A stretch of DNA of 64,000 nt, from assembly GCA_029891345.1 (NCBI GenBank), contig CM057002.1, positions 17,420,295 through 17,484,294 of the forward strand, in the 5' to 3' direction. Numbering within the stretch: position 1 is the first letter of the stretch; every line of letters starts with the position of its first letter. The notes under the pieces were generated by a model. The model was not told the origin of the DNA. It was given only the letters and a program-made list of their open reading frames with translations, and made no database searches. The DNA comes from Dryococelus australis. Lineage: Eukaryota > Arthropoda > Insecta > Phasmatodea > Phasmatidae. Positions 1 to 64,000 of the stretch are shown here, in pieces. The translations under genes were made by a program, and so were the position numbers.

Positions 1-236
1 ACTTCAAGACTATACACACACCTCGGCTGTTGTCATACCTCCATTGGCTGCTGGTGTCGTTTCTGCATTTGACCGAGCCACTCAGCATTCTGTAACTCTG
101 ACACTTTAACTTCGTGATTGTGCGCAAACCGTTACCACGGACTAGAACATGTTTCGGCCAATCAGAAAATCTGGACGACTCCGTAGTGCTTTGAACTGTA
201 GCTTGCCTCGAAATGTTTTCGCGAAATATCACTGCC
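1..236. mobile_element. hAT-like MITE, family D, cut by window start
   Basis: The right part of a family D element. It contains the internal words CCATTGGCTGCTG and GGCCAATCAGAAA, and ends in TTTTCGCGAAATATC followed by ACTGCCCCTA, which matches the right ends of better preserved copies at 51836-52132 and 60520-60809. The left end lies outside the window. No coding capacity. Confidence 0.6.
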
Positions 237-243
237 CCTAAAC

Positions 244-535
244 TAGGAGCATCTATTTTTCGCGAAGAGATTCCAAGACCAGTTAAACTCCAAAACACTT
301 TAGTTCAGATGCACTTCCGTGGTTGAATGATTTTAGTTGTTACGTGCCATAGGTGCCTGCCCGCGAATAACGGACCTTCAGTGTCGGAGAAACTTTATTC
401 TGATTGGTCCAGTCAGGTAAAAATGCCTTCTCACACAAACGCGCGGCCAATAACCAAAGCAAAGTTTCAAGAGTGAATTTAGGTTATTTAAATCTAGACT
501 GCGGATAAATCTTTTCGCGAAAAACAGGTGGCCAT
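244..535. mobile_element. hAT-like MITE, family D
   Basis: An inverted-ended, non-coding element. The left end reads TAGGAGCATC then TTTTTCGCGAAGAG; the right end reads CTTTTCGCGAAAAACAGGTG. Internally it holds CTGATTGGTCC and GCGCGGCCAATAACC, the reverse complements of motifs in other D copies, so it lies opposite to the copy at 51836. The last bases of the right end are decayed and I could not read a clean target duplication. Confidence 0.65.
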
Positions 536-544
536 GCTTATATC

Positions 545-787
545 TAGAGACATGAAGAATTCGTGGATTCATTTTGGGACAAGCTAGAATTCAAATCACG
601 CGTGTTTAAATAACTTTAGCCATTGTTCCACAACGGTGTTTGACACCTCCTAGAGAATGCTGGCCCAGTCTTCGTCTTCCACTGTGACACCAGACGATCA
701 ATGCGCAGTTGATGTCGGCATATTTGTGCATAGGTCTGTAGAGTCTAGTCTGCAAAGTATTGAATTTATAAATGTTTCAGGTCTGTA
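545..787. mobile_element. hAT-like MITE, family E, with 8-bp TSD
   Basis: The ends are TAGAGACATGAAGAATTCG on the left and GTTTCAGGTCTGTA on the right. Flanking 8-mers CTTATATC (537-544) and CCTATATC (788-795) differ at one base, as expected for an old 8-bp target duplication. Length and inner sequence match the copy at 58653-58894, including the shared word GGTGTTTGACACCTCCT. Non-coding. Confidence 0.8.
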
Positions 788-805
788 CCTATATCCCTAC
801 TAAAT

Positions 806-2090
806 AATCTTAAACGGCTCAAGGTCACGTCTGGCCTCAAGGAAAAATTGAGACTGCGATATGCCTCGCGCACCCTGTGAGCCGTCGAATTCGCTTACAT
901 CTGTATTCTTCCCTGTTCTGCGCGTGCGCTCAGGCAAAGATGGCAATGCGTTCCTGTTCGACCCTTTCTGTTCCTGTGTCCATTACAGTGGACATATTGC
1001 AGATGAGGGAGACAAATGACCAGAGCTGTACACAGATAGGACCATTTTCCAATGCAGTCGGAATCTTCTCTGTGTGTTATGTGATTTGCGAACGTTCGTA
1101 CAGCTCTGCATTGTGAGTGGTTTTCCCAATCTCACTTTATTACCAAGCACACATATCGATGGTTGCATGAATGAAGCTAGTGTTGGAGCAGTACGAGTAC
1201 AGTACGAACCAAGATATTACTTGATTGCAACACTTTAGAACATAAAATAATGCGGACTGAAAGGGCTAAAAAAGAAGATTTGTTTCGCGGGAACGAAGGG
1301 CTGGGCATTGAAATGATTAGCACTTCGAGGCCTGTGAATTTTTACTGGCGATGAAGACAGGCTATATTGAGTTAAAGATTCAGCTTCTGGTAGCCAATAT
1401 AATCACTTATAGGGTTGTTTCGACGTCATCAGTGTGTATTTAGTTTACGCGACGATTTTACGAGTACGCGATTAACTACTTCTTATATGGCTGCGTTGTT
1501 TCATATAGATCATTGCAGATAGATATAACCAGTTTGTTTAAAACTGAGCACATAATTTGCTGGCAGGGACAACCTGACTCTGTTAATAGCACAGTTTGTT
1601 GTAACAACAGCAGCAAATGGTGACAATACCGGTTTTCATTTGGTTGGCTGTGTGATGTGATCGAGTTGTGTGCAAATCTTTGTTCAAAAATAAAGTGTGT
1701 GTGTGTGTGTGTGATTTGTGTGTAGGAGTTACGTAATTACTACTAATTGTTAATATTTACTAAACTGCGTAATATGACTCATTATCTTAACGCTAGCATA
1801 ACAAATATCGTGATAATTTCACATAATGGCTTATGAAGAAGTTTTCCTACACGAGCATTTCTTTCTTTGCCACAAATTAATTTTTTCAAACAAGCAAATG
1901 ACTTTGTTGGTAGGAAACAATGTAGTGGATGTATGCATGAAACCACTTATTTTTTAAGTAGAATTTTGATTACATCAACAAAATATTGGTTTCGCACTAT
2001 TTAAAGTCCCAAGCATTTCTTTCTTTCAGTTATATAAGTTAATCTGTGTGTATTCACCTCAACACCAGTTCCTAGGTGGCCATATTTCCT
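806..2090. other. Unassigned AT-rich stretch with a (GT)n run
   Basis: No gene or element ends recognised. A GT microsatellite lies near 1695-1713. Short ORFs here have no recognisable domains and no codon signature I can defend. Confidence 0.5.
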
Positions 2091-2094
2091 GTAT

Positions 2095-2500
2095 TTCTAC
2101 TTGACCCAGTGCTGCCACCCTGCTTCTAGTACCAGTAACGAACACTCTACGGTGGCGCCACGCCTGCTCGTTCTACGACAGTTCGGCTCCGCTCGCCTAG
2201 TTTCTCTCTCGCCCCGCCCCGCCTCCCTAACCACTGACGTCACGTGATTAGAGAGGGGAGTGGCCAGTGCTATTTGTGTAGACACCCCAGCCCGGGGGTC
2301 ATTGGTGTGTCTGCATTCATTATTGCTACTGCATTCGTCACTCGTCGTTCATTGGGCAGCATTCGACCTTCGCCAGCTATGTGTTACTTCAGCCTATACG
2401 AGACATAGCATTTTGTCGGCTGACGACGCTACCCTTTTGACGACGATCATCAACCAGCTAGCTCGTCAATACATGACGACGTTGAGTCATGATTTTCTTC
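2095..2500 (+). promoter_or_regulatory. GC-rich promoter-like block
   Basis: A locally GC- and CpG-rich island in AT-rich surroundings. It contains CCCCGCCCCGCC (GC-box type) and TGACGTCACGTG near 2235-2246, a CRE palindrome (TGACGTCA) fused to an E-box (CACGTG). Sequence to about 2490 remains CpG rich and is followed by a TTCTTCAG|GTAGCA stretch. It could be a promoter with a noncoding first exon, on the plus strand by position of the motifs, but no transcript evidence is visible. Confidence 0.35.
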
Positions 2501-2529
2501 AGGTAGCAGCACGCCGAATCTACGAGCAA

Positions 2530-4188
2530 CTAAATTGTGGGTGTTGTTAATTTCTATTTGAAATATATTTGTGTAAGTGCGGCGCGACTGTTGGGGGGGG
2601 GGGGGGGGATGGGTGAGTGGAGGAGTGCACTCGTATATTTTGTATAATTGTGGGCTTTTATTTTCATTAATTTTCCAAGAGTTATTGTATGTGTTTAGAG
2701 TAGTGGGCTTGGTGTTATTTTTAGATTATTTCATTTAACTGCGTTTGGTACATGACGTGTTTCTATTTGCCAGATTTTAGTGTACTTTGGTTAAGCCACT
2801 TACTGCCGTTTGAGTACGAAGCAGTCCTGCCACTCACACTTTTTTTAAAATGTATGTTGGTAAATTTTACGATAGTGCACTTTGGAAGGCTAGCACATTA
2901 AATTTAACTAGTCGCCCTGCTATCAATTCTGAATATTAATGCAGCTTTTAAAGTGTTGTGATGTTGGATTTTAGGAACGTAATGCTTTATGGGGGCATGT
3001 TATATGACTGCTACTTCAATATTTTAATCTTTGTTGCGTGGAAAACGCATTTCATCGAAGCCTAGTGTGGTGGGGGTAGTCCGTTACGGGACGCAACTCG
3101 ATGCAAAACATGAGATGGAGGTTTCAAAAACAAACCACGCTTTAGTTACTTTAAACATTGTCAAATGTTAACTGGCTCTGGTCATTGCCTGTTGAATGAT
3201 ATTCGCCTTATTTCTAAGTCTAAGAATCAATAATTAATGTCTCTATTCATAAAGACGGTTGTTTTTGGTGAAGAAGTCTGGAGGAGGCGTGAAGGTGCCT
3301 TAGAGAAATTAATTTTTTGCGAGCACGAAAAACTTGATAATCCGCCTTTTTGTATGTTCTTATGCTTTGTATCCTTAGGCATTCCAGTCTTTAATCAACT
3401 GGAGGTTTCTTTATTGAAAAAAAAAACACACAGCAAATTGTCTCGTGAATATTTACGAGTGTGGAAGTAAATGTTACTGGTTTTGGAATTATGATTTTAT
3501 TGTGACCTTGGAGTCAATAGTTTTACACGTTGTTGTGTTGCTTATAACATTTTGCAATCACTAAGTCTTTTTTATAAATGTATTGCACATCAAATGAATA
3601 TGTAGTGTTTTTAAAATATAAAGCATTAATCTATTTATCCCGGTTGTGAGATTTTGCTGTGTTTTTTCAATATATGCTGTGGTTTATTAAGGAATCATGT
3701 TGTGCTCGTATTGTAACACTATGCTTAAAGAATATGTTAGTGTATTTTGAAAATGTCGAATGCTGTTGTTATATAAATATACAAGAAATTATGTACATTC
3801 GTGATTTATAAACTGTGGTTGGTTGGAAAACTTGTGTTGCCATTTGATTTTTGGGTTCATACTTACCTTCAATATATTGTCCATTTTACACCAGACATGG
3901 TGACCATAAGTGAAACTAGTAAACGTTTTACAAATCTTGCAAGTGTCACACAAAATATGCCGTAAAAAAACTAGACAGCAAAATAAGTTTTTGCTGTACT
4001 CACAGATGTTTACCTGACACTTTGATTGAACGTTATGGCATGGCAATTCCTTCTCAGTGTCGTTACCAACGACACAGTGCTCAAGCTGCCATCTAGCCAA
4101 TATAGGCCTACCCTGATGCAGCAATAGAGGGCAGCGACATTCTTCTAGCGGTTATTACAAAACCACTCAAATAACGGTGAACATTCTT
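2530..4188. other. Unassigned AT-rich stretch
   Basis: Contains a G homopolymer near 2593-2608 and otherwise AT-rich sequence without recognised genes or element ends. It could be intron or intergenic DNA; nothing seen separates the two. Confidence 0.5.
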
Positions 4189-4189
4189 T

Positions 4190-4874
4190 ATAGTCCACTC
4201 TGAGTTTCTTGCAACTTTTCTGAAGCCCTGCTCAGGTTCTAATTTTTAAGGTATTCCTCCGCCTCGTGCAAACAAAGCTTCTCCGAGTGCAGGGAACTAC
4301 ACCAAAGGGACAACGCACTACATTCGTGCACACTCAGTGAAGTCATATTTTGCGTAATAACTATGTCTTACTAGCCGTTACCAACACACCTATTTTCTTA
4401 CTCGTGTTATGCACGTTAATTATTGGTGAAATATTATATTCTATAGATAAAACATACATAAAATGGAATTTAACCAAAAATAAGACATGTTTTTGATAAC
4501 AGAAGTATAGCAGATTTGTGATACATGAGTAGGAGACCTGCAAAATTCGCGAGTTCAATGACCTGCAGGCTAGACTCTACAATATTATGTACAAATATGC
4601 CGATGTCAATTGTGCAGTGATTGTCTGCTGTCACAGAGGGAGGCGACGATTGGGCCAGCCTTCTATCTCCAGGAGGTGTCAAATACCGTGTGGCCCAATG
4701 GCTAATGTTATATATGCTAACAGCTTTTAAATCTTGCTTGTCCCAAAATGAATCCGCGGATTATTCAGGTCTCTATACATGACATATTTAAGATACAACC
4801 AAACATGTCATACGGAATGTGATATTTTTAAAGGTTTATTTCAAAATGTGCGCAGAAACCGAGAATCGACTATA
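4190..4874 (+). mobile_element. TA-type MITE family C, interrupted by a hAT-like MITE
   Basis: It starts at TATAGTCCACTC and ends at GAATCGACTATA, short inverted ends flanked by TA. The internal module GAAGCCCTGCTCAGGTTCTA followed by ATTCCTCCGCCTCGTGCAAA is shared with other C copies. The element is split by the family E insertion at 4530-4775; removing that insertion restores a continuous C sequence of about 430 bp. Confidence 0.8.
4530..4775. mobile_element. hAT-like MITE, family E, nested in family C
   Basis: Left end TAGGAGACCTGCAAAATTCG, right end GGATTATTCAGGTCTCTA. The target duplication is TACATGAG (4522-4529) and TACATGAC (4776-4783), one mismatch. It interrupts a family C element, so E was active after this C copy landed. 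Non-coding. Confidence 0.85.
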
Positions 4875-4919
4875 TACAAATTTCTTCGCATGTGATTTTT
4901 TTTTACAGTTCGAGGCGGA

Positions 4920-5300
4920 GCACAATGTTTCTATTTCCGCATGCAACAGTCCCTCCCCCCCCCCTCAAACAGGAAGGAAATCACGGGACATGAAACGCGC
5001 CCGGCCTGGAGGAGAATGCTGGACAGTACTGCGGCCTGGTCTTATCAGCAGCCAATGGGAGCCCCGCATCGCCTCGGCATGTCGATGGTGAGGCATCTTC
5101 CTCGGGCACTGCCCTTTCCAGGGAAGGCGCGGGGGGCTGAAAGTAATTTGAATTCCCATCGCGTCAACAGCCTTCCATTCCCACTCCCCCCTTTTTTTCA
5201 AACCCAACATTTCCTACCCTCTCATCACGCTCCCTCGACATTCCCCCTTCTCTATTCCACTCCCACCCCCCTTTTCGCAACGGCATGCAGCGGGAACTAT
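4920..5300. promoter_or_regulatory. GC-rich block with CCAAT word
   Basis: A GC-rich stretch between two family C copies with AGCCAATGGGAGCC (CCAAT-type, near 5051), long C runs and several CpGs. No TATA or clear initiator. The short overlapping ORFs on both strands look compositional. It may be a promoter fragment or simply GC-rich filler. Confidence 0.2.
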
Positions 5301-5303
5301 CGG

Positions 5304-5682
5304 GTATAGTCTATTCACAACTTCTTCACACTTTCTGAATCAAAACTTTGAAAAATCACCCCTGAATGAATGATTACTTCTTAAACGTGCCATTATCATG
5401 CGCTTTTTATAAATGTGTTAACATTAAAATACCCCGTTTTGGTTCAATTAAAATTTTAATTGTATTTTATCTATAAATTGTAATATTTTATTTGTAATTA
5501 ATATTAATAAGACAGAAACAACATACGTGTGTTGGTAATGCCTACTAAGCAATAGTTCTTATGCAAATTATTATTACACCTAGAGCGCACACCATCTGGT
5601 GAAATTTTCTAAGGTTTTTCTTCACGAGGCGGAGGAATATCCTGGAAATATAACTTTAGCAGGGTGTAACCATCCAATGTAT
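5304..5682 (-). mobile_element. TA-type MITE family C, reverse copy
   Basis: It begins TATAGTCTATTCAC and ends near ACCATCCAATGTA. It carries the module GAGGCGGAGGAATATCCTGG and TAACTTTAGCAGGG, the reverse complement of the module in the copy at 4190, plus TGTTGGTAATGCCTA in the middle. Distal end partly decayed. Confidence 0.7.
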
Positions 5683-5795
5683 GTGGGGGGGGGGGGGAGG
5701 GATGCATAATTCTGAGGTAGAACACAATATTAATTCACTCCGTCCTTTAAGAGATTATCCTGTTATATTTTTAATTATAAAGCACCTTACATCTA

Positions 5796-6035
5796 TAGGC
5801 TGTTCACGGTAAAGTGAGCACTTTTTAAGGCCATTCTAAATTTTTCCTTTCATCCGATTTCCATATTCCTGTTACTTTTTAATATAAACATTGCAATGAG
5901 GCCAATAAACACAGTGTATACATTTCATCACCCTCGAAATTTAATGCCTGAGTCTGCAATAAAAAATTTTTATTAGTGGTTTATGCCTGTTGGGAGGGCC
6001 TTAAAAAGTGCTCACTTTACCGTGAACAGCCTGTA
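5796..6035. mobile_element. Short TA-type MITE, family A
   Basis: The termini GGCTGTTCACGGTAAAGTGA and TCACTTTACCGTGAACAGCC are perfect inverted complements over about 24 bp and sit at TA dinucleotides. The ~240-bp body is non-coding. TA target sites and the simple TIR suggest Tc1/mariner-type mobilisation; no matching transposase is identified in the window. Confidence 0.9.
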
Positions 6036-7204
6036 TACTTGAACACCTTAAATTGCGTCAGTGGAGCGTGTTACGTTATGGTTGCTCTTAATACTGGACT
6101 TATTTAAATATTTACGTAGTTAAACTATTGCCACGCGTCTAGCTGAGAGTTCATCTGTCCTCTGCTGGAACGGCATCACCTCAGCGTTGCCGAAGGCTGA
6201 GTACTATCGAGACTTCGGCGGCCGAAACCCATCAGCTGGTCCATTTTGTCCCGTCGTCTACTTGAAGTGTTAAATGGACCTGCACGTTTTTTGTGAAATA
6301 TTTATTTGCGCGTATACGCGTATCTCGCTAAATAAATGTTCTGCAAATACGAATTTTTGTCACAAAAGATAGAAAACAATTATCTATGTCCGTATTATTT
6401 TACTTTTGTTATTTTTAGTATATTCTTGGAGAAAAAAATCCGCGAAGATGGTCAAATTTAGCATTTTTAAAGCTTGCCTGTGCAGTTTCCTTAAGCGGCA
6501 AGAGAAAAGTACAAAGATACGGGCGTAGTTTAATCTGTGGGTTTTCATAGCGTGTAATAAAACCCCACTGTTACATATATAATTTGCACAGTACAGTGTT
6601 AGGACGGAAACGCTGCACGCCTTGCAGTAGGAGCGATGAGACACTGGGCGTGCGTGTTAGTGTCACCCGTATTGTTCCCTCGCTCCTTGACCTTGGCCGC
6701 GCAGCTCCAACTAACTCTTAAGACCCAACTTGAACTCTTCCCGCGCCTTAAATATACAGGCCGTTTGCAAACTGCTCGTCGCGGTGGCGCTTTGCTTCTG
6801 TGACCGCGCTCTTGTTGGATGTGTGCTGGTGCGTTCAGGCAAGCGTCACAGCAAGGGCTTGCCCACACCGTAACAAGGGCTTCAGAAAATTTGCAAGTAA
6901 CCATATATGTACAATATGTAGTGTATACCACTACCATAAACAACGTGGGCCCTATGTGATCTTACAACTCTGTTCAAGTAGTAAACAATTGCTTTGAGAC
7001 ATTTGTATACTTCCTTTAACCAATTTTTATGGAAATTTGATCAAATCCAAATTGGTAGACATATTTTATTAATATAAAAGAGCTTGTCTTTTGAAAATTA
7101 AAATTCAAACAAAAATGAACCGATCCAAACAAATCGTGGGAGTGTGAGTGGGTAGGCGGGTGATTTGGTTGATGGGTGGTTGGGAGAAAATTTCGGTGGG
7201 TAGG
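6036..7204. other. Unassigned stretch with a CpG-richer patch
   Basis: No element ends found. A CpG-richer patch at about 6600-6860 carries short ORFs in both directions without domains. GGTGGGT-rich low-complexity sequence lies near 7140-7210. Confidence 0.4.
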
Positions 7205-7527
7205 TAGTTGTTTGTTTCCTAAATATGTCATGTATCTAAAGCGTTTTGTACTTAACATATAAATAACTTATGTTTGGTGTAATTTAAATTTTACTTATAT
7301 TTTACACATAAATTTCGATATTTAATTTATAACAAATGTAACTTAAAACATTGAGGAAATAGGTGACTTGGCAACGCCAGATAAAAAAAATTTCTCATTA
7401 AAAATATTATTAAATTGAGTATAATTTTCTAAACTAAAGTTAAGCTTTGCACGTGGCGGAGGGATAGCCAGAAAGTAGAACGTTAGCAGGGCTTCAGAAA
7501 AGTTGGAAGAATCCACTGATGGACTAT
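7205..7527 (-). mobile_element. TA-type MITE family C, partial reverse copy
   Basis: It ends in ATGGACTATATT, the complement of TATAGTCCAT, and carries TTTGCACGTGGCGGAGGGAT and GTTAGCAGGGCTTCAG, the family C module. The left side (TTGTTTCCTAAATATGTCAT) corresponds to the inner part of C; the outer left end is not recognisable. Confidence 0.7.
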
Positions 7528-7819
7528 ATTAATCCTGATAAACAATCGACGAATTCAGGTTACCGAAAGACGAGTACAGAAAACAAACGAATACATACTG
7601 TAGCATCCCGAAATTGAGTTTCTACTAACTTACAAATGTTACAATGAAAGGAAAAATTTATCGCATACTAAAACAAAATCTTTACAATCTGTAACTTGCA
7701 TAAAAATTCAACAAAAAAACAAGTAGTTCCCCTCTTTAAATATTTTAGGAACATATTTCATTAAGACTACCTGTCGTAGTTTTCCCTATCATTAGACAAA
7801 ACGACTTTAGGTTAAATTC

Positions 7820-9918
7820 GGTCGCTCTAGACACTGAGGCACAAAGCCACCCAGAGGGCATGCTCTAGCTACTGAGCAACTGCGGCGCCAATTTGGACCG
7901 CTCTTGCCACTATGCCATTGTGACCACCCTAGAAAATGCTCTAGCCACTCAGCAATGTGGCACCTCCTAGAAAATGCTCTAGATGCACTGAACAACTGCG
8001 GCCCCAAATTGGATCGTACTAGCCACTGAGCACAGTAGTCCCCTTAAGGAATGCTATACCCACGGAGCAACTACGAAACCAAGTTCGGTCGCTCTAGACA
8101 CTGAGGTACAGTGGCCCTCAGAGGACATGCTCTAGCCACTGGGTCACTGCGACACAAATTCGGTCGCTCTAGACACTGAGCAACTGCGACCCGGATTCGG
8201 TCGCTCTAGACACTGAGCACTGTAGCCCCCTTGAGGAATGCTATACCCACGGAGTAACTACGAACACTAATTCGGTCGCTCTAGACACTGATGTACAGTG
8301 GCCCTCACAGAGCATACACTAGCCATGTAGCAACAGCGACCCAAATTCTGTCGCTCTAGACACTGAGATACAGTGGCCCTCAGAGAGCATGCTCTAACCA
8401 CTGAGCAAATGCGACCCAAATTCTGTAGCTCTAGACACTGAGGTACAGTGGCCCTCGGAGGGCATGCTCTAGGCACTGAGCAACTGCGACCCAAATTCGG
8501 TCGCTCTCGACACTGAGGCACAATGCCCCCCAGAGGGCATGCTCTAGCTACTGAGCAGCGCAGCCCCAATTTGGGCAGCTCTTGCCACTATGGCATTGTG
8601 ACCACCCTAGAAAATGCGCTAGTAACTGAGCACCATGGCCCCCCCTAGGAAATGTTCTAGCCACACTGAACAACTGCAGCCCTAAATTCGATCGCTCTAG
8701 CCACTGAGCACTGTATCCACCTAGGGTATGTTATAGCCACTGACCACTGTAGCCCCCTTAAGGAATGCGATACCCACTGACCAACTACGACCCAAATTCG
8801 GTCGCTGTAGACACTAAGGTACAGTGGCCATCAAAATGCATGCTCTAGCCACTGAGCAACTGCAACCCAAATTCGGTCGCTCTAGACACAATGAGGTACA
8901 TTGGTCCTCAGAGGGCATTCTCAAGCCACTGAGCAACTGCGACCCATGTTCGGTCGCTCTAGACACAGAGGTACAGTGGCCCACAGAGTGCATGCTCTAG
9001 CCACTGAGCAACTGCTACCCAAATTCGGTCGCTCTAGGCACTGAACAACTGAGACTCAGGCTGTGCGGCCCCAATTTCGGTTGCTCTAGTCACTGAAATA
9101 ATGTGGCCCCCTAGCTAGTGTTCTAGACACTGAGCAACTTCGGCCGCAATTTCAGTCGCTCTATCCACCTAGCCTCTGTGGCCCCAATTTCGGTCGATCT
9201 AGCAACTAAGGCACTACACCCCTCTACGGAGTGCTCTATCCACTGAGGAACTGCGGACCAAATGTAGGTCGCTCTAGCCTCTTAGCAACTCTGCCCACTA
9301 AGTTACTGCGGCCCCAATTTTGGTTACTCTACCCTCTGTGCTTCTGCGGCCCCAAATTTAGGTGCTCTACCCACTGAGAGACTGTGGCCCAAATTTTGGG
9401 TGCTCTACCCACTGAGCTACTGCGGCCCCACTTTTGGTTGCTCAAACCACTGAGCTACTGCGGCGCCACTATACAGTGCTTTACCCACTGAGCTACTGCG
9501 GCGCCACTATACAGTGCTTTACCCACTGAGCTACTGCAACCCCACTTTTGGGTGCTCTACCCACTGTGTGATTGTGGCCCCACTTTTGGATGCCCTACCC
9601 ACTGGGCAACTGTGAACCCACTATTCGGTGCCCTGCTCAGTTTTATACTGCGGCCCTGCTTTTGGGTGCTCTATAGACTGTGCTACTGCAGTGCCTCATT
9701 TTTGAGTACTATACCCACTACACTATTGTGGCCCCACTTTTGGGTGCCATACTCACTAAGCAACTGCGGCCAGACTTTTGGGTGCTCTACCCACAGGGCT
9801 TCTGCGGCCCACTCCTCGATGCTCTACCCACTGACCTATTGCGGTCCCAATTTTGGGTACTCTACCCACTGAGGGTCTGCGTCCAAATTTTGGGTGCTCT
9901 ATCCACTAAGACACTGCT
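7820..9918 (-). repeat. Tandem array of tRNA D-arm-like ~38-bp units, minus-oriented arm
   Basis: About 55 degenerate units of 37-38 bp. Read on the minus strand, each contains a word like GTAGCTCAGTGGGTAGAGCA: GCTC, an 8-base loop, then GAGC, the stem and loop of a tRNA D-arm, with an A-box-like core. From 8040 to 9000 a ~75-bp dimer pattern appears, alternating a unit ending CTGAGGTACAGTGGCC with one ending CTGAGCAACTGCGACC, a simple higher-order structure. No T-arm or B-box follows, so these are not whole tRNA genes. Confidence 0.85.
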
Positions 9919-10988
9919 GCCGCAGTCGCTCAATGGGAAGGGCACCCAAAATTGGGGCCGCAGAAATTCAGTGGGTAGAGCTTCTAATAGTGGGGCCGCA
10001 GTAACTCAGTGAGTAGAGCACCAATAGTGGCGCCACAGTAGCTCAATGGGTAGAGCAACCAAAAGTGAGGCCGCAGTGGTTCAGTGGTTAGAGTATCAAA
10101 TAGTGGGGTATCAACACAGTGGTAGGACACCTAATAGTGGGACCGCAGTCGCTCAGTGGGTAAAGCACACATAAGTGGGGCCACAGTAGCTCAGTGTATA
10201 GAGCACATAAAGGTGAGGCCGCAGTCGCACAGTGGGTAGGGCACCCTAAAGTGGGGCCGCAGTCGCTAAGTGGGTAGAGACCATATGTGACGCCGCAGTA
10301 GCTTAGTGGGTATACTAACCATAAGTGGGATAGTAGCACAGTGGGTAGAGCATCAAATAGTAGGGCCGCAGTAGATCAGTGAGTAGAGCAACAAATTGTG
10401 GGACCGCAGTGGCACAGCGGGTAGGTAACCATATAGTGGGGCCGCAGTAGGTCTGTGGATAGAGCACCCGAAAGTGGGGCCACATTAGCTCAGTGGGTAG
10501 AGCACCTCAAAGTGGGGCCGCAGTAGCTCAGTGGGTAGAGCACCTATAAATTGGGCCGCAGTAGCTGAGAGGGTAGAGCACCTAATAGTTTCGCCGCAGT
10601 AGCTCAGTGGGTAGAGCAACCAAAAGTGGGGCAGCAGTACCTCAGTGGGTAGAGAATCCAAAAGTTGGTCCACAGTCGCTCAGTGGGTAGAGCATCCTAA
10701 TTGGGGCCACAGTGGCTCAGTGGCTAGAGCAACTAAAAGTTGGGTCTATGTGGCTCAGTGGGTAGAGCACCTCTCAGTTGGGGGCTACTGTAGTACAGTG
10801 GGTTGAGAACCCAAAAGTGGGGCTTCAGTGTCTCGGTATGTAGAGAAAATCACAAATGGGGCCGCAGTGATTCAGTGGCTAGAGCAACCAAAAACCGGGC
10901 TGCAGTGGCTCAGTGGTTAGAGCGCCGAATATAGGGCCACAGTGGCTAAATCGATAGAGCACCCAAGTGGGGAGCAGTGGCCCAGTGT
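9919..10988 (+). repeat. Tandem array of tRNA D-arm-like ~38-bp units, plus-oriented arm
   Basis: About 28 units with the same D-arm-like core as the preceding block, now on the plus strand, e.g. GTGGGGCCGCAGTAGCTCAG followed by TGGGTAGAGCAC. Successive cores at 10493 and 10531 are exactly 38 bp apart. GGGG, GTAGCTCAG and GAGC positions resemble the 5' half of a tRNA-Ala-like sequence. The right edge decays at about 10988. Together with the opposite arm it forms a large inverted arrangement. Confidence 0.85.
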
Positions 10989-10989
10989 A

Positions 10990-12387
10990 TTAAGCTTAAT
11001 TTCAACATATCCGATTACATGCAAATTACCAGTAGTACCAACTCATCTGCGATTAAGCCTAATTTGAACACCAATCTCAAACTTAACCGTCTTCTACATA
11101 CTAATTGCAGCATTCTGATTAACGTTACCTTTATGTATAAGAATAGTCTTCCAACAAATTATGTCTTGCCATTGTACTTCAGACAAATCCGCAAATGTCG
11201 GATCTTTGGCATCATGAGCCTCCCTAAATAAACAGAATTCCAAAAGTCCACTACCAGCTTTAGTATTAATACCCTATATACCAAATCGGTGTATATTAGT
11301 CAAAAGAACGCAACTTTCTTCAACGATGGTAACCTTTCGACACCATGTAGTGTCGTGTTTATCAACATTATAGTTAACACGCCAAATATTACGGTACACA
11401 TTTCGTTAAAATAAGACTTTCTTGTGGGATGTTGTCTTCGTGGCAATTTGGACATTATCCCTAATGTTGCTCGCTTACTTTCGCAACATCAAACCTAAGG
11501 TTTGGTTGCAAGGCAAGATTTGGTCTACAGGGTATAACAGCTAAAACTCTAAGTAGACTTCGGGAGTTCTTGTTTTTTCCGTAAATGTCACAATGCAGAT
11601 AACCCTGTCTTAAGTGGATCCTCGTGATATAGTTTGTTGGAAGACAGATTCAGTAAATGAATGTGTTTTTAATCAGACAGCTGTAATTAGCATTCATTCA
11701 TTGTCTGTTCTGTTTTCTTGTAAGAAGATGAAGTTCAATCTTGGAGATGAAATTTCGATTTATAGGAAGTTAATTAGTACGACTGGAAATTTGCATATTC
11801 ATGGTCATGTAGAGCTTGTGCATAACGCACAAACGTCATCAATAAAGTTTGTTTGACCGAAATTGGTTAAGTGGTTTTCGTTTGATAGTGGCATGACCTC
11901 AACACCAGCGTCAGCATTAGCATACTGAATCTAACGTGGTGTGCCGCGTTCACCTATGTATAAGCTTGGGAGATAACATCTGCGATGTTTAAGTCCGTGA
12001 CCTTGAGAAAACAGCTAATCCTATCTCTCTGTTTCCGCTATGACTGATATCATGTCGTCCATGCCTCATGCGACCAGATCTATGTTATAGTTCGATTATA
12101 TATTATTAATTATTAGTGGCTGATAGGGAATGCTGGTTGACATATTTAATTAATAATATGGTGTTAGTGATGAGATCTCTGATTCTAGAAAATGTAACCT
12201 TGACTTAAGAGGCTTTAGAGAAAAAATTAATATACAATTTAAATATTGGTAATAATTTTTCGTAATATGTTAAAGTTATGATAGTAATGGAAATTTACCA
12301 TATTTCATAACTTTTTCGTTGTTAGTTTACTCAGAGTGTTCGTTTAAAGGGATATTCTAAAAATTTTAGCATTGGTTCTATGCAACT
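10990..12387. other. Unassigned AT-rich stretch
   Basis: Unique-looking sequence with short ORFs (for example 10977-11231 and 11614-11856) that show no recognised domain, signal peptide or conserved motif. No element ends recognised. Confidence 0.45.
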
Positions 12388-12388
12388 A

Positions 12389-12820
12389 TACGCTGTTCAC
12401 GATAAAGCGAGCCCTTTTTAAATCAACCTTAGAAAAATGTCACTGCCCCTGCCTGCATATATTTTAACGGGTGTCCTGAGTGTCAAGCGCCCGGTAAAGT
12501 TGGAAACGATTTGGGGGGGGGGGGGGGATACTTCCATAACTTAGTGTCGAATAAAGAGGGTTAGGTAACCATTTGTGATAATTAAAATTATTTCTTACTC
12601 TTTCTGTCCTTTTTAACGCCTCAGTGTGTAAAAATGAGCATATTTATAAAACATTTATTTTTCTAATAAATTCGCAGTTTCACTTGACCGACACGTGAAT
12701 AAAGTGATGAGTGCCATGGCAATGTTAAATTTACATAAGACGTAAGAATACACAACGTGCATGTGAGTAGATCTTAAGCAGAGCTTTCAAAAGTGCTCAT
12801 TTTACCGTGAGCAGTCTATA
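12389..12820. mobile_element. Long TA-type MITE, family B
   Basis: Ends CGCTGTTCACGATAAAGCGA and TCATTTTACCGTGAGCAGTC, about 430 bp apart, both next to TA. The inner word GCGCCCGGTAAAGTTGG and the TGAATAAAGTGATGA stretch are shared with the copies at 28252 and 55030. A G homopolymer near 12511-12528 lies inside. The TIRs have several mutations, so this is an older copy. Confidence 0.85.
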
Positions 12821-14010
12821 TAAGTAATTACGAAGAACACATCTCGAGTAATGGTCGGTAGGAATTATTTTTTGAGATATATTTAATTTTAAGTTGCGGG
12901 GATATAAGGGTTTTAACTAGATGCATATACAGTTTTGTTTTATGTGAATGACACACTACACGTAGTTACTTTCTGATGAACAGCAAACATTGTCTCTAAA
13001 TTTGATCTCGAGCTAAATTTGATCTCAATGCGGGATGGAGCTTTTCATTAGAGACATTTCGAAATATATTTTACATATGTCCACAAAGAATAGCAAGTAT
13101 ACATTTCTAAGCAGATATAATACACGATAAGATCATCATGTGGTTGGTAGAATACTGCTCGTATGAGTGTGTTGCGAATAGATGTGGAACTCTCGATTAT
13201 ATACGCCTGGAGAATAAAATGAATGCGCCAAACAACTACAATATAGTGGAATTTGAAATCAAATTTATAGGTGAATGGTTTGTAGGAGGTGAGATTGTTT
13301 TAGCACAACTATTTGTTATATCTATTGCTCTATACTAAATAGAATACCATGGGTGTGTACAGGTAGTGGGGGCGAGATGAATTTGATTATTTATAGCGAA
13401 TGCTCTGTACTAAATAGAGTGTCATGCATGTGGTTACAGGAGATGTAAAATGTTTGTCTATAGGAGGGGCGATGAAATAGAATAATTAATGGAAACTATA
13501 ATATTTCTGTCTATCTTCTGTAGTTATTACTTTAAAATATATGATGCGTACAACACAGGTATTAAATTATATTGATTTGCAATAGTTTGGGGTGGGAATG
13601 ATTTAAATTTCGGGAATTGGAAATATGTCACATCTTACCACTCTCACGAAAATCTCCTGTGCTATAGTATCATTTGTGTACACTAAGAGTAAATATTCTC
13701 TTCACTCACAGCGGTAATGTTTACACGTGCTTTAATGCGAGTGATAAAAGTTCAAAAATTGGTATGATGTATTAACTAATATTGCATGTTTTTGATAAGA
13801 AATTAGCGGTTTGATCGCTGCTCCGCTATAAACTTAAGCGTTATGTTTCCTGTGTTATGATATAGCAAGGGAATGCTGGAGGTAAAATTAGTTTGATAGT
13901 AACTTAATTAAGTTTCATACTTAACTAATTCGCATGTGTACGAAGTGTAAATGGGTGTTTCCAATTATCATTTTATGATAGAATTTAGGGGAAAATGATT
14001 GTGAGCAGGG
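12821..14010. other. Unassigned stretch with an imperfect duplication
   Basis: An imperfect direct duplication of about 80 bp occurs around 13325-13460: TGCTCTATACTAAATAGA and TGCTCTGTACTAAATAGA, each followed by a similar CATG-containing tail. No genes recognised. Confidence 0.4.
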
Positions 14011-14470
14011 TATACCGGGTGAGGCATTTAAATCAGGCCACCTTAATAAATCGGCCACTTGTAACGATAGAGGAAAATGTTTCAGACAAACGTTGTTTGG
14101 GGGAAAGGGGCCATTTTGTTACGTTAACAAATAGGCGTGTTGTAATCCGAGGGGTGACGGAAATATGGGGGTCAACTGCGGTATGTTAAATGTGACGATG
14201 TGTTTTAATGTTCACATTTATAGTACGTGTGACACATGTTTGCATTAATATTGTGATGAGCTGTTCAAAGGTGTGTAATAAAGTATGTCATCCCATTTAC
14301 AATACCGACGTTGACCCCCATAACTCCTTCACCCCTCGACGTAACACTAGACTCTTAACGTCACATTATAGCCCCTTTCACCCCAAATAACGTTTATCTG
14401 AACCATTTTCCTCTATCTTTACAAGTGGGCGATTTATTAAGGTAGCCTGTTTTAAATGCTTCACTCTGTA
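14011..14470. mobile_element. Long-armed inverted-repeat element (MITE-like)
   Basis: Two arms of about 180 bp are inverted copies. The left arm begins TACCGGGTGAGGCATTTAAA; the right arm, read on the minus strand, begins TACAGAGTGAAGCATTTAAA. Both continue with ACCTTAATAAATCG, ACTTGTAA, GATAGAGGAAAATG, AAACGTT and ATGGGGGTCAAC in the same order. By eye identity is about 80%. A loop of roughly 100 bp separates the arms. Non-coding; TA at the ends suggests a Tc1/mariner-like origin, but the superfamily is not proven. Confidence 0.8.
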
Positions 14471-16688
14471 TTTATTCAGCTCGCATATTTGATAACAGTT
14501 TACCTAAGCAAATAGGTATATGAGTTGGGATGAATATTCTATAATATCCCCATGCGAGATGGTAATTGTTTAACTATATTTGCATTGCAAAGGTAACTTG
14601 GTATAGTGTGTAGTATGTAAACATCCCGGCATTCGCCTGGAGTGATCTGTGAAATCATCGGTGGAAAAAGAAAGAAATGTGAATGTCTTGGATGCAAATC
14701 GAAGTTGCGTCCATCCGAAAACGGGTTTAAATATAGTATTTACTCTCACATGTTAGACTTGTAAACATAAACATTGTTTATTTCTTGTTTGTAAGATGTA
14801 TATAGAAAAATTTCCACTGACAAGTCAGCGCATTTGCCACATTTTAAGATTCAAAACAATACAACTTGACATAAAAATAATTCAAAATCAATTGCAATTA
14901 AAACCATTTAAACGTATGCTTGACGCATAATTAATTCTATGAAGATTTGCAGATAAAAACACGATAAAACCACAAGAAATGTTCAAAAATACTATGTAAA
15001 TATAATGACCGCAATTAAGACTCTTATAGGGAATATTAAAAACAATAACATATAAAGGGCCTAGTTTAGTATAATACAAAATACAAAGGCACAAAATACC
15101 CCATAAAAATGATATGACGATTCCAAAAGGCACGAGACCCAATTTCAAAAGTACAAATTATGCGTGCCAATATCAGTTATTTCATGCAACACCTGCGTGC
15201 ATATATTTAATGTATTGGGCGTGAGCCTAAATGTACTGCCCAAAGGTTAGACGTAATGACGTAACCACTAAGTTACAACCCAGAATGGGTGTCAAATAAG
15301 TGCAATATTCATTTTGCAAGAAAATTGAGGTTTTTTTCAATTTAAAACAATACGTGTCTCGTATGATATGCGCTAATCCTAAGCAACTTAATGTTACTTC
15401 CAAACTGTGCACACGAGTTTTTTGTTAACATGTGAATAAAAGGGCAATGGTTTCAAAATATTCAAGACTCTCAAACGGGCGACCACAAATGCTTTCAGAT
15501 GTTAAAAACATGTTTCAGTTTACAATACGAATGTAGATTTCTTAACATGTTTTTCCACAATATTCAGTGTAATAAACTTCGCTATAAGTGCACGTTGCAA
15601 TAAGGCACCGGAGCATAAATTATAACTTTAATTAAACACATAAATGCTTCCCCCATAAACTTCAATTAAAATGAATGCAAACCCGCGACCATCATGCCCA
15701 TCAAAGGGTGTTTACAAATAAAAGTACACTTTAAAATTACAGTTGACCCGTATGATTAGACCAATTTACGGCGGCACCATTATTAAATTATTAAGGCCGA
15801 ACAAAACGCCGTAATTACTAAAAAAAATCCTATTAAATCTAAAATACAAAGACGTGGACACCTTTAAAAGAAGACGTTCTTCTTATACGAGGCAAAGTGT
15901 GGACAGCGTAAACAGCTGTTAACCTTGAGGCCGGGCCAGTCAAACAGGACAGCGGCGATCATTGCAAAACCTTTGAAAATAATACTTAAATTTGTAAGGT
16001 GTCATTCCAATAGCATACCACTCAAAATCCTACTACTACAGCCGCTCACCACCAAAACTAGCCACTTGCTACTGCACGAAAGTTACTAAAAAAAATCCAA
16101 CACTCATATTACTTGTACACTGCCCAACACTCACCGTATTTTACAGTCGTTTCTCACAATTCTTAGTGCTCACAAAATTATAAATCCAAAAGAAAACTAT
16201 TTCAATGCTTTAGCACAGGATTTACATTTTTCAAGAGACGTCAATCTCCATAACGTTCGCTACGTAGTTTGGCGAAGAGGTGCAGTGCTGGCGTAGTTGC
16301 CGTCGTCGGAAGAAGTGTTCATTAAATCAAGAGGGTCGCAGCTCAAAATCTTACCAGTAATAACATGACCTCTTTTGACCAATATAAATCTAGTGACGTG
16401 CCGGGTAGGGTACAAGGGGGCGGGGAAGAGAAAGGAGAACGGAAGGGTAACCAGGTTGGTCTTGGAGAATGTCTCTGCGCTCTATAAACGGTGGCTAACA
16501 TTGGAACTACGGCGAATGCAACCCCCCGCCCAAAGCAACCCTAACTTGAAGAAAACTTACAAGTCCAAAAGTTCCCTGCTCTGGTAACCCTGGCACAACG
16601 GTAACAAACACATACAGGTGGAGAACGCTCAATTAGTAGAACATCATCAGTAGAACACTGCTCTTCGAGTGAAGTCATAGTCGGTACA
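14471..16688. other. Unassigned stretch
   Basis: AT-rich, without recognised genes. A G-rich patch with GGGGGCGGGGAAGAG near 16417-16431 and TGACGTG near 16396 could be promoter-like but is weak. An upstream LTR for the following retroelement could lie here; I could not delimit one. Confidence 0.35.
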
Positions 16689-18051
16689 TCCCAGAAGTAT
16701 AATCAGCCTAAATCAATTAACAATCGTAAAGTGCCTGAGCAGCATCGTACTTCATCAGGTAGTTTCTTTGTTAGGTCCCATACAGAAAAGTATTGTCTTT
16801 GTAAGGGTGTTCATACCATCCACAGATGCTCTGAATTTGTGCAATAGGACCCTCAGGCATATTTTTCAATGGCAAAAGACAAATGATTATGTATAAACTG
16901 CCTTCAAGCCACTCACTAAGTGAAGAGTTGCCCATCTAACAAATCTTGACGATTTTGCAATGCTCGTCATAACACGATGCTGCGTTTCCCATCAGATAAA
17001 CCCACTACCGCAGCGGCACAGTCAGCACAGGACGGAGTGCCTGTTGATACATCTTCAAATAAGGACAGCACCCTTCTGCTGAAATGTTATACACAGCTGT
17101 TGCCAATTTTCAGGATGTTTGTGGAAATTGCCAGCCTGTTAGAGTTCTGCTTGACTCCGGATGCCAATCCAATTTCATTGCTGAATTATGCCTGTCTCGA
17201 TTTGGTATCAAGCCTCGAAACTTATCAATTCCACTTTATGGGCTTTCCCACGCCCTACTGACTAGTGCGAAAGGTGTTGCCTCGTATATCATAACAACTA
17301 GCGGAAGGAAGGGGCCACGTCTGCTCATTGAGGCCCTAGTTTTGCCACAAATTACTCAGATATTCCTTCGACATTTCTTAAGCCAGATGCTTGGAAACAT
17401 AGACTGAGAGAAAATTGAATAAGATATTTGTTTGAATATGGCAAAATATATATTTAGTAGCCCTAAGAAAATATAGTGTTGAGTGAACAAAATTTGAAAA
17501 GCAACAAAATTACTTTTGTTCATGTAACAAAATATGTGTTTGAATAAACAAAATCCCTGTGTTGGGCTGAAAAAAATTAGACTGTCAACTAAATATTTTA
17601 TTGAATCAACTGTATAAATTTGTTTGGCCACTCATTTGACTGCCTTTGTGCGAAAATACAGCTCGAGAGTTTGTTTGTATTTTATGTGACAATTACTATA
17701 ATAACAGAGTTTGTTAGTGCATCTATTGATGCTTTACAATCGTATAAACACAATAATAAAACAATGCAACAAGAAACTAACCAGCAAAGCTGTAAAACTT
17801 GAAGTATTGCTTTCCACATGTTGCCCAATATTTGCAGTATATCTATTTAAAAGCTTTCCGGCGTCATCAGTTGCCACACATTCCAGAAATACTCTGAGGA
17901 AAAACTGTGCAGGCCTGGCCTTCGGGATTATCAAAATCGGCCTGAATGTCCCCCATAAATGTTCTGGAAATCCTCTTTGGAAAAACGGCGCAGTTCACGT
18001 TCAGAGCTGAAAATGGCATCATCAGACGATGTGTTGGGTGTTATCGGGTGT

Positions 18052-20020
18052 TCAGTTGTGACAAAGACATTGAAACAGAGTTTCATTTATTATTTTCTCA
18101 GCGACCAGCATTTGGTGTTTTGGGAGGATGCATAATTTTATAGCTACAGATTTTCCAAACACATAGAAACGATCATCTGCGACAGAAGGATTTTTGAAAT
18201 GTTCCTTGATCGTTAAAAGAACCTCATTGGTGAGAGAATCTTGTTCTGCTGCCTGTGTATTACATTTGTTGGGTCGACGATTGCGGTTACTCATCCCAGC
18301 CGGTTGCTCTGAAATAGGACTGTCTAGTGGTGAAGGTTCCGATAAAACAGTATTTTCATTGTTGGCATTATCGTGTGCAGCTCCATTATGTACAGAGTGT
18401 TCCTGAAATAATATTCCGAATACATTAATGTATATTGTAACTACTTCTAGTCTCGAACTTTGATTCATTACTAACCAGTCCGTTTAAACTATTAACTCGT
18501 GAACTATTTGTGGCGTAATGCCGCTTGTATACATATTGTATGTCTATTGCTTACAATTACAAAGGACGGCACAGCATGGTTCTACTGGCAACAGTTGATG
18601 CTAACTTTCAGTTCGTCATGTGCGATTTTGGTACAAATGGCAGGATTTTAGATGGCAGTGTTTTAAAGAACAAGGTTCTTTGGAAGACTTGAAAACAACC
18701 AGTTAAACATTCCCAGAGAAGATACAATCAGGAACTCGTCTACCGCTATGCCTTGTGTATTTGTTGTGGGCGATGCTTTGACGTTACGGGTAGATATGAT
18801 GAAACTTTTCAGACAACAGAGCTCATTTCCCTTGAACGTAGAGTAAATAATTACCGAGTATCACGAGCCAAACACATTGGTAAAAATGTATTTGGCATTC
18901 TGGCGTCACGCTTTCGAATAGTTAATACAGCAATAAACCTACATCCCAAAAACATCGAACCCATTATTATGGCCACTTGTGTATTGCACACATTTTTAAT
19001 GAAATCTGTACATATTTTGTATTCACCCGCGGGATGTTTTGATAGGGAAATTACAGATGGTGGGATTATAAATGTAGGATACGATACTGAGAATACTCAT
19101 GTGTTAGGGCTGAGCCGAAATAATCCTGGCAACACACCCTGTACAGCTAAAATGTGAGGAGCAATTTTATGCATTATTTTGTGAATGAGGACCAGGTTCC
19201 TAGGCAACTTAATTTCATTTGAGCTTCAGTGACATCATACTTTGTAAACAAAGGGTTTCGTATACTACATACATAAACTATATCTAGGCCATACTTTTAA
19301 GCACGGCACATGATCCATACGTAACCTGTATACTGTGTTTAAACAAATACGTGCTCTCGAACTTATTCAATGTGTTTTCCTGGAATCCCCAAAACCAATT
19401 TTGATCCCCCTAACCCTATCCAACGTTAAAATACTGAAACATGTATTTACCTCACTGCCAGTGTTGTCTTCGTCATCATCACTGTCTATGTTGCTCCGAG
19501 GACGTCTAGGAGCGTCTTGATCCTCTAGAAACCTAACGAACAGCAGACAAACAGAAATAATAACCAGCAAAAGTAACGTCTATAAATGACATTGCGAGCT
19601 TAACTATTACTACATATCCTTGTCAGATGGTGTGGTGTTTTTATCATCTATCCATATAGACATGGATACAGTATAAGTACAGAATAGCACTATTTACATC
19701 CAATTCTGAAAAGAAAATAAAAGTCACTCACTTTAATAAACTGAAGTACCACAACTTCGGTTCGTATATTTAGCCACTACCTGCTCCCGGCTTCCGTGAG
19801 TCATTCAATTTTTTGGTCTCCTTCCTGTATGCACTTCTGATGTTAATTTTTTTACAACAGTCTCTCTTATAGCATTCGGCTCAATGAGTTTTAATATCGT
19901 AATTAAACGTGAGTAGGCAGCTTCTTTTTTCGTTCTGTCATGGTAATAATTACTTCTGACCAGCCAAAGGCATTATTCAGATTCGTACGTTTTGATAAAG
20001 TATTCAAGAACTTCGCGAGA
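18052..20020 (-). pseudogene. Harbinger-associated MADF DNA-binding protein gene, three exons, broken
   Basis: In Harbinger elements a Myb/SANT-like (MADF) protein partners the transposase in DNA binding and nuclear import. Exon 1 (about 20020-19732) encodes a MADF-like region: EVLEYFIKTYESE, CLWLVRSNYYHDRTKKEAAY, IEPNAIRETVVKK, RSAYRKETKKLNDSRKPGAG and YEPKLWYFSLL. Exon 2 (19532-19451) encodes FLEDQDAPRRPRSNIDSDDD and more acidic sequence. Exon 3 (18402-18052) ends with a BESS-like tail, RFYVFGKSVAIKL, LPKHQMLVAEKIINETLF. Splice sites are GTGAGT and TTCGTTAG for intron 1, GTAAAT and TTATTTCAG for intron 2, and the frame is kept across both. Exon 1 has in-frame stops after YESE and before YEPKL, and a frameshift near the RSAY segment. 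The start codon is not determined. Confidence 0.8.
18537..19157 (+). pseudogene. Harbinger (DDE_Tnp_4) transposase, C-terminal part, broken
   Basis: The nuclease of PIF/Harbinger elements. Near 18537-18700 the plus strand encodes YNYKGRHSMVLLATVDANFQ then FVMCDFGTNGRILDGSVLKN; the Asp of CDFG is the expected second catalytic residue. Around 18750-18830 a second frame gives PCVFVVGDALTL. From 18840 a third frame gives NNYRVSRAKHIGKNVFGILA then SRFRIV and a CVLHTFL stretch, the conserved C-terminal block. In this block the usual catalytic Glu of the EN-FGIL motif is Lys. The N-terminal half and first catalytic Asp are not found. It lies inside intron 2 of the MADF gene on the opposite strand. 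Confidence 0.85.
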
Positions 20021-23000
20021 TATGATTCGCCAGGTGGCAGCAACTGAACTGTATTGGTCACGCCGGTGGCACCCACACACATACACACACACGCACAGTT
20101 CGGCCTGCGCAGTCCAGAACTGAGCAGGCTTAACTGATCGTTTTTCCATTCTTCTCCGGCGGCCTGTACAGTCCATCATGACTGAGCAGTTCTTTACCAC
20201 ACACCCTGCATATATTCCGAAGACCAGGCCTGCACAGTTTTTCCTCAGAGGATTTCCGGAACGTGTGTGAAGCCCTTAAAACGTAGCGCTGGACGCAGGT
20301 GATCTAAGTTCGAAACTAGGTCGAACTTATAATATTTTTTATATCGGCCCAAACTGTTTAATGTACATGTAGCCAAGCAAATATTTAGTAGTTGTATTAA
20401 CCAAGCCTTACAGTTTGGGCAGCCAAATGAGAACAACAAAATAATTTGGTTTCAGCAATAAAATATTTCATTGCCCCTATACAAACAAATAATTTGGTTG
20501 CACCAAACAAATCTTGTTTGATTCAACAAAACATTATTCTCAGTGTGTCAATTGCCATTGATAGGTTGCTAGGTTGGGTGCTAATGGTACGTGCCCAGAT
20601 TAACACAGATTTGCAGCCAGGTATTTCGTCCTACTTCATTTCAAATGTAATGCAGACCACTTTGGATGAAGCGTTGAAAATTTTTTGGAAATTGAAGAAC
20701 TGCCTGCGGTCCCAATACCACCAGCCCCAGAAGATGTGTTATGTGAAAATATGTTCATTAAAGGCTGCACTCTAGCTGACACAGGGTATCAGTACCAATT
20801 GAATCTCCCGAGCCAATATTGGGAGATTCAGCCTCTTTTCCTCTGCATCGTTTTCACCCTTTAGAGAGCCGGCTGAGAAAACAACCAGAGGTGAAGGCAG
20901 ATTTAATTGCCTTCATGTTAGACTACCTGGCAAGTGTGAACGCATAGTATATTCCACACCATTGCGTGCAAAGGTCAGGCCACACTACCGCCAAGCTACG
21001 CATAGTGTTTGATGCTTCGTCAAAAACAGACTTGGGTGTGTCTCGTAATGATGTTCTTTTAACTGGTTCGAAGTTGTAGACAGACATTGTACTGGTTTGC
21101 TTAATTTCCGAATTACACACATTGTTTTCACTGCAGATATTATACAAATGTATCGACAGTTCATGGTACATCCCGAGCATCATGACTATCAACGAATCTT
21201 GTGGAGAGAGTCAGAGGAGTAATCAGTTGAGATTTATCGGTTTAACACTGTCACAGGGTTTGCTCACCTCCATACTTAGCATTAGGACACTGAGACAGGT
21301 GGCACAATATGAGTTGAGTAATTTTCCTGATGCTTCTAAAACACTTATAACGATCACATATGTCGATGATGTGGTTACTGGTGCCAATGACCTAGCCACT
21401 ACCCTCAAACTTAGACGAGACCTTTAGAAACTGCTGCATTATGGGGGGTTTCAGCTTCGAAAATTCTCAAAAAAAAAAAATCCAGCCTTGCTTGAAGACT
21501 TGTCACCCCAAGGTGTCCAGTATTATGGTGAAACATATTCTTTTGGCGAAGACTCCTGCAATAAGTTATTAGGCTTATGCTGGAACCCCAACACTGATGC
21601 CTTCTCATATAACTTGCAACCCAATCCTTCAGTGTACACAAAATGAGGCATTTTATCAGATATTGCCAGAATATTTGACCCATTGGGATGGCTTGCACCA
21701 TTGACATTATTTACAGAACACCTTATCCAGTTACTCTGGTTTGCTCAAATAGTATGGGATTCCCAAACTCCGCCTGATAAAAGTGCCAAATGGAACAAGA
21801 TTCGAACAGAGTTACCTCGCTGCTCAGCCATCTCTGTTCAGTGTTGCATCGCCCACAACCTCTCAGATGCCACTTTTGAATTGCATGGTTTCGCTGACAG
21901 TTCGGAGAAAGGCTACACTCTTGGTGTGTATCTTCGAGCTATATCTAAGCATGGTATATGACCACCACTCATTTACTATTGGCTAAAACTAGGGTAGCTC
22001 CATTGAAGCGAGTTACTCTTTCAGGTTATAATTGCGTGTCACTGATTTGCTTTCTAGATGTTTACATTTGCTGCTCGACACCCTTACACCTGTCTTACAT
22101 TTAGACAGTATATATGCTTGGTCTGCCTCATCTGTTGCACTGTCCTGGATAAAGATGTCCCCTCATGTTTGGAAGACATTTGTCGCAAACCAGGTGACTC
22201 AGATACAAGAATGCACCACGGTAGACTGGCGGCATCAAGTGGCAAATGAAGATAACCTTACTGATTGTGCTTCTCGAGACCTTGCACTAGGACAGCTAAG
22301 AGACCACCCACTTTGGTGGTCTTGACTGTCGTGGTTGCATCAACCAAAGAGCGAATGGCCGCAGAGCAATCATGTCATTCACAGAACCCACTGTTAATAA
22401 TGAATGCAATATCCTTGTTATGTCAGCAATCTTAGAAAAGTAATGTCTTTTGGAAACTTTTCTCCAAGTTAAAAATGTTTAAATGAATTGTTGCCATTTG
22501 TGTTCGAGTTACGAAAAATGTTCATCCGAGATAAACTCACATTACGACCAAGTCTTGTCTGATGAAATGCAGCAAGTATGAATTATCCTTATCAAGGCTA
22601 CACAGAACCAGGCATTCGCAGATGAAATGCAAAGATTGGCTGACCAGCAATTCTGCTCACCTGCCACAGCAAAATTATCTCCTTTTGTCGATGCAGAGGG
22701 AATCCTTAATGTAGGCGACAGACTTCATCATTCAGACCTAGCGTATGATGAAAAAGCCTTCCAGCCAGTAGAGTATGTCAAGCTAGCCCTACCTCACCTC
22801 TTGTGTTAATTACGCTGTGCCAATCCCAATTGCTATGGCGCAAAAAGAAAACCTCGCATACTGCAGGCATACATTCGTCTTTTCGTATGCTTTGCCACAA
22901 AGGCAGTGCACTGGGAGTTTGCTTCTGATTTGTCGACTGAGACCTTTCTTACTGCATTCAGGCATTTCATTACATGTCGTAGACAGTGTACTCACTTGCA

Positions 23001-23989
23001 CAATGACTGTTGTACACAATTTGAAGGGGCTAATCCTCACTCATCAAAGCTGCAAGGGTTCTTGGCTGACAACAAGTGTCTTACTGACAAGTTAGTGAAA
23101 GACAAGATAACTTGGCATTTTAATTCGCCATCAGCCCCACACTTTGCAGGACTCTGCGAGGCAGGGATAAAATCTACTAAGTCTGTGTTGAGCAAAGTGG
23201 TGGGCAGTCATCTACTGTCGTATGAGGAAGTGTCCACGGTGCTGACTCAAATTGAAGCTATACTTAACTCTAGACCACTCTGTGCCATTTCCCGTGACCC
23301 AAATGACTTATCTGCCCTGACTCCTAGTCTTTCTTTGTCTCTTGGTCCTTCTCAAGTGTTACTAGAACAATACTTCACCAAGGAACCTACAAACTGATTG
23401 AACAGGTGGTCACTAATTCAACAAATTCATCAGTCTTTCTGAAAACGCTGATATACTGGATATCTGCAACAGCTTCAGCCCAGGGATAAACGGCTGAAGA
23501 ACAATGACACCCAGAAAATTGGCAAATTGGTCTTTAATTAGGGATAACAACCTTCACCCCTCCGCTGGCAACTTGGGTGCATCACTGAGATACTACCTGG
23601 GTCAGATGGCATTGTGCGAGTTGCCCAGGTCCTCACTCAACATGGAGTCCTCACTCATCACGCAGTCAAGTTGTGTCCACTACCAGTTAATAAGTTTGAA
23701 GTGTGCTCACTTCAAGGTGGGCAGGATGTTTAGACCTGTGTATTTCGTGTGGTACGTATTATAGACAAACTTTTAAATTTGTTTTGCCCACTCACTCTTT
23801 GAGGACGCCGTCTTGTTCGGCATATTAACCAAACAGACAAATTAACAAAAAAGCGTTATTTGTGCGCAATATGGCGTCCATTCTCGTCGTCCGATGCCCA
23901 GACAGTAATTGTTTTGCAAATTCTCTCATTCTTACACCTATACGAATAAAAAAGAACAGATACTAAAATTAATAATTACACTACACTAT

Positions 23990-24172
23990 ACGTCAAAGTT
24001 TACCTAATACTTTTAATGCAGCATTAAAATAAGGAACTACCTTCCCTCTGCTGTTGCCAACTTTACTCGGCGAATGAAAGCTAGTGTGCCCATTCAACTA
24101 TATACAGGTAGGGACAGTGACACTTTTCAAATGTTGGTTTCGAAACTGGTCACTTTACCGTGAACAGCCTAT
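23990..24172. mobile_element. Family B MITE, right-hand fragment
   Basis: It ends with GGTCACTTTACCGTGAACAG then CCTA. The preceding sequence, with GTTGCCAACTTTACTCGGCG and CAGGTAGGGACAGTGACA, matches the right half of the copies at 35657 and 48614. The left half is missing. Confidence 0.7.
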
Positions 24173-24239
24173 GCATGTGTGTAACATACAAATAACGTTG
24201 AGTACATGCGCAGAAGACGAGTAGGCTGTCTACGTCATA

Positions 24240-24530
24240 TTTAGTCTATGGTAGGAACTTGCTTCCTTCACCTCCTCTCTATGACGCTATGAGACGCTTC
24301 TCGCCCCCCCCCCCCTTTTTTTCAACATTGTCGTGTGGCGGTGTGCGGACGCTATCAGGCTGCCGGCGCCGTGGCGCCTATCGATCCCTCGATCGCTGTC
24401 TTTCGCCGAGAGACCTCGCACAGGAACTTGCCCGCTTCTTCAGCCCGTCGCAGAACTTATTCGCGCCGTTCACGAGAGCGACCCTTTCGCCCCCATTCGC
24501 ACACCTTAGCACGTCCCCAGTACGACTGAC
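24240..24530. promoter_or_regulatory. GC-rich block
   Basis: CpG-rich sequence with a C-run near 24305-24314 and many CG dinucleotides, bounded on the right by a family C MITE. Two overlapping ORFs are rich in Pro, Arg and Ser and look like effects of composition. No TATA, CCAAT or CRE word seen. It may be a promoter fragment or another repeat. Confidence 0.2.
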
Positions 24531-24538
24531 AGCGAGGT

Positions 24539-24925
24539 ATACTCCATTCACCGTTAGCTACAACTTCTCTGAAGCCCCGCTGAAGACCTACTTTCAGACG
24601 ATTCCTCCGCCTCATGAAAGATGAAGCTTAACTAAGTGTAGAAAATTACACCTAAGAGACAACGCGCCGCATTCGTGCGCACTCAGTTTAATAATGTTTT
24701 GTTTTAAAACTATCTATTATTAGGCATTATCAACTCACCTGTTTCCTCCCTGCATTTATTTATATTAATTATAAATGCAATATAATAATTTATAGATAAA
24801 ATACAAGCAAGTGTTCACTTTAACAAAAAATAAGATACTTTTATGTTAACAGAAGTATAGAAAGCTTGTGACACATGCACTATTTAGGAAACAACCAAAC
24901 ACTTCATACATGGGGTGATTTTTCG
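24539..24925 (+). mobile_element. TA-type MITE family C, truncated on the right
   Basis: It begins TATACTCCATTCACC and carries GAAGCCCCGCTGAAGACCTA and ATTCCTCCGCCTCATGAAAG. Toward the right it matches C until ACATGGGGTGATTTTTC, then the expected end is replaced by family B-like sequence. Confidence 0.7.
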
Positions 24926-24939
24926 ACCACTGCTTCGGA

Positions 24940-25281
24940 ACTACTTCCGTTTTCACATTTAATCCTTCCGCCATATCTAAAATCTACTTTCCCTTGGGAT
25001 CAATGACTTTATTCGTGCGTCAATCGGACGAAAAAAAGTGACGTTGTTGGGGACCTTAGTGTGTTAGTTGTATGCCAATTTGTGCTTTAATGTGTACAAA
25101 GCAGAAAAAAACGAAATTCACTAGTTATAAATTTAAACATTGCACTGGCAATACGACGACGCGTGCTGCCAACTCAACTAGTATACAGATGTATAGTGTA
25201 CCATATCTACATATGGTGTTATGGCAGGGAAATTCTTCAGAGGCTGACTTCAAAGGTACTCACTTTACCGTGAAAATCCCT
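24940..25281. mobile_element. Family B MITE, partial
   Basis: Left end missing; CCTTCCGCCATATCTAAAAT and CAATGACTTTATTCGTGCGTC recall the inner part of B, and the right end GGTACTCACTTTACCGTGAA is recognisable. It abuts family A at 25283, so two TIRs stand back to back. Confidence 0.55.
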
Positions 25282-25282
25282 T

Positions 25283-25522
25283 ATAGACTGTTCACTGTAA
25301 AGTGAGAAATTTTGAATCCCTAGTTACCGTTACCTTTTAGTATTTTTTATACTTTAACTACCTTTTTTTAATGAATATTGCTATGTAAGTAATAAACAAA
25401 GGGTGTATCTCCCACTGCACGTTAAAGTTAACTTCTGAGGCTAAAATAAAATATATTTATTGGCTGTTATTTTTAATGAAAGCGCTTTAAAAAAGTACTC
25501 ACTTTACCGTGAACAGCATATA
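25283..25522. mobile_element. Short TA-type MITE, family A
   Basis: Ends AGACTGTTCACTGTAAAGTG and TACTCACTTTACCGTGAACA, about 240 bp apart, next to TA. The body matches family A at 55736 (ATATTGCTATGTAAGTAATA). Confidence 0.85.
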
Positions 25523-25814
25523 GCAAGGTAATCTCGTGTCTGCTGTGAACTGTACCCGATTGTCTCCTAGTTTACTCCCCAGCCATTAAAACCTAGTTCT
25601 GGAGATGACGTCACACGAAATGTGTAATAGGCAATAGGTGCCTCACCACCTATAACTTGTAATTCCTTCTAATGGAGCGGATACAGTCAGAATCACTGTT
25701 TTCGCCCGTCCACATACGTTCCGCTTTTCCGCTTGCAACACAAAGGAAATTGGCAGAAGATTTTCAGGAAAACAACGTGGGAAACTGGTGAGTGTAGACC
25801 TAGTTACTCAGGAC

Positions 25815-26369
25815 GTTTCAGTAGATTGTACAGGAAATACTGAGCGTGGTTCTGCAACCAGTGAGTGCAAACAACCTGCTTGAGGTTCGTCATTACTAAG
25901 AGAACGTTGCAAAGGTGGTGGGGCAAGGCTGAGGCCATGAGATAGCGGCAGGCCTATGTCAGCCAGGTCTGCTGGAAGGAAGTCTACTTTGGTGAGATCG
26001 TTTCAGTAGATTGTACAGGAAATACTAAGCGTGGTACTGCAACCAGTGAGTGCAAACAACCTGCTTGAGGTTCGTCATTACTAAGAGAACGTTGCAAAGG
26101 TGGTGGTGCAAGGCTGAGGCCATGAGATAGCGGCAGGCCTATGTCAGCCGGGTCTGCTGGAAGGAAGTCTACTTTGGTGAGATCGTTTCAGTAGATTGTA
26201 CAGGAAATACTGAGCGTGGTTCTGCAACCAGTGAGTGCAAACAACCTGCTTGAGGTTCGTCATTACTAAGAGAACGTTGCAAAGGTGGTGGTGCAAGGCT
26301 GAGGCCATGAGATAGTGGCAGGCCTATGTCAGCCAGGTCTGCTGGAAGGAAGTCTACTTTGGTGAGATC
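25815..26369. repeat. Tandem triplication of a 185-bp unit
   Basis: Three head-to-tail copies begin at 25815, 26000 and 26185 with GTTTCAGTAGATTGTACAGG. They differ at only a few bases, e.g. CTGAGCGTGGTTC against CTAAGCGTGGTAC, so the expansion is recent. The unit ends TCTACTTTGGTGAGATC, which resembles a splice donor but has no coding context. No internal open frame is shared as a protein. Confidence 0.95.
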
Positions 26370-26542
26370 GTTTCTATCAATTGGTCAGATATCACCCTGT
26401 CTTCCGAATACCACCTATGGGCCTCTACGTTATCGTATCCTAATATAACTTACTGCCCCAAACAGATATGCAACCTGAAGTAACTCCGCCACACAACCAG
26501 GAAGAGGACGTTCCTGCTTTTCCGCTTCATCAGCGTATTATT

Positions 26543-26787
26543 CGATGAATGGCCGGAATGAGTGAAGGTCTTGAGAGCCGATAGGGTAATTGGGGGTGAG
26601 TATTGGAGCAGCGCCGGGATGAAAGGGCAGGGGAAACGGGAGATCCCCGAGGAAACCCGCCGACCAGCGGCATCGTACGGCACGATTCTCACGTGCGAAA
26701 ATCGGGGAGTGAGCCTGCCGGGGATTGAACCCGGTTCATCTTGGTGAGAGTCGAGCAGGCTAATCACCCAGCCACCGTGGCCCCCTG
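26543..26787 (-). mobile_element. tRNA-derived SINE
   Basis: Read on the minus strand it starts GGGGGCCACGGTGGCTGGGT with an A-box-like TGGCTGGGTGA, followed about 45 bases later by GGGTTCAATCCCC, a good B-box, then a ~170-bp non-tRNA body containing CGTTTCCCCTGCCC and CGGCGCTGCTCC. That is the layout of a pol III-transcribed SINE. No A-tail or target duplication is clear, so it is probably an old copy. Confidence 0.75.
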
Positions 26788-26789
26788 AA

Positions 26790-28250
26790 CGGCAAAAAAA
26801 TTGAGAAGGTAGCTCGACAGAATGACACCATTTTCCCCTGGCTGTGCCCATTCACCGCAGGTTTTTGGTAAGACGCGTTTGACAGGAGTATACCTGGTGA
26901 TTTTCTGAATGCTCCAGAAATTATAAACAATCTTTTTATACCACAAAAGAAGTGATTTCTTTGTGGTCCATTCTCTTCTTTCAACCTCGTCTCAGGAACC
27001 AGATGCTAGCCCTGTTCCAAACTGTCGTTGCATCCTTTTCTCGGAAATATCAGTAGAGTTGCACAGTAGGCACTTGCAAACAGGGGAAAAAATCTGCTGC
27101 AAGCATCTTCTCTCTTTCAGTCCAAGTTTTTGTACCAAACTGGCGTCTGGTTTTCTCAGTAATAATGCGTAAATGGCCCTTGGACTTAACAGTGATTATT
27201 GAGGCATATAGATTAAAAAGCTGGTCTACAGTGAAACCATGTTTCTCAACAACGTTGGTTAAAATTATTTTTTAAAATTTTTGATGCTTCTACTTTATTA
27301 GAGGCCATGATTAGAGAAGGTGGTTTATTGTAGCAATTATTTATTCGCTAGGATACCCGGCAGTTCTATTTCATTATTGGCTGGCATGAAGGTATGAAGA
27401 TACTATCTCATTTCTTTGGGCCAATGAGGACTCTGATACTCTCAAGCAGAATGTTTGTTTTTGGCCTGAAAAGAATTTTGTCCAATCAAAACTTGATTAA
27501 CCATGAAATGATAGTGTTTTCGAAAATATGTTGGCTTGAAAAACTTTCCAGATTTTCCTTTATCTAGAAGCAAGCAAATTTACGATATCAGGCCACATTT
27601 GAAATATAGTCTGGTTTCGTTCATTTGTTTATTTCTCTTTGGTTCTGGTTACAGGAAACCGATCGCGTAATGTAGTGTGTGTCATATGTTTCCAGTATAG
27701 CTCTACAAATTTATTAGTAATTCATTTTTAATCCGGTTTTGGCTCATAAATGCTAGGCACGGTTGTAGATAGATGTACCTAAAGAAATTAATTGTTTGTT
27801 TTCGAAAAGTTTAAATTCTTGGCTATTTTAATAACTGTACCGTATTTATTTTTTTTTTCAATTTTTATATGGATGGGGATCTTATTATACTCTCGGATCA
27901 AACGGTACTTTTATGTGATCGTTTTCATTATATCTCTGAACTCAATTATATAGCATTTTGAGCTTTGGTGAACTAATACTGAAATTTATATTTACTTCGT
28001 ATTACGGATAATACTAGCTAGCGAGATGACAACTGAGTTCCTATAACCTAGGGTAATTTCCTTATCTCTGGATATATTCCCCCTCTGTGGCTTTACACTG
28101 AAGCCAGCAGCAGACAGTCCGGTCCGCTTAGCAAACCCCAGCAACAACGGCTTTTGTCCTGATTTTTTTTTTTTTTCAGGTATCTACTATGGCTTATTCG
28201 AGGTTTCTTCCCACTGTTTCGTTGTTTCCTAAATATGCCATATAACACTA
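26790..28250. other. Unassigned AT-rich stretch
   Basis: No genes or element ends recognised. T-runs occur near 27849 and 28166. Weak similarity to exon-like sequence around 26990-27170 rests only on a short ORF without domains. Confidence 0.4.
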
Positions 28251-28251
28251 A

Positions 28252-28671
28252 CGACTGTTCGCGATAGAGTGAGCACTTTAGAAATGAACCTTAGAAAAAA
28301 GTCACTGCACCTGCATGGATATTATATTTTAACAGGCGCACTGAGTGACATTCGCCCGGTAAAGTTGGCAACGATGGATGGGAAGTAGTTCCATATCTTA
28401 TCGTCAAATAAAAAGTGCTATGTAACCGCTTGTGCTAACTTAAAATTATTTATTTCCCTTTATGTTTTTTAATGCAACGAAGTAAATGAGCAGATTTGTA
28501 AAGTATTTACTTTCGTTATAATTTAACAGTTTCATTTGACTGATACGTGAATAAAGTGATGAAGCCCATGGCAATGTTAATTTTACGTAAGGTGGAAGAA
28601 TATACAACGTGTATTAAATTAGATTTTAAGCAGGGCTTTCAAAGGTGCTCATTTTACCGTGAACAGCCTAT
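28252..28671. mobile_element. Long TA-type MITE, family B
   Basis: Ends GACTGTTCGCGATAGAGTGA and CTCATTTTACCGTGAACAGC. Inside are CGCCCGGTAAAGTTGGC and GAATAAAGTGATGAAGCCCA, shared with other B copies in the same orientation as 12389. About 420 bp. Confidence 0.85.
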
Positions 28672-28689
28672 AGCATGTTTTACTTACCT

Positions 28690-28815
28690 TAGTATAAAAG
28701 TACGTTATTTTTGCATGAATTTAACTTTCTCTTATATTTTATCTATAAACTCTCCTATTTAATTTATAGTTATAATAAATAAAGACAGACAAAATAGGTG
28801 TGTTGGTAATGCCTA
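28690..28815 (-). mobile_element. Family C MITE fragment
   Basis: AATAAAGACAGACAAAATAG followed by GTGTGTTGGTAATGCCTA is the central part of C in reverse orientation, directly preceding a full forward copy. The rest is lost. Confidence 0.5.
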
Positions 28816-28817
28816 GT

Positions 28818-29247
28818 ATAATCCATTCAAGCTTAATTCAGACTTTTCTGACGCCCTGCTAAAGTTCTACTTCCAGGATATTCCTCCGCCTCGTACAAAA
28901 AAAGCTTAACCAAGTCCGAAAAATTACACCAAAAGGACAACACACCGCATTCGTGCGCACTTAATTGTAACAGTATTTTGTATAAGAACTATTTATCACT
29001 AGGTGTTACCAACACACAGGTTTTCTCACTATTTTTTATTCAAATAATTTATAAATGAAGCATTATAATTTATAGATAAAATATGAATAACATTTCAATT
29101 TAACAGAAAAAAAGTAGCTTTTATGAACACAAGTATAAAACGCTTGTGATACATGGCATATGTTGGAAATAGCTAAACACGTCATATATGGAGATATTTT
29201 TCATAGGTTTGTTTAAAAAAGGGTGAAGAAACCGCGAATAGACTATA
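28818..29247 (+). mobile_element. TA-type MITE family C, near complete
   Basis: Begins TATAATCCATTCAAGCTTAA and ends ACCGCGAATAGACTATA. The module GACGCCCTGCTAAAGTTCTA then GATATTCCTCCGCCTCGT is clear, followed by GGACAACACACCGCATTCGT. This is the best uninterrupted copy in the window, about 430 bp. Confidence 0.8.
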
Positions 29248-29254
29248 AGATATA

Positions 29255-29425
29255 GTTCTAATGCAAAATATTATTAGACTGAGTGAGCACGAATGCGGTA
29301 CGTTGGCCCTCTATTGTAATTTTCTTAAGCTTTGCTTGTACGATGCGGAGGAATCCTGGGGGAGTATATCTTTAACAAGGCTTCAGAAAATTTGGAAGTA
29401 ATCGTAAACGTATTATATCTACTGG
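29255..29425 (-). mobile_element. Family C MITE, partial reverse copy
   Basis: It follows the previous copy tail to head and contains GAGCACGAATGCGGTACGTT and GATGCGGAGGAATCCTGGG, reverse to the module. Only about the outer 170 bp remain. Confidence 0.6.
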
Positions 29426-29795
29426 GGTATTATATCTACTGGCGTAGATCAGTAGTATGCTCACACCTCCAGCAGAGAAATGATATCTCCTACGATATAG
29501 AAACACCAGTACGAGCACGAAGAAAATCCTCCTGAACATCCTTTTCTCCTATATTTCCAAAGCCCTATTTTAATGAAGATACCCCTGCTTCCTGAGTTCC
29601 TGTAGATAATTTCTGCCACCTAAATTGCATGCAATTTTGAAATACCTTTTTGTCTAAGGATCTCTAAGGTACCTGTACCACCATTTTCCCGCTTTTTTTT
29701 TAGTAGTTGCATGTTGTAGGAGGCAACCATGGCCTTAATCTTGGCAATGTTTGCTCAATCCCAGTAATGTTGTGCGAACCCCGCCTTGTATTTAT

Positions 29796-30203
29796 ACGTT
29801 GTTCACGTTAAAGCGAACACTTTTGAAACCAACCTTAAAAAAAAAAAAATCGTGCGTTAACTGCCAACCATATACACTAGCATGCAAGTTTCAAGTTAAG
29901 TTGGCAACGAAATAATAAGAAACATTTTCAAGTCTTGGCGTTGTATTGGAAGTGTGGTGTTTAAGTTAATGGCGAATCGAGTTGGTGTTTCTCAGCACTG
30001 TTAACATTGTAATGCGAAATGGCACATAATTAACACGTTTAGGTTCACAGTTATGTCACTTTTTCACTTCACAGACACATGACTTAAGTTACAAGTTCCA
30101 TGGCAGTGCTAATTTGACACATGGCGTAACAATAAAAAATGAGGATAGTAGTATATCTTAAGCAGGACTTTCAAAATTGCTCAGTCAACCATGACAAGAC
30201 TAT
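29796..30203. mobile_element. Long TA-type MITE, family B, decayed
   Basis: Left end CGTTGTTCACGTTAAAGCGA; right end TTGCTCAGTCAACCATGACA, strongly mutated. The middle, with AAGTTGGCAACGAAATAATA and TTCCATGGCAGTGCTAATTT, matches B. An old copy. Confidence 0.7.
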
Positions 30204-30960
30204 GTCGCACATCCTGCATGCCCAAGTGTTTGATGCTCAGCTGTGAGAAGCAAGAATGTTCCACCTCTACATTAAAGTAATTTAGCACAAAAAGTTTGTT
30301 TTATTTGTAAGAGAAAATTTTGGTACCGTTCACTAAAATGGACATTTACGTTTCATCGGTCATTAAATGAAGATCTAAACTGACATCGGCGCATAAAATA
30401 CAGTAACTATCAGCAATTACTGCTCATCTGATGCGGTGGTCCAGGCGAGAATCTGTATGCTGCTGTTGTCCGGAGGCAGGTTGACGAGCATGCGCAACAT
30501 CGTTGGACAAGCGGCTCAACCAACGATGCACAGAAGGCACTTCAAGTCTTACACTTTGGGCAATTCTTCGGAAGGTCTATCCTCAGGCCCACAATACGAC
30601 CTCGTTCAAAGTCCGTTAACTGCAAGAAGTGTGATCGTCTATGCCGTCTACTATGCTTATTACTCACAGGCCAATGCTTGAATCAACAGACGACTATACT
30701 ACTCTTTCTACTGAATCAAGCACAGTTGCATTGGGCTCAGCGGTGTTATGCCCAATACGCGGTTCATACTATGCCCACAGCACAGCACTGTTGATAAATG
30801 AATGTACTGCCCTCTATCAGTGCCCCATGCGCATATTGTGTTTCTTACGTCACTGCTTTAGTGATGTTCATTTTTCATTTTCCATGTATATATATATATA
30901 TATATATATAATTGAGATTATGATTGGTTCTGCATTTAACTGCGTGTTAGATATTGGCTC
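30204..30960. other. Unassigned stretch with (TA)n
   Basis: A TA microsatellite lies near 30887-30910. A short hairpin, CGTTGGACAAGCGGCTCAAC plus CAACG, lies near 30501-30525. No genes recognised. Confidence 0.4.
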
Positions 30961-31078
30961 ATAATTGCCGAGGAGGTGTCAAGTAACGGGCGGGCCAATA
31001 GCATAAGTAAACACCAAAGTGCAAAGTTTTGAACTCTAGCTTGTCCTGAAATAAATACGCGAATTTTCTAGATCTATA
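30961..31078. mobile_element. hAT-like MITE, family E, fragment
   Basis: Right-hand piece of E: GAGGAGGTGTCAAGTAACGG, CTAGCTTGTCCTGAAATAAA, then TACGCGAATTTTCTAGATCT. The left half is not seen. Confidence 0.55.
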
Positions 31079-31960
31079 GTTCTCACTAACTTCCCTGTTC
31101 GTGAAGCATAGTAACTAATGGGAAAGAGTTTGTATCAAAACATCGACCATATACTTTGGTAATTAATTTTTGAATTCCACCATTGTTAAAATTAAATGCT
31201 TGTTATGATAACACGAGTAAAACTAAATTTACGAAATTATGAATAGTTCTGTGAACAACTACAAACACGATAGTCGCCAACACCACAATTGGTCTCGATC
31301 TTTTTGGGTTTTCTTTAAAATTTGTTTCGCTGTAAGTTGACGCGCTCAGCCCCGAGGTCAGGTAACGCAGTCGTTTAATTTTTTGTTCAGTACTGTACTC
31401 GTGTGTAGCACACGGGAACTGGGCGGGTTAAGGGTGCTACTGATCATTATATATATACTTTTTTTTTTCTCAATATACTGCTGCTGCTATTGCTTGCAAG
31501 TACTATTACCCTCGAATAAAAAAAACTAGAAGTCATATTTTGTGCATTAGGGCAAACAAAATTCACAATTTTTATTGTCCATGGAAAGTACAAATAAAAT
31601 AACCGAAAACATTTGCAGAAAATGAAACAAGGGTGACTGAAACATCATTTCTTAATTTATTTAATGATATTCTTAACAAAGTCTATTTTTATTAAAACTC
31701 ATAGACTGCTGCAAATAAAATGTGTGCGAAATATCATAATTTTTAGCAAATTTTTAAAAATCGCGAAAACATCTCATGGTGTAGTTCATGGCATCTCATT
31801 CAAAAGTGAATCATCTAACTTCGGTAATGAGCAAGGTTTTATTATTTGCCACGTCTCAAAAACACTTAAATTGTGATTTTGACATGTCACTACGGAGAAA
31901 AAGTTATGCTGTCCAAATCTTTTGTTATTTATTCGAGGAAATGTTAGTTGTAAGTGTTGA
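31079..31960. other. Unassigned AT-rich stretch
   Basis: No genes, element ends or repeats beyond short T and A runs. Confidence 0.4.
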
Positions 31961-31979
31961 GTAATATTTCGTATGGTGC

Positions 31980-32260
31980 ATATTTCTCGTGGCAGGCAGG
32001 CAGCCTTAAGAAAGAGGTCAGTAGGCGTTTGTTGAATAAGGTCGCTCATCGAGCGGTCGGTTGTTTGGAAACATGCGAGCCTTTGCTAGGGGTGCTGACG
32101 TCACTCCAGCGTGGTCCATTGCCCCAGTGGGAGAGCGCTGTTCCACCCCCTCCCTCCCTCCTCAACCCCTGGCTACATATACCACCCTATCCATATCCCT
32201 CCTGCGTTCAGCTCGGCGGCAGGGCGTGGCGTGTGCTGGCGCCAGGCGACTGTTAAGGAG
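31980..32260 (+). promoter_or_regulatory. Candidate promoter: CRE, TATA-like box, initiator
   Basis: A GC-rich island in AT-rich DNA. In order: CRE TGACGTCA at 32096-32103; a pyrimidine-rich C/T tract; TACATATACC at about 32174-32183; and GTTCAGCT at about 32206, some 32 bases further, the usual TATA-to-initiator spacing. CGGCGGCAGGGCGTGGCG follows. This is a motif arrangement only; no downstream gene is recognised on the plus strand. Confidence 0.35.
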
Positions 32261-32380
32261 GGCTCACATATTCGCATATTCTGCCGCAATAAAAAAATCT
32301 TGAAATTAATTTTTAAACATTCACACAGGTAGTTTAAACCAAAATTTTGTCAAACTACAAATACGGGCTCCTCCCATTTC

Positions 32381-32741
32381 CCCCTATACTAGACACGTGT
32401 CAATTTTCCCTATACTAGACACGTTTCCGTTTCCCCTATACTAGACACGTGTCCGTTTCCCCTATACTAGACACGTGTCCGTTTCCCCTATACTAGACAA
32501 GTGTCAATTTTCCCTATACTAGACACTTGTCCGTTTCCCCTATACTAGACACGTGTCCGTTTCCCCTATACTAGACACGTGTCCGTTTCCCCTATACTAG
32601 ACACGTGTCAATTTTCCCTATACTAGACACTTGTCCGTTTCCCCTATACTAGACACGTGTCCATTTCCCCTATACTAGACACGTGTCCGTTTCCCCTATA
32701 CTAGACACGTGTCCATTTCCCCTATACTAGACACTTGTCCA
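32381..32741. repeat. 26-bp minisatellite carrying CACGTG
   Basis: Fourteen units of CCCTATACTAGACACGTGTC plus CGTTTC. The palindrome GACACGTGTC holds a canonical E-box CACGTG in nine units; the others have CACTTG, CAAGTG or a broken site. Units with CAATTTTC recur at units 1, 5 and 9, suggesting duplication in four-unit blocks. Confidence 0.95.
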
Positions 32742-32744
32742 TTT

Positions 32745-33265
32745 GCCGAAGCCATGTTTTAGTTTGCGTTGTTCAGTTATGCAGTTCGGTAATTGCATGC
32801 ACAATAGTGGTTGTGTTGCACAACTAGGTCATGTATGTGGCCAACCTCGTACAGAGTAAATCTCAATTCCCACTGCTGCCAGCGTCTTCCCTATGGTTCA
32901 ACCTGTTCTTAAACGAGAATACTGGTCTACAGTTATAAATATTAGCGAACGCCAAGCCTGCACTTCTTTTGTTATGATAACGAAACAATTATTGCGCGAA
33001 CTTAAGTTAAGCACAAATATACATATCACCTATATTCAGCACTAGAAACTATATATTAACAAGTATATAAGGGTTAAGTGGAAGTTTCGCCAATTATACA
33101 GAAATTATTAGTTTTCGTGACATTAAGTTTATTTCAGAATAATTACTGACAATTCTTAAGATAAGCACATTACATTTCCCGAGTTCTTAAACATTTCTTT
33201 ACTTAATTTTTGTAGCGAATTTGTACAACTTCTTAGTCGTTTCTCGGATATTAGCTTTTTATGAT
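32745..33265. other. Unassigned stretch
   Basis: AT-rich between the minisatellite and the LINE remnant. No feature recognised. Confidence 0.4.
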
Positions 33266-33267
33266 TT

Positions 33268-33460
33268 CTATTTTTTCCAGTCATTATCATGAACGTTTCT
33301 CTTGGGCATTGATCTTTTGATACCACCTTCACATGGTCTTCTTCTCTGGACTGGATACCGAATCATCACTTTCTTAAGCCATCTATCTCCACTCGTCCAA
33401 CACACGTGTCCAGACCCATATGATCTCAAAAATATTTTTTTTAACATTATAAATATTGGG
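33268..33460 (-). pseudogene. LINE reverse transcriptase C-terminal remnant
   Basis: On the minus strand the ORF tail reads YGSGHVCWTSGDRWLKKVMI, RYPVQRRRPCEG then RNVHDNDWKK. This matches the C-terminal signature of insect non-LTR ORF2 proteins, where a GHV-RM segment precedes R-KKVM, a basic RRRGRP-like stretch and a D-W ending. No RT catalytic motifs remain upstream, so this is a 5'-truncated dead copy. The clade is not determinable. Confidence 0.6.
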
Positions 33461-33896
33461 GTATCTATATAGTTAATTTTTCCTTCACGTTGGATACTCC
33501 ACACGTGGCGATTTTTTTTCTGAGTCTGGTGTCTGATGATTTTTTTATTTCGTCGGCTTTCTGTGCATGTATCTTGTCTGCCTGGTGTCTGGCTTGCAGA
33601 TCCTCGTGCTGGGAGTAGGCGATATCGTGCTTCTTGCACACGCTGTCCAGTGCATTGATGCCTGTGTCACCGCATAACCGCCTTGGTTACCGCTACGCAG
33701 AGCTTGTAACCAGGAATGTGCAACTTGAATGGTAGATTACTGATCAGCGTATCAACGACACTTTTTTCCGAACTTGAACTTACCTGTTCGAGTCATCGCA
33801 GTGAACTGATCGAGAAAAGTATAAATTCGCTCCTTTTATATATTATTTTGATACAGTTTCATTCTAGACTCGGAACAATCCGAACGCAAAATACTA

Positions 33897-34160
33897 ATGA
33901 TGCATCTGATTTGTCGCTTCTGCAGTAAAGCATTTACAGCTTTGCGTAGCGTGCGTCGACATGAAATAATGATCTGCAGGATGAAAACTTCAAGTATGTC
34001 ATTTCAATGCCAACTTTGTCGACATCAGTTTACCCGTAGGGATGTTTTAAAGAGACATTGTAAAATTTGCGCCACTGATTCTATGCAACCACAATTAGCA
34101 CCATATGCACCACTCGCACCACAATCAGCACCACACGCACCAGCACCACACTCGCCATAA
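33897..34160 (+). CDS. Small ORF with two zinc-finger-like motifs
   Basis: An 87-residue ORF. Residues 4-27 read LICRFCSKAFTALRSVRRHE plus IMIC: C-x2-C, a Phe, then His and Cys, a C2HC finger. Residues about 36-58 read FQCQLCRHQFTRRDVLKRHC plus KIC, a second C-x2-C-x12-H-x3-C finger. The tail is a low-complexity APxAPxSAP run from GCACCA repeats. It could be an exon of a host gene, a transposon-encoded DNA-binding protein or a remnant. Spacing is good for both fingers, which argues against chance. Confidence 0.45.
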   Translation: MMHLICRFCSKAFTALRSVRRHEIMICRMKTSSMSFQCQLCRHQFTRRDVLKRHCKICATDSMQPQLAPYAPLAPQSAPHAPAPHSP

Positions 34161-34164
34161 TCAG

Positions 34165-35280
34165 CACCAGGCGCACCACAATCAGCACCACATGCACCCC
34201 AAGATAGTAGTGGTAACATACATATTATTAAGCAAGATGTTACTCTACTCATACGCATTCATGCTGAAAATGAAGGTATCTCCCACTAATCGGGGCACGG
34301 AAGCCTATTTCCGAATACAGTGAGGTGCATCATCGCGGGATATCAAACTGCGGTAAAACATGCGTCGCACTGAGCCTGCTGGAAGAAGAGAATGGCTTCG
34401 AGAACTCCAGCCACATGCGCCAGCAAAATGGCGTCATTGGCCAGCAACACGGCACAACGACGTTCACCAATCAGCGCATAGTAACTTAATCAACAGCTGG
34501 GCAGCCCATCTCAGCCGGTAGAGAATCTTTCACTGAACGCACTAACCAATCAGACACAAGGCCTGTTGCCAAGAGCCTCGCGAACATAAAAGAAACCACC
34601 ACGCCACTTCAGCTCTGTGTATTTGCCTATTCTGTGGTAGTACTTTTCCAAACGTGCCAATCCTTCAGAACAACTGTGGCGTGTTCCAAAATCCAGTGGG
34701 GTACCCAAGTCAGTGGCGAATGTTCTGTTGTGCATAGGTGTACGCCGACTGAGCGTTATTTTTGGAAAGCAGGGGCTTAAACATAACTCCTGCAACTCTA
34801 CACTATTGTTTGCCGTTGTTGGTTTTACTCCACTGCCAACATTAAAACATAAAGTAAATTACAAACGTTCACTTTGTTATGTTGGCAGCCAATGCGCTTA
34901 ACATCCCGACTTTTTTTTTCTATTTAAATTCTGACCTACGTTTTCTGGGGAAAATCATTGCTCGCGTCATTAATCCAAAGTAATTTCATATCACAAATGC
35001 ATTTGAAAAAAAAAACAATGATCATAATCATGAAGATCAAACACTGCGTTATAAACAGTTTCGTGCAAATATTCACGAAAATACATGTGGTATGAAACAA
35101 CACTTGTGAATGTCACATGGACAAAGAACACAATGCTACCACCATCTAAATGTAAATGTATGTAACCAAATAAAAGTTTCTACGAAATGAAGAGAGAAAA
35201 ACCTAAATGATCGTTTCCGTATATTTACGTGATGCGCAGGAAGTAATTATATTATGTTTAAACATGCAAAGTTTTTATCT
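34165..35280. other. Unassigned stretch, GCACCA repeats at the left
   Basis: Simple CACCA/ATCAGCACCA repeats continue to about 34195. The rest has no recognised feature; CCAATCAG words near 34468 and 34545 are isolated. Confidence 0.4.
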
Positions 35281-35284
35281 GGGA

Positions 35285-35430
35285 GTTGTAAGTTGGTAGA
35301 ACCTCGACTTCGCGTATCTTCAGTAGGTGTTTGTGTTCCCTGTTCGAGTTGCTGGCTCCTGGTATCCTCTGGAAGAAGGTGTACCTCGCCAGGGTGGTGT
35401 CTCCAGTCCCCTCCCCTCCTGCGCAGTAAA
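35285..35430 (+). mobile_element. Candidate tRNA-derived SINE head
   Basis: GTAAGTTGGTAGAACCTCGA resembles an A-box region and CTGTTCGAGTTGCTGG, about 50 bases on, a degraded B-box. A GC-rich body with CTCGCCAGGGTGGTGTCTCC follows, then C-runs to about 35446. The spacing suits a SINE, but both boxes are imperfect. Confidence 0.35.
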
Positions 35431-35555
35431 TCTCCCCCCCCCCCCAAATCACAATCCACCTCTCTCTGAGGACAGCAAGCGAGCATGCGACACTAGTAAG
35501 TCTGTGCGACGTGTTAGTATGTCGGCGACAATACAATGTTTGTGAAATATCGCAG

Positions 35556-36408
35556 TATAGTCCGTCCACTTTTATTTACAACTTTTCTGAAGCCCTGCCG
35601 AGGTTCTACTTCCAGGATATTAATCCGCCTCATGTAAACAAAGCCTAAACAAGTATATAGGCTGTTCACGGTAAAATGAGCACTTTCGAAAACCCTCCTT
35701 AAGATCTACTTGTATGCATGTTGTGCATTCTTCCTCCTTATGTAAAATTAACATTCCAGTTGTCCTCATAACTTTATTCATGCGTCGGCCAAGTGACTCT
35801 GTGAAATAATTAGAAAAGCTAATATTATAATATCTGCTCTTTTTTTACATTTTGATGCTTCAAAAAAACGAAAAGCAAAATAAATAATTTAACTGTTCAC
35901 AAATGTTTACCTTGCACTTTTTATTCGACGTTAATATATGGAACTACTTTCCCTCCATTGTTACCAACTTTACTGAACGCATGTCACTCTGTGCAACCGT
36001 TAAAATATATGCAAGCAGGGACAGTGACTTTTTTCCAAGGTTTATTTTAAAAGTGCTCACTTTATCGTGAACAGCTTTTAGAAAATTACACCAAAGGGAG
36101 ACAGCACCGGATTCGTGTGCACTTAATGTAATATTATTTTGCATAAGAACTCTTTATTACTAGGTATTAACCAAACCCCATATTTCTCCCTGTTTTATTC
36201 ATATTAATTATAAATACAATATTATATTTTACATATAAAATATAAGTAAAAGTGCAATTAAACTAAAAATTAAGTACTTTGGTGTGAACACAGGTATAAA
36301 ATGCTTATAACTCGTGACATATTTATTAAATAACCAAACACGTCATAGATGGGGTGATTTTTCAAAGGTTTGATTCAAAATGGGTTTTGGAAACCGCGAA
36401 TAACCATA
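35556..36408 (+). mobile_element. TA-type MITE family C, interrupted by family B
   Basis: Begins TATAGTCCGTCCACTT, carries GAAGCCCTGCCGAGGTTCTA, is interrupted at 35657-36079, and resumes with GAAAATTACACCAAAGGGAG to end near AAACCGCGAATAA. Without the insertion it would be about 430 bp. Confidence 0.8.
35657..36079. mobile_element. Long TA-type MITE, family B, nested in family C
   Basis: Ends GGCTGTTCACGGTAAAATGA and CTCACTTTATCGTGAACAGC, flanked by TA. It is placed inside a family C element, so B transposed after that C copy. Orientation is opposite to the copies at 12389 and 28252. Confidence 0.85.
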
Positions 36409-36409
36409 C

Positions 36410-37310
36410 TAAATCGCACAGAGATACATAGGTACACAGAGATGAAATGGCATGGCGTTTCCTTTTACGTGGCCATAACCGTCCTATGATTGACTGCGTG
36501 AATCTCTGTCAATGAGCTTTCTGTATGATTGATTAGAACATGCTGAGAAAGGTTCCGTATTGACTGGGTGGCGCATCTGGGCATGTCATATCTCAGAAAC
36601 GATTGTTTTCCGGACCTATATTTATTAGGACTTTTGTCATTATTATATTTTCCTCTACACGCCCCTGCAGGTTGTACTTGTAATATTGAAACGCCAGGTG
36701 TACACCTGGGCCAATATTTCCTCGAAGATTACGCACCAGGGCGCGCCCAGGGATGCCCTGATTGAGAGTCGCGACGTTTCTTAAAAGGGGAGCCAATTCC
36801 CCGACCTTCTGGAAGATGCTAGTCGTCATCAGATGTGAGCAGTCAATCAAAGGAGCGGCCATTTTCACAACATCGCCTCTATTCTGGACTTTCCTTGCAG
36901 ACTCACCCAAGTTACTATCAGCTGGCGAAGGCCATGTGGCGCGGTGAGGGGGGAGGGGGGTGTGCAAGCATCAATATTTTATCTCAGGATATTTTTTAAA
37001 TTTGAGTTTTTAAACACTCTAAAAGGTCCAGTTGCAAGTTTCTCTGAGACACTGTTCCAATAGTTAATTTTATTTGACTCTGGTCAGTAACGTGACGTAC
37101 TATTGAAAGGCACCCGGGAGAGGATTGATAATGTCTTCTTTGTTAAATTACTATAACAATACTTTGATAATACTCCCTTTGGAAGCTTGTGAGGTCGAGA
37201 ATCCCTTCCACCTACTTTTGATTCAGAACGTTACTTGACGTTTTCTGGAACTATGTTGGTTTCGCATTTTTTTTTTTTTAGAGTTTATTATATTCTAATT
37301 AAAGCTATGA
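36410..37310. other. Unassigned stretch
   Basis: A GC-richer segment at about 36640-36960 carries ORFs on both strands (minus 36593-36967, 124 codons) without domains I recognise. It may be an old repeat. Confidence 0.35.
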
Positions 37311-37312
37311 TC

Positions 37313-37445
37313 GAGCGAAATGGTGATGCAGTGACAAACCACTGCTCTCATATTCCGGGAGGACGAGGGTTCGATCACCTACGCGGTCGTCCTGGATTCA
37401 GTTTTCCATGGTTTCCCGAAATGACTCCAGGCGAATACATTTTAG
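37313..37445 (+). mobile_element. tRNA-derived SINE remnant, widespread arthropod type
   Basis: GAGCGAAATGGTGATGCAGT gives an A-box region. GGGAGGACGAGGGTTCGATC contains the B-box GGTTCGATC, followed by GCGGTCGTCCTGGATTCAGT and TTTCCATGGTTTCCC. This order (GGAGGACGA, B-box, CCATCCTGATT-like, GGTTTTCC, GTGATTTCCC-like) is that of a SINE type I know from polyneopteran insects. It is decayed and truncated. Confidence 0.7.
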
Positions 37446-37449
37446 TTTT

Positions 37450-39200
37450 CATGAAGCGTACCTGGTATACTGGTATAAAACTACGTTGTCTTGAACTCGA
37501 GTTCTTTCTCCCATAGCTCTCTTTTGAATCCGGTCCTGGACGTGACGTCATATATCAGCGCTTATTCGTATTCCTGCTGGCCATCGCTGAGAGAAATTGT
37601 CGTTTATTATCACGAAACTAGGGTTATGAAACGGGGACGAAGAATTTCTGCATAAGAGGTAGGACGTGCTGTTAATAGTGGGCCTGGATTACTGATTTTT
37701 ATATGTAGTTGAACCCATAAATCAAAATAAGTCTAGAAATATGTCCTTTTGAAAGGTATTGCGCATAAGATGTAGTATCACGCTCGTATAAAGTGTATTG
37801 GGGCAGTTTTCATCAGTCGATTAGAAACTGACGTGACATTACGTTAGGTTGTAACCCATAATATCGTGAACGTTTTAGTAAGTGACTTAAAAAGGCGACT
37901 AGAGAAGAATAGTGTCGAAGAGCAAGGACGAACTAACCTATAAAAACTTAGTATTTCATGGAAATATCGTTCATTAAGGAGTGATTATTGTCAATGACGT
38001 AAAAATCTCATCAATTTGGAAATGGAGGAAAATATAGACGCTTTAAAAGTATGAGCTGATAATATAAATTAAGTATTGCGAGGATATGGTGAGGTACTTT
38101 TCCATGCTCAGCATCTACACTAAAAATCTCGCAAGGGTAGAGCTGTTGTAAATAAAACATGAAACAATCATTAAGTATTGCCACAGTAAAAATAAGAGAC
38201 AGGATGTATTACAAGTTGGAGATATGTAGCAGACGGAAATCTGCGGCACAATTATTTGATAGAAGATTAAACAAATTCCAGGTAAATTGATCAAAAATAA
38301 ATAAAAATACTGTGATGACAATATTGTCTTTTTAAGAGCCACTAGACTTCAGTCGCTCTACTTTATTTCTAACATACCTGGGGAATTGAAAGTAAACGTG
38401 TGGGCAGTGATAGCACAAACCGTTGGAAGCTACAACACAGAACTACTGCAATCATATAGAAATATAAGACGTGTAGTAATTTGCTATACATCTAAACAGT
38501 TCTACATAGTATGTAGTCAATAAGTTCGTGAACGCCATTGTGTTCGTCTACCTGCACTACCATTAACTGCCCTGAACTGAGATCCTAATAGTTTGGTTCA
38601 AATATTACAGAAAAATGTCTAATGTTGCTGTTAATTTAATATACTGTTAACCTATTAATGTTAATGAAACATTAAGTAATTTTATAACAACATTACCTCC
38701 TTAATGCTCTGTAAAGTTTAAGGTGGTGTTTGTGTTTTGCGACAAAACAAATTCTGTGTGGATTTAATGTCAACATTTGTATTAAAATTGTCCTTGCATT
38801 TCTTATATTTTGTTCTTCCGTTTTATTTTTAGCCTAATACAACTCATGGTTACCGCAACATTACTTAGAGGCTTTGTTAACAATAACACTGCAACAGCAT
38901 AGTTGCATATAAGACTTCACAAATGGTTAACATTATTAGTTTTGTCACAGCATTATTAATTTTAGTACGACATAAACCTTCAAAGAAATCCCTCAAAAGC
39001 AATTTTTTGTTGCAAGAACATCAGACTTCTCAGTGTATCATCTTCAATTGGATCCGAGTTCCAGTGTACAAGTGTTGCACCAACGAGACTGGCCGAGTTA
39101 CAATCGTAGATCTCCTGATCTCGATTCGGAACTGTTAATTTGGAAGTTAGGTGACAATTAATGAGTTTATGTGGAAATTATCTTTTAAAACTAGTTTTTA
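37450..39200. other. Unassigned AT-rich stretch
   Basis: A TGACGTCA word occurs at 37543-37550 with a modestly CpG-richer surround. Otherwise no genes or repeats recognised. Confidence 0.4.
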
Positions 39201-39204
39201 CTGT

Positions 39205-40141
39205 ACAGGTTGCTCGAAAATTCTCCTTACAAACTCATAGGACTTGTAGAGGGGACTGAGTAGACGAGCTTTTGAACAGGAACCCATGTCCGGAAACATA
39301 CCGTTTCCATGCTACACCCATTTCATATCAGGTATTTTACACGTGACCGTCCAGAATACCTGCCCAAACATTGATAAAAAATCTGTGCTGGAATCCCTGG
39401 ACATGCGTGGTATCAGGGTTTTCGTCTGCTCGGACATGGCTGTTTCGAGAATCGAGAACACTGTTCCACGCGACGAGGGAACAGACTCGTCGGTGCAGCG
39501 GTGCAGGAACCACGTACAGAAGTTAACACGTGGTGCAAAATCGGTTGGACCCAAAGACTGTACCCTTTGGAGGTGGTAAAGATGTAGTTGTTGCTCATGC
39601 AGAACCTCTCGGACTATACTGGGAACAACACCCATTGCATGCGCAATTGTTCGCGTACTTGCTGAAGAGGTCTGTTCAGCGTGATGCAGTACAGCCTCTT
39701 CCAATTCGGGAGTGCGGCGTCTCTTTGGAGCACCACAGTCGTTCCTGTCGGCGGTGAAGGTACCTTGTTCTCGAAGCCGTTGCGTAATTGTGGCAACAAG
39801 GGTATGTGATGGCGTCGCACGTTGTGGATAACGCTTTTGATACAACCGACGAGCTGCTCTTCCATTACCTTCAGATGCGCCATACACGAGGATCATGTCT
39901 GTGTATTCCGCAAACGTGTACTCAACCTTGTTAATCGGAGACACAAAGGCGCGTGCAAACAGGTGATTGTCTGAAGTAATGTACTGCCTACCCGGTTACA
40001 TACCAACAGAGGCACATCCCATACATTGCTCTTTCCGTCAGCGGAAGTGGACGAGTGGTACACCTAATTTGAAATGGTTGTAGCGCGGAAACGGTTCGTT
40101 TCCGGACACGGGTCCCTATTCAAAAGATAATCTACTCAGTC
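39205..40141 (-). mobile_element. Inverted-repeat DNA transposon with DUF4817-type transposase fragment
   Basis: Inverted arms of about 100 bp flank the ORF. Left arm 39253-39350: ACTGAGTAGACGAGCTTTTG, CCATGTCCGGAAACATACCG, CCATTTCATATCAGGT. The right arm, 40045-40141 on the minus strand, gives ACTGAGTAGATTATCTTTTG, CCGTGTCCGGAAACGAACCG, CCATTTCAAATTAGGT. The left side extends to TACAGGTTGCTCGAAAATTC, which looks like a Tc1/mariner-like terminus; the matching right terminus is not seen. The centre is too short for a full transposase, so this is an internally deleted copy. Confidence 0.7.
39312..39944 (-). pseudogene. DUF4817 helix-turn-helix transposase, truncated
   Basis: A 210-codon open frame. 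Residues 10-60 hold the DUF4817-like first helix-turn-helix (FAEYTDMILVYGASEGNGRA ... PSHTLVATITQRLREQGTF). Residues 65-125 give a second domain: RTPELEEAVLHHAEQTSSAS, RTIAHAMGVVPSIVREVLHE and LHLYHLQRVQSL. Residues 135-150 (RVNFCTWFLHRC) lead toward the catalytic core, but the frame then diverges and stops in the left arm; no DDE/D residues can be placed. Such proteins bind transposon ends in Tc1/mariner-related elements of arthropods. The intact N-terminal frame suggests a fairly young deletion copy. Confidence 0.75.
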
Positions 40142-40529
40142 ATATTGGGTACCTTATAATTGTTGTACATATACACATCACTGGGTTGACATGTTAAATT
40201 GCTGCGATTTCTTATCACTACAAAAGGAAGCTTAATTCACTACACATCAGACAGTATGCATGAAAAAGAAACAATAACCTACCTTTATGTCGAAACTTAT
40301 TCTACAAGATGTTACGCACGAAAAATCATAATAACGAATTTCTCATACACACTGATTATGAACGTCACACGCATCAGAAGCAAACATAGCTTGCTCTGTG
40401 ATTGGTTAACGGTTGTTTATAATAGATGCACACGTAATAGGTATATAGCAGCACTTCATTGTCCATCTAGGCCTGGGTCGCATATTAAGGCCGGGTCTCT
40501 TAATCAGGACACCCACCCTACATGTATTG

Positions 40530-40822
40530 TATTTTTGTATAAATGAACTTCTGTTAATATTTTATTTATAAATTTTGTTACTTTATTTGTAACTAATACC
40601 AATTAAAACTGCGAGAAAACAGGCACGTGGTAATACTTAGAAAGAAATGGTTCTTATGCAAAATAATTTTATACTGAGTGCGCACGAATGCGGTACGTTG
40701 TCCCTTTGCTGTAATTTTCTATACCCGGTTAGGCTTTGTTGCATGATGTGGAGGAACATCCTGAAAGTAGAACTTCCGCAGGGCTTCAGAAAATTTACAA
40801 GTAACTTTAATTCGACTATAAT
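40530..40822 (-). mobile_element. TA-type MITE family C, reverse, partial
   Basis: Ends with TTCGACTATAATT. Contains GCACGAATGCGGTACGTTGT, TGTGGAGGAACATCCTGAAA and CCGCAGGGCTTCAGAAAATT, the reversed C module. The left part is weak. Confidence 0.65.
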
Positions 40823-42376
40823 TAGTTTATACACGTTTTCGTGTAACAGATTTGTACTACAAGTTAAGACGGTCCATTAAATGATTATAATCTGCATAGG
40901 TATAAATTGCCACGAAATATATACGTTTATATGTTAAACATTTATATTTGCTTATTTGCTGTAGTTATTTTATAGTAATTTACATTACTACTAAACGCAT
41001 TATTTTTAATTTATAGGTATTTACGTGTATAATTATTATTTTCGCTTTAAAAGTCACGTCCCTGATATATTTCAATAAAGTAATCATTGTAGAATTCTTG
41101 ACTTCAGAAATCCACGCGGTGAAACAATTAATTGTGTAATCAACTATTATCCCCACGTCCCGCATTTATCTTGCTCTATTAATTGTATTATTTTGAGGGC
41201 AAAAATGTAGAGCGTTGAGAGGACGTTTCTTGATAATTATTTATTTTTTATCTCCATTTAAACTTGCGCGATTTCTAGCAGATCGTTTATAGAATGTGTG
41301 GATGTATAGTTGCATATATAATCTCTTTTTGATACCATTGATACATTCTGCGAAAACTTTTAAGCGCTGAATTTTTAATGATCCTTATAATCCATTAAAA
41401 AATAAGAAGAAAAGTCAAAAAAGCACTCCTAACGCAAGATAAAAGTTTCACTTTTATTGCAGTCTCATTTTGGTTTTATCACAGGGAAATTAATTAGGAA
41501 CGATGGTGTTGATATGTACGTATATCGTTTATTTCAGACCAAAATCCAAATTTTATGTGAGATTAATTTTTCATGGTCAAGAATAATAGAAATTAATTGA
41601 CTTAACAGACCACATCGCAATTATCTGTAGAAAAAATATATACAGTTTTTACAACACAGAACCAGCTTCTTTGGAGATTTAAGAAGGAAAAATGATTTAC
41701 TACGAATTTCGACATATATAAAAAAAACTTACTATTTAAAAAAAAATAGCACTGAGAACAAAAAAAAAATACTGATTACAAACAAACGAAATAATAAAAA
41801 ATTATAAAATGTTATGATTAATATTGTTTCGTGTAGCCTGACGAACATACAGGAAAGAAACAAGGCAAATTTGTAAGTATTTGTGGTAATAATAACAAAT
41901 ACGAACTTCGCATTTAAGGATATGTTATTGAGATGTTCATACAAGTGATTCGAGAGCCACAACAGCAAGTGACTCGTTCGTAAGTAATGGCAATTTATAT
42001 TTTCAATCAGGTAAAAAGTGCTATTCGGGAACAGATTACATGAGGAAATACGAGTCGACAGCATAACGGGTTATGTAACACTGGAAGAGACGAATAGAAG
42101 GTGAAGCAATTTTGTGAAATGGGATTGTTATTCTAATCTATCATCCTGAATGATAGAAATAAAATTAATTCAATTTAAGAGTGAAACACACAAAATCATG
42201 TGCTTACCTCATTCATGTTCATTGTACGGAATCATCACAAGACAATAATAATACGTATGGAATCAGAATGAACGCTGCATACCCCAAAAAAATGCACATA
42301 ATTTAACTTTGCATTTTCGTGATAACTGTTTTTCTGAAAATTAATACTAGCACGTACTGAAATAATCGCAATCACA
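40823..42376. other. Very AT-rich unassigned stretch
   Basis: Long A and T runs, no CpG-rich patches, no recognised genes. The minus ORF at 41732-42064 is Phe/Leu/Ile rich because of T-richness, not a defensible membrane protein. Confidence 0.45.
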
Positions 42377-42502
42377 TTTTTGTCTTTTGATCTAGTGCAA
42401 ATAGCTATTTTGCGACATTCCTGGTTTCATAGTGCATTATTTTTGTCTTTTGATCTAGTGCAAATAGCTATTTTGCGACATTCCTGGTTTCATAGTGCAT
42501 TA
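42377..42502. repeat. Perfect 63-bp tandem duplication
   Basis: Two head-to-tail copies starting at 42377 and 42440 with TTTTTGTCTTTTGATCTAGT, ending GGTTTCATAGTGCATTA. I see no mismatch, so it is recent or an assembly artefact. Confidence 0.95.
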
Positions 42503-42504
42503 TT

Positions 42505-43568
42505 TTTGGGGGCTTGTTTATGACATAATGCAATTTCTGTAATGTTTGAGATAATTGTTAGAAATTTTTTACCGACGCATTTATTGAAAAAATCTAAACC
42601 ACAGCAATTTCTCCACATTGAGAATTTTCTCGAAATTTTTACCCAATGGATTTTTTTCTTTCCCAAAGCCCTCGGGACTTACTTTTAAAATACTTCGTAC
42701 GTGAATACATGTATAGTTTTGGTGTTTAATTATCAGCTTACCCCGCCAACATACAATTTTATCCTGAAAATATAGAATTTTAAATGAAACCAAATTAAAA
42801 AACATAAACCTGCAGTGCTCGCCAGCCTATCGCCTTCATGCAATAAGTAATTCATACACGTACAGCCAATTACTCGAAAACTGTAATTTTTGACTATTTA
42901 CATGGAGAAAATTAAGCCCATGGAACTCGTGGGCCCATCAAGTTTGCTCATTTAACCCTGAACCACTAGATGAAGTGTGATCTGCCTCTTGATTACCCAG
43001 TGAGCTGCTGCTCACTCCCAATATCTGTAACATTGTTTTTTATTAAGTAGGAGGTCGTGTTTTATTTATAGACTAAAGATGAGGTAGACTGAATATTCGT
43101 CTTCTGCTCATCTACCTAACGTCGACCGACCCCAAAGGAACACAACTGTCAAAGTCACATGGTCAAAAATTATGAATGTGTTAGTTTACATCTCAATTTT
43201 CAAATGACAAGCACTTTTATATTAATAAAATACTTTTACTGATTCGATTTTAATCAAACATTACAAATTGGTTAGATGTAGTATAAAAACATCTCAAAGC
43301 ATTGGTTTACTAAATAGTATTCCGACATCAAATCGATTCCGTGCCGTTTTTTGCTAGTCGTGATGGCAGGTGTGCAGTTCAATGTTGGGACACTGAGACT
43401 GGTCGTGCGCAGCCAATGAGATGAGTCCACGACATATTTAGTCTATGGTTTGATCCATCAATCTTGGGAAGAGATCCGAGAATGTTCTTATATAATACAA
43501 TAACGTACACTGGTGCAGCCATTCCATGATTGGTCAAGAGTTGTTTGGACATGCCCATGATGACTCTT
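42505..43568. other. Unassigned AT-rich stretch
   Basis: CGACATATTTAGTCTATGG at about 43430-43448 recalls CGTCATATTTAGTCTATGG at 24233-24251, a short shared word of unknown meaning. No genes recognised. Confidence 0.35.
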
Positions 43569-43864
43569 TAAGAACCTGCAAAATTCGCGTTATTTCGTGA
43601 CTGCAGACTAAACTCTAAGACATTGTAGGCTCGTTTCACCTCAGCCGTTGGCCAACAATGTGTGTGGTACATCCCAAGAAATTCTTTTGGCCAATAATTA
43701 AATCTGAACTGCTAAGAAACCAATCTGCAGTGAAGCGGTCACAGAGATTTACAATGCTGTATAGTTTCCAGTAGCCAATTTAATCACGGATCACACAAAA
43801 AGAGATATATTGAATTGAAGTTCAGTATGGCGCCAAGTAATAAAGCGAATCTTGCATGTCTCTA
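43569..43864. mobile_element. hAT-like MITE, family E, decayed
   Basis: Left end AGAACCTGCAAAATTCGCG; right end AAGCGAATCTTGCATGTCTC then TA. These match E ends at 4530-4775. No convincing target duplication and a divergent interior, so two merged fragments are possible. Confidence 0.5.
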
Positions 43865-44269
43865 CTCATTAGCCAGTAATGAGCAGGAAAAAAGTCGTGA
43901 CCATATCACATGCAACCAAGTCGTATAAAACAAGAAACCTCTCGCTATCATAGCAGCCAATGAGTAAGCAGTTAAGTCATGAACAAGCGAATAACTGAAA
44001 AGTCTAGACTGCTGCCAAACATTAATGTTCCTCTAACCATTATAGTACCTATCTTTTCGCATTTTAATTCAGTGTCAAGGAAGAGTGCATACAAGTATAT
44101 ATTAGTCACACATTTACCATTGGACCTCCACTCGTTCGACACACCCTGCAGGACTCAGAACCAATAGTAAACACTCTGAACTCTGTTAGCTTCATTCTGT
44201 TTGTGGTGGTATCCAATGAACAAGTGTTTTCTGCTCGAGTGTGTAGAGGACTGTGGAATGCAGATTGGT

Positions 44270-44540
44270 GCCGTAACCGGATCTTTACTCATCATGGAGT
44301 GTCGCTTAGCTCGCTCTGCCGCTGCGCCTGCCACCTGCCATTAAGGGGGGGTAGAAGTAGGGGAGTAGAAAGGGAGGTAGAGGAGGGCGCGATGCGGGTC
44401 GCATAGCGATCGCGGGGCAGTGAGCAGCGGAGCGCCGGGCTGGCCCCACGCCGCCGCGCCGCGTGACGTCACAGGTCGTCGTGAGGTTCGGTGCGGGTTG
44501 CAGTGCCTCCAGGGGACGACGACGCCGCCGCCGCATCGCC
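44270..44540 (+). promoter_or_regulatory. CpG-island-type promoter
   Basis: The most GC- and CpG-rich block in the window: GCGCGATGCGGGTCGCATAG, CACGCCGCCGCGCCGCGTGA, then CRE TGACGTCA at 44464-44471. No TATA box. It leads directly into an ATG with good context and a splice donor, which makes a plus-strand host promoter the simplest reading. Confidence 0.5.
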
Positions 44541-44552
44541 ATGGGACCATCG
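44541..44552 (+). CDS. Candidate first coding exon of a host gene (partial)
   Basis: GCCGCATCGCCATGGGACCA gives a start codon with G at +4 and C at -1 and -2, at the 3' edge of a CpG island. Four codons (Met-Gly-Pro-Ser) are followed at 44553 by GTAAGC, a strong splice donor, in phase 0. The next exon is not recognised within the window; the intron could run well beyond it. Product unknown. An alternative is a noncoding exon with a chance ATG. Confidence 0.35.
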
Positions 44553-44566
44553 GTAAGCCGAGCCAG

Positions 44567-44590
44567 CCGGTGCGAACCGGTTCGCACTGG
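44567..44590. repeat. 24-bp near-perfect palindrome
   Basis: CCGGTGCGAACCGGTTCGCA then CTGG, with one mismatched pair, 14 bases after the candidate splice donor. It could be a transcription-factor dimer site, a hairpin at the start of an intron, or chance in GC-rich DNA. Confidence 0.8.
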
Positions 44591-44599
44591 AATCGCCGA

Positions 44600-46515
44600 C
44601 GACAAAATGAATGTCCTGCCCTCTTCCTGGCACAGTTCCTGCAGGCGCGGAGCATTTCCCACCGTGTACTGTTTACTTTCACATTCTCAAAGGCTTTGAG
44701 TATAAAAACCACATTCCAATTACTCAGGCAACTTAACAAAAACATAAACATATTTTCAGTATTTACAAATGTATGGTTTTTTCCCCCCTGTTCGTAGACA
44801 ATTAGCTACATTTTGAAAATAAATGTTGCTTTATCTGATATCTCCTTCCCAAAGTATTGGAAGCTTAAGGAAATTACATTTAACCTGTGAAAAGAAAAGT
44901 TGTTAAAATTATATTTTCATGACCGAGTATTTCAAGTCGATTAACTAGGAACAGTTCTCTCAGAAGTAAATATTAAAATTGGCGTTTTGTGTGCCTTGTC
45001 ACAGTGTGGGAGCACCCCCAGAAAATCCCACCACTCCATGACAGTGACCTTCAACTCCTCTTCCTTCCATTCCAAATCATTTAAGCAAAAAGAGTCTCAC
45101 CAAAAGCTTCAGGCAGCAGAGTTTAAATATCATAGTACAAACAAATAATGCAGTGGCAATATCACTGTGAAAATTGATCATCCCCTAATATGAATTGGAA
45201 TACAAGATAATTAACTCCCAGAATTCTGATAAATGATTGAAAAAACGGTTAGTATGCTTGTCTTTTATCTCCGGGCATATATTTTTATTTTTTTATAAGC
45301 TGCCATCACTAAAATTACAAGCATTTTATAAATACAAACAGCCAAACAGGCTTTAAAATATGTTACAATTATAATGTTTGTTATGAAAACTACAGGAATT
45401 TACTTTTAATAATGAGCTCCCATAGCAATACAAACTTAACACAAATATTATAAAATTGCAAAATTACAGAGTATATAAAAAACTTACCTTAAAATTTTCC
45501 CTATAAATTGCCCTCATAAAACATGGCAGGATATGCCTTCTACCAAATTATAGTGTTTTCATCGTGAGTCCCAAAACAACCCCGTTTACAGCCGGGAAAC
45601 GCGTTGACCAGGGTGTTAAGGAACGTCCCAGAAAGTTTCGTTGGTTCGAGTCCAGTAGCATTCAAATATTTACGACGTCGAAGGTAGCGTCAGACGGTTG
45701 CTAGACGTAGGGGGTGGGTGGTGCAGCCCCTCGAGCCTCCACGCCGACAGTCAGCAAGCACGCAGCCACATCGGCTCCAACGTTCACAACGATTTACGTC
45801 TAACGGGTCACCAACTACTGTGCAGGCAAGCCTCAGCTCCCTCGTAGATCTATCCCCGTCCTAAGACGTACTATTTCCTGCGCTGATATTAATGCTGGCT
45901 GTACGGTGAGCCAGCACTGTCACACTCTGTTAGTGCTATAATTAAAGAATAACTAATATAACATGCGATTATGTATTTCTATAAAAAAAATCATGAACTC
46001 AAATTCTACTTCATTGACTTTGACTGGTTCTGATATCCTATCTGTCGTTGCGCTGTATCGCAGAAGACTATGTTTAATAAAGAATGAAAAAAAGAACCTT
46101 GGGGTTGAATTTCAAAGTAATACGTTAGTAAAAATAGTAATCGTATTAGAACAAAATTCTATTCAAACTTATTGACAATGCCAATAAATAGAAAAATAGG
46201 GCGTTTCACGAATATAAATTGTTGTTAATGTATTATTGTTTACAAATAGACTATAAAAAACTAAGCCCTAGGCTTGTCAGACTCTTTCCAAAACACAGTA
46301 AAATAAGTTAAAAAAATTATGTGTACGATATAACACACTAATAAAAACCCGCTTGTCCTATTGCCCTATACATACTATATAAAATATTAATAAAAGCCCT
46401 ATATGGCATACGTAAAACCCTACTGAATTGTGTACGACTTAACTACTCAAAAACAGCAACACTAGTCATAACGGTCATTCTACGAAAAATAACATTTTTG
46501 AGAATGTCAGCTTAA
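44600..46515. other. Unassigned stretch; GC-richer patch at 45590-45880
   Basis: The patch contains GGTTCGAGTCC near 45643, an exact B-box, but with no A-box or T-stem at the right distance. The rest is AT rich without recognised genes and could be intron of the upstream candidate gene. Confidence 0.35.
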
Positions 46516-46931
46516 AGACTGTTCACGATAAAGTGAGCACTTTTGAATTCAACTTTAGAAAAAAATCACTTCTCTTACCTGCATGTATTTTAACTAACGC
46601 ACTGAGTGACATACACCCAGTAGAGTTGGTAACGATGGAGGGAAAGTAGTTCCATATCTTAACTTCAAATAACAAGTGTTAGGTAACCATTTGTAATAAC
46701 TTATAATTATTTATTTCGCTTTTTTTATGCATCAAAGTGTAAAAATTAGCAGATTTGTAAAATATGTACTTTTCTAATAATTCCACAGTTTCGCTTAACT
46801 GGCACATGAATAAAGTGACGAGGATCATGGTAGTGTTAATTTTACATATGGAGAAAGAATACATAATATGCGTATAAGTAGATCTTAGGCAGAGCTTTAA
46901 AAAGTGCTCAGTTTACCGTGAACAGCCTATA
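46516..46931. mobile_element. Long TA-type MITE, family B
   Basis: Ends AGACTGTTCACGATAAAGTG and GCTCAGTTTACCGTGAACAG. Inside, CACCCAGTAGAGTTGGTAAC and GAATAAAGTGACGAGGATCA. About 415 bp, with A/T just outside both ends. Confidence 0.85.
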
Positions 46932-48613
46932 CACGTATGTATTCACAGCCTATACAGACACACGTATAAACGTGTGAAGATTATACGTGTAAGTTTTTTA
47001 ATGCCTACAGTGTTAGATGACAACATAAACATCTTCACACATTATAAAAAACTGGTAAATATAAATACGTAGGCCTGTTTTTTTTATATAAGTTTATTTC
47101 TAGACCGGGAGTATTCGGCTGAAAAATAATACTAGCAGAAATTCTTACATAACGCGACAACATACTATATTGGGGAATGTATAAAGTTATTTATTTCGAA
47201 ATTTATATTTCTCAAATTCTCCTAACACTTTCTTGAAATACTGTTCAGAGATGTTTTAAGGCTAAGATATTTTAGTTATACGTGGCTTAATTCTCACGGG
47301 ATTGAAGATTTTAGAATTTGTCAATTTCAAATCGATGCTTAAATAAACGATTGTTAACACTGATACTTCGTTGTAAGCTGCGTGTCTGCTATTCACACAT
47401 CGTATCCAGTCTGTAAGATTCGCCTTTGAGGCAATAAATTTCCAGCTGATGTATTGCTATATGATTTGTGATTTGCATATTAAGAATGTTGACGAACGAA
47501 TTTATTTTGCTAATTTGGTATGGAAAATAAAATTAACTGAAAAATAAAGTGTTATTTATAATCTAAAATGATTTTGCTGAGAAATGTTTATCAATGAAGT
47601 TGAAGCTATACCACTAGTGTATTATATGGATTTGATGTTTATTACATGTGTTAGTGGACGAATATCTGTAACTAGAACACAACCCGCTACTAAGAAATTG
47701 TGCAATTAAAATAATTGCAGTGCCAACCTAATTCTGCATTAAATTTTGTAAGACGGAAGTGTAATTGGTTTTAGAACGGCGGATAGATATTTGTGTGTCA
47801 AAGTTAACAAAAAAGGCTGCTAAGAAAACTAATTTGAAAACCAATTTTCGTACTTTATCTACTGTTTGGTAAATTCCATCAAAATTAAACTGATGTATTT
47901 GTGAATTATGGCAGAAAAGTTAAGCTAATTAAAAAACAAATTTATAAAGTTTTTTCAAGTGCTCTTTTAAAAAGGCTATTAAGAAAACAACGCAAGAAAA
48001 ATCGCAGGTTTTTCAATCAGAAATATACAGCAAACGAAATTTTATCATCAGAATTTCAGAGCAGTTATTATAAGATTAAATTGATATAAAAGCACACGTA
48101 TAATAAAAAATACACAAATATCAAACTATTATTCATAAAAAAAAACTTAAGAGGTCTGGGCTTGGAATCGTAGTACGATTATATAACAGAAATATTCGAA
48201 GAGAAATTATTGTGCAGAGCACTCAATTCTTATTACAATTATTATAATACTACTCAAAACAAACCACGCCTATTTTCTACAACAGCTGTTTGAGCTTTTA
48301 CCACCGTCACTGTAATAATGCATCTTATCCACACAAATACCAATTAAAAATTTAATGATTTATAAAAAAAAATAGTAATAAAACCCGTATAAGTTGATCT
48401 TACAGACCCTGAATTTGCAGAGTACTGCAGTGCTCTTGATGAAAATGAGAAACGAACATTCTGAAGTCGTGGAGTAGTTAGCTGTAACTTTCCTCATTAA
48501 TGCGATACATTAGTCCCAACTCAGCGAGCTGTTAATTGACACGGGATCCACTCGCAAGAGAGATTCTTGCCTTCTCCCGTCTCGTTCCTCAGAAGCAAAT
48601 ACAATTTCACTGC
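46932..48613. other. Very AT-rich unassigned stretch
   Basis: No recognised genes or element ends. A Lys-rich ORF at 47901-48089 reflects A-richness. Confidence 0.4.
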
Positions 48614-49035
48614 TATAGGCTGTTCACGGTAAAATGAGAACTTTTGAAAGCCCTGCTTAAGCTCTACTCGTATACACGTTGTGTGTTCCTCCGCCTTATG
48701 TCAAATGAACATTGCCATGGGCATCAGCACTTCATTCATGCGTCGGTCAAGTGAAACTGTGAAATTATTAGGACAGTAAATATTTTCGAAATCTGCTCAT
48801 TTTTTCACTTTATGCATTAAAAAAGCAGAAAGTGAAAGAAATTATTTAAGTTATCATAAATGGTTACCTAACACTTTTTAATTCAACGTTAATATATGGA
48901 ACTACATTCCCCTCCATCTTTACCAACTTTACTGGCCACATGTCACTCAGTGCGCCCGTTAAAACATATGCAGACAGGACAAGTGACTTTTTTTCTAAGG
49001 TTGATTTCAAAAGTGCTCACTTTATCGTGAGCAGG
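48614..49035. mobile_element. Long TA-type MITE, family B
   Basis: Ends GGCTGTTCACGGTAAAATGA and CTCACTTTATCGTGAGCAGG. Contains AAGCCCTGCTTAAGCTCTAC and GTTCCTCCGCCTTATGTCAA, the same module found in family C. Same orientation as the copy at 35657. Confidence 0.9.
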
Positions 49036-49246
49036 CTTCAGCTGTTTGCATTTTGCTTGCGACAGTGTAGGCTGATGGGCTCTTGCTTCGGAAAGGCTTG
49101 GAAGTTGCGCTTCATCTGAGCTTCATCCGACAATCCATACTGTGTTTTCATCAGTCATGCACTGAACAACAGAAATGCGGAGCTTTCCTGACACTCCAAA
49201 AGAGTGTTTATGAAAATACGTACACATACCATGCATGAGTTTAAAG

Positions 49247-49677
49247 TATATTCGCGGGTTTTTCACATTATATGGAATCAAACATTTGAAAAATCACTCC
49301 GTATATACGTGTTTGGTTGTTTCATAAATATGTCATCCACCACAAGCGTTTATACTTCCGTTAAAATAAAAGTATCTTATTTTTGATTAAATTGAACTTT
49401 AATTTATACTTTATCTATAAAATGTATTATTTCATTTACAATTGATACGAATAAAAACAGTGAGAAACTTCAGTGTTTTTGTGAAGCCTAGCAAGAAATC
49501 GTTCTCATGGAAAATTTTATTACATTAAGTGTGCAAGAATGCTGTGCGTCGTCCCGTTGGTGTATTTTACTATACTTGATTAAGCTTTGTTTGCACAAGG
49601 CGGAGGAATATCCTGAAAGTAGAACTTATTCAGGGTTTCGGAAAAGGTTTCAGTATCGACGAACGGACTGCATATAA
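49247..49677 (-). mobile_element. TA-type MITE family C, reverse copy
   Basis: Begins TATATTCGCGGGTTTTTCAC, ends ACGAACGGACTGCATATAAC. Contains GGCGGAGGAATATCCTGAAA and the middle motif TTATCTATAAAATGTATTAT. Nearly full length. Confidence 0.75.
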
Positions 49678-49689
49678 CGAGGAAGGTTA

Positions 49690-50700
49690 AGGGCTCCTCC
49701 TGCCTAGTGCTTGAACTGCGTTATAGATTTGTTTTTTTCAAATACACGTTGTTTATCCCACGAAACTGTAAACGCGCGTTTAATCTGCTGATCTACGAAA
49801 AGAGCGCGGCCTTCAGGCGGGGCCTGTTAAGTGACGTCAAGCTGTCACGCAATAGGAAAACCAACACTCTGGCGTATCTAAAAAAAAGTGGCGTTTGGCT
49901 GTGTTGGGGACACGGCCGTTTGTTTTGCGTGAATACGTCTACGTTGACGCGCTCGGACGCCTTGATGTTTATTTTACGTTCCCGGCACCGCTTCACTCGA
50001 TCATATGGGGTTTTATGGGTATCGCTGGATTGTTTTTCAGATGCTCTTTCCAACTGTATACTATTCCTGTATTTAAACTTGGCTTTTTGACGCGTATAGG
50101 CCGAAATTGTGACAAGTTTTCTTAATTTTTTCACGTTAAACGCATACAATTTCACCATAACCACGCCACATAAATGTTTTTATACACGCAATCGATTGAA
50201 TTTGACGAAAGCTGTCGATTGAAACTCAAACGAGCGTTGTAGCTTCTATTAGTCAAAAGTTATACTACGCGGAAGTTATGAGACATGGCAAAACGAACAA
50301 AAAATTGCGCTCCCCCCTCCCACCCCCCTCCCCAGTAATGCACGTGATGCGCAACGTAACATATACTTTGATCCTTTCGAAATCGAGTGGTATAGTTAAA
50401 TTTTGAATATAGACGATCGATTCGGAGCTGCAATGCCAAACTGTATCCTCCGATTTTGTTATCATCGGATTTTCTGGATTCCCTCCCACTGCGGTTGCAA
50501 ATTTAAAAACGTATTCACATCAAAACGGCTTTTTCTAGGCATCGTATTTTTGAATACAGGACAAGTTTAAAAGAATGAAACAACTTCATATTACTACCCG
50601 ATTATGACAGAAGACCTTGCAGTGAGTGTATGTAATGATAAACTATGGAAGTTTTATTCCTCTTTGACGTACCTATAATGTTTTGCCACTTCTCTGCCAA
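49690..50700. other. Unassigned stretch with overlapping ORFs on both strands
   Basis: Around 49707-50164 a plus ORF (127 codons) and a minus ORF (123 codons) overlap; neither has a recognisable domain. A CRE word TGACGTCA is at 49832-49839 in a GC-richer patch. I do not call a gene. Confidence 0.3.
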
Positions 50701-50752
50701 GATCGCTAGTGACAAAAAGTGGTGAATCATCAGCAGAAAGCTCCCATCGAGG

Positions 50753-51278
50753 AGAATAGTGTTCGATTCCCTGAGAGGTAGCCCCCCAATAGTGTTCGAT
50801 CTCCGGAGAGGTAGCCCCCGAATAGTGTTCGATTCCTGGAGAGGTAGCCCTCGAATAGTGTTCGATTCCTGGAGAGGTAGCCCCCGAATAGTGTTCGATT
50901 CCTGGAGAGGTAGCCCCCGAATAGTGTTCGATTCCTGGAGAGGTAGCCCCCGAATAGTGTTCGATTCCTGGAGAGGTAGCCCCCGAATAGTGTTCGATTC
51001 CTGGAGAGGTAGCCCCCGAATAGTGTTCGATTCCTGGAGAGGTAGCCCCCGAATAGTGTTCGATTCCTGGAGAGGTAGCCCCCGAATAGTGTTCGATTCC
51101 TGGAGAGGTAGCCCCCGAATAGTGTTCGATTCCTGGAGAGGTAGCCCCCGAATAGTGTTCGATTCCTGGAGAGGTAGCCCCCGAATAGTGTTCGATTCCT
51201 GGAGAGGTAGCCCCCGAATAGTGTTCGATTCCTGGAGAGGTAGCCCCCGAATAGTGTTCGATTCCTGGAGAGGTAGCC
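50753..51278. repeat. 33-bp minisatellite, 16 units, open on both strands
   Basis: Units of AATAGTGTTCGATTCCTGGA plus GAGGTAGCCCCCG. Because 33 is a multiple of 3, the plus strand reads as FDSWRGSPRIV repeats and the minus strand as SGATSPGIEHY repeats, giving long ORFs both ways. Units 1, 2 and the last carry most changes; central units look identical, a sign of recent homogenisation. TGTTCGATTCC in 15 units matches the pol III B-box GGTTCGANTCC at 10 of 11 positions. Confidence 0.95.
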
Positions 51279-51299
51279 AGATAGGGAACGCCCTCTTTG

Positions 51300-51785
51300 G
51301 AGCAGCAGTGCACCTTACGGTTTAAATTTTCCCTGCGCTTAACTCTCGCATAAGAAATCTCGGTTTGCTCCAAGCCATGAGTAGATTAAACCTACCCATA
51401 AGCGAGCGCGGTGCTAACGAAGCAATGCCTGCAATGTCAGGTGATACTGTCCCGCCGAGCCTGTACAAAGCACAGCGAAGCCGTAGGAGCGAAATGAGTT
51501 TTGAAGAAGATGTAAGGATGGGGGGGGGGGGGGGGGGGGGGGTTGAGAGGAGCCGTTTCCAATTACAGATTTTATTTGTGTTCCACTGTGCTCGCGCGCC
51601 GTGCCTCCGGAATTCCTTAATTAATTCATTTACTGCGGGATAATTGTGCATCGAAATAAAGTTCTCCCGGGTTTGAAGTAAGCCCGCATCCCACATTTTC
51701 GTGCAATAAATTAAGCTGGAATTTTCCTGTAAATTTTTTTTTTTTTTGTTTTTACGTCCGAACCGCTTCCACGACTACAAGGTAT

Positions 51786-51822
<37 letters not shown>

Positions 51823-51827
51823 CGTTT
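51300..51827. other. Unassigned stretch with G and T homopolymers
   Basis: A G-run near 51520-51541 and a T-run near 51787-51817. Short ORFs on both sides have no domains. Confidence 0.4.
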
Positions 51828-51835
51828 ATCATTTC

Positions 51836-52132
51836 TAGGGACAGGTGTATTTCGCGAAAATATGTATGACCATGCTAGACTTCAATATCCCACGTCCACA
51901 ACCACAGCTTCCTTTGGTTCCTTATTGGCCGGGTGTCTACGTGAGAAGACATGTTGTTATTTAACTGGGCCAGTCGTAATAAAGTACTCAGATAGTGCAC
52001 GTCGTTGATTCGTGGACAGACACATGAGTCACGTGACACATAAAATAATCCAACCACGAAAGTGCAGAAGAACAAAAGTGTTTTGGAGTACAATTGGTCT
52101 TAAAATCTTTTCGCGGAAAACACCTGTCCCTA
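51836..52132. mobile_element. hAT-like MITE, family D, best copy
   Basis: TIRs TAGGGACAGGTGTATTTCGC and, at the right, GCGGAAAACACCTGTCCCTA. Flanking 8-mers ATCATTTC (51828-51835) and ATAATTTC (52133-52140) differ by one base. TTCGCGAAAA lies just inside the left end. Non-coding; TIR and 8-bp duplication indicate hAT-type mobilisation. Confidence 0.9.
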
Positions 52133-52259
52133 ATAATTTCTAATCAGTTTAAAACCATAGTTTCATCCTTGTACACATCATAAATTGTATTATCACTTTT
52201 TGTGGTCAGTAGACATTCACAAGCCAACCAAGGCAAGTTAGAAGTGAGTTACTTAAATC

Positions 52260-52535
52260 TAGTGCCAACTGTTTTTCGCGAAAATATTTACGCCGAGGCT
52301 AGACTTGAATATCCTATGTGCACACTTGCAGTCTTCATTTAACTATTGGCTGTTTGTCTTTGTGTGAGGATAGTCCATTACATGAGTAGGCCAATCAGAA
52401 TTAAGTCTCTCCGATACTGACCGTCCGCGATTCGCGGGCAGACAGATAGTATGCGTAACAGTTAAAATGATCCAATCACCAAGGTGGTTTTGAACTAAAG
52501 CGTTTTGGAACACAACATGTCCTGAAATCTTTATA
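52260..52535. mobile_element. hAT-like MITE, family D
   Basis: Begins TAGTGCCAACTGTTTTTCGC; interior AGGCCAATCAGAATTAAGTC, CGATACTGACCGTCCGCGAT and TCCTGAAATC matches the previous copy in the same orientation. The right end is decayed. Confidence 0.7.
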
Positions 52536-52859
52536 CATCACTGCAGGAACACAGGTTCTGTGATCCCACTCACCACAGTTTTAGTGCAGGCCAACATGAC
52601 AAAGGATACGCTTGCTGTCCTCTACAGCGTTCATTATTGGCTGGTCATAACTCACCAATGCGCCGAGTTAAATTTGTCCCATTCCACTGCCTTTAATTGG
52701 GTAAGATGTTTTACAATCACAACTGTTTTTTCGCGGAGATGTAACAAAAATATTGTTTTGGTCAGGAAAGTTATTGCTACTGAGCTGTAGAGTTGTTGTC
52801 AAGATACTGTTAAACTCAGGCAGTACAACGACTGCATGGCAATGCTAGTTTTCTCTTCA

Positions 52860-53130
52860 ATTACAAAGAAATTTTCAAAATATTTTTCCTCGAGGTACAC
52901 TCGAACGTAGTGCTACCCCATTCTGGCCCTGAGTACAAAATTATGTGAGAGTGTCTGTTGCATGAGTGAGTGAGCCAATCAGAACTCATATTCCCCGATA
53001 CTGACCGTCCGTGATTTGCGGGAAATCAGATAAGACGCGTAACAATACAAATAATCCAATTAAGAAAGTTGTTTGGGAACATAACTTGCCATAAATTATT
53101 TTTGCGATAAACAGGCAACCCTACATACTA
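52860..53130. mobile_element. hAT-like MITE, family D, decayed
   Basis: Interior GAGCCAATCAGAACTCATAT, CGATACTGACCGTCCGTGAT and AATAATCCAATTAAGAAAGT, ending near TTTTTGCGATAAACAGGCAA. A third D copy in the same direction within 1.3 kb. The left limit is uncertain. Confidence 0.65.
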
Positions 53131-54290
53131 CACATATGGTGTGATATAACATAATTATCTCCTGCTACAAGCGCTAAAATATAAGAAAATAAGTGTGTGT
53201 TTATAGCCTTAAGAGCGTAGATAGAAAATTTTCAGTATTTTAAATAGGGCCATGAAAAGTACAGCACGTTTATGTACATTAAGTGTAGTGTAATTTCAAT
53301 CAGGAATGAAAAATACTCTTCTTAAGTTCATACAATAATATTACGAAATCAAAAGTTTACACTGATTTTTGGAACGAACCTATAAACAAAAACCAACTTA
53401 TGGAAATTGAATTATTTAATTTGGAAAAAAAAAAAAACCTGTGTCATATATTATATCAGTATACTTGTGCAGTAAAAAACTGGAAAGTTTAGCATCTTCG
53501 AAAATTTGTAAACATAAGGTTATTTTTTTATTTTTTATTTTATTGAACTGTAGTTGTCCATAAGTCTTTATTACATAATATTTACCGGATAGTCTTGAAA
53601 ATAATAGGATCAGAATTGACCAGCTTCTTTTTAGAGATTTATTTGGATTATTTTACAAATTGTTTGTGTTATATAGACTGAAAATTTTTGATTTTGGGAT
53701 GCGATTTTGCAGAAATTATGTAACCCAAATTGTAATTATTTACTTATTTGCCCAAAATTACGTAATTTGTAATACATGCAGACTGGACAACATTTTGACA
53801 CATATATATTATTATTGATGTTTTGTGCTATTAAATGGTGTTAATATGACGTCTGGAAGACTTGTGCTTTACGCTAACCACTGTACTAGCGGCACAGTAC
53901 GGGAGTTTCTTTTACTTGCAGTCACACAGAATAACAGAGCACTCGATCCAAGAAGCGGTCGTAATTTTTCTTCCTCTCAAACACAAAAGGCACTTCGCAG
54001 TAATTACTTGCTCTTTTGCTTCTCAAACGAAAAAATGCAAGAGGGTAAAAAAAGTTCCCCAGCATGCACTATATACAGAGTCACAGATTTTCAGTTGAAG
54101 AATTCTTGTGAAATTTCATCTACACCAGAGATATCACGAGAAGAAAAACGAGGACATTTATCTGTGCTCATGTCTCTAAATGTGAATATGAAGAAGCGAA
54201 AAATTATTTTAATCTATGAAGTTCGAAGCAAATAATAAAGTACAAAATAATTGCTGAATGCCTGTTGATAACCGTGATGACTCTGGTTTA
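53131..54290. other. Unassigned stretch with a 136-codon ORF
   Basis: The plus ORF at 53825-54235 is the longest here not explained by a repeat. It is Ser/Lys/Asn rich with no domain, signal or membrane segment I recognise. AT-rich elsewhere. Confidence 0.3.
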
Positions 54291-54293
54291 ACG

Positions 54294-54415
54294 AGATTAC
54301 TTTGGTTACAAAATGTTGCATGATAACTTTGGTTACAAAATGTAACATGATGACTTTGGTTATAAAATTGATCGTGACAACTTGATGTCTGGTTACAAAT
54401 TGTAACCTGTTTTTG
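54294..54415. repeat. Degenerate 28-bp tandem repeat
   Basis: Three to four units of ACTTTGGTTACAAAATGTAA plus CATGATG. Units diverge toward the right. Confidence 0.8.
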
Positions 54416-54586
54416 CGACGGGGAGCATCGTGATCCCACCGTTAATTCACCAGAACAAACGGATACGTGTTAACAATAGTTCACAGTTAAAAATGGCAGT
54501 ACGATAAACGTTTATTTGAAATACTGATACCATGCAACAATGTTTGTTGTGAGGTAGGACGTTGACGCGTAGTCGAATACATCCTT

Positions 54587-54975
54587 TATAAGTCTGTTAC
54601 TTCCAACTTTCTTCAAGCCCTGCTAAAGTTCTACTTCTAGTATATTACTCCGCCTCGTGCGAACAAATCTTAGGTGCACATCCTATTTGATAGTATTTTA
54701 CATGGAACTATTTCCTTACTGGGCATTGCCAACATTCCTGTTATTTCCGTATTTTTATTTGCATTAATTATAAATAAAATATTAATTCCGTACATAAAAT
54801 ATAAGCAGAAGTTCCAATTAACCAAAACTAAGACGTTTTCGTGTTAAATCAAGTATTAAACGATTATGATACATGCCATATTTAGGAAACATCCAAACAC
54901 GTCACAGATGGGGCGATTTTTCAAAGGATTGACTTTTAAAAGTGTTAAGATACTACTAATAGTTTATGTCGTAGC
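54587..54975 (+). mobile_element. TA-type MITE family C
   Basis: Begins TATAAGTCTGTTAC, carries CAAGCCCTGCTAAAGTTCTA and TATTACTCCGCCTCGTGCGA, and ends near GGCGATTTTTCAAAGGATTG. A stretch after the module is shortened relative to 28818. Confidence 0.65.
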
Positions 54976-55029
54976 AGTTGCCGTTTACTAGATTGTACGA
55001 CAACTGGTAAGTTTGATGGAAACGTATAT

Positions 55030-55452
55030 AGAGGCTGTTCACAGTGAAGTAAGCACTTTCGAAACCAACCTCAGAAAAAAAAACGCTGCTCCTACCTGCA
55101 TATTATTGAACGGGCACACTGAGTGACGTACACATAGATAAGTTGGTAACGATGGAGGGAGAGTAGTTCCATATATTAAAGTGGAATAAAAAGTTTTAGG
55201 TAACCATTTGTGATAATTTAAATTATTTATTTCGGTTTCTGTTTGTTTATGCATTAGATGTGTAAAAATTAGCAGATTTATAAAATGTTTACTTTTCTAA
55301 TAATTTCACAGTTTCACTTAACCGACGAATGAATAAAGTGATGAAGCACATAGCAATGTTAATTTTACACAAGGAGGAAACATATACAACGTGCATACAA
55401 GCAGATTCTAAGCAGGACTTAAAAAAGTACTCATTTTACCGTGAACAGCCTA
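55030..55452. mobile_element. Long TA-type MITE, family B
   Basis: Ends GAGGCTGTTCACAGTGAAGT and CATTTTACCGTGAACAGCCT, with TA on both sides. Inside, AGTTGGTAACGATGGAGGGA and TGAATAAAGTGATGAAGCAC. Confidence 0.85.
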
Positions 55453-55735
55453 TGCCAGTTAAGTTGGCAGCGAATTACGAGGACTGATTCAGAAGTCATG
55501 ACAACTATTGTCTATCTCCCGAAAATGTTCCAACACAGGAAATGTACTATGTACAAGTGAAAGTGTACGACAAGTATGTAGTAAAGGTGACCCCATATGA
55601 AGTATGGATGCAGGAATGTCCGGCAAGGAACACAGACAAATATAGCTGCTTGAAATCCCCATCTAACTGATGTATTCTCGTACATCCTGTATACGCTCAT
55701 TTGAATGGGTACGTATCGTACGTGTACGAGCTGAT

Positions 55736-55972
55736 TATATGCTTTTCACTGTAAAGTGAGCACGTTTTAGCCCCTAGTTACTTTTTCCTTTCAGCCATTT
55801 TACATTCTTTAACCACCTTTTTAAATAAATATTGCCATGTAAGTAATAAACAGAGCGTTTATGTTCCACAGCACTCGGGAGGTATCGTCTAAGGGTAAAA
55901 TAAATTATATTTATTCACTATTATTCCAAATGAGAGGGCTTTCAAAAGTGCTCACTTTACCGTGAATTGCCA
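55736..55972. mobile_element. Short TA-type MITE, family A
   Basis: Ends GCTTTTCACTGTAAAGTGAG and TCACTTTACCGTGAATTGCC. The interior matches 25283. It abuts, and probably truncated, the mariner transposase remnant at 55975. Confidence 0.8.
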
Positions 55973-55974
55973 AT

Positions 55975-56370
55975 GACATACTTCAAAGTAGTCTCCAAGG
56001 TTGTCCACGGTTCGTTGCCAGCGATGAGGCAGACGGGAAATACCACCGGCTGCATGAGATCCGTCAGTGTGCAGTACCTCACGTTGAAATGCTTGCATGT
56101 TGGCAAAGCGTCTATGACGCAATGCCCTCTTCACTTTGGGAATAAGATCGTAGTCACATGAACTAAGATCGGGAGTGTAGGAAGCGCATGACAACACCTC
56201 CCATCCCCAACGCCTCGCCGTAGGCGTCTAGCACTACCTGCTGTATGAGGTCTAGCGTTGTCATGTAAGACTATAGCGTTGCCCGACAGATCATGACGTG
56301 TCTCTCGAACAGCAAACCCAAGACGGTACCGCATAAGTGCATTTACAGTACAGCTCTCGCGAAAATAAAT
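55975..56370 (-). pseudogene. Mariner-type transposase, C-terminal part, broken
   Basis: Minus strand. One frame gives VLHDNARPHTAGSARRLRR with the second catalytic Asp in HDNARPH. A shifted frame gives LSCASYTPDLSSCDYDLIPK, with the third catalytic Asp in CDYDL as in DD34D mariners, then RALRHRRF, SRLPHRWQRTVDNLGDYFE, the usual C-terminus. A single-base frameshift near 56190 separates the two parts. The N-terminal half and TIRs are missing; the C-terminus runs straight into the family A MITE. Confidence 0.8.
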
Positions 56371-56489
56371 TAACTAAACGGTGATTTCAAGCAGCCATGT
56401 TCGTGTGTGTTCCTTTCCAGACATTCCTGCATCCATGCCCCCGTGTGTAGGGACGTGCAAAGCTTGCGTTTTTTTTATTTGGCATCAGG

Positions 56490-56740
56490 CTGAACTTCAT
56501 GGTACTGTATGCACTACAGCTGGCGTCGTTTCTCCATTGGCTGCTGCATAGATGTGAAGTCACTGCCTCTCAGACTGAACTACGCGTGATTGGGGCACAC
56601 AATTGTGAAGTGTTCCTTTACTGGCGCAGAGTAACCCTGGGCGTGTCACATGAAGTATGGTCCAATGACAAACGTATGGCAAAGGTACATGTGTTTCAAG
56701 TTAAACATGTCCCCAAATAATAACGCGAATTTTGTAGGTC
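56490..56740. mobile_element. hAT-like MITE, family E/D-like, decayed
   Basis: Right end AACGCGAATTTTGTAGGTCC then CTA. Interior TCCATTGGCTGCTGCATAGA and GTCCAATGACAAACG recall E and D interiors, and CTCCATTGGCTGCTG matches the element at the window start. The left end is unclear. Confidence 0.5.
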
Positions 56741-56869
56741 CCTACCAATGTGGTGTCACTTTTACAATGTACTCGTCGTACACTTTCAACTGTACATAGT
56801 ACATTTGCTGTGTTGGATCATTTTCGGGAGATAGATAATAGTTGCCATGACTTCTGAATCATCCCTCGT

Positions 56870-57153
56870 AATAGAAAAAAGTCCTTAGACTTGTTGTTTG
56901 AACTGTGATATGTAAATGTATTGTTACAGAAGTCAGTGTTTATTGTTTTATAAATGTATGAAAACAGATTTGCGAATTATTAACATGTTTAAGTTTTTAA
57001 AAATTCCAGTGTTTCACTTGGATATAGCGTAAATAATGTGATAGGGTTAGTAGCAATATTGATATTATACATACCGGATGGTTACAGAATGATAAGAAAA
57101 GTAGATTTTTAGCAGGGCTTTGAAAAGTGCTCATTTAACCGTAAACATTCTAT
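56870..57153. mobile_element. Family B MITE, right-hand fragment
   Basis: Ends with GGGCTTTGAAAAGTGCTCAT then TTAACCGTAAACA. Upstream sequence is B-like but divergent, and the left TIR is missing. Confidence 0.5.
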
Positions 57154-57154
57154 A

Positions 57155-57680
57155 CAGCTTTTACCGGTACTGATATGCCAAAAGGGAAGAGTTGTTTAAA
57201 ACGTTCCATCATATCCTATATAGTCCGCAGCTTTGTTTACATACACCGAAGTGAAGTTTACTACGCAATATGTAACAGAGAAAATTTCGAGGCAACTTTT
57301 CTGCGGCCCTCTTAGACCGTGCCGCAGTTTCAAACTGTAGAGAGGGATTTTTATGCATTTTCTGCTCAAACTTATCTTTGCTCTCGCTCTCTCTCTCTTT
57401 CTCTCTCTCTCTTCCCTTCCCTCTTGTAACCTCCTTCATTCCATGAGGAACATTTCACTGTCTATTCTCAACAACAAAAAAACGTGAAGTGATACACTCG
57501 TTCTGAAGCAAAAATATGAATGAATGCATACATTACTGTAAGCTCGTCGTCACTTGATTATAACCAAAACAACAGAGGTTTGAGTATTTACAGAACATCT
57601 TTAAACGTGAGTTGTGAACAGCTGTGGCGTTTTCACACAGCTTCAAGAAATAAGCAACTTATTTCTGCCTCATTATGCTA
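57155..57680. other. Unassigned stretch with (CT)n
   Basis: A CTCTCT-rich microsatellite at about 57384-57416. A minus ORF over it is Glu/Arg/Lys rich because of the repeat. No genes recognised. Confidence 0.45.
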
Positions 57681-57688
57681 GTAATTAC

Positions 57689-57955
57689 TAGGGATAGGAA
57701 AATTTAGCGAGTTCAATGACCTGTAGGCTAGACTCCTCAGTCCTCTACATACTGTAGTCTCAGCTGTGTGTTCATTGGCTGTTAGCCTACACCTGACAGT
57801 TATGGGATTTGCATGGAGCTTCCTTGCACACATGCTATTGGCTCAGAGGCGTGCAGGGCGGGTCTAAGTGATCCAATTGTGAAGGTGGCTTTTCTGCACA
57901 TGTATTTTACGTCTATCTTGTCCTGAAATGAATTCGCGAAATTTCCCTATCCCTA
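57689..57955. mobile_element. hAT-like MITE, family E, with perfect 8-bp TSD
   Basis: TIRs TAGGGATAGGAAAATTTAGC and GCGAAATTTCCCTATCCCTA. Target duplication GTAATTAC at 57681-57688 and 57956-57963, identical. Probably the youngest hAT-like insertion in the window. Confidence 0.95.
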
Positions 57956-57964
57956 GTAATTACG

Positions 57965-58590
57965 TACACTCACCATGAGAAATCAAAGAACTCATAAAAT
58001 TTTGGTTTTATGTAAGCCTGAGATAAAAAGGGCAAGTACAAAAATAGCATTGGTTTCGATTGCAAGGTGCACGTACATACATAACTAAGAAAGATACAGA
58101 TATGACTTCAGCCAATTCTCGACAGCATTTTCATGCTTGATTTTAAAGAGTAAGCAGACAACCGCCTTGTGGTATGCTTTCCTAGATAGTGTTGGGTTTT
58201 GTTTTGCCACTGTTAAACTGTCCAAATACATAAATATACATAAACGGTTTCGCCAAATTTTCTGTACACTTTTCAGATAATGCAGCCGCGTATTAAAAAT
58301 AGTCATCATAATGTTACGAATTTCCTTAGTAGATCGTATCCTGTTTCGTGAAGAATGGTGATCTTAATGAAAATGAAGAACTGGATAAAATTTACTAATA
58401 TATTTACGATAGTATAAAGATGCATACAGCTATTATTTACAAAATACCACTTTCTATCCCTACTGTTAACTCTTAACGTTTTTATTAGTGAACTATATTT
58501 ATATACAACTTATATATAGTTATATATATATATACAATTATATATACTTATGTATACGAAACTATATATAGTTATACCGCATACTGCACT
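57965..58590. other. Unassigned stretch with (TA)n
   Basis: AT-rich; a TATATA-rich tract at about 58495-58570 precedes a family B fragment. No genes recognised. Confidence 0.4.
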
Positions 58591-58591
58591 A

Positions 58592-58625
58592 TAGGCTGTT
58601 CAAGGTAAACTGAGGAGCGTTTTTG
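58592..58625. mobile_element. Family B/A MITE terminal fragment
   Basis: TAGGCTGTTCAAGGTAAACT then GAGGAGCG is one mutated TIR only. It lies just before the family E element at 58653. Confidence 0.55.
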
Positions 58626-58652
58626 AGTTCCCTGCATATGTCTACCTATTGG

Positions 58653-58894
58653 TAGAGCTCTGAAGAATTCGCGGATTCATTTTGGGACAATTTGGAATTC
58701 AAAACACGTGCTTTTATATAAATTTAGTCATTGGTCCCCACGGTGTTTGACACCTCCTGGAGAACGCTGACCCAATTATCACCTTCCACTGTGGTAGCAG
58801 GCAACCAATGTGCATTTCATATCGGCATATTTGTACCTAAGATTGTGGAGTCTAGCCTACAGGTCATTGGACTAGCGAATTTTTCAGGTCTCTA
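58653..58894. mobile_element. hAT-like MITE, family E, with 8-bp TSD
   Basis: Left end TAGAGCTCTGAAGAATTCGC, right end GAATTTTTCAGGTCTCTA. Target duplication CCTATTGG (58645-58652) and CCTACTGG (58895-58902), one mismatch. Close relative of 545-787. Confidence 0.85.
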
Positions 58895-58999
58895 CCTACT
58901 GGTCATGCAAATGAACTTTTCCTCTGTAACTCAGTGATGTCACTGATTCGACATATGTTAATTTTTAGTTTCCCATATATGTGCGCTGTTGTGAGAAGA

Positions 59000-59137
59000 C
59001 GGAGAACTAAGACGAGGTGAGTGTGTCACAGGAGCAGTGGAGTGAGCTCGCCAATCAGGTGGAGTGAAGCAGACCTCAGCCCCGCCCACTCGCCATGAGC
59101 TGACCGCACCGAGCATGCAGGAGTCGTGAGGCCCAGC
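59000..59137 (+). promoter_or_regulatory. Candidate promoter with CCAAT and GC boxes
   Basis: CCAAT box in CGCCAATCAGG (59051-59055), GC-box CCCCGCCC at 59080-59087, and a CRE at 59139-59146 overlapping the candidate start codon. A strong splice-donor sequence GACGAG|GTGAGT lies at 59017, so an alternative upstream exon could end there. CpG content is raised relative to the flanks. Confidence 0.4.
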
Positions 59138-59173
59138 ATGACGTCACTGATCCTCCAGCCGGAGGCTGACGAG
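59138..59173 (+). CDS. Candidate first coding exon of a host gene (partial)
   Basis: An ATG at 59138 opens twelve codons, Met-Thr-Ser-Leu-Ile-Leu-Gln-Pro-Glu-Ala-Asp-Glu, ending exactly at GAG|GTGAGC, a consensus splice donor, in phase 0. It follows the CCAAT and GC-box block. No second exon is recognised in the remaining 4.8 kb, which is mostly MITEs. Product unknown; the reading could be fortuitous because the start overlaps TGACGTCA. Confidence 0.35.
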
Positions 59174-59249
59174 GTGAGCTGTCCCAACTTTCCGTCTTCC
59201 ACTTGATAAGTCTCGTTCTTTAGAAGACCTTACAATCTCGCTTTATAAG

Positions 59250-59522
59250 TAGGGATAGGAAAACTTCGAGGATTCATTTCGGGACAAGATAGACGTCAAA
59301 CACACATACAGTGAAATCACCTTCGCAATTGGATCACAGTTTATTATACCCGCCCTGCATGCCTCTGAGCCAATAGCAGACTTGCAAGGAAACACCTTGC
59401 GAATCTCATAACAGCCAGGTGTGGAGTAACAGCCAATGAACACACAGCTGAGGCTCCCGTATGTAGAGGACTGAGGAGTCTAGCCTACGGGTCATTGAAA
59501 TCGCGAAATTTTCCTATCGATA
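59250..59522. mobile_element. hAT-like MITE, family E, with 8-bp TSD
   Basis: Left end TAGGGATAGGAAAACTTCGA, right end GCGAAATTTTCCTATCGATA. Flanks TTTATAAG (59242-59249) and CTTATAAG (59523-59530), one mismatch. Interior is in reverse orientation to 57689 (CACAGCTGAGG, GAACACACAGCTGAGG). Confidence 0.85.
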
Positions 59523-59530
59523 CTTATAAG

Positions 59531-59856
59531 CCAACGCCAAACTAGACTCTACACTCTACACTCGAAGCAGGGGGTGCTCGAAAGCCGTTGACTCGAGTTT
59601 GTCGAACGTACCCGAAGGTCCTCAGCAGTTGCGCCCACTAATTCTTAAAGCATTTTTTTGTGGTAGCCATATTAGTTTTTTTAGGCATAGGGCATGTGAA
59701 ATCGTAAATCTGTATTTATTATAAAATTTAAAAAAATTTATTTTCAATAATAAATTATTCTTTTTTACATTGTACTGAAATTATACATAGGGATTGCGGA
59801 AACATGCAAATGTCTCTCACTCAATTACTACATTTCCAGTCCCCTCTCTTGAAGAC
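59531..59856. other. Unassigned AT-rich gap between MITEs
   Basis: No feature recognised. Confidence 0.4.
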
Positions 59857-59864
59857 GAAATAAC

Positions 59865-59948
59865 TAGGGGTAGTGAAATTCCGCGAAAATATTTCAAGAC
59901 AAGTTATATTTAGATACACTGTAGGGTTGTTTACCTATCTTCATTGGC

Positions 59949-60001
<53 letters not shown>

Positions 60002-60200
60002 CCCCTTGTTAACTGTCTGCACACGAATCACGTAGGAGCCGTGCCTATGTTGTCGAATTCTGAGTTGCTCGTTCAAATATGAAAACTCCTTCTCAAGCAG
60101 ACAGCCACCAATGGCAATAAACAAACTACTGTTTGATCATTATAGTATTGAATCTACCGTGAATTCACTTTTTTTTTTTTGCGAAAAATCAGTAGCCCTA
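59865..60200. mobile_element. hAT-like MITE, family D, with TSD and internal (TA)n
   Basis: Left end TAGGGGTAGTGAAATTCCGC, right end GCGAAAAATCAGTAGCCCTA. Flanks GAAATAAC (59857-59864) and GGAATAAC (60201-60208) differ by one base. A TA microsatellite at about 59951-59998 has expanded inside it, giving Tyr-Ile repeats in two ORFs that are not genes. Confidence 0.85.
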
Positions 60201-60519
60201 GGAATAACACACGATAATGATATGTTTTGGCAGGAAATCAAAAGTGTTAAAAAGTGTGTGATTACTTAAGGATGTTTGAGCCAAACTTCACAAGACTGTT
60301 ATAGAGTTTATAAACGCCGTTAAAATATTTTACACAAAAAAAAACCGAAACATCTTAATCAGTGGTTCTGTTTTAAACAAGATATATATGGTATGCAGCG
60401 TGCCCATAAGGGGGTCCATAACGCAAACAGCTTCAGAGAAATTTCAGGCGGTGGGAGATTGTTTTCAAAAAGTTTTTTTTTTCTTTTGTATTTGGAAAAT
60501 TCCTAAAATTCTTTGTAAG
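60201..60519. other. Unassigned AT-rich gap
   Basis: T-runs near 60472-60482 only. Confidence 0.4.
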
Positions 60520-60809
60520 TTTTTTTTATTTTTCGCGAAAAGATTTATGCTCATGCTATACTTCAACATCCTACGCCTGCAGCCATAACTTCCTTCGGTT
60601 ATTGGCCGCGCGCATACGTGAGACGACATGTTCTTATTTGACTGCGCCAATCAGAATAAAGTACGCCGATACTGAACGTCCATGATTCGCGGGAAGACAC
60701 TTGAGGCACGTGGCATTTAAAATCATCCAACCACGAAAGTGCGTATTAACTAAAGTGTTTTGGAGTACAAACGATCCTGAAATCTTTTCGCTAAAAACAC
60801 GTGCCCCTA
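60520..60809. mobile_element. hAT-like MITE, family D
   Basis: Left TTTTCGCGAAAAGATTTATG, right CTTTTCGCTAAAAACACGTG then CCCCTA. Interior TTATTGGCCGCGCGCATACG, GCGCCAATCAGAATAAAGTA and CGATACTGAACGTCCATGAT closely match 51836-52132. The outer left end is replaced by T-rich DNA. Confidence 0.8.
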
Positions 60810-61897
60810 TTTACAAGTATGCTACTAAATAATTTTCAGTATGCTTAGTCTTATTAATGTTTTGTAAATCTTCTATTTAAGTAGCCTAAGAGTGACTATT
60901 GTGCGCTTCAGTGGAGATAAAAATTTACTCCTCCTTAACTTCTTCACAGAGTTGATAACAAAGATGTTATCTAATCTAATACGATGCCTTCCTTAGTATG
61001 GAGACCGATGAATACCGTGTTCCGTGTTTGGCGACACTAGTAGAATTCTTTAGAACCCCGGGATATTGTCTCTATTACGAATGAAAATCCTCACATTTAA
61101 GATGTTCCCATTAGTGAATGCTGCCCTATTGTGTAAACCTAAAAATCATGAACCCATCTCCTGTGAAACGCCCTATATGTTAGCTAACGCGACATAATGG
61201 TTAAACATCTCCATTTTTGCAAGTCTCTAAAATTACTCGTGCAACATATTATTGATTCTTTAGGATTGAAAGCAGGGTGTTATTTTTATTGCGCAGAGAA
61301 GCGCAGTTGATCATACTTTGTAATGCACGATGTATCAAAATGTATGTATGATTCCACACTAAACGTCTGTCAAAATCTACCCGCGTGGAACATGTAGTTA
61401 TGTAATAATATTGCCTGGCAAAATTAACTAACCTGATATTCAGAATCCGTAATTTTTCTATTAATTTACGAGTTTCATTCCATTCTGTAGAATAAACGAC
61501 GTCATGTGAGATATTTATGTTGTCACGCAAAAGTGACAAACAAAGCACGAATTCGGAATTTCATTCGCAGTTCTGTTACAGACAGATAAATCACAGAGAA
61601 GTGCATTAATATTCTGAATTTTCTTTTTTATGTCCGCTAACCTGTTTTATATTCCCTCGCGTGTTGTAATTCTATGATGTTGGAATCCACATTACTGCAG
61701 CATTCATTTTTTTCTGTCGTTTTGCTAGAAGCGACTAGTTAGTTTTTTATTTTAAATCAGTGCGAGAAATTTTTGGCTGTGTTAGCTAATGAATGCTGTT
61801 TCTGGTGAACTCAAGATATTATCAAAGCTTTTTGACAGCGGAGTTATTCCAGTTTTAGTTTCAAAATTTTTACTTTTCTGGTTGTATGATGAGACTT
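60810..61897. other. Unassigned AT-rich stretch
   Basis: No genes or element ends. The minus ORF at 61249-61548 (99 codons) has no recognised domain. Confidence 0.4.
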
Positions 61898-62933
61898 TGC
61901 ACTCTAAATTCGAATCAGTGGGAAACTACTCATTCGCAGTGAAATTCAACTACTCTAATCAGTGAAAATGGCTCCACTTAGAATCAGTGGAAAACCACTG
62001 ATCGTTTCAGTGAAAAAAATTCACAGATTGAATTAGTGACGTGAAACAATTTCACTGATTGAATAAATGACGGCTAACTGCAGTGTCCTATTAAATAACT
62101 GCTTTTATTGAATGTAGGCAAATAATTACGTAAAATAAACATATTTACGATGGTTTACTATTTATATTGTGCAATTTCCGTATTTTAAAAAATTTAACAA
62201 TTTCGCAGGTGGCCGGGGTTGAACTATCGCACGCTTCGACGCTAGGCCGTTGTCTTGCTATTTGAGCTACCACGCCGAATTGACGTAATGGGAGGAAAAT
62301 ACATGTCAATCGTGTAGTTTGAAGTTGTATGCTGATACTTTTCGTGTTTGGTTTGATTGGTACCGTTAGGATTGTTAAAACGAATAGTATATATGAGTGC
62401 ACTCTCTTCACCACATTAAATGCAGTTTAGACCTTCAAACAGAGCGCTGTGTAGATTACATGGAATCGAAATGAAAGACGGAAAAGTGGAATGAAAGGCT
62501 GTGTCTTCATATTACCTCCTAAAATGGCGTTTTGAAAGACGAAACGCATTTTAGAAAGTATTTTGTGTTTGTTTCATTCGTTTATTCGCTGCTAATTCAC
62601 TTGATACACGTTGTTTAACGGCCATTTTTTAACGATGTTCGACGGCTATTTTTACACGCAGTTTCACTGATACATCAGTCAAAAATAATTATAGACGGAG
62701 CAAGTTGCTCAGATGATTCACTGGTCCATCAGTCAAAAAATAAACCACTGAGAAAACAGTGGAATAAATGATTGACGAATAAGCGGTAAATGTCGCTGAA
62801 TCAATCAGTGAAGGAAATCTGGAATTTTTTCACTGGTTCATCAGTTAAATTGACTGAAATGACTGCTGTATCAGTCAGATACGTTTGATTGATTGAAACG
62901 TTGAAATCGTCTCTGATTCAGATAGAGAGCGCG
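61898..62933. mobile_element. Candidate inverted-repeat element rich in CAGTGA words
   Basis: Ends are similar in inverted sense: TGCACTCTAAATTCGAATCA on the left and, on the minus strand, GCGCTCTCTATCTGAATCAG on the right. Both outer ~200 bp are crowded with ATCAGTGAAA, TCACTGATT and CCACTGA words on both strands, while the middle ~500 bp lacks them and holds a tRNA-like segment. This suggests a non-autonomous DNA transposon with repeated transposase-binding words. No transposase seen, family unknown. Confidence 0.5.
62209..62277 (-). other. tRNA-like segment (SINE head or pseudo-tRNA)
   Basis: On the minus strand CGTGGTAGCTCAAATAGCAA resembles a D-arm with A-box, and AGTTCAACCCCGGCC, some 35 bases further, resembles a B-box. 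Acceptor-stem and T-stem pairing are poor, so I do not call a tRNA gene. Confidence 0.35.
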
Positions 62934-63911
62934 AATAAGCGGAACTTGTATGAAATGTGACCTTTGCTTTTAAATGCCAAGATATTCTTTTATGAACAAA
63001 GACGTTGCTAAACTTTAACGTATAAAATTGGTTCGTTCAGTTCCGCGCGGTGTAAATGGCTAAAATGTTTCCAAGTCAAGAGAACGAAATATTTGCAAGA
63101 ACTTCTTTGCAATAAGTCCAAGTGTAACGTTTTCTTCTCTGGATAGAAGTGCGAGCCGAAAATATTTGTTTGCAGCACATCACAGAAATATGTTGGAATT
63201 CTACTTTCACGCTCAGGGTATACTCATTTTGAAGCCACCAGTGTGTGTTATTTACACTAGTTTTGCAATAAATTTGAAATTTCGATCCGCGAAAAAAATA
63301 AAGTACCTAAATGTACAGTTAACACTTTGGGGTCGGCACACTTTTAGCAGCAATAAAGACAAGCTAGACGTTTGCCGCATATATCCATACCGCTGCAGGG
63401 ACACCATATTCTGTTGATCCGTATTGTCACATAACTCCATTCTACTGGTCAAAACGCCACCAGTCTCTCCGTATTGGGCGGCTGCTAACCAATAGACTAC
63501 CGAGTTTACCGTTTCCCAACCAAATGTTCTTTAGTATGCAACAAGATGTGGAGCCCATCGTGTTGATTTCCGTAAACATGCAAAAATTTGTCGCTCATTT
63601 ACGAAGTTCGTTGTTGATGTTGTATTAGTTCATGTTTAAAATACTTATGACATGGGGAATTCATGTAGGTATATCGGAACAGTTTTGTTTTTTATTTGGG
63701 ACGAAATATTCAAACAAGTTTTGCCCGAACTACACTCGAGTATAGCCCACAAAGTGTTAATGTATGGGTACGTGGCCCCTTACATCAAAAACTGGAACTA
63801 TTCTCTTCGCTCACAAAATACCCAACCTGTCAGTAGTTTGCGTAGTATCGTGTACCGTGGCCGAACTTTGTCCAACTTTGACACCGTAAACCTCCACTGC
63901 AGCAGTAAAGT
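62934..63911. other. Unassigned stretch
   Basis: No genes recognised. Short ORFs at 63166-63417 and 63652-63930 lack domains, and the latter runs into a MITE. Confidence 0.4.
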
Positions 63912-64000
63912 GCTGTTCACGGTAAAATGAGCACTTCTGGGAGCCCTGCTTAAGATCTACCTGTAAAAACGTTGTGTGTTCTTCCGCTTTATGTAAAATT
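63912..64000. mobile_element. Family B MITE, cut by window end
   Basis: Left TIR GTGCTGTTCACGGTAAAATG then GAGCCCTGCTTAAGATCTAC and TTCTTCCGCTTTATGTAAAA. Same orientation as 35657 and 48614. The rest lies outside the window. Confidence 0.8.

Follow-up and report, generated by a model that had tools for sequence, protein, structure and literature searches.

The 64-kb window, i.e., the whole stretch of insect DNA that was analysed, contains at 7816-10995 an array of 85 tandem units of approximately 38 bp, as delimited by wrap-around profile alignment. Tandem Repeats Finder reports a period of 38 at 9289-9921 and 9919-10963 and periods of 75 and 150 at approximately 8166-9044, and the two methods are concordant on an array at about 7816-10995. 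In the orientation of the right-arm consensus, which was used for the strand calls of all units, 56 units are on the minus strand (7816-9920) and 29 on the plus strand (9919-10995); the left-arm count was obtained after removal of a spurious partial unit of 15 bases (9921-9935). Within each arm the units are arranged head-to-tail and one head-to-head switch separates the arms (Table 1). A sequence-only reading made earlier had described about 80 units at 7820-10988 that change direction at 9918/9919: the coordinates and the switch (at 9919/9920 in the alignment) were right and the unit number was close to the 85 counted. A tandem array of units of approximately 38 bp is thus borne out. The GC content is 53% at 8001-11000. 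On the left side it is 35% at 7001-8000 and 44% in the kilobase before that, and on the right side it is 37.5% at 11001-12000.

Table 1. Blocks of the 38-bp array and copies of the dispersed repeat of approximately 430 bp (window coordinates).
Feature	Position	Strand	Remarks
Distal left block	7816-9257	-	38 units, mainly arranged as 75-bp A/B dimers; A-type loop ending in GTGTC
Two shortened units	9258-9312	-	between distal and proximal left blocks; wrap-around alignment
Proximal left block	9313-9920	-	16 units of approximately 38 bp, right-arm family; inter-block identity 0.728
Head-to-head switch point	9919-9920	.	unit position 1 starts both arms, two bases in common
Right arm	9919-10995	+	29 units, consensus GCCGCAGTAGCTCAGTGGGTAGAGCACCCAAAAGTGGG; final unit truncated
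Repeat of approximately 430 bp	12385-12822, 28247-28675, 35654-36081, 46508-46934, 48602-49044, 55029-55466, 63912-64000		last copy cut by the window end

The surrounding DNA contains several dispersed repeat families around the open reading frames, as revealed by self-BLAST. A Pfam search covering 10 of the 73 stop-to-stop open reading frames returned one clear Peptidase_A17 domain of a Pao retrotransposon (E 7.2e-25) and one DUF4817 helix-turn-helix domain (E 7.8e-10), while two further frames have matches below the cut-off and six have no match. The clear Peptidase_A17 match at 21647-21961 and an aspartyl-protease match below the cut-off at 17063-17407 fall into a region, 17063-23397, that appears to be a broken Pao-type retrotransposon and presumably a single element. 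Fragments of this type would suit an insect, perhaps one of the cockroach, stick-insect or grasshopper branches. The repeat of approximately 430 bp occurs in both orientations, with full-length pairs about 77-82% identical. The stretch 14012-14471 is self-complementary (76% identity between it and its reverse complement) and foldback- or MITE-like. Two further tandem repeats were observed, a 26-bp array of 14 copies with 91% matches and a 104-bp higher-order period (32381-32744) and a 185-bp unit in three copies with 97% matches (25814-26374).

The array consists of three blocks, of which the right arm and the proximal left block form one family and the distal left block a separate dimeric A/B subfamily. 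Pairs of right-arm units have a mean identity of 0.732 and pairs of proximal left units one of 0.726, and comparisons across these two blocks give 0.728, whereas the distal units are only 0.65 and 0.64 identical to the two (distal set of 39 units, with the shortened unit starting at 9258 and the unit starting at 9019, and without the shortened unit at 9286). Within the distal block identity is 0.73 at lag 2 vs. 0.63 at lag 1. The left run of units pointing one way, as described by the sequence-only reading, thus holds for orientation but not for uniformity, its distal part being an array of 75-bp A/B dimers. An ancestral subunit of 19 bp was considered and is unconvincing, with a lag-19 identity of 0.27-0.31 vs. 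a mean of approximately 0.26. A symmetric gradient from centre to edge is weak (Spearman 0.41, p 0.028) and, as one of several looks at the data, it carries no argument.

The units are decayed, with a mean mismatch of 12-21% to the consensus of their own block. Among all 85 units an exact GCTC is found in 31, GAGC in 52, both in 21, AGTGG in 45 and GTA in 27, and TA, GCTC, AGTGG and GAGC are jointly present in six; all four D-stem pairs are intact in 27. The core of GCTC, loop and GAGC, with AGTGG in the loop and GTA before it, that had been ascribed to the units is therefore a property of the consensus and not of most units.

For comparison with tRNA the unit was modelled as tRNA positions 1-26 followed by a 12-bp linker, and 14 points were given for the tRNA-invariant bases, which are textbook knowledge, and the D-stem pairs. 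As control, 5000 dinucleotide-preserving cyclic shuffles were scored with every rotation and strand allowed. The right-arm consensus and the overall left consensus both carry 14 of 14 features, each matched by a single shuffle, and the distal B units reach 13 (10 of 5000 shuffles). Elsewhere in the window, the three satellite units that were tested score 9-10, similar to their own shuffles. The consensus was found to share 20 of 26 bases with E. coli lysT, with 18 of 19 at positions 8-26, and 18 of 26 with E. coli valT, with 16 of 19 at positions 8-26. The unit at 10593-10630, picked because it lies near the consensus and trimmed to unit position 1, was compared with the 4227 Rfam families. 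With a threshold of E 10 no family except tRNA was listed (15.0 bits at a gathering score of 29, E 0.25), and the same holds for a two-unit stretch (E 1.7). The tRNA D-arm layout noticed in the sequence-only reading is thus present in the consensus, and the resemblance over these 26 bases suggests, but does not prove, a tRNA-like ancestry of the unit.

The likeness could be a product of chance, in which case the array would be a GC-rich minisatellite of the ordinary kind, with GCTC-AGTGGGTA-GAGC in its unit by accident. This is rather unlikely given that tRNA-like scores are shared by the right-arm, overall left and distal B consensus sequences, that the other satellite units tested do not rise above their shuffles and that Rfam lists tRNA alone for the one- and two-unit queries and no family for a 33-bp satellite of the same window. 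It draws on the shortness of the resemblance, on the distal A units, which reach only 11 of 14 features and are equalled by 552 of 5000 shuffles, and on a best E-value of 0.25 that came from a unit chosen as near-consensus. A full tRNA fold is not recognised: ARAGORN finds no tRNA gene in the 64-kb window, the whole-window Rfam scan yields no match at the gathering score, and at E up to 10 it yields eight matches, the best on an AT microsatellite, with tRNA not among them.

A further point in favor of chance is that the D-stem shows no covariation. In 82 units (without those starting at 9019, 9258 and 9286) 252 of 320 cells are paired vs. a shuffle mean of 252.2, and a MAFFT alignment that covers 43 of the 45 units in the right arm and the proximal left block (all but 10108 and 10972, the latter truncated) has 77.9% paired vs. 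77.8%. When the stem is shifted by 1-3 columns pairing falls to 30-44%, which is expected because the stem was taken from the consensus. At one stem pair a C:C mismatch is present in 11 of 36 distal units, and therefore units lacking that pair were amplified. The distal set comprised 37 units (without 9258 and 9019) in the stem, feature-score and site-rate analyses. The covariance test of the GCTC/GAGC stem had been proposed by the sequence-only reading, which named variation without compensation as one half of the set of observations that would speak against it, and such variation is what was found. RNA of the right arm, read in the D-arm orientation, is no more stably folded than shuffled sequence (z -0.72, four of 20 shuffles as good), and from this and the uncompensated stem a selected RNA hairpin at the D-arm is rejected. 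For 900 bases of the distal left block read in that orientation the fold is better than in shuffles (z -4.1, none of 20 as good), which may originate from the A/B dimers or from the tail and is not assignable to the D-arm. The 12-bp tail is paired in 98 of 133 cells in the distal block (22 of 2000 shuffles as high). An excess of tail pairing is also seen when all 82 units are taken together (11 of 2000), and it is absent in right-arm and proximal units.

With fair rather than high confidence the array is explained as a local, ageing and decaying minisatellite in transposon-rich, insect-like DNA, with a probable seed in the 5' half of a tRNA or SINE, with a strand switch and with no selection visible on RNA structure. 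The probable seed was a 26-base 5' end, from either a tRNA gene or a tRNA-derived SINE, joined to a 12-bp linker. The 38-bp and 75-bp patterns are observed; they would have arisen as the unit expanded through slippage or unequal exchange and as part of the array was amplified again in dimeric form. At a unit boundary the strand changes, which leaves two stretches of one family in head-to-head order; snap-back template switching is preferred here over random inversion because both arms are in equal unit phase. Point mutation would later have caused the decay, without visible selection on RNA structure. At present the array probably has no role, and a transcript crossing 9919 would form double-stranded RNA as a by-product. 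Among the three options raised by the sequence-only reading, a relic of tRNA- or SINE-head amplification is the most plausible one.

The unit order of the two arms is not mirrored around the switch: no peak is seen at shift 0 (identity 0.71) within a range of 0.66-0.73 over shifts of -15 to 15. This rules out a recent palindromic duplication and is compatible with an old one. The array is local within the window, since no second copy is found in the remainder of the 64 kb, the one match there spanning 10 bases at E 8, and one further site, at 42989, having 6 mismatches in 23. A search for the tandem D-arm pattern in viral and in prokaryotic contig collections gave no matches in either, which has little bearing on insect DNA.

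Satellites of a likely related origin are described in the literature. The SINE-derived satellites (sSats) of squamate reptiles are tandem repeats of part of a tRNA-derived element, as the array probably is, and each locus is reported to comprise between a few and hundreds of units, with alternating di- and trimeric patterns (PMC10702118). However, their units measure approximately 70-290 nt and the SINEs from which they derive are known, whereas the unit of the array has 38 bp and only the part resembling tRNA positions 1-26 is recognised; the array also reverses direction, in contrast to sSats as they are described there (PMC10702118). Tandem repeats said to contain tRNA-like sequence are also OAX/satellite I of Xenopus, PolIII/TAN of Cynops, Rana/polIII and Hy/polIII of Hydromantes (PMC10702118), those of Xenopus and Hydromantes being tabulated in a further source as well (PMC9659126). 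In contrast to the 38-bp array, the three of these amphibian satellites with a stated length have units of approximately 200-360 nt; PolIII/TAN is described as transcribable in vitro, and SINE origins of all four were judged inconclusive (PMC10702118). Searches of the open-licence literature for a satellite with a 38-bp tRNA-half unit and for words of the unit sequence returned no description. The statement in the sequence-only reading that such a satellite is not something recognised thus stands for the unit itself, but satellites made of SINE parts and inverted arms of tandem repeats have already been published. If the tRNA origin holds, the array would be a very small example of a satellite born from a pol III gene head, in which monomeric, dimeric and inverted stages lie next to one another within 3.2 kb. 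It would then aid in understanding the growth and strand switching of such arrays; on its own it opens no new mechanism.

Unit positions 14-16 and 20-26 have a mismatch of only 0.03-0.09 in all four blocks (A and B units counted apart), compared with 0.175-0.27 outside positions 14-26, and the core CAGTGnnTAGAGCA is found with at most one mismatch in 58 of 85 units. This constancy is a point against the decaying minisatellite, as neutral decay predicts none unless older subfamily variation accounts for it. The better-than-shuffled folding and tail pairing of the distal block, and a tRNA-like part of no more than 26 bases, likewise count against this explanation. The core could be a candidate DNA-binding site or it could reflect a subfamily structure of older date. 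Strong agreement of site rates is confined to the related pairs, right arm and proximal left (rho 0.66) and A and B (rho 0.63), and for the four cross pairs of blocks rho is 0.12-0.36; because of this weak agreement between the two subfamilies selection on the core is not claimed.

A constant core within inverted arms of short tandem repeats is also what a remnant of a foldback-type DNA transposon would show, the core then being a transposase-binding site in repeated form; a comparable case is reported from Galileo, whose terminal inverted repeats (TIRs) contain tandem repeats with secondary transposase-binding sites (PMC3573991). In the foldback element Tetris, TIRs with internal tandem repeats of approximately 220 bp are reported to have seeded satellite arrays (PMC4079207), and in foldback-like Galileo the two TIRs of one copy can differ in repeat number (PMC3573991); satellite growth from the arms and unequal arms would thus have precedents. 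However, both elements are described with defined TIRs, with target-site duplications of 7-10 bp in most intact copies, with repeats of approximately 210-220 bp and with several to many copies (PMC4079207; PMC3573991), whereas no other copy of the array occurs in the 64 kb, though other dispersed families recur. Furthermore, its arms of 2.1 and 1.1 kb are unequal, with a different subfamily in the distal left block, no terminal domain beyond the repeats was recognised, and a middle domain is absent. The outer ends are unmatched, as 7780-7835 and 10965-11020 share only two 5-base inverted matches and no exact direct repeat of at least 5 bp, a comparison by which a mutated duplication would be missed. 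A repeat fragment lies just left of the array, at about 7208-7528, and self-BLAST of the window with five arrays masked revealed many dispersed repeats but no recognisable larger element bracketing the array. A foldback origin is therefore regarded as distinctly improbable. The array stands near the SINE-derived satellites (PMC10702118) in its likely origin and near foldback arms (PMC4079207) in its layout, and its observed features fall short of the full definition of either as given in these sources.

RNA of 9470-10369, which crosses the switch, is predicted to fold at -534.8 kcal/mol, whereas 20 shuffles average -327.8, and 320 of its 344 pairs connect one arm to the other, so that the long double-stranded RNA anticipated by the sequence-only reading for a transcript across the switch is supported by prediction. 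Near the switch 336 of 458 aligned positions are identical (73%) over the first 471 bp of the arms; the hairpin follows from arms that are inverted and this similar, and it is no evidence of use. On the D-arm strand the exact box A TRGCNNARYNGG occurs at 11 places in the array, more than expected by chance, since 200 dinucleotide shuffles contain 0.45 copies on average and 3 at most; the remainder of the 64-kb window has none. Box B (GTTCRANNC) is absent from the array on both strands, which makes binding of TFIIIC unlikely. G18-G19, which is invariant in tRNA, is GG in 31 of 85 units and constitutes the two least conserved loop positions, T16, A21 and A26 being the most constant positions of the unit.

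That the array is functional, either by binding of TFIIIC and recruitment of pol III at the box A sites or by a switch-crossing transcript yielding double-stranded RNA and small RNAs, is very improbable: the 11 box A sites, the 320 inter-arm pairs predicted in 900 nt and the scarcity of T-runs of four or more (4 in 3180 bases of the D-arm strand) are set against the missing box B, the few units retaining G18-G19, conservation peaks that lie elsewhere and a hairpin that is automatic in an inverted arrangement. Even less probable is a combined role as hairpin-RNA locus, in which an inverted array of tRNA 5'-half units would keep CAGTGnnTAGAGCA as a DNA-binding site and a double-stranded transcript of kilobase length would enter a small-RNA pathway.

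The window contains a second short satellite with a word resembling a pol III box. This 33-bp array at 50754-51278 has 15.9 copies with 98% matches, and two of its units compared with Rfam gave neither tRNA nor any other family. Its consensus unit holds GTTCGATTCC, which resembles box B and the T-loop and may be a coincidence.
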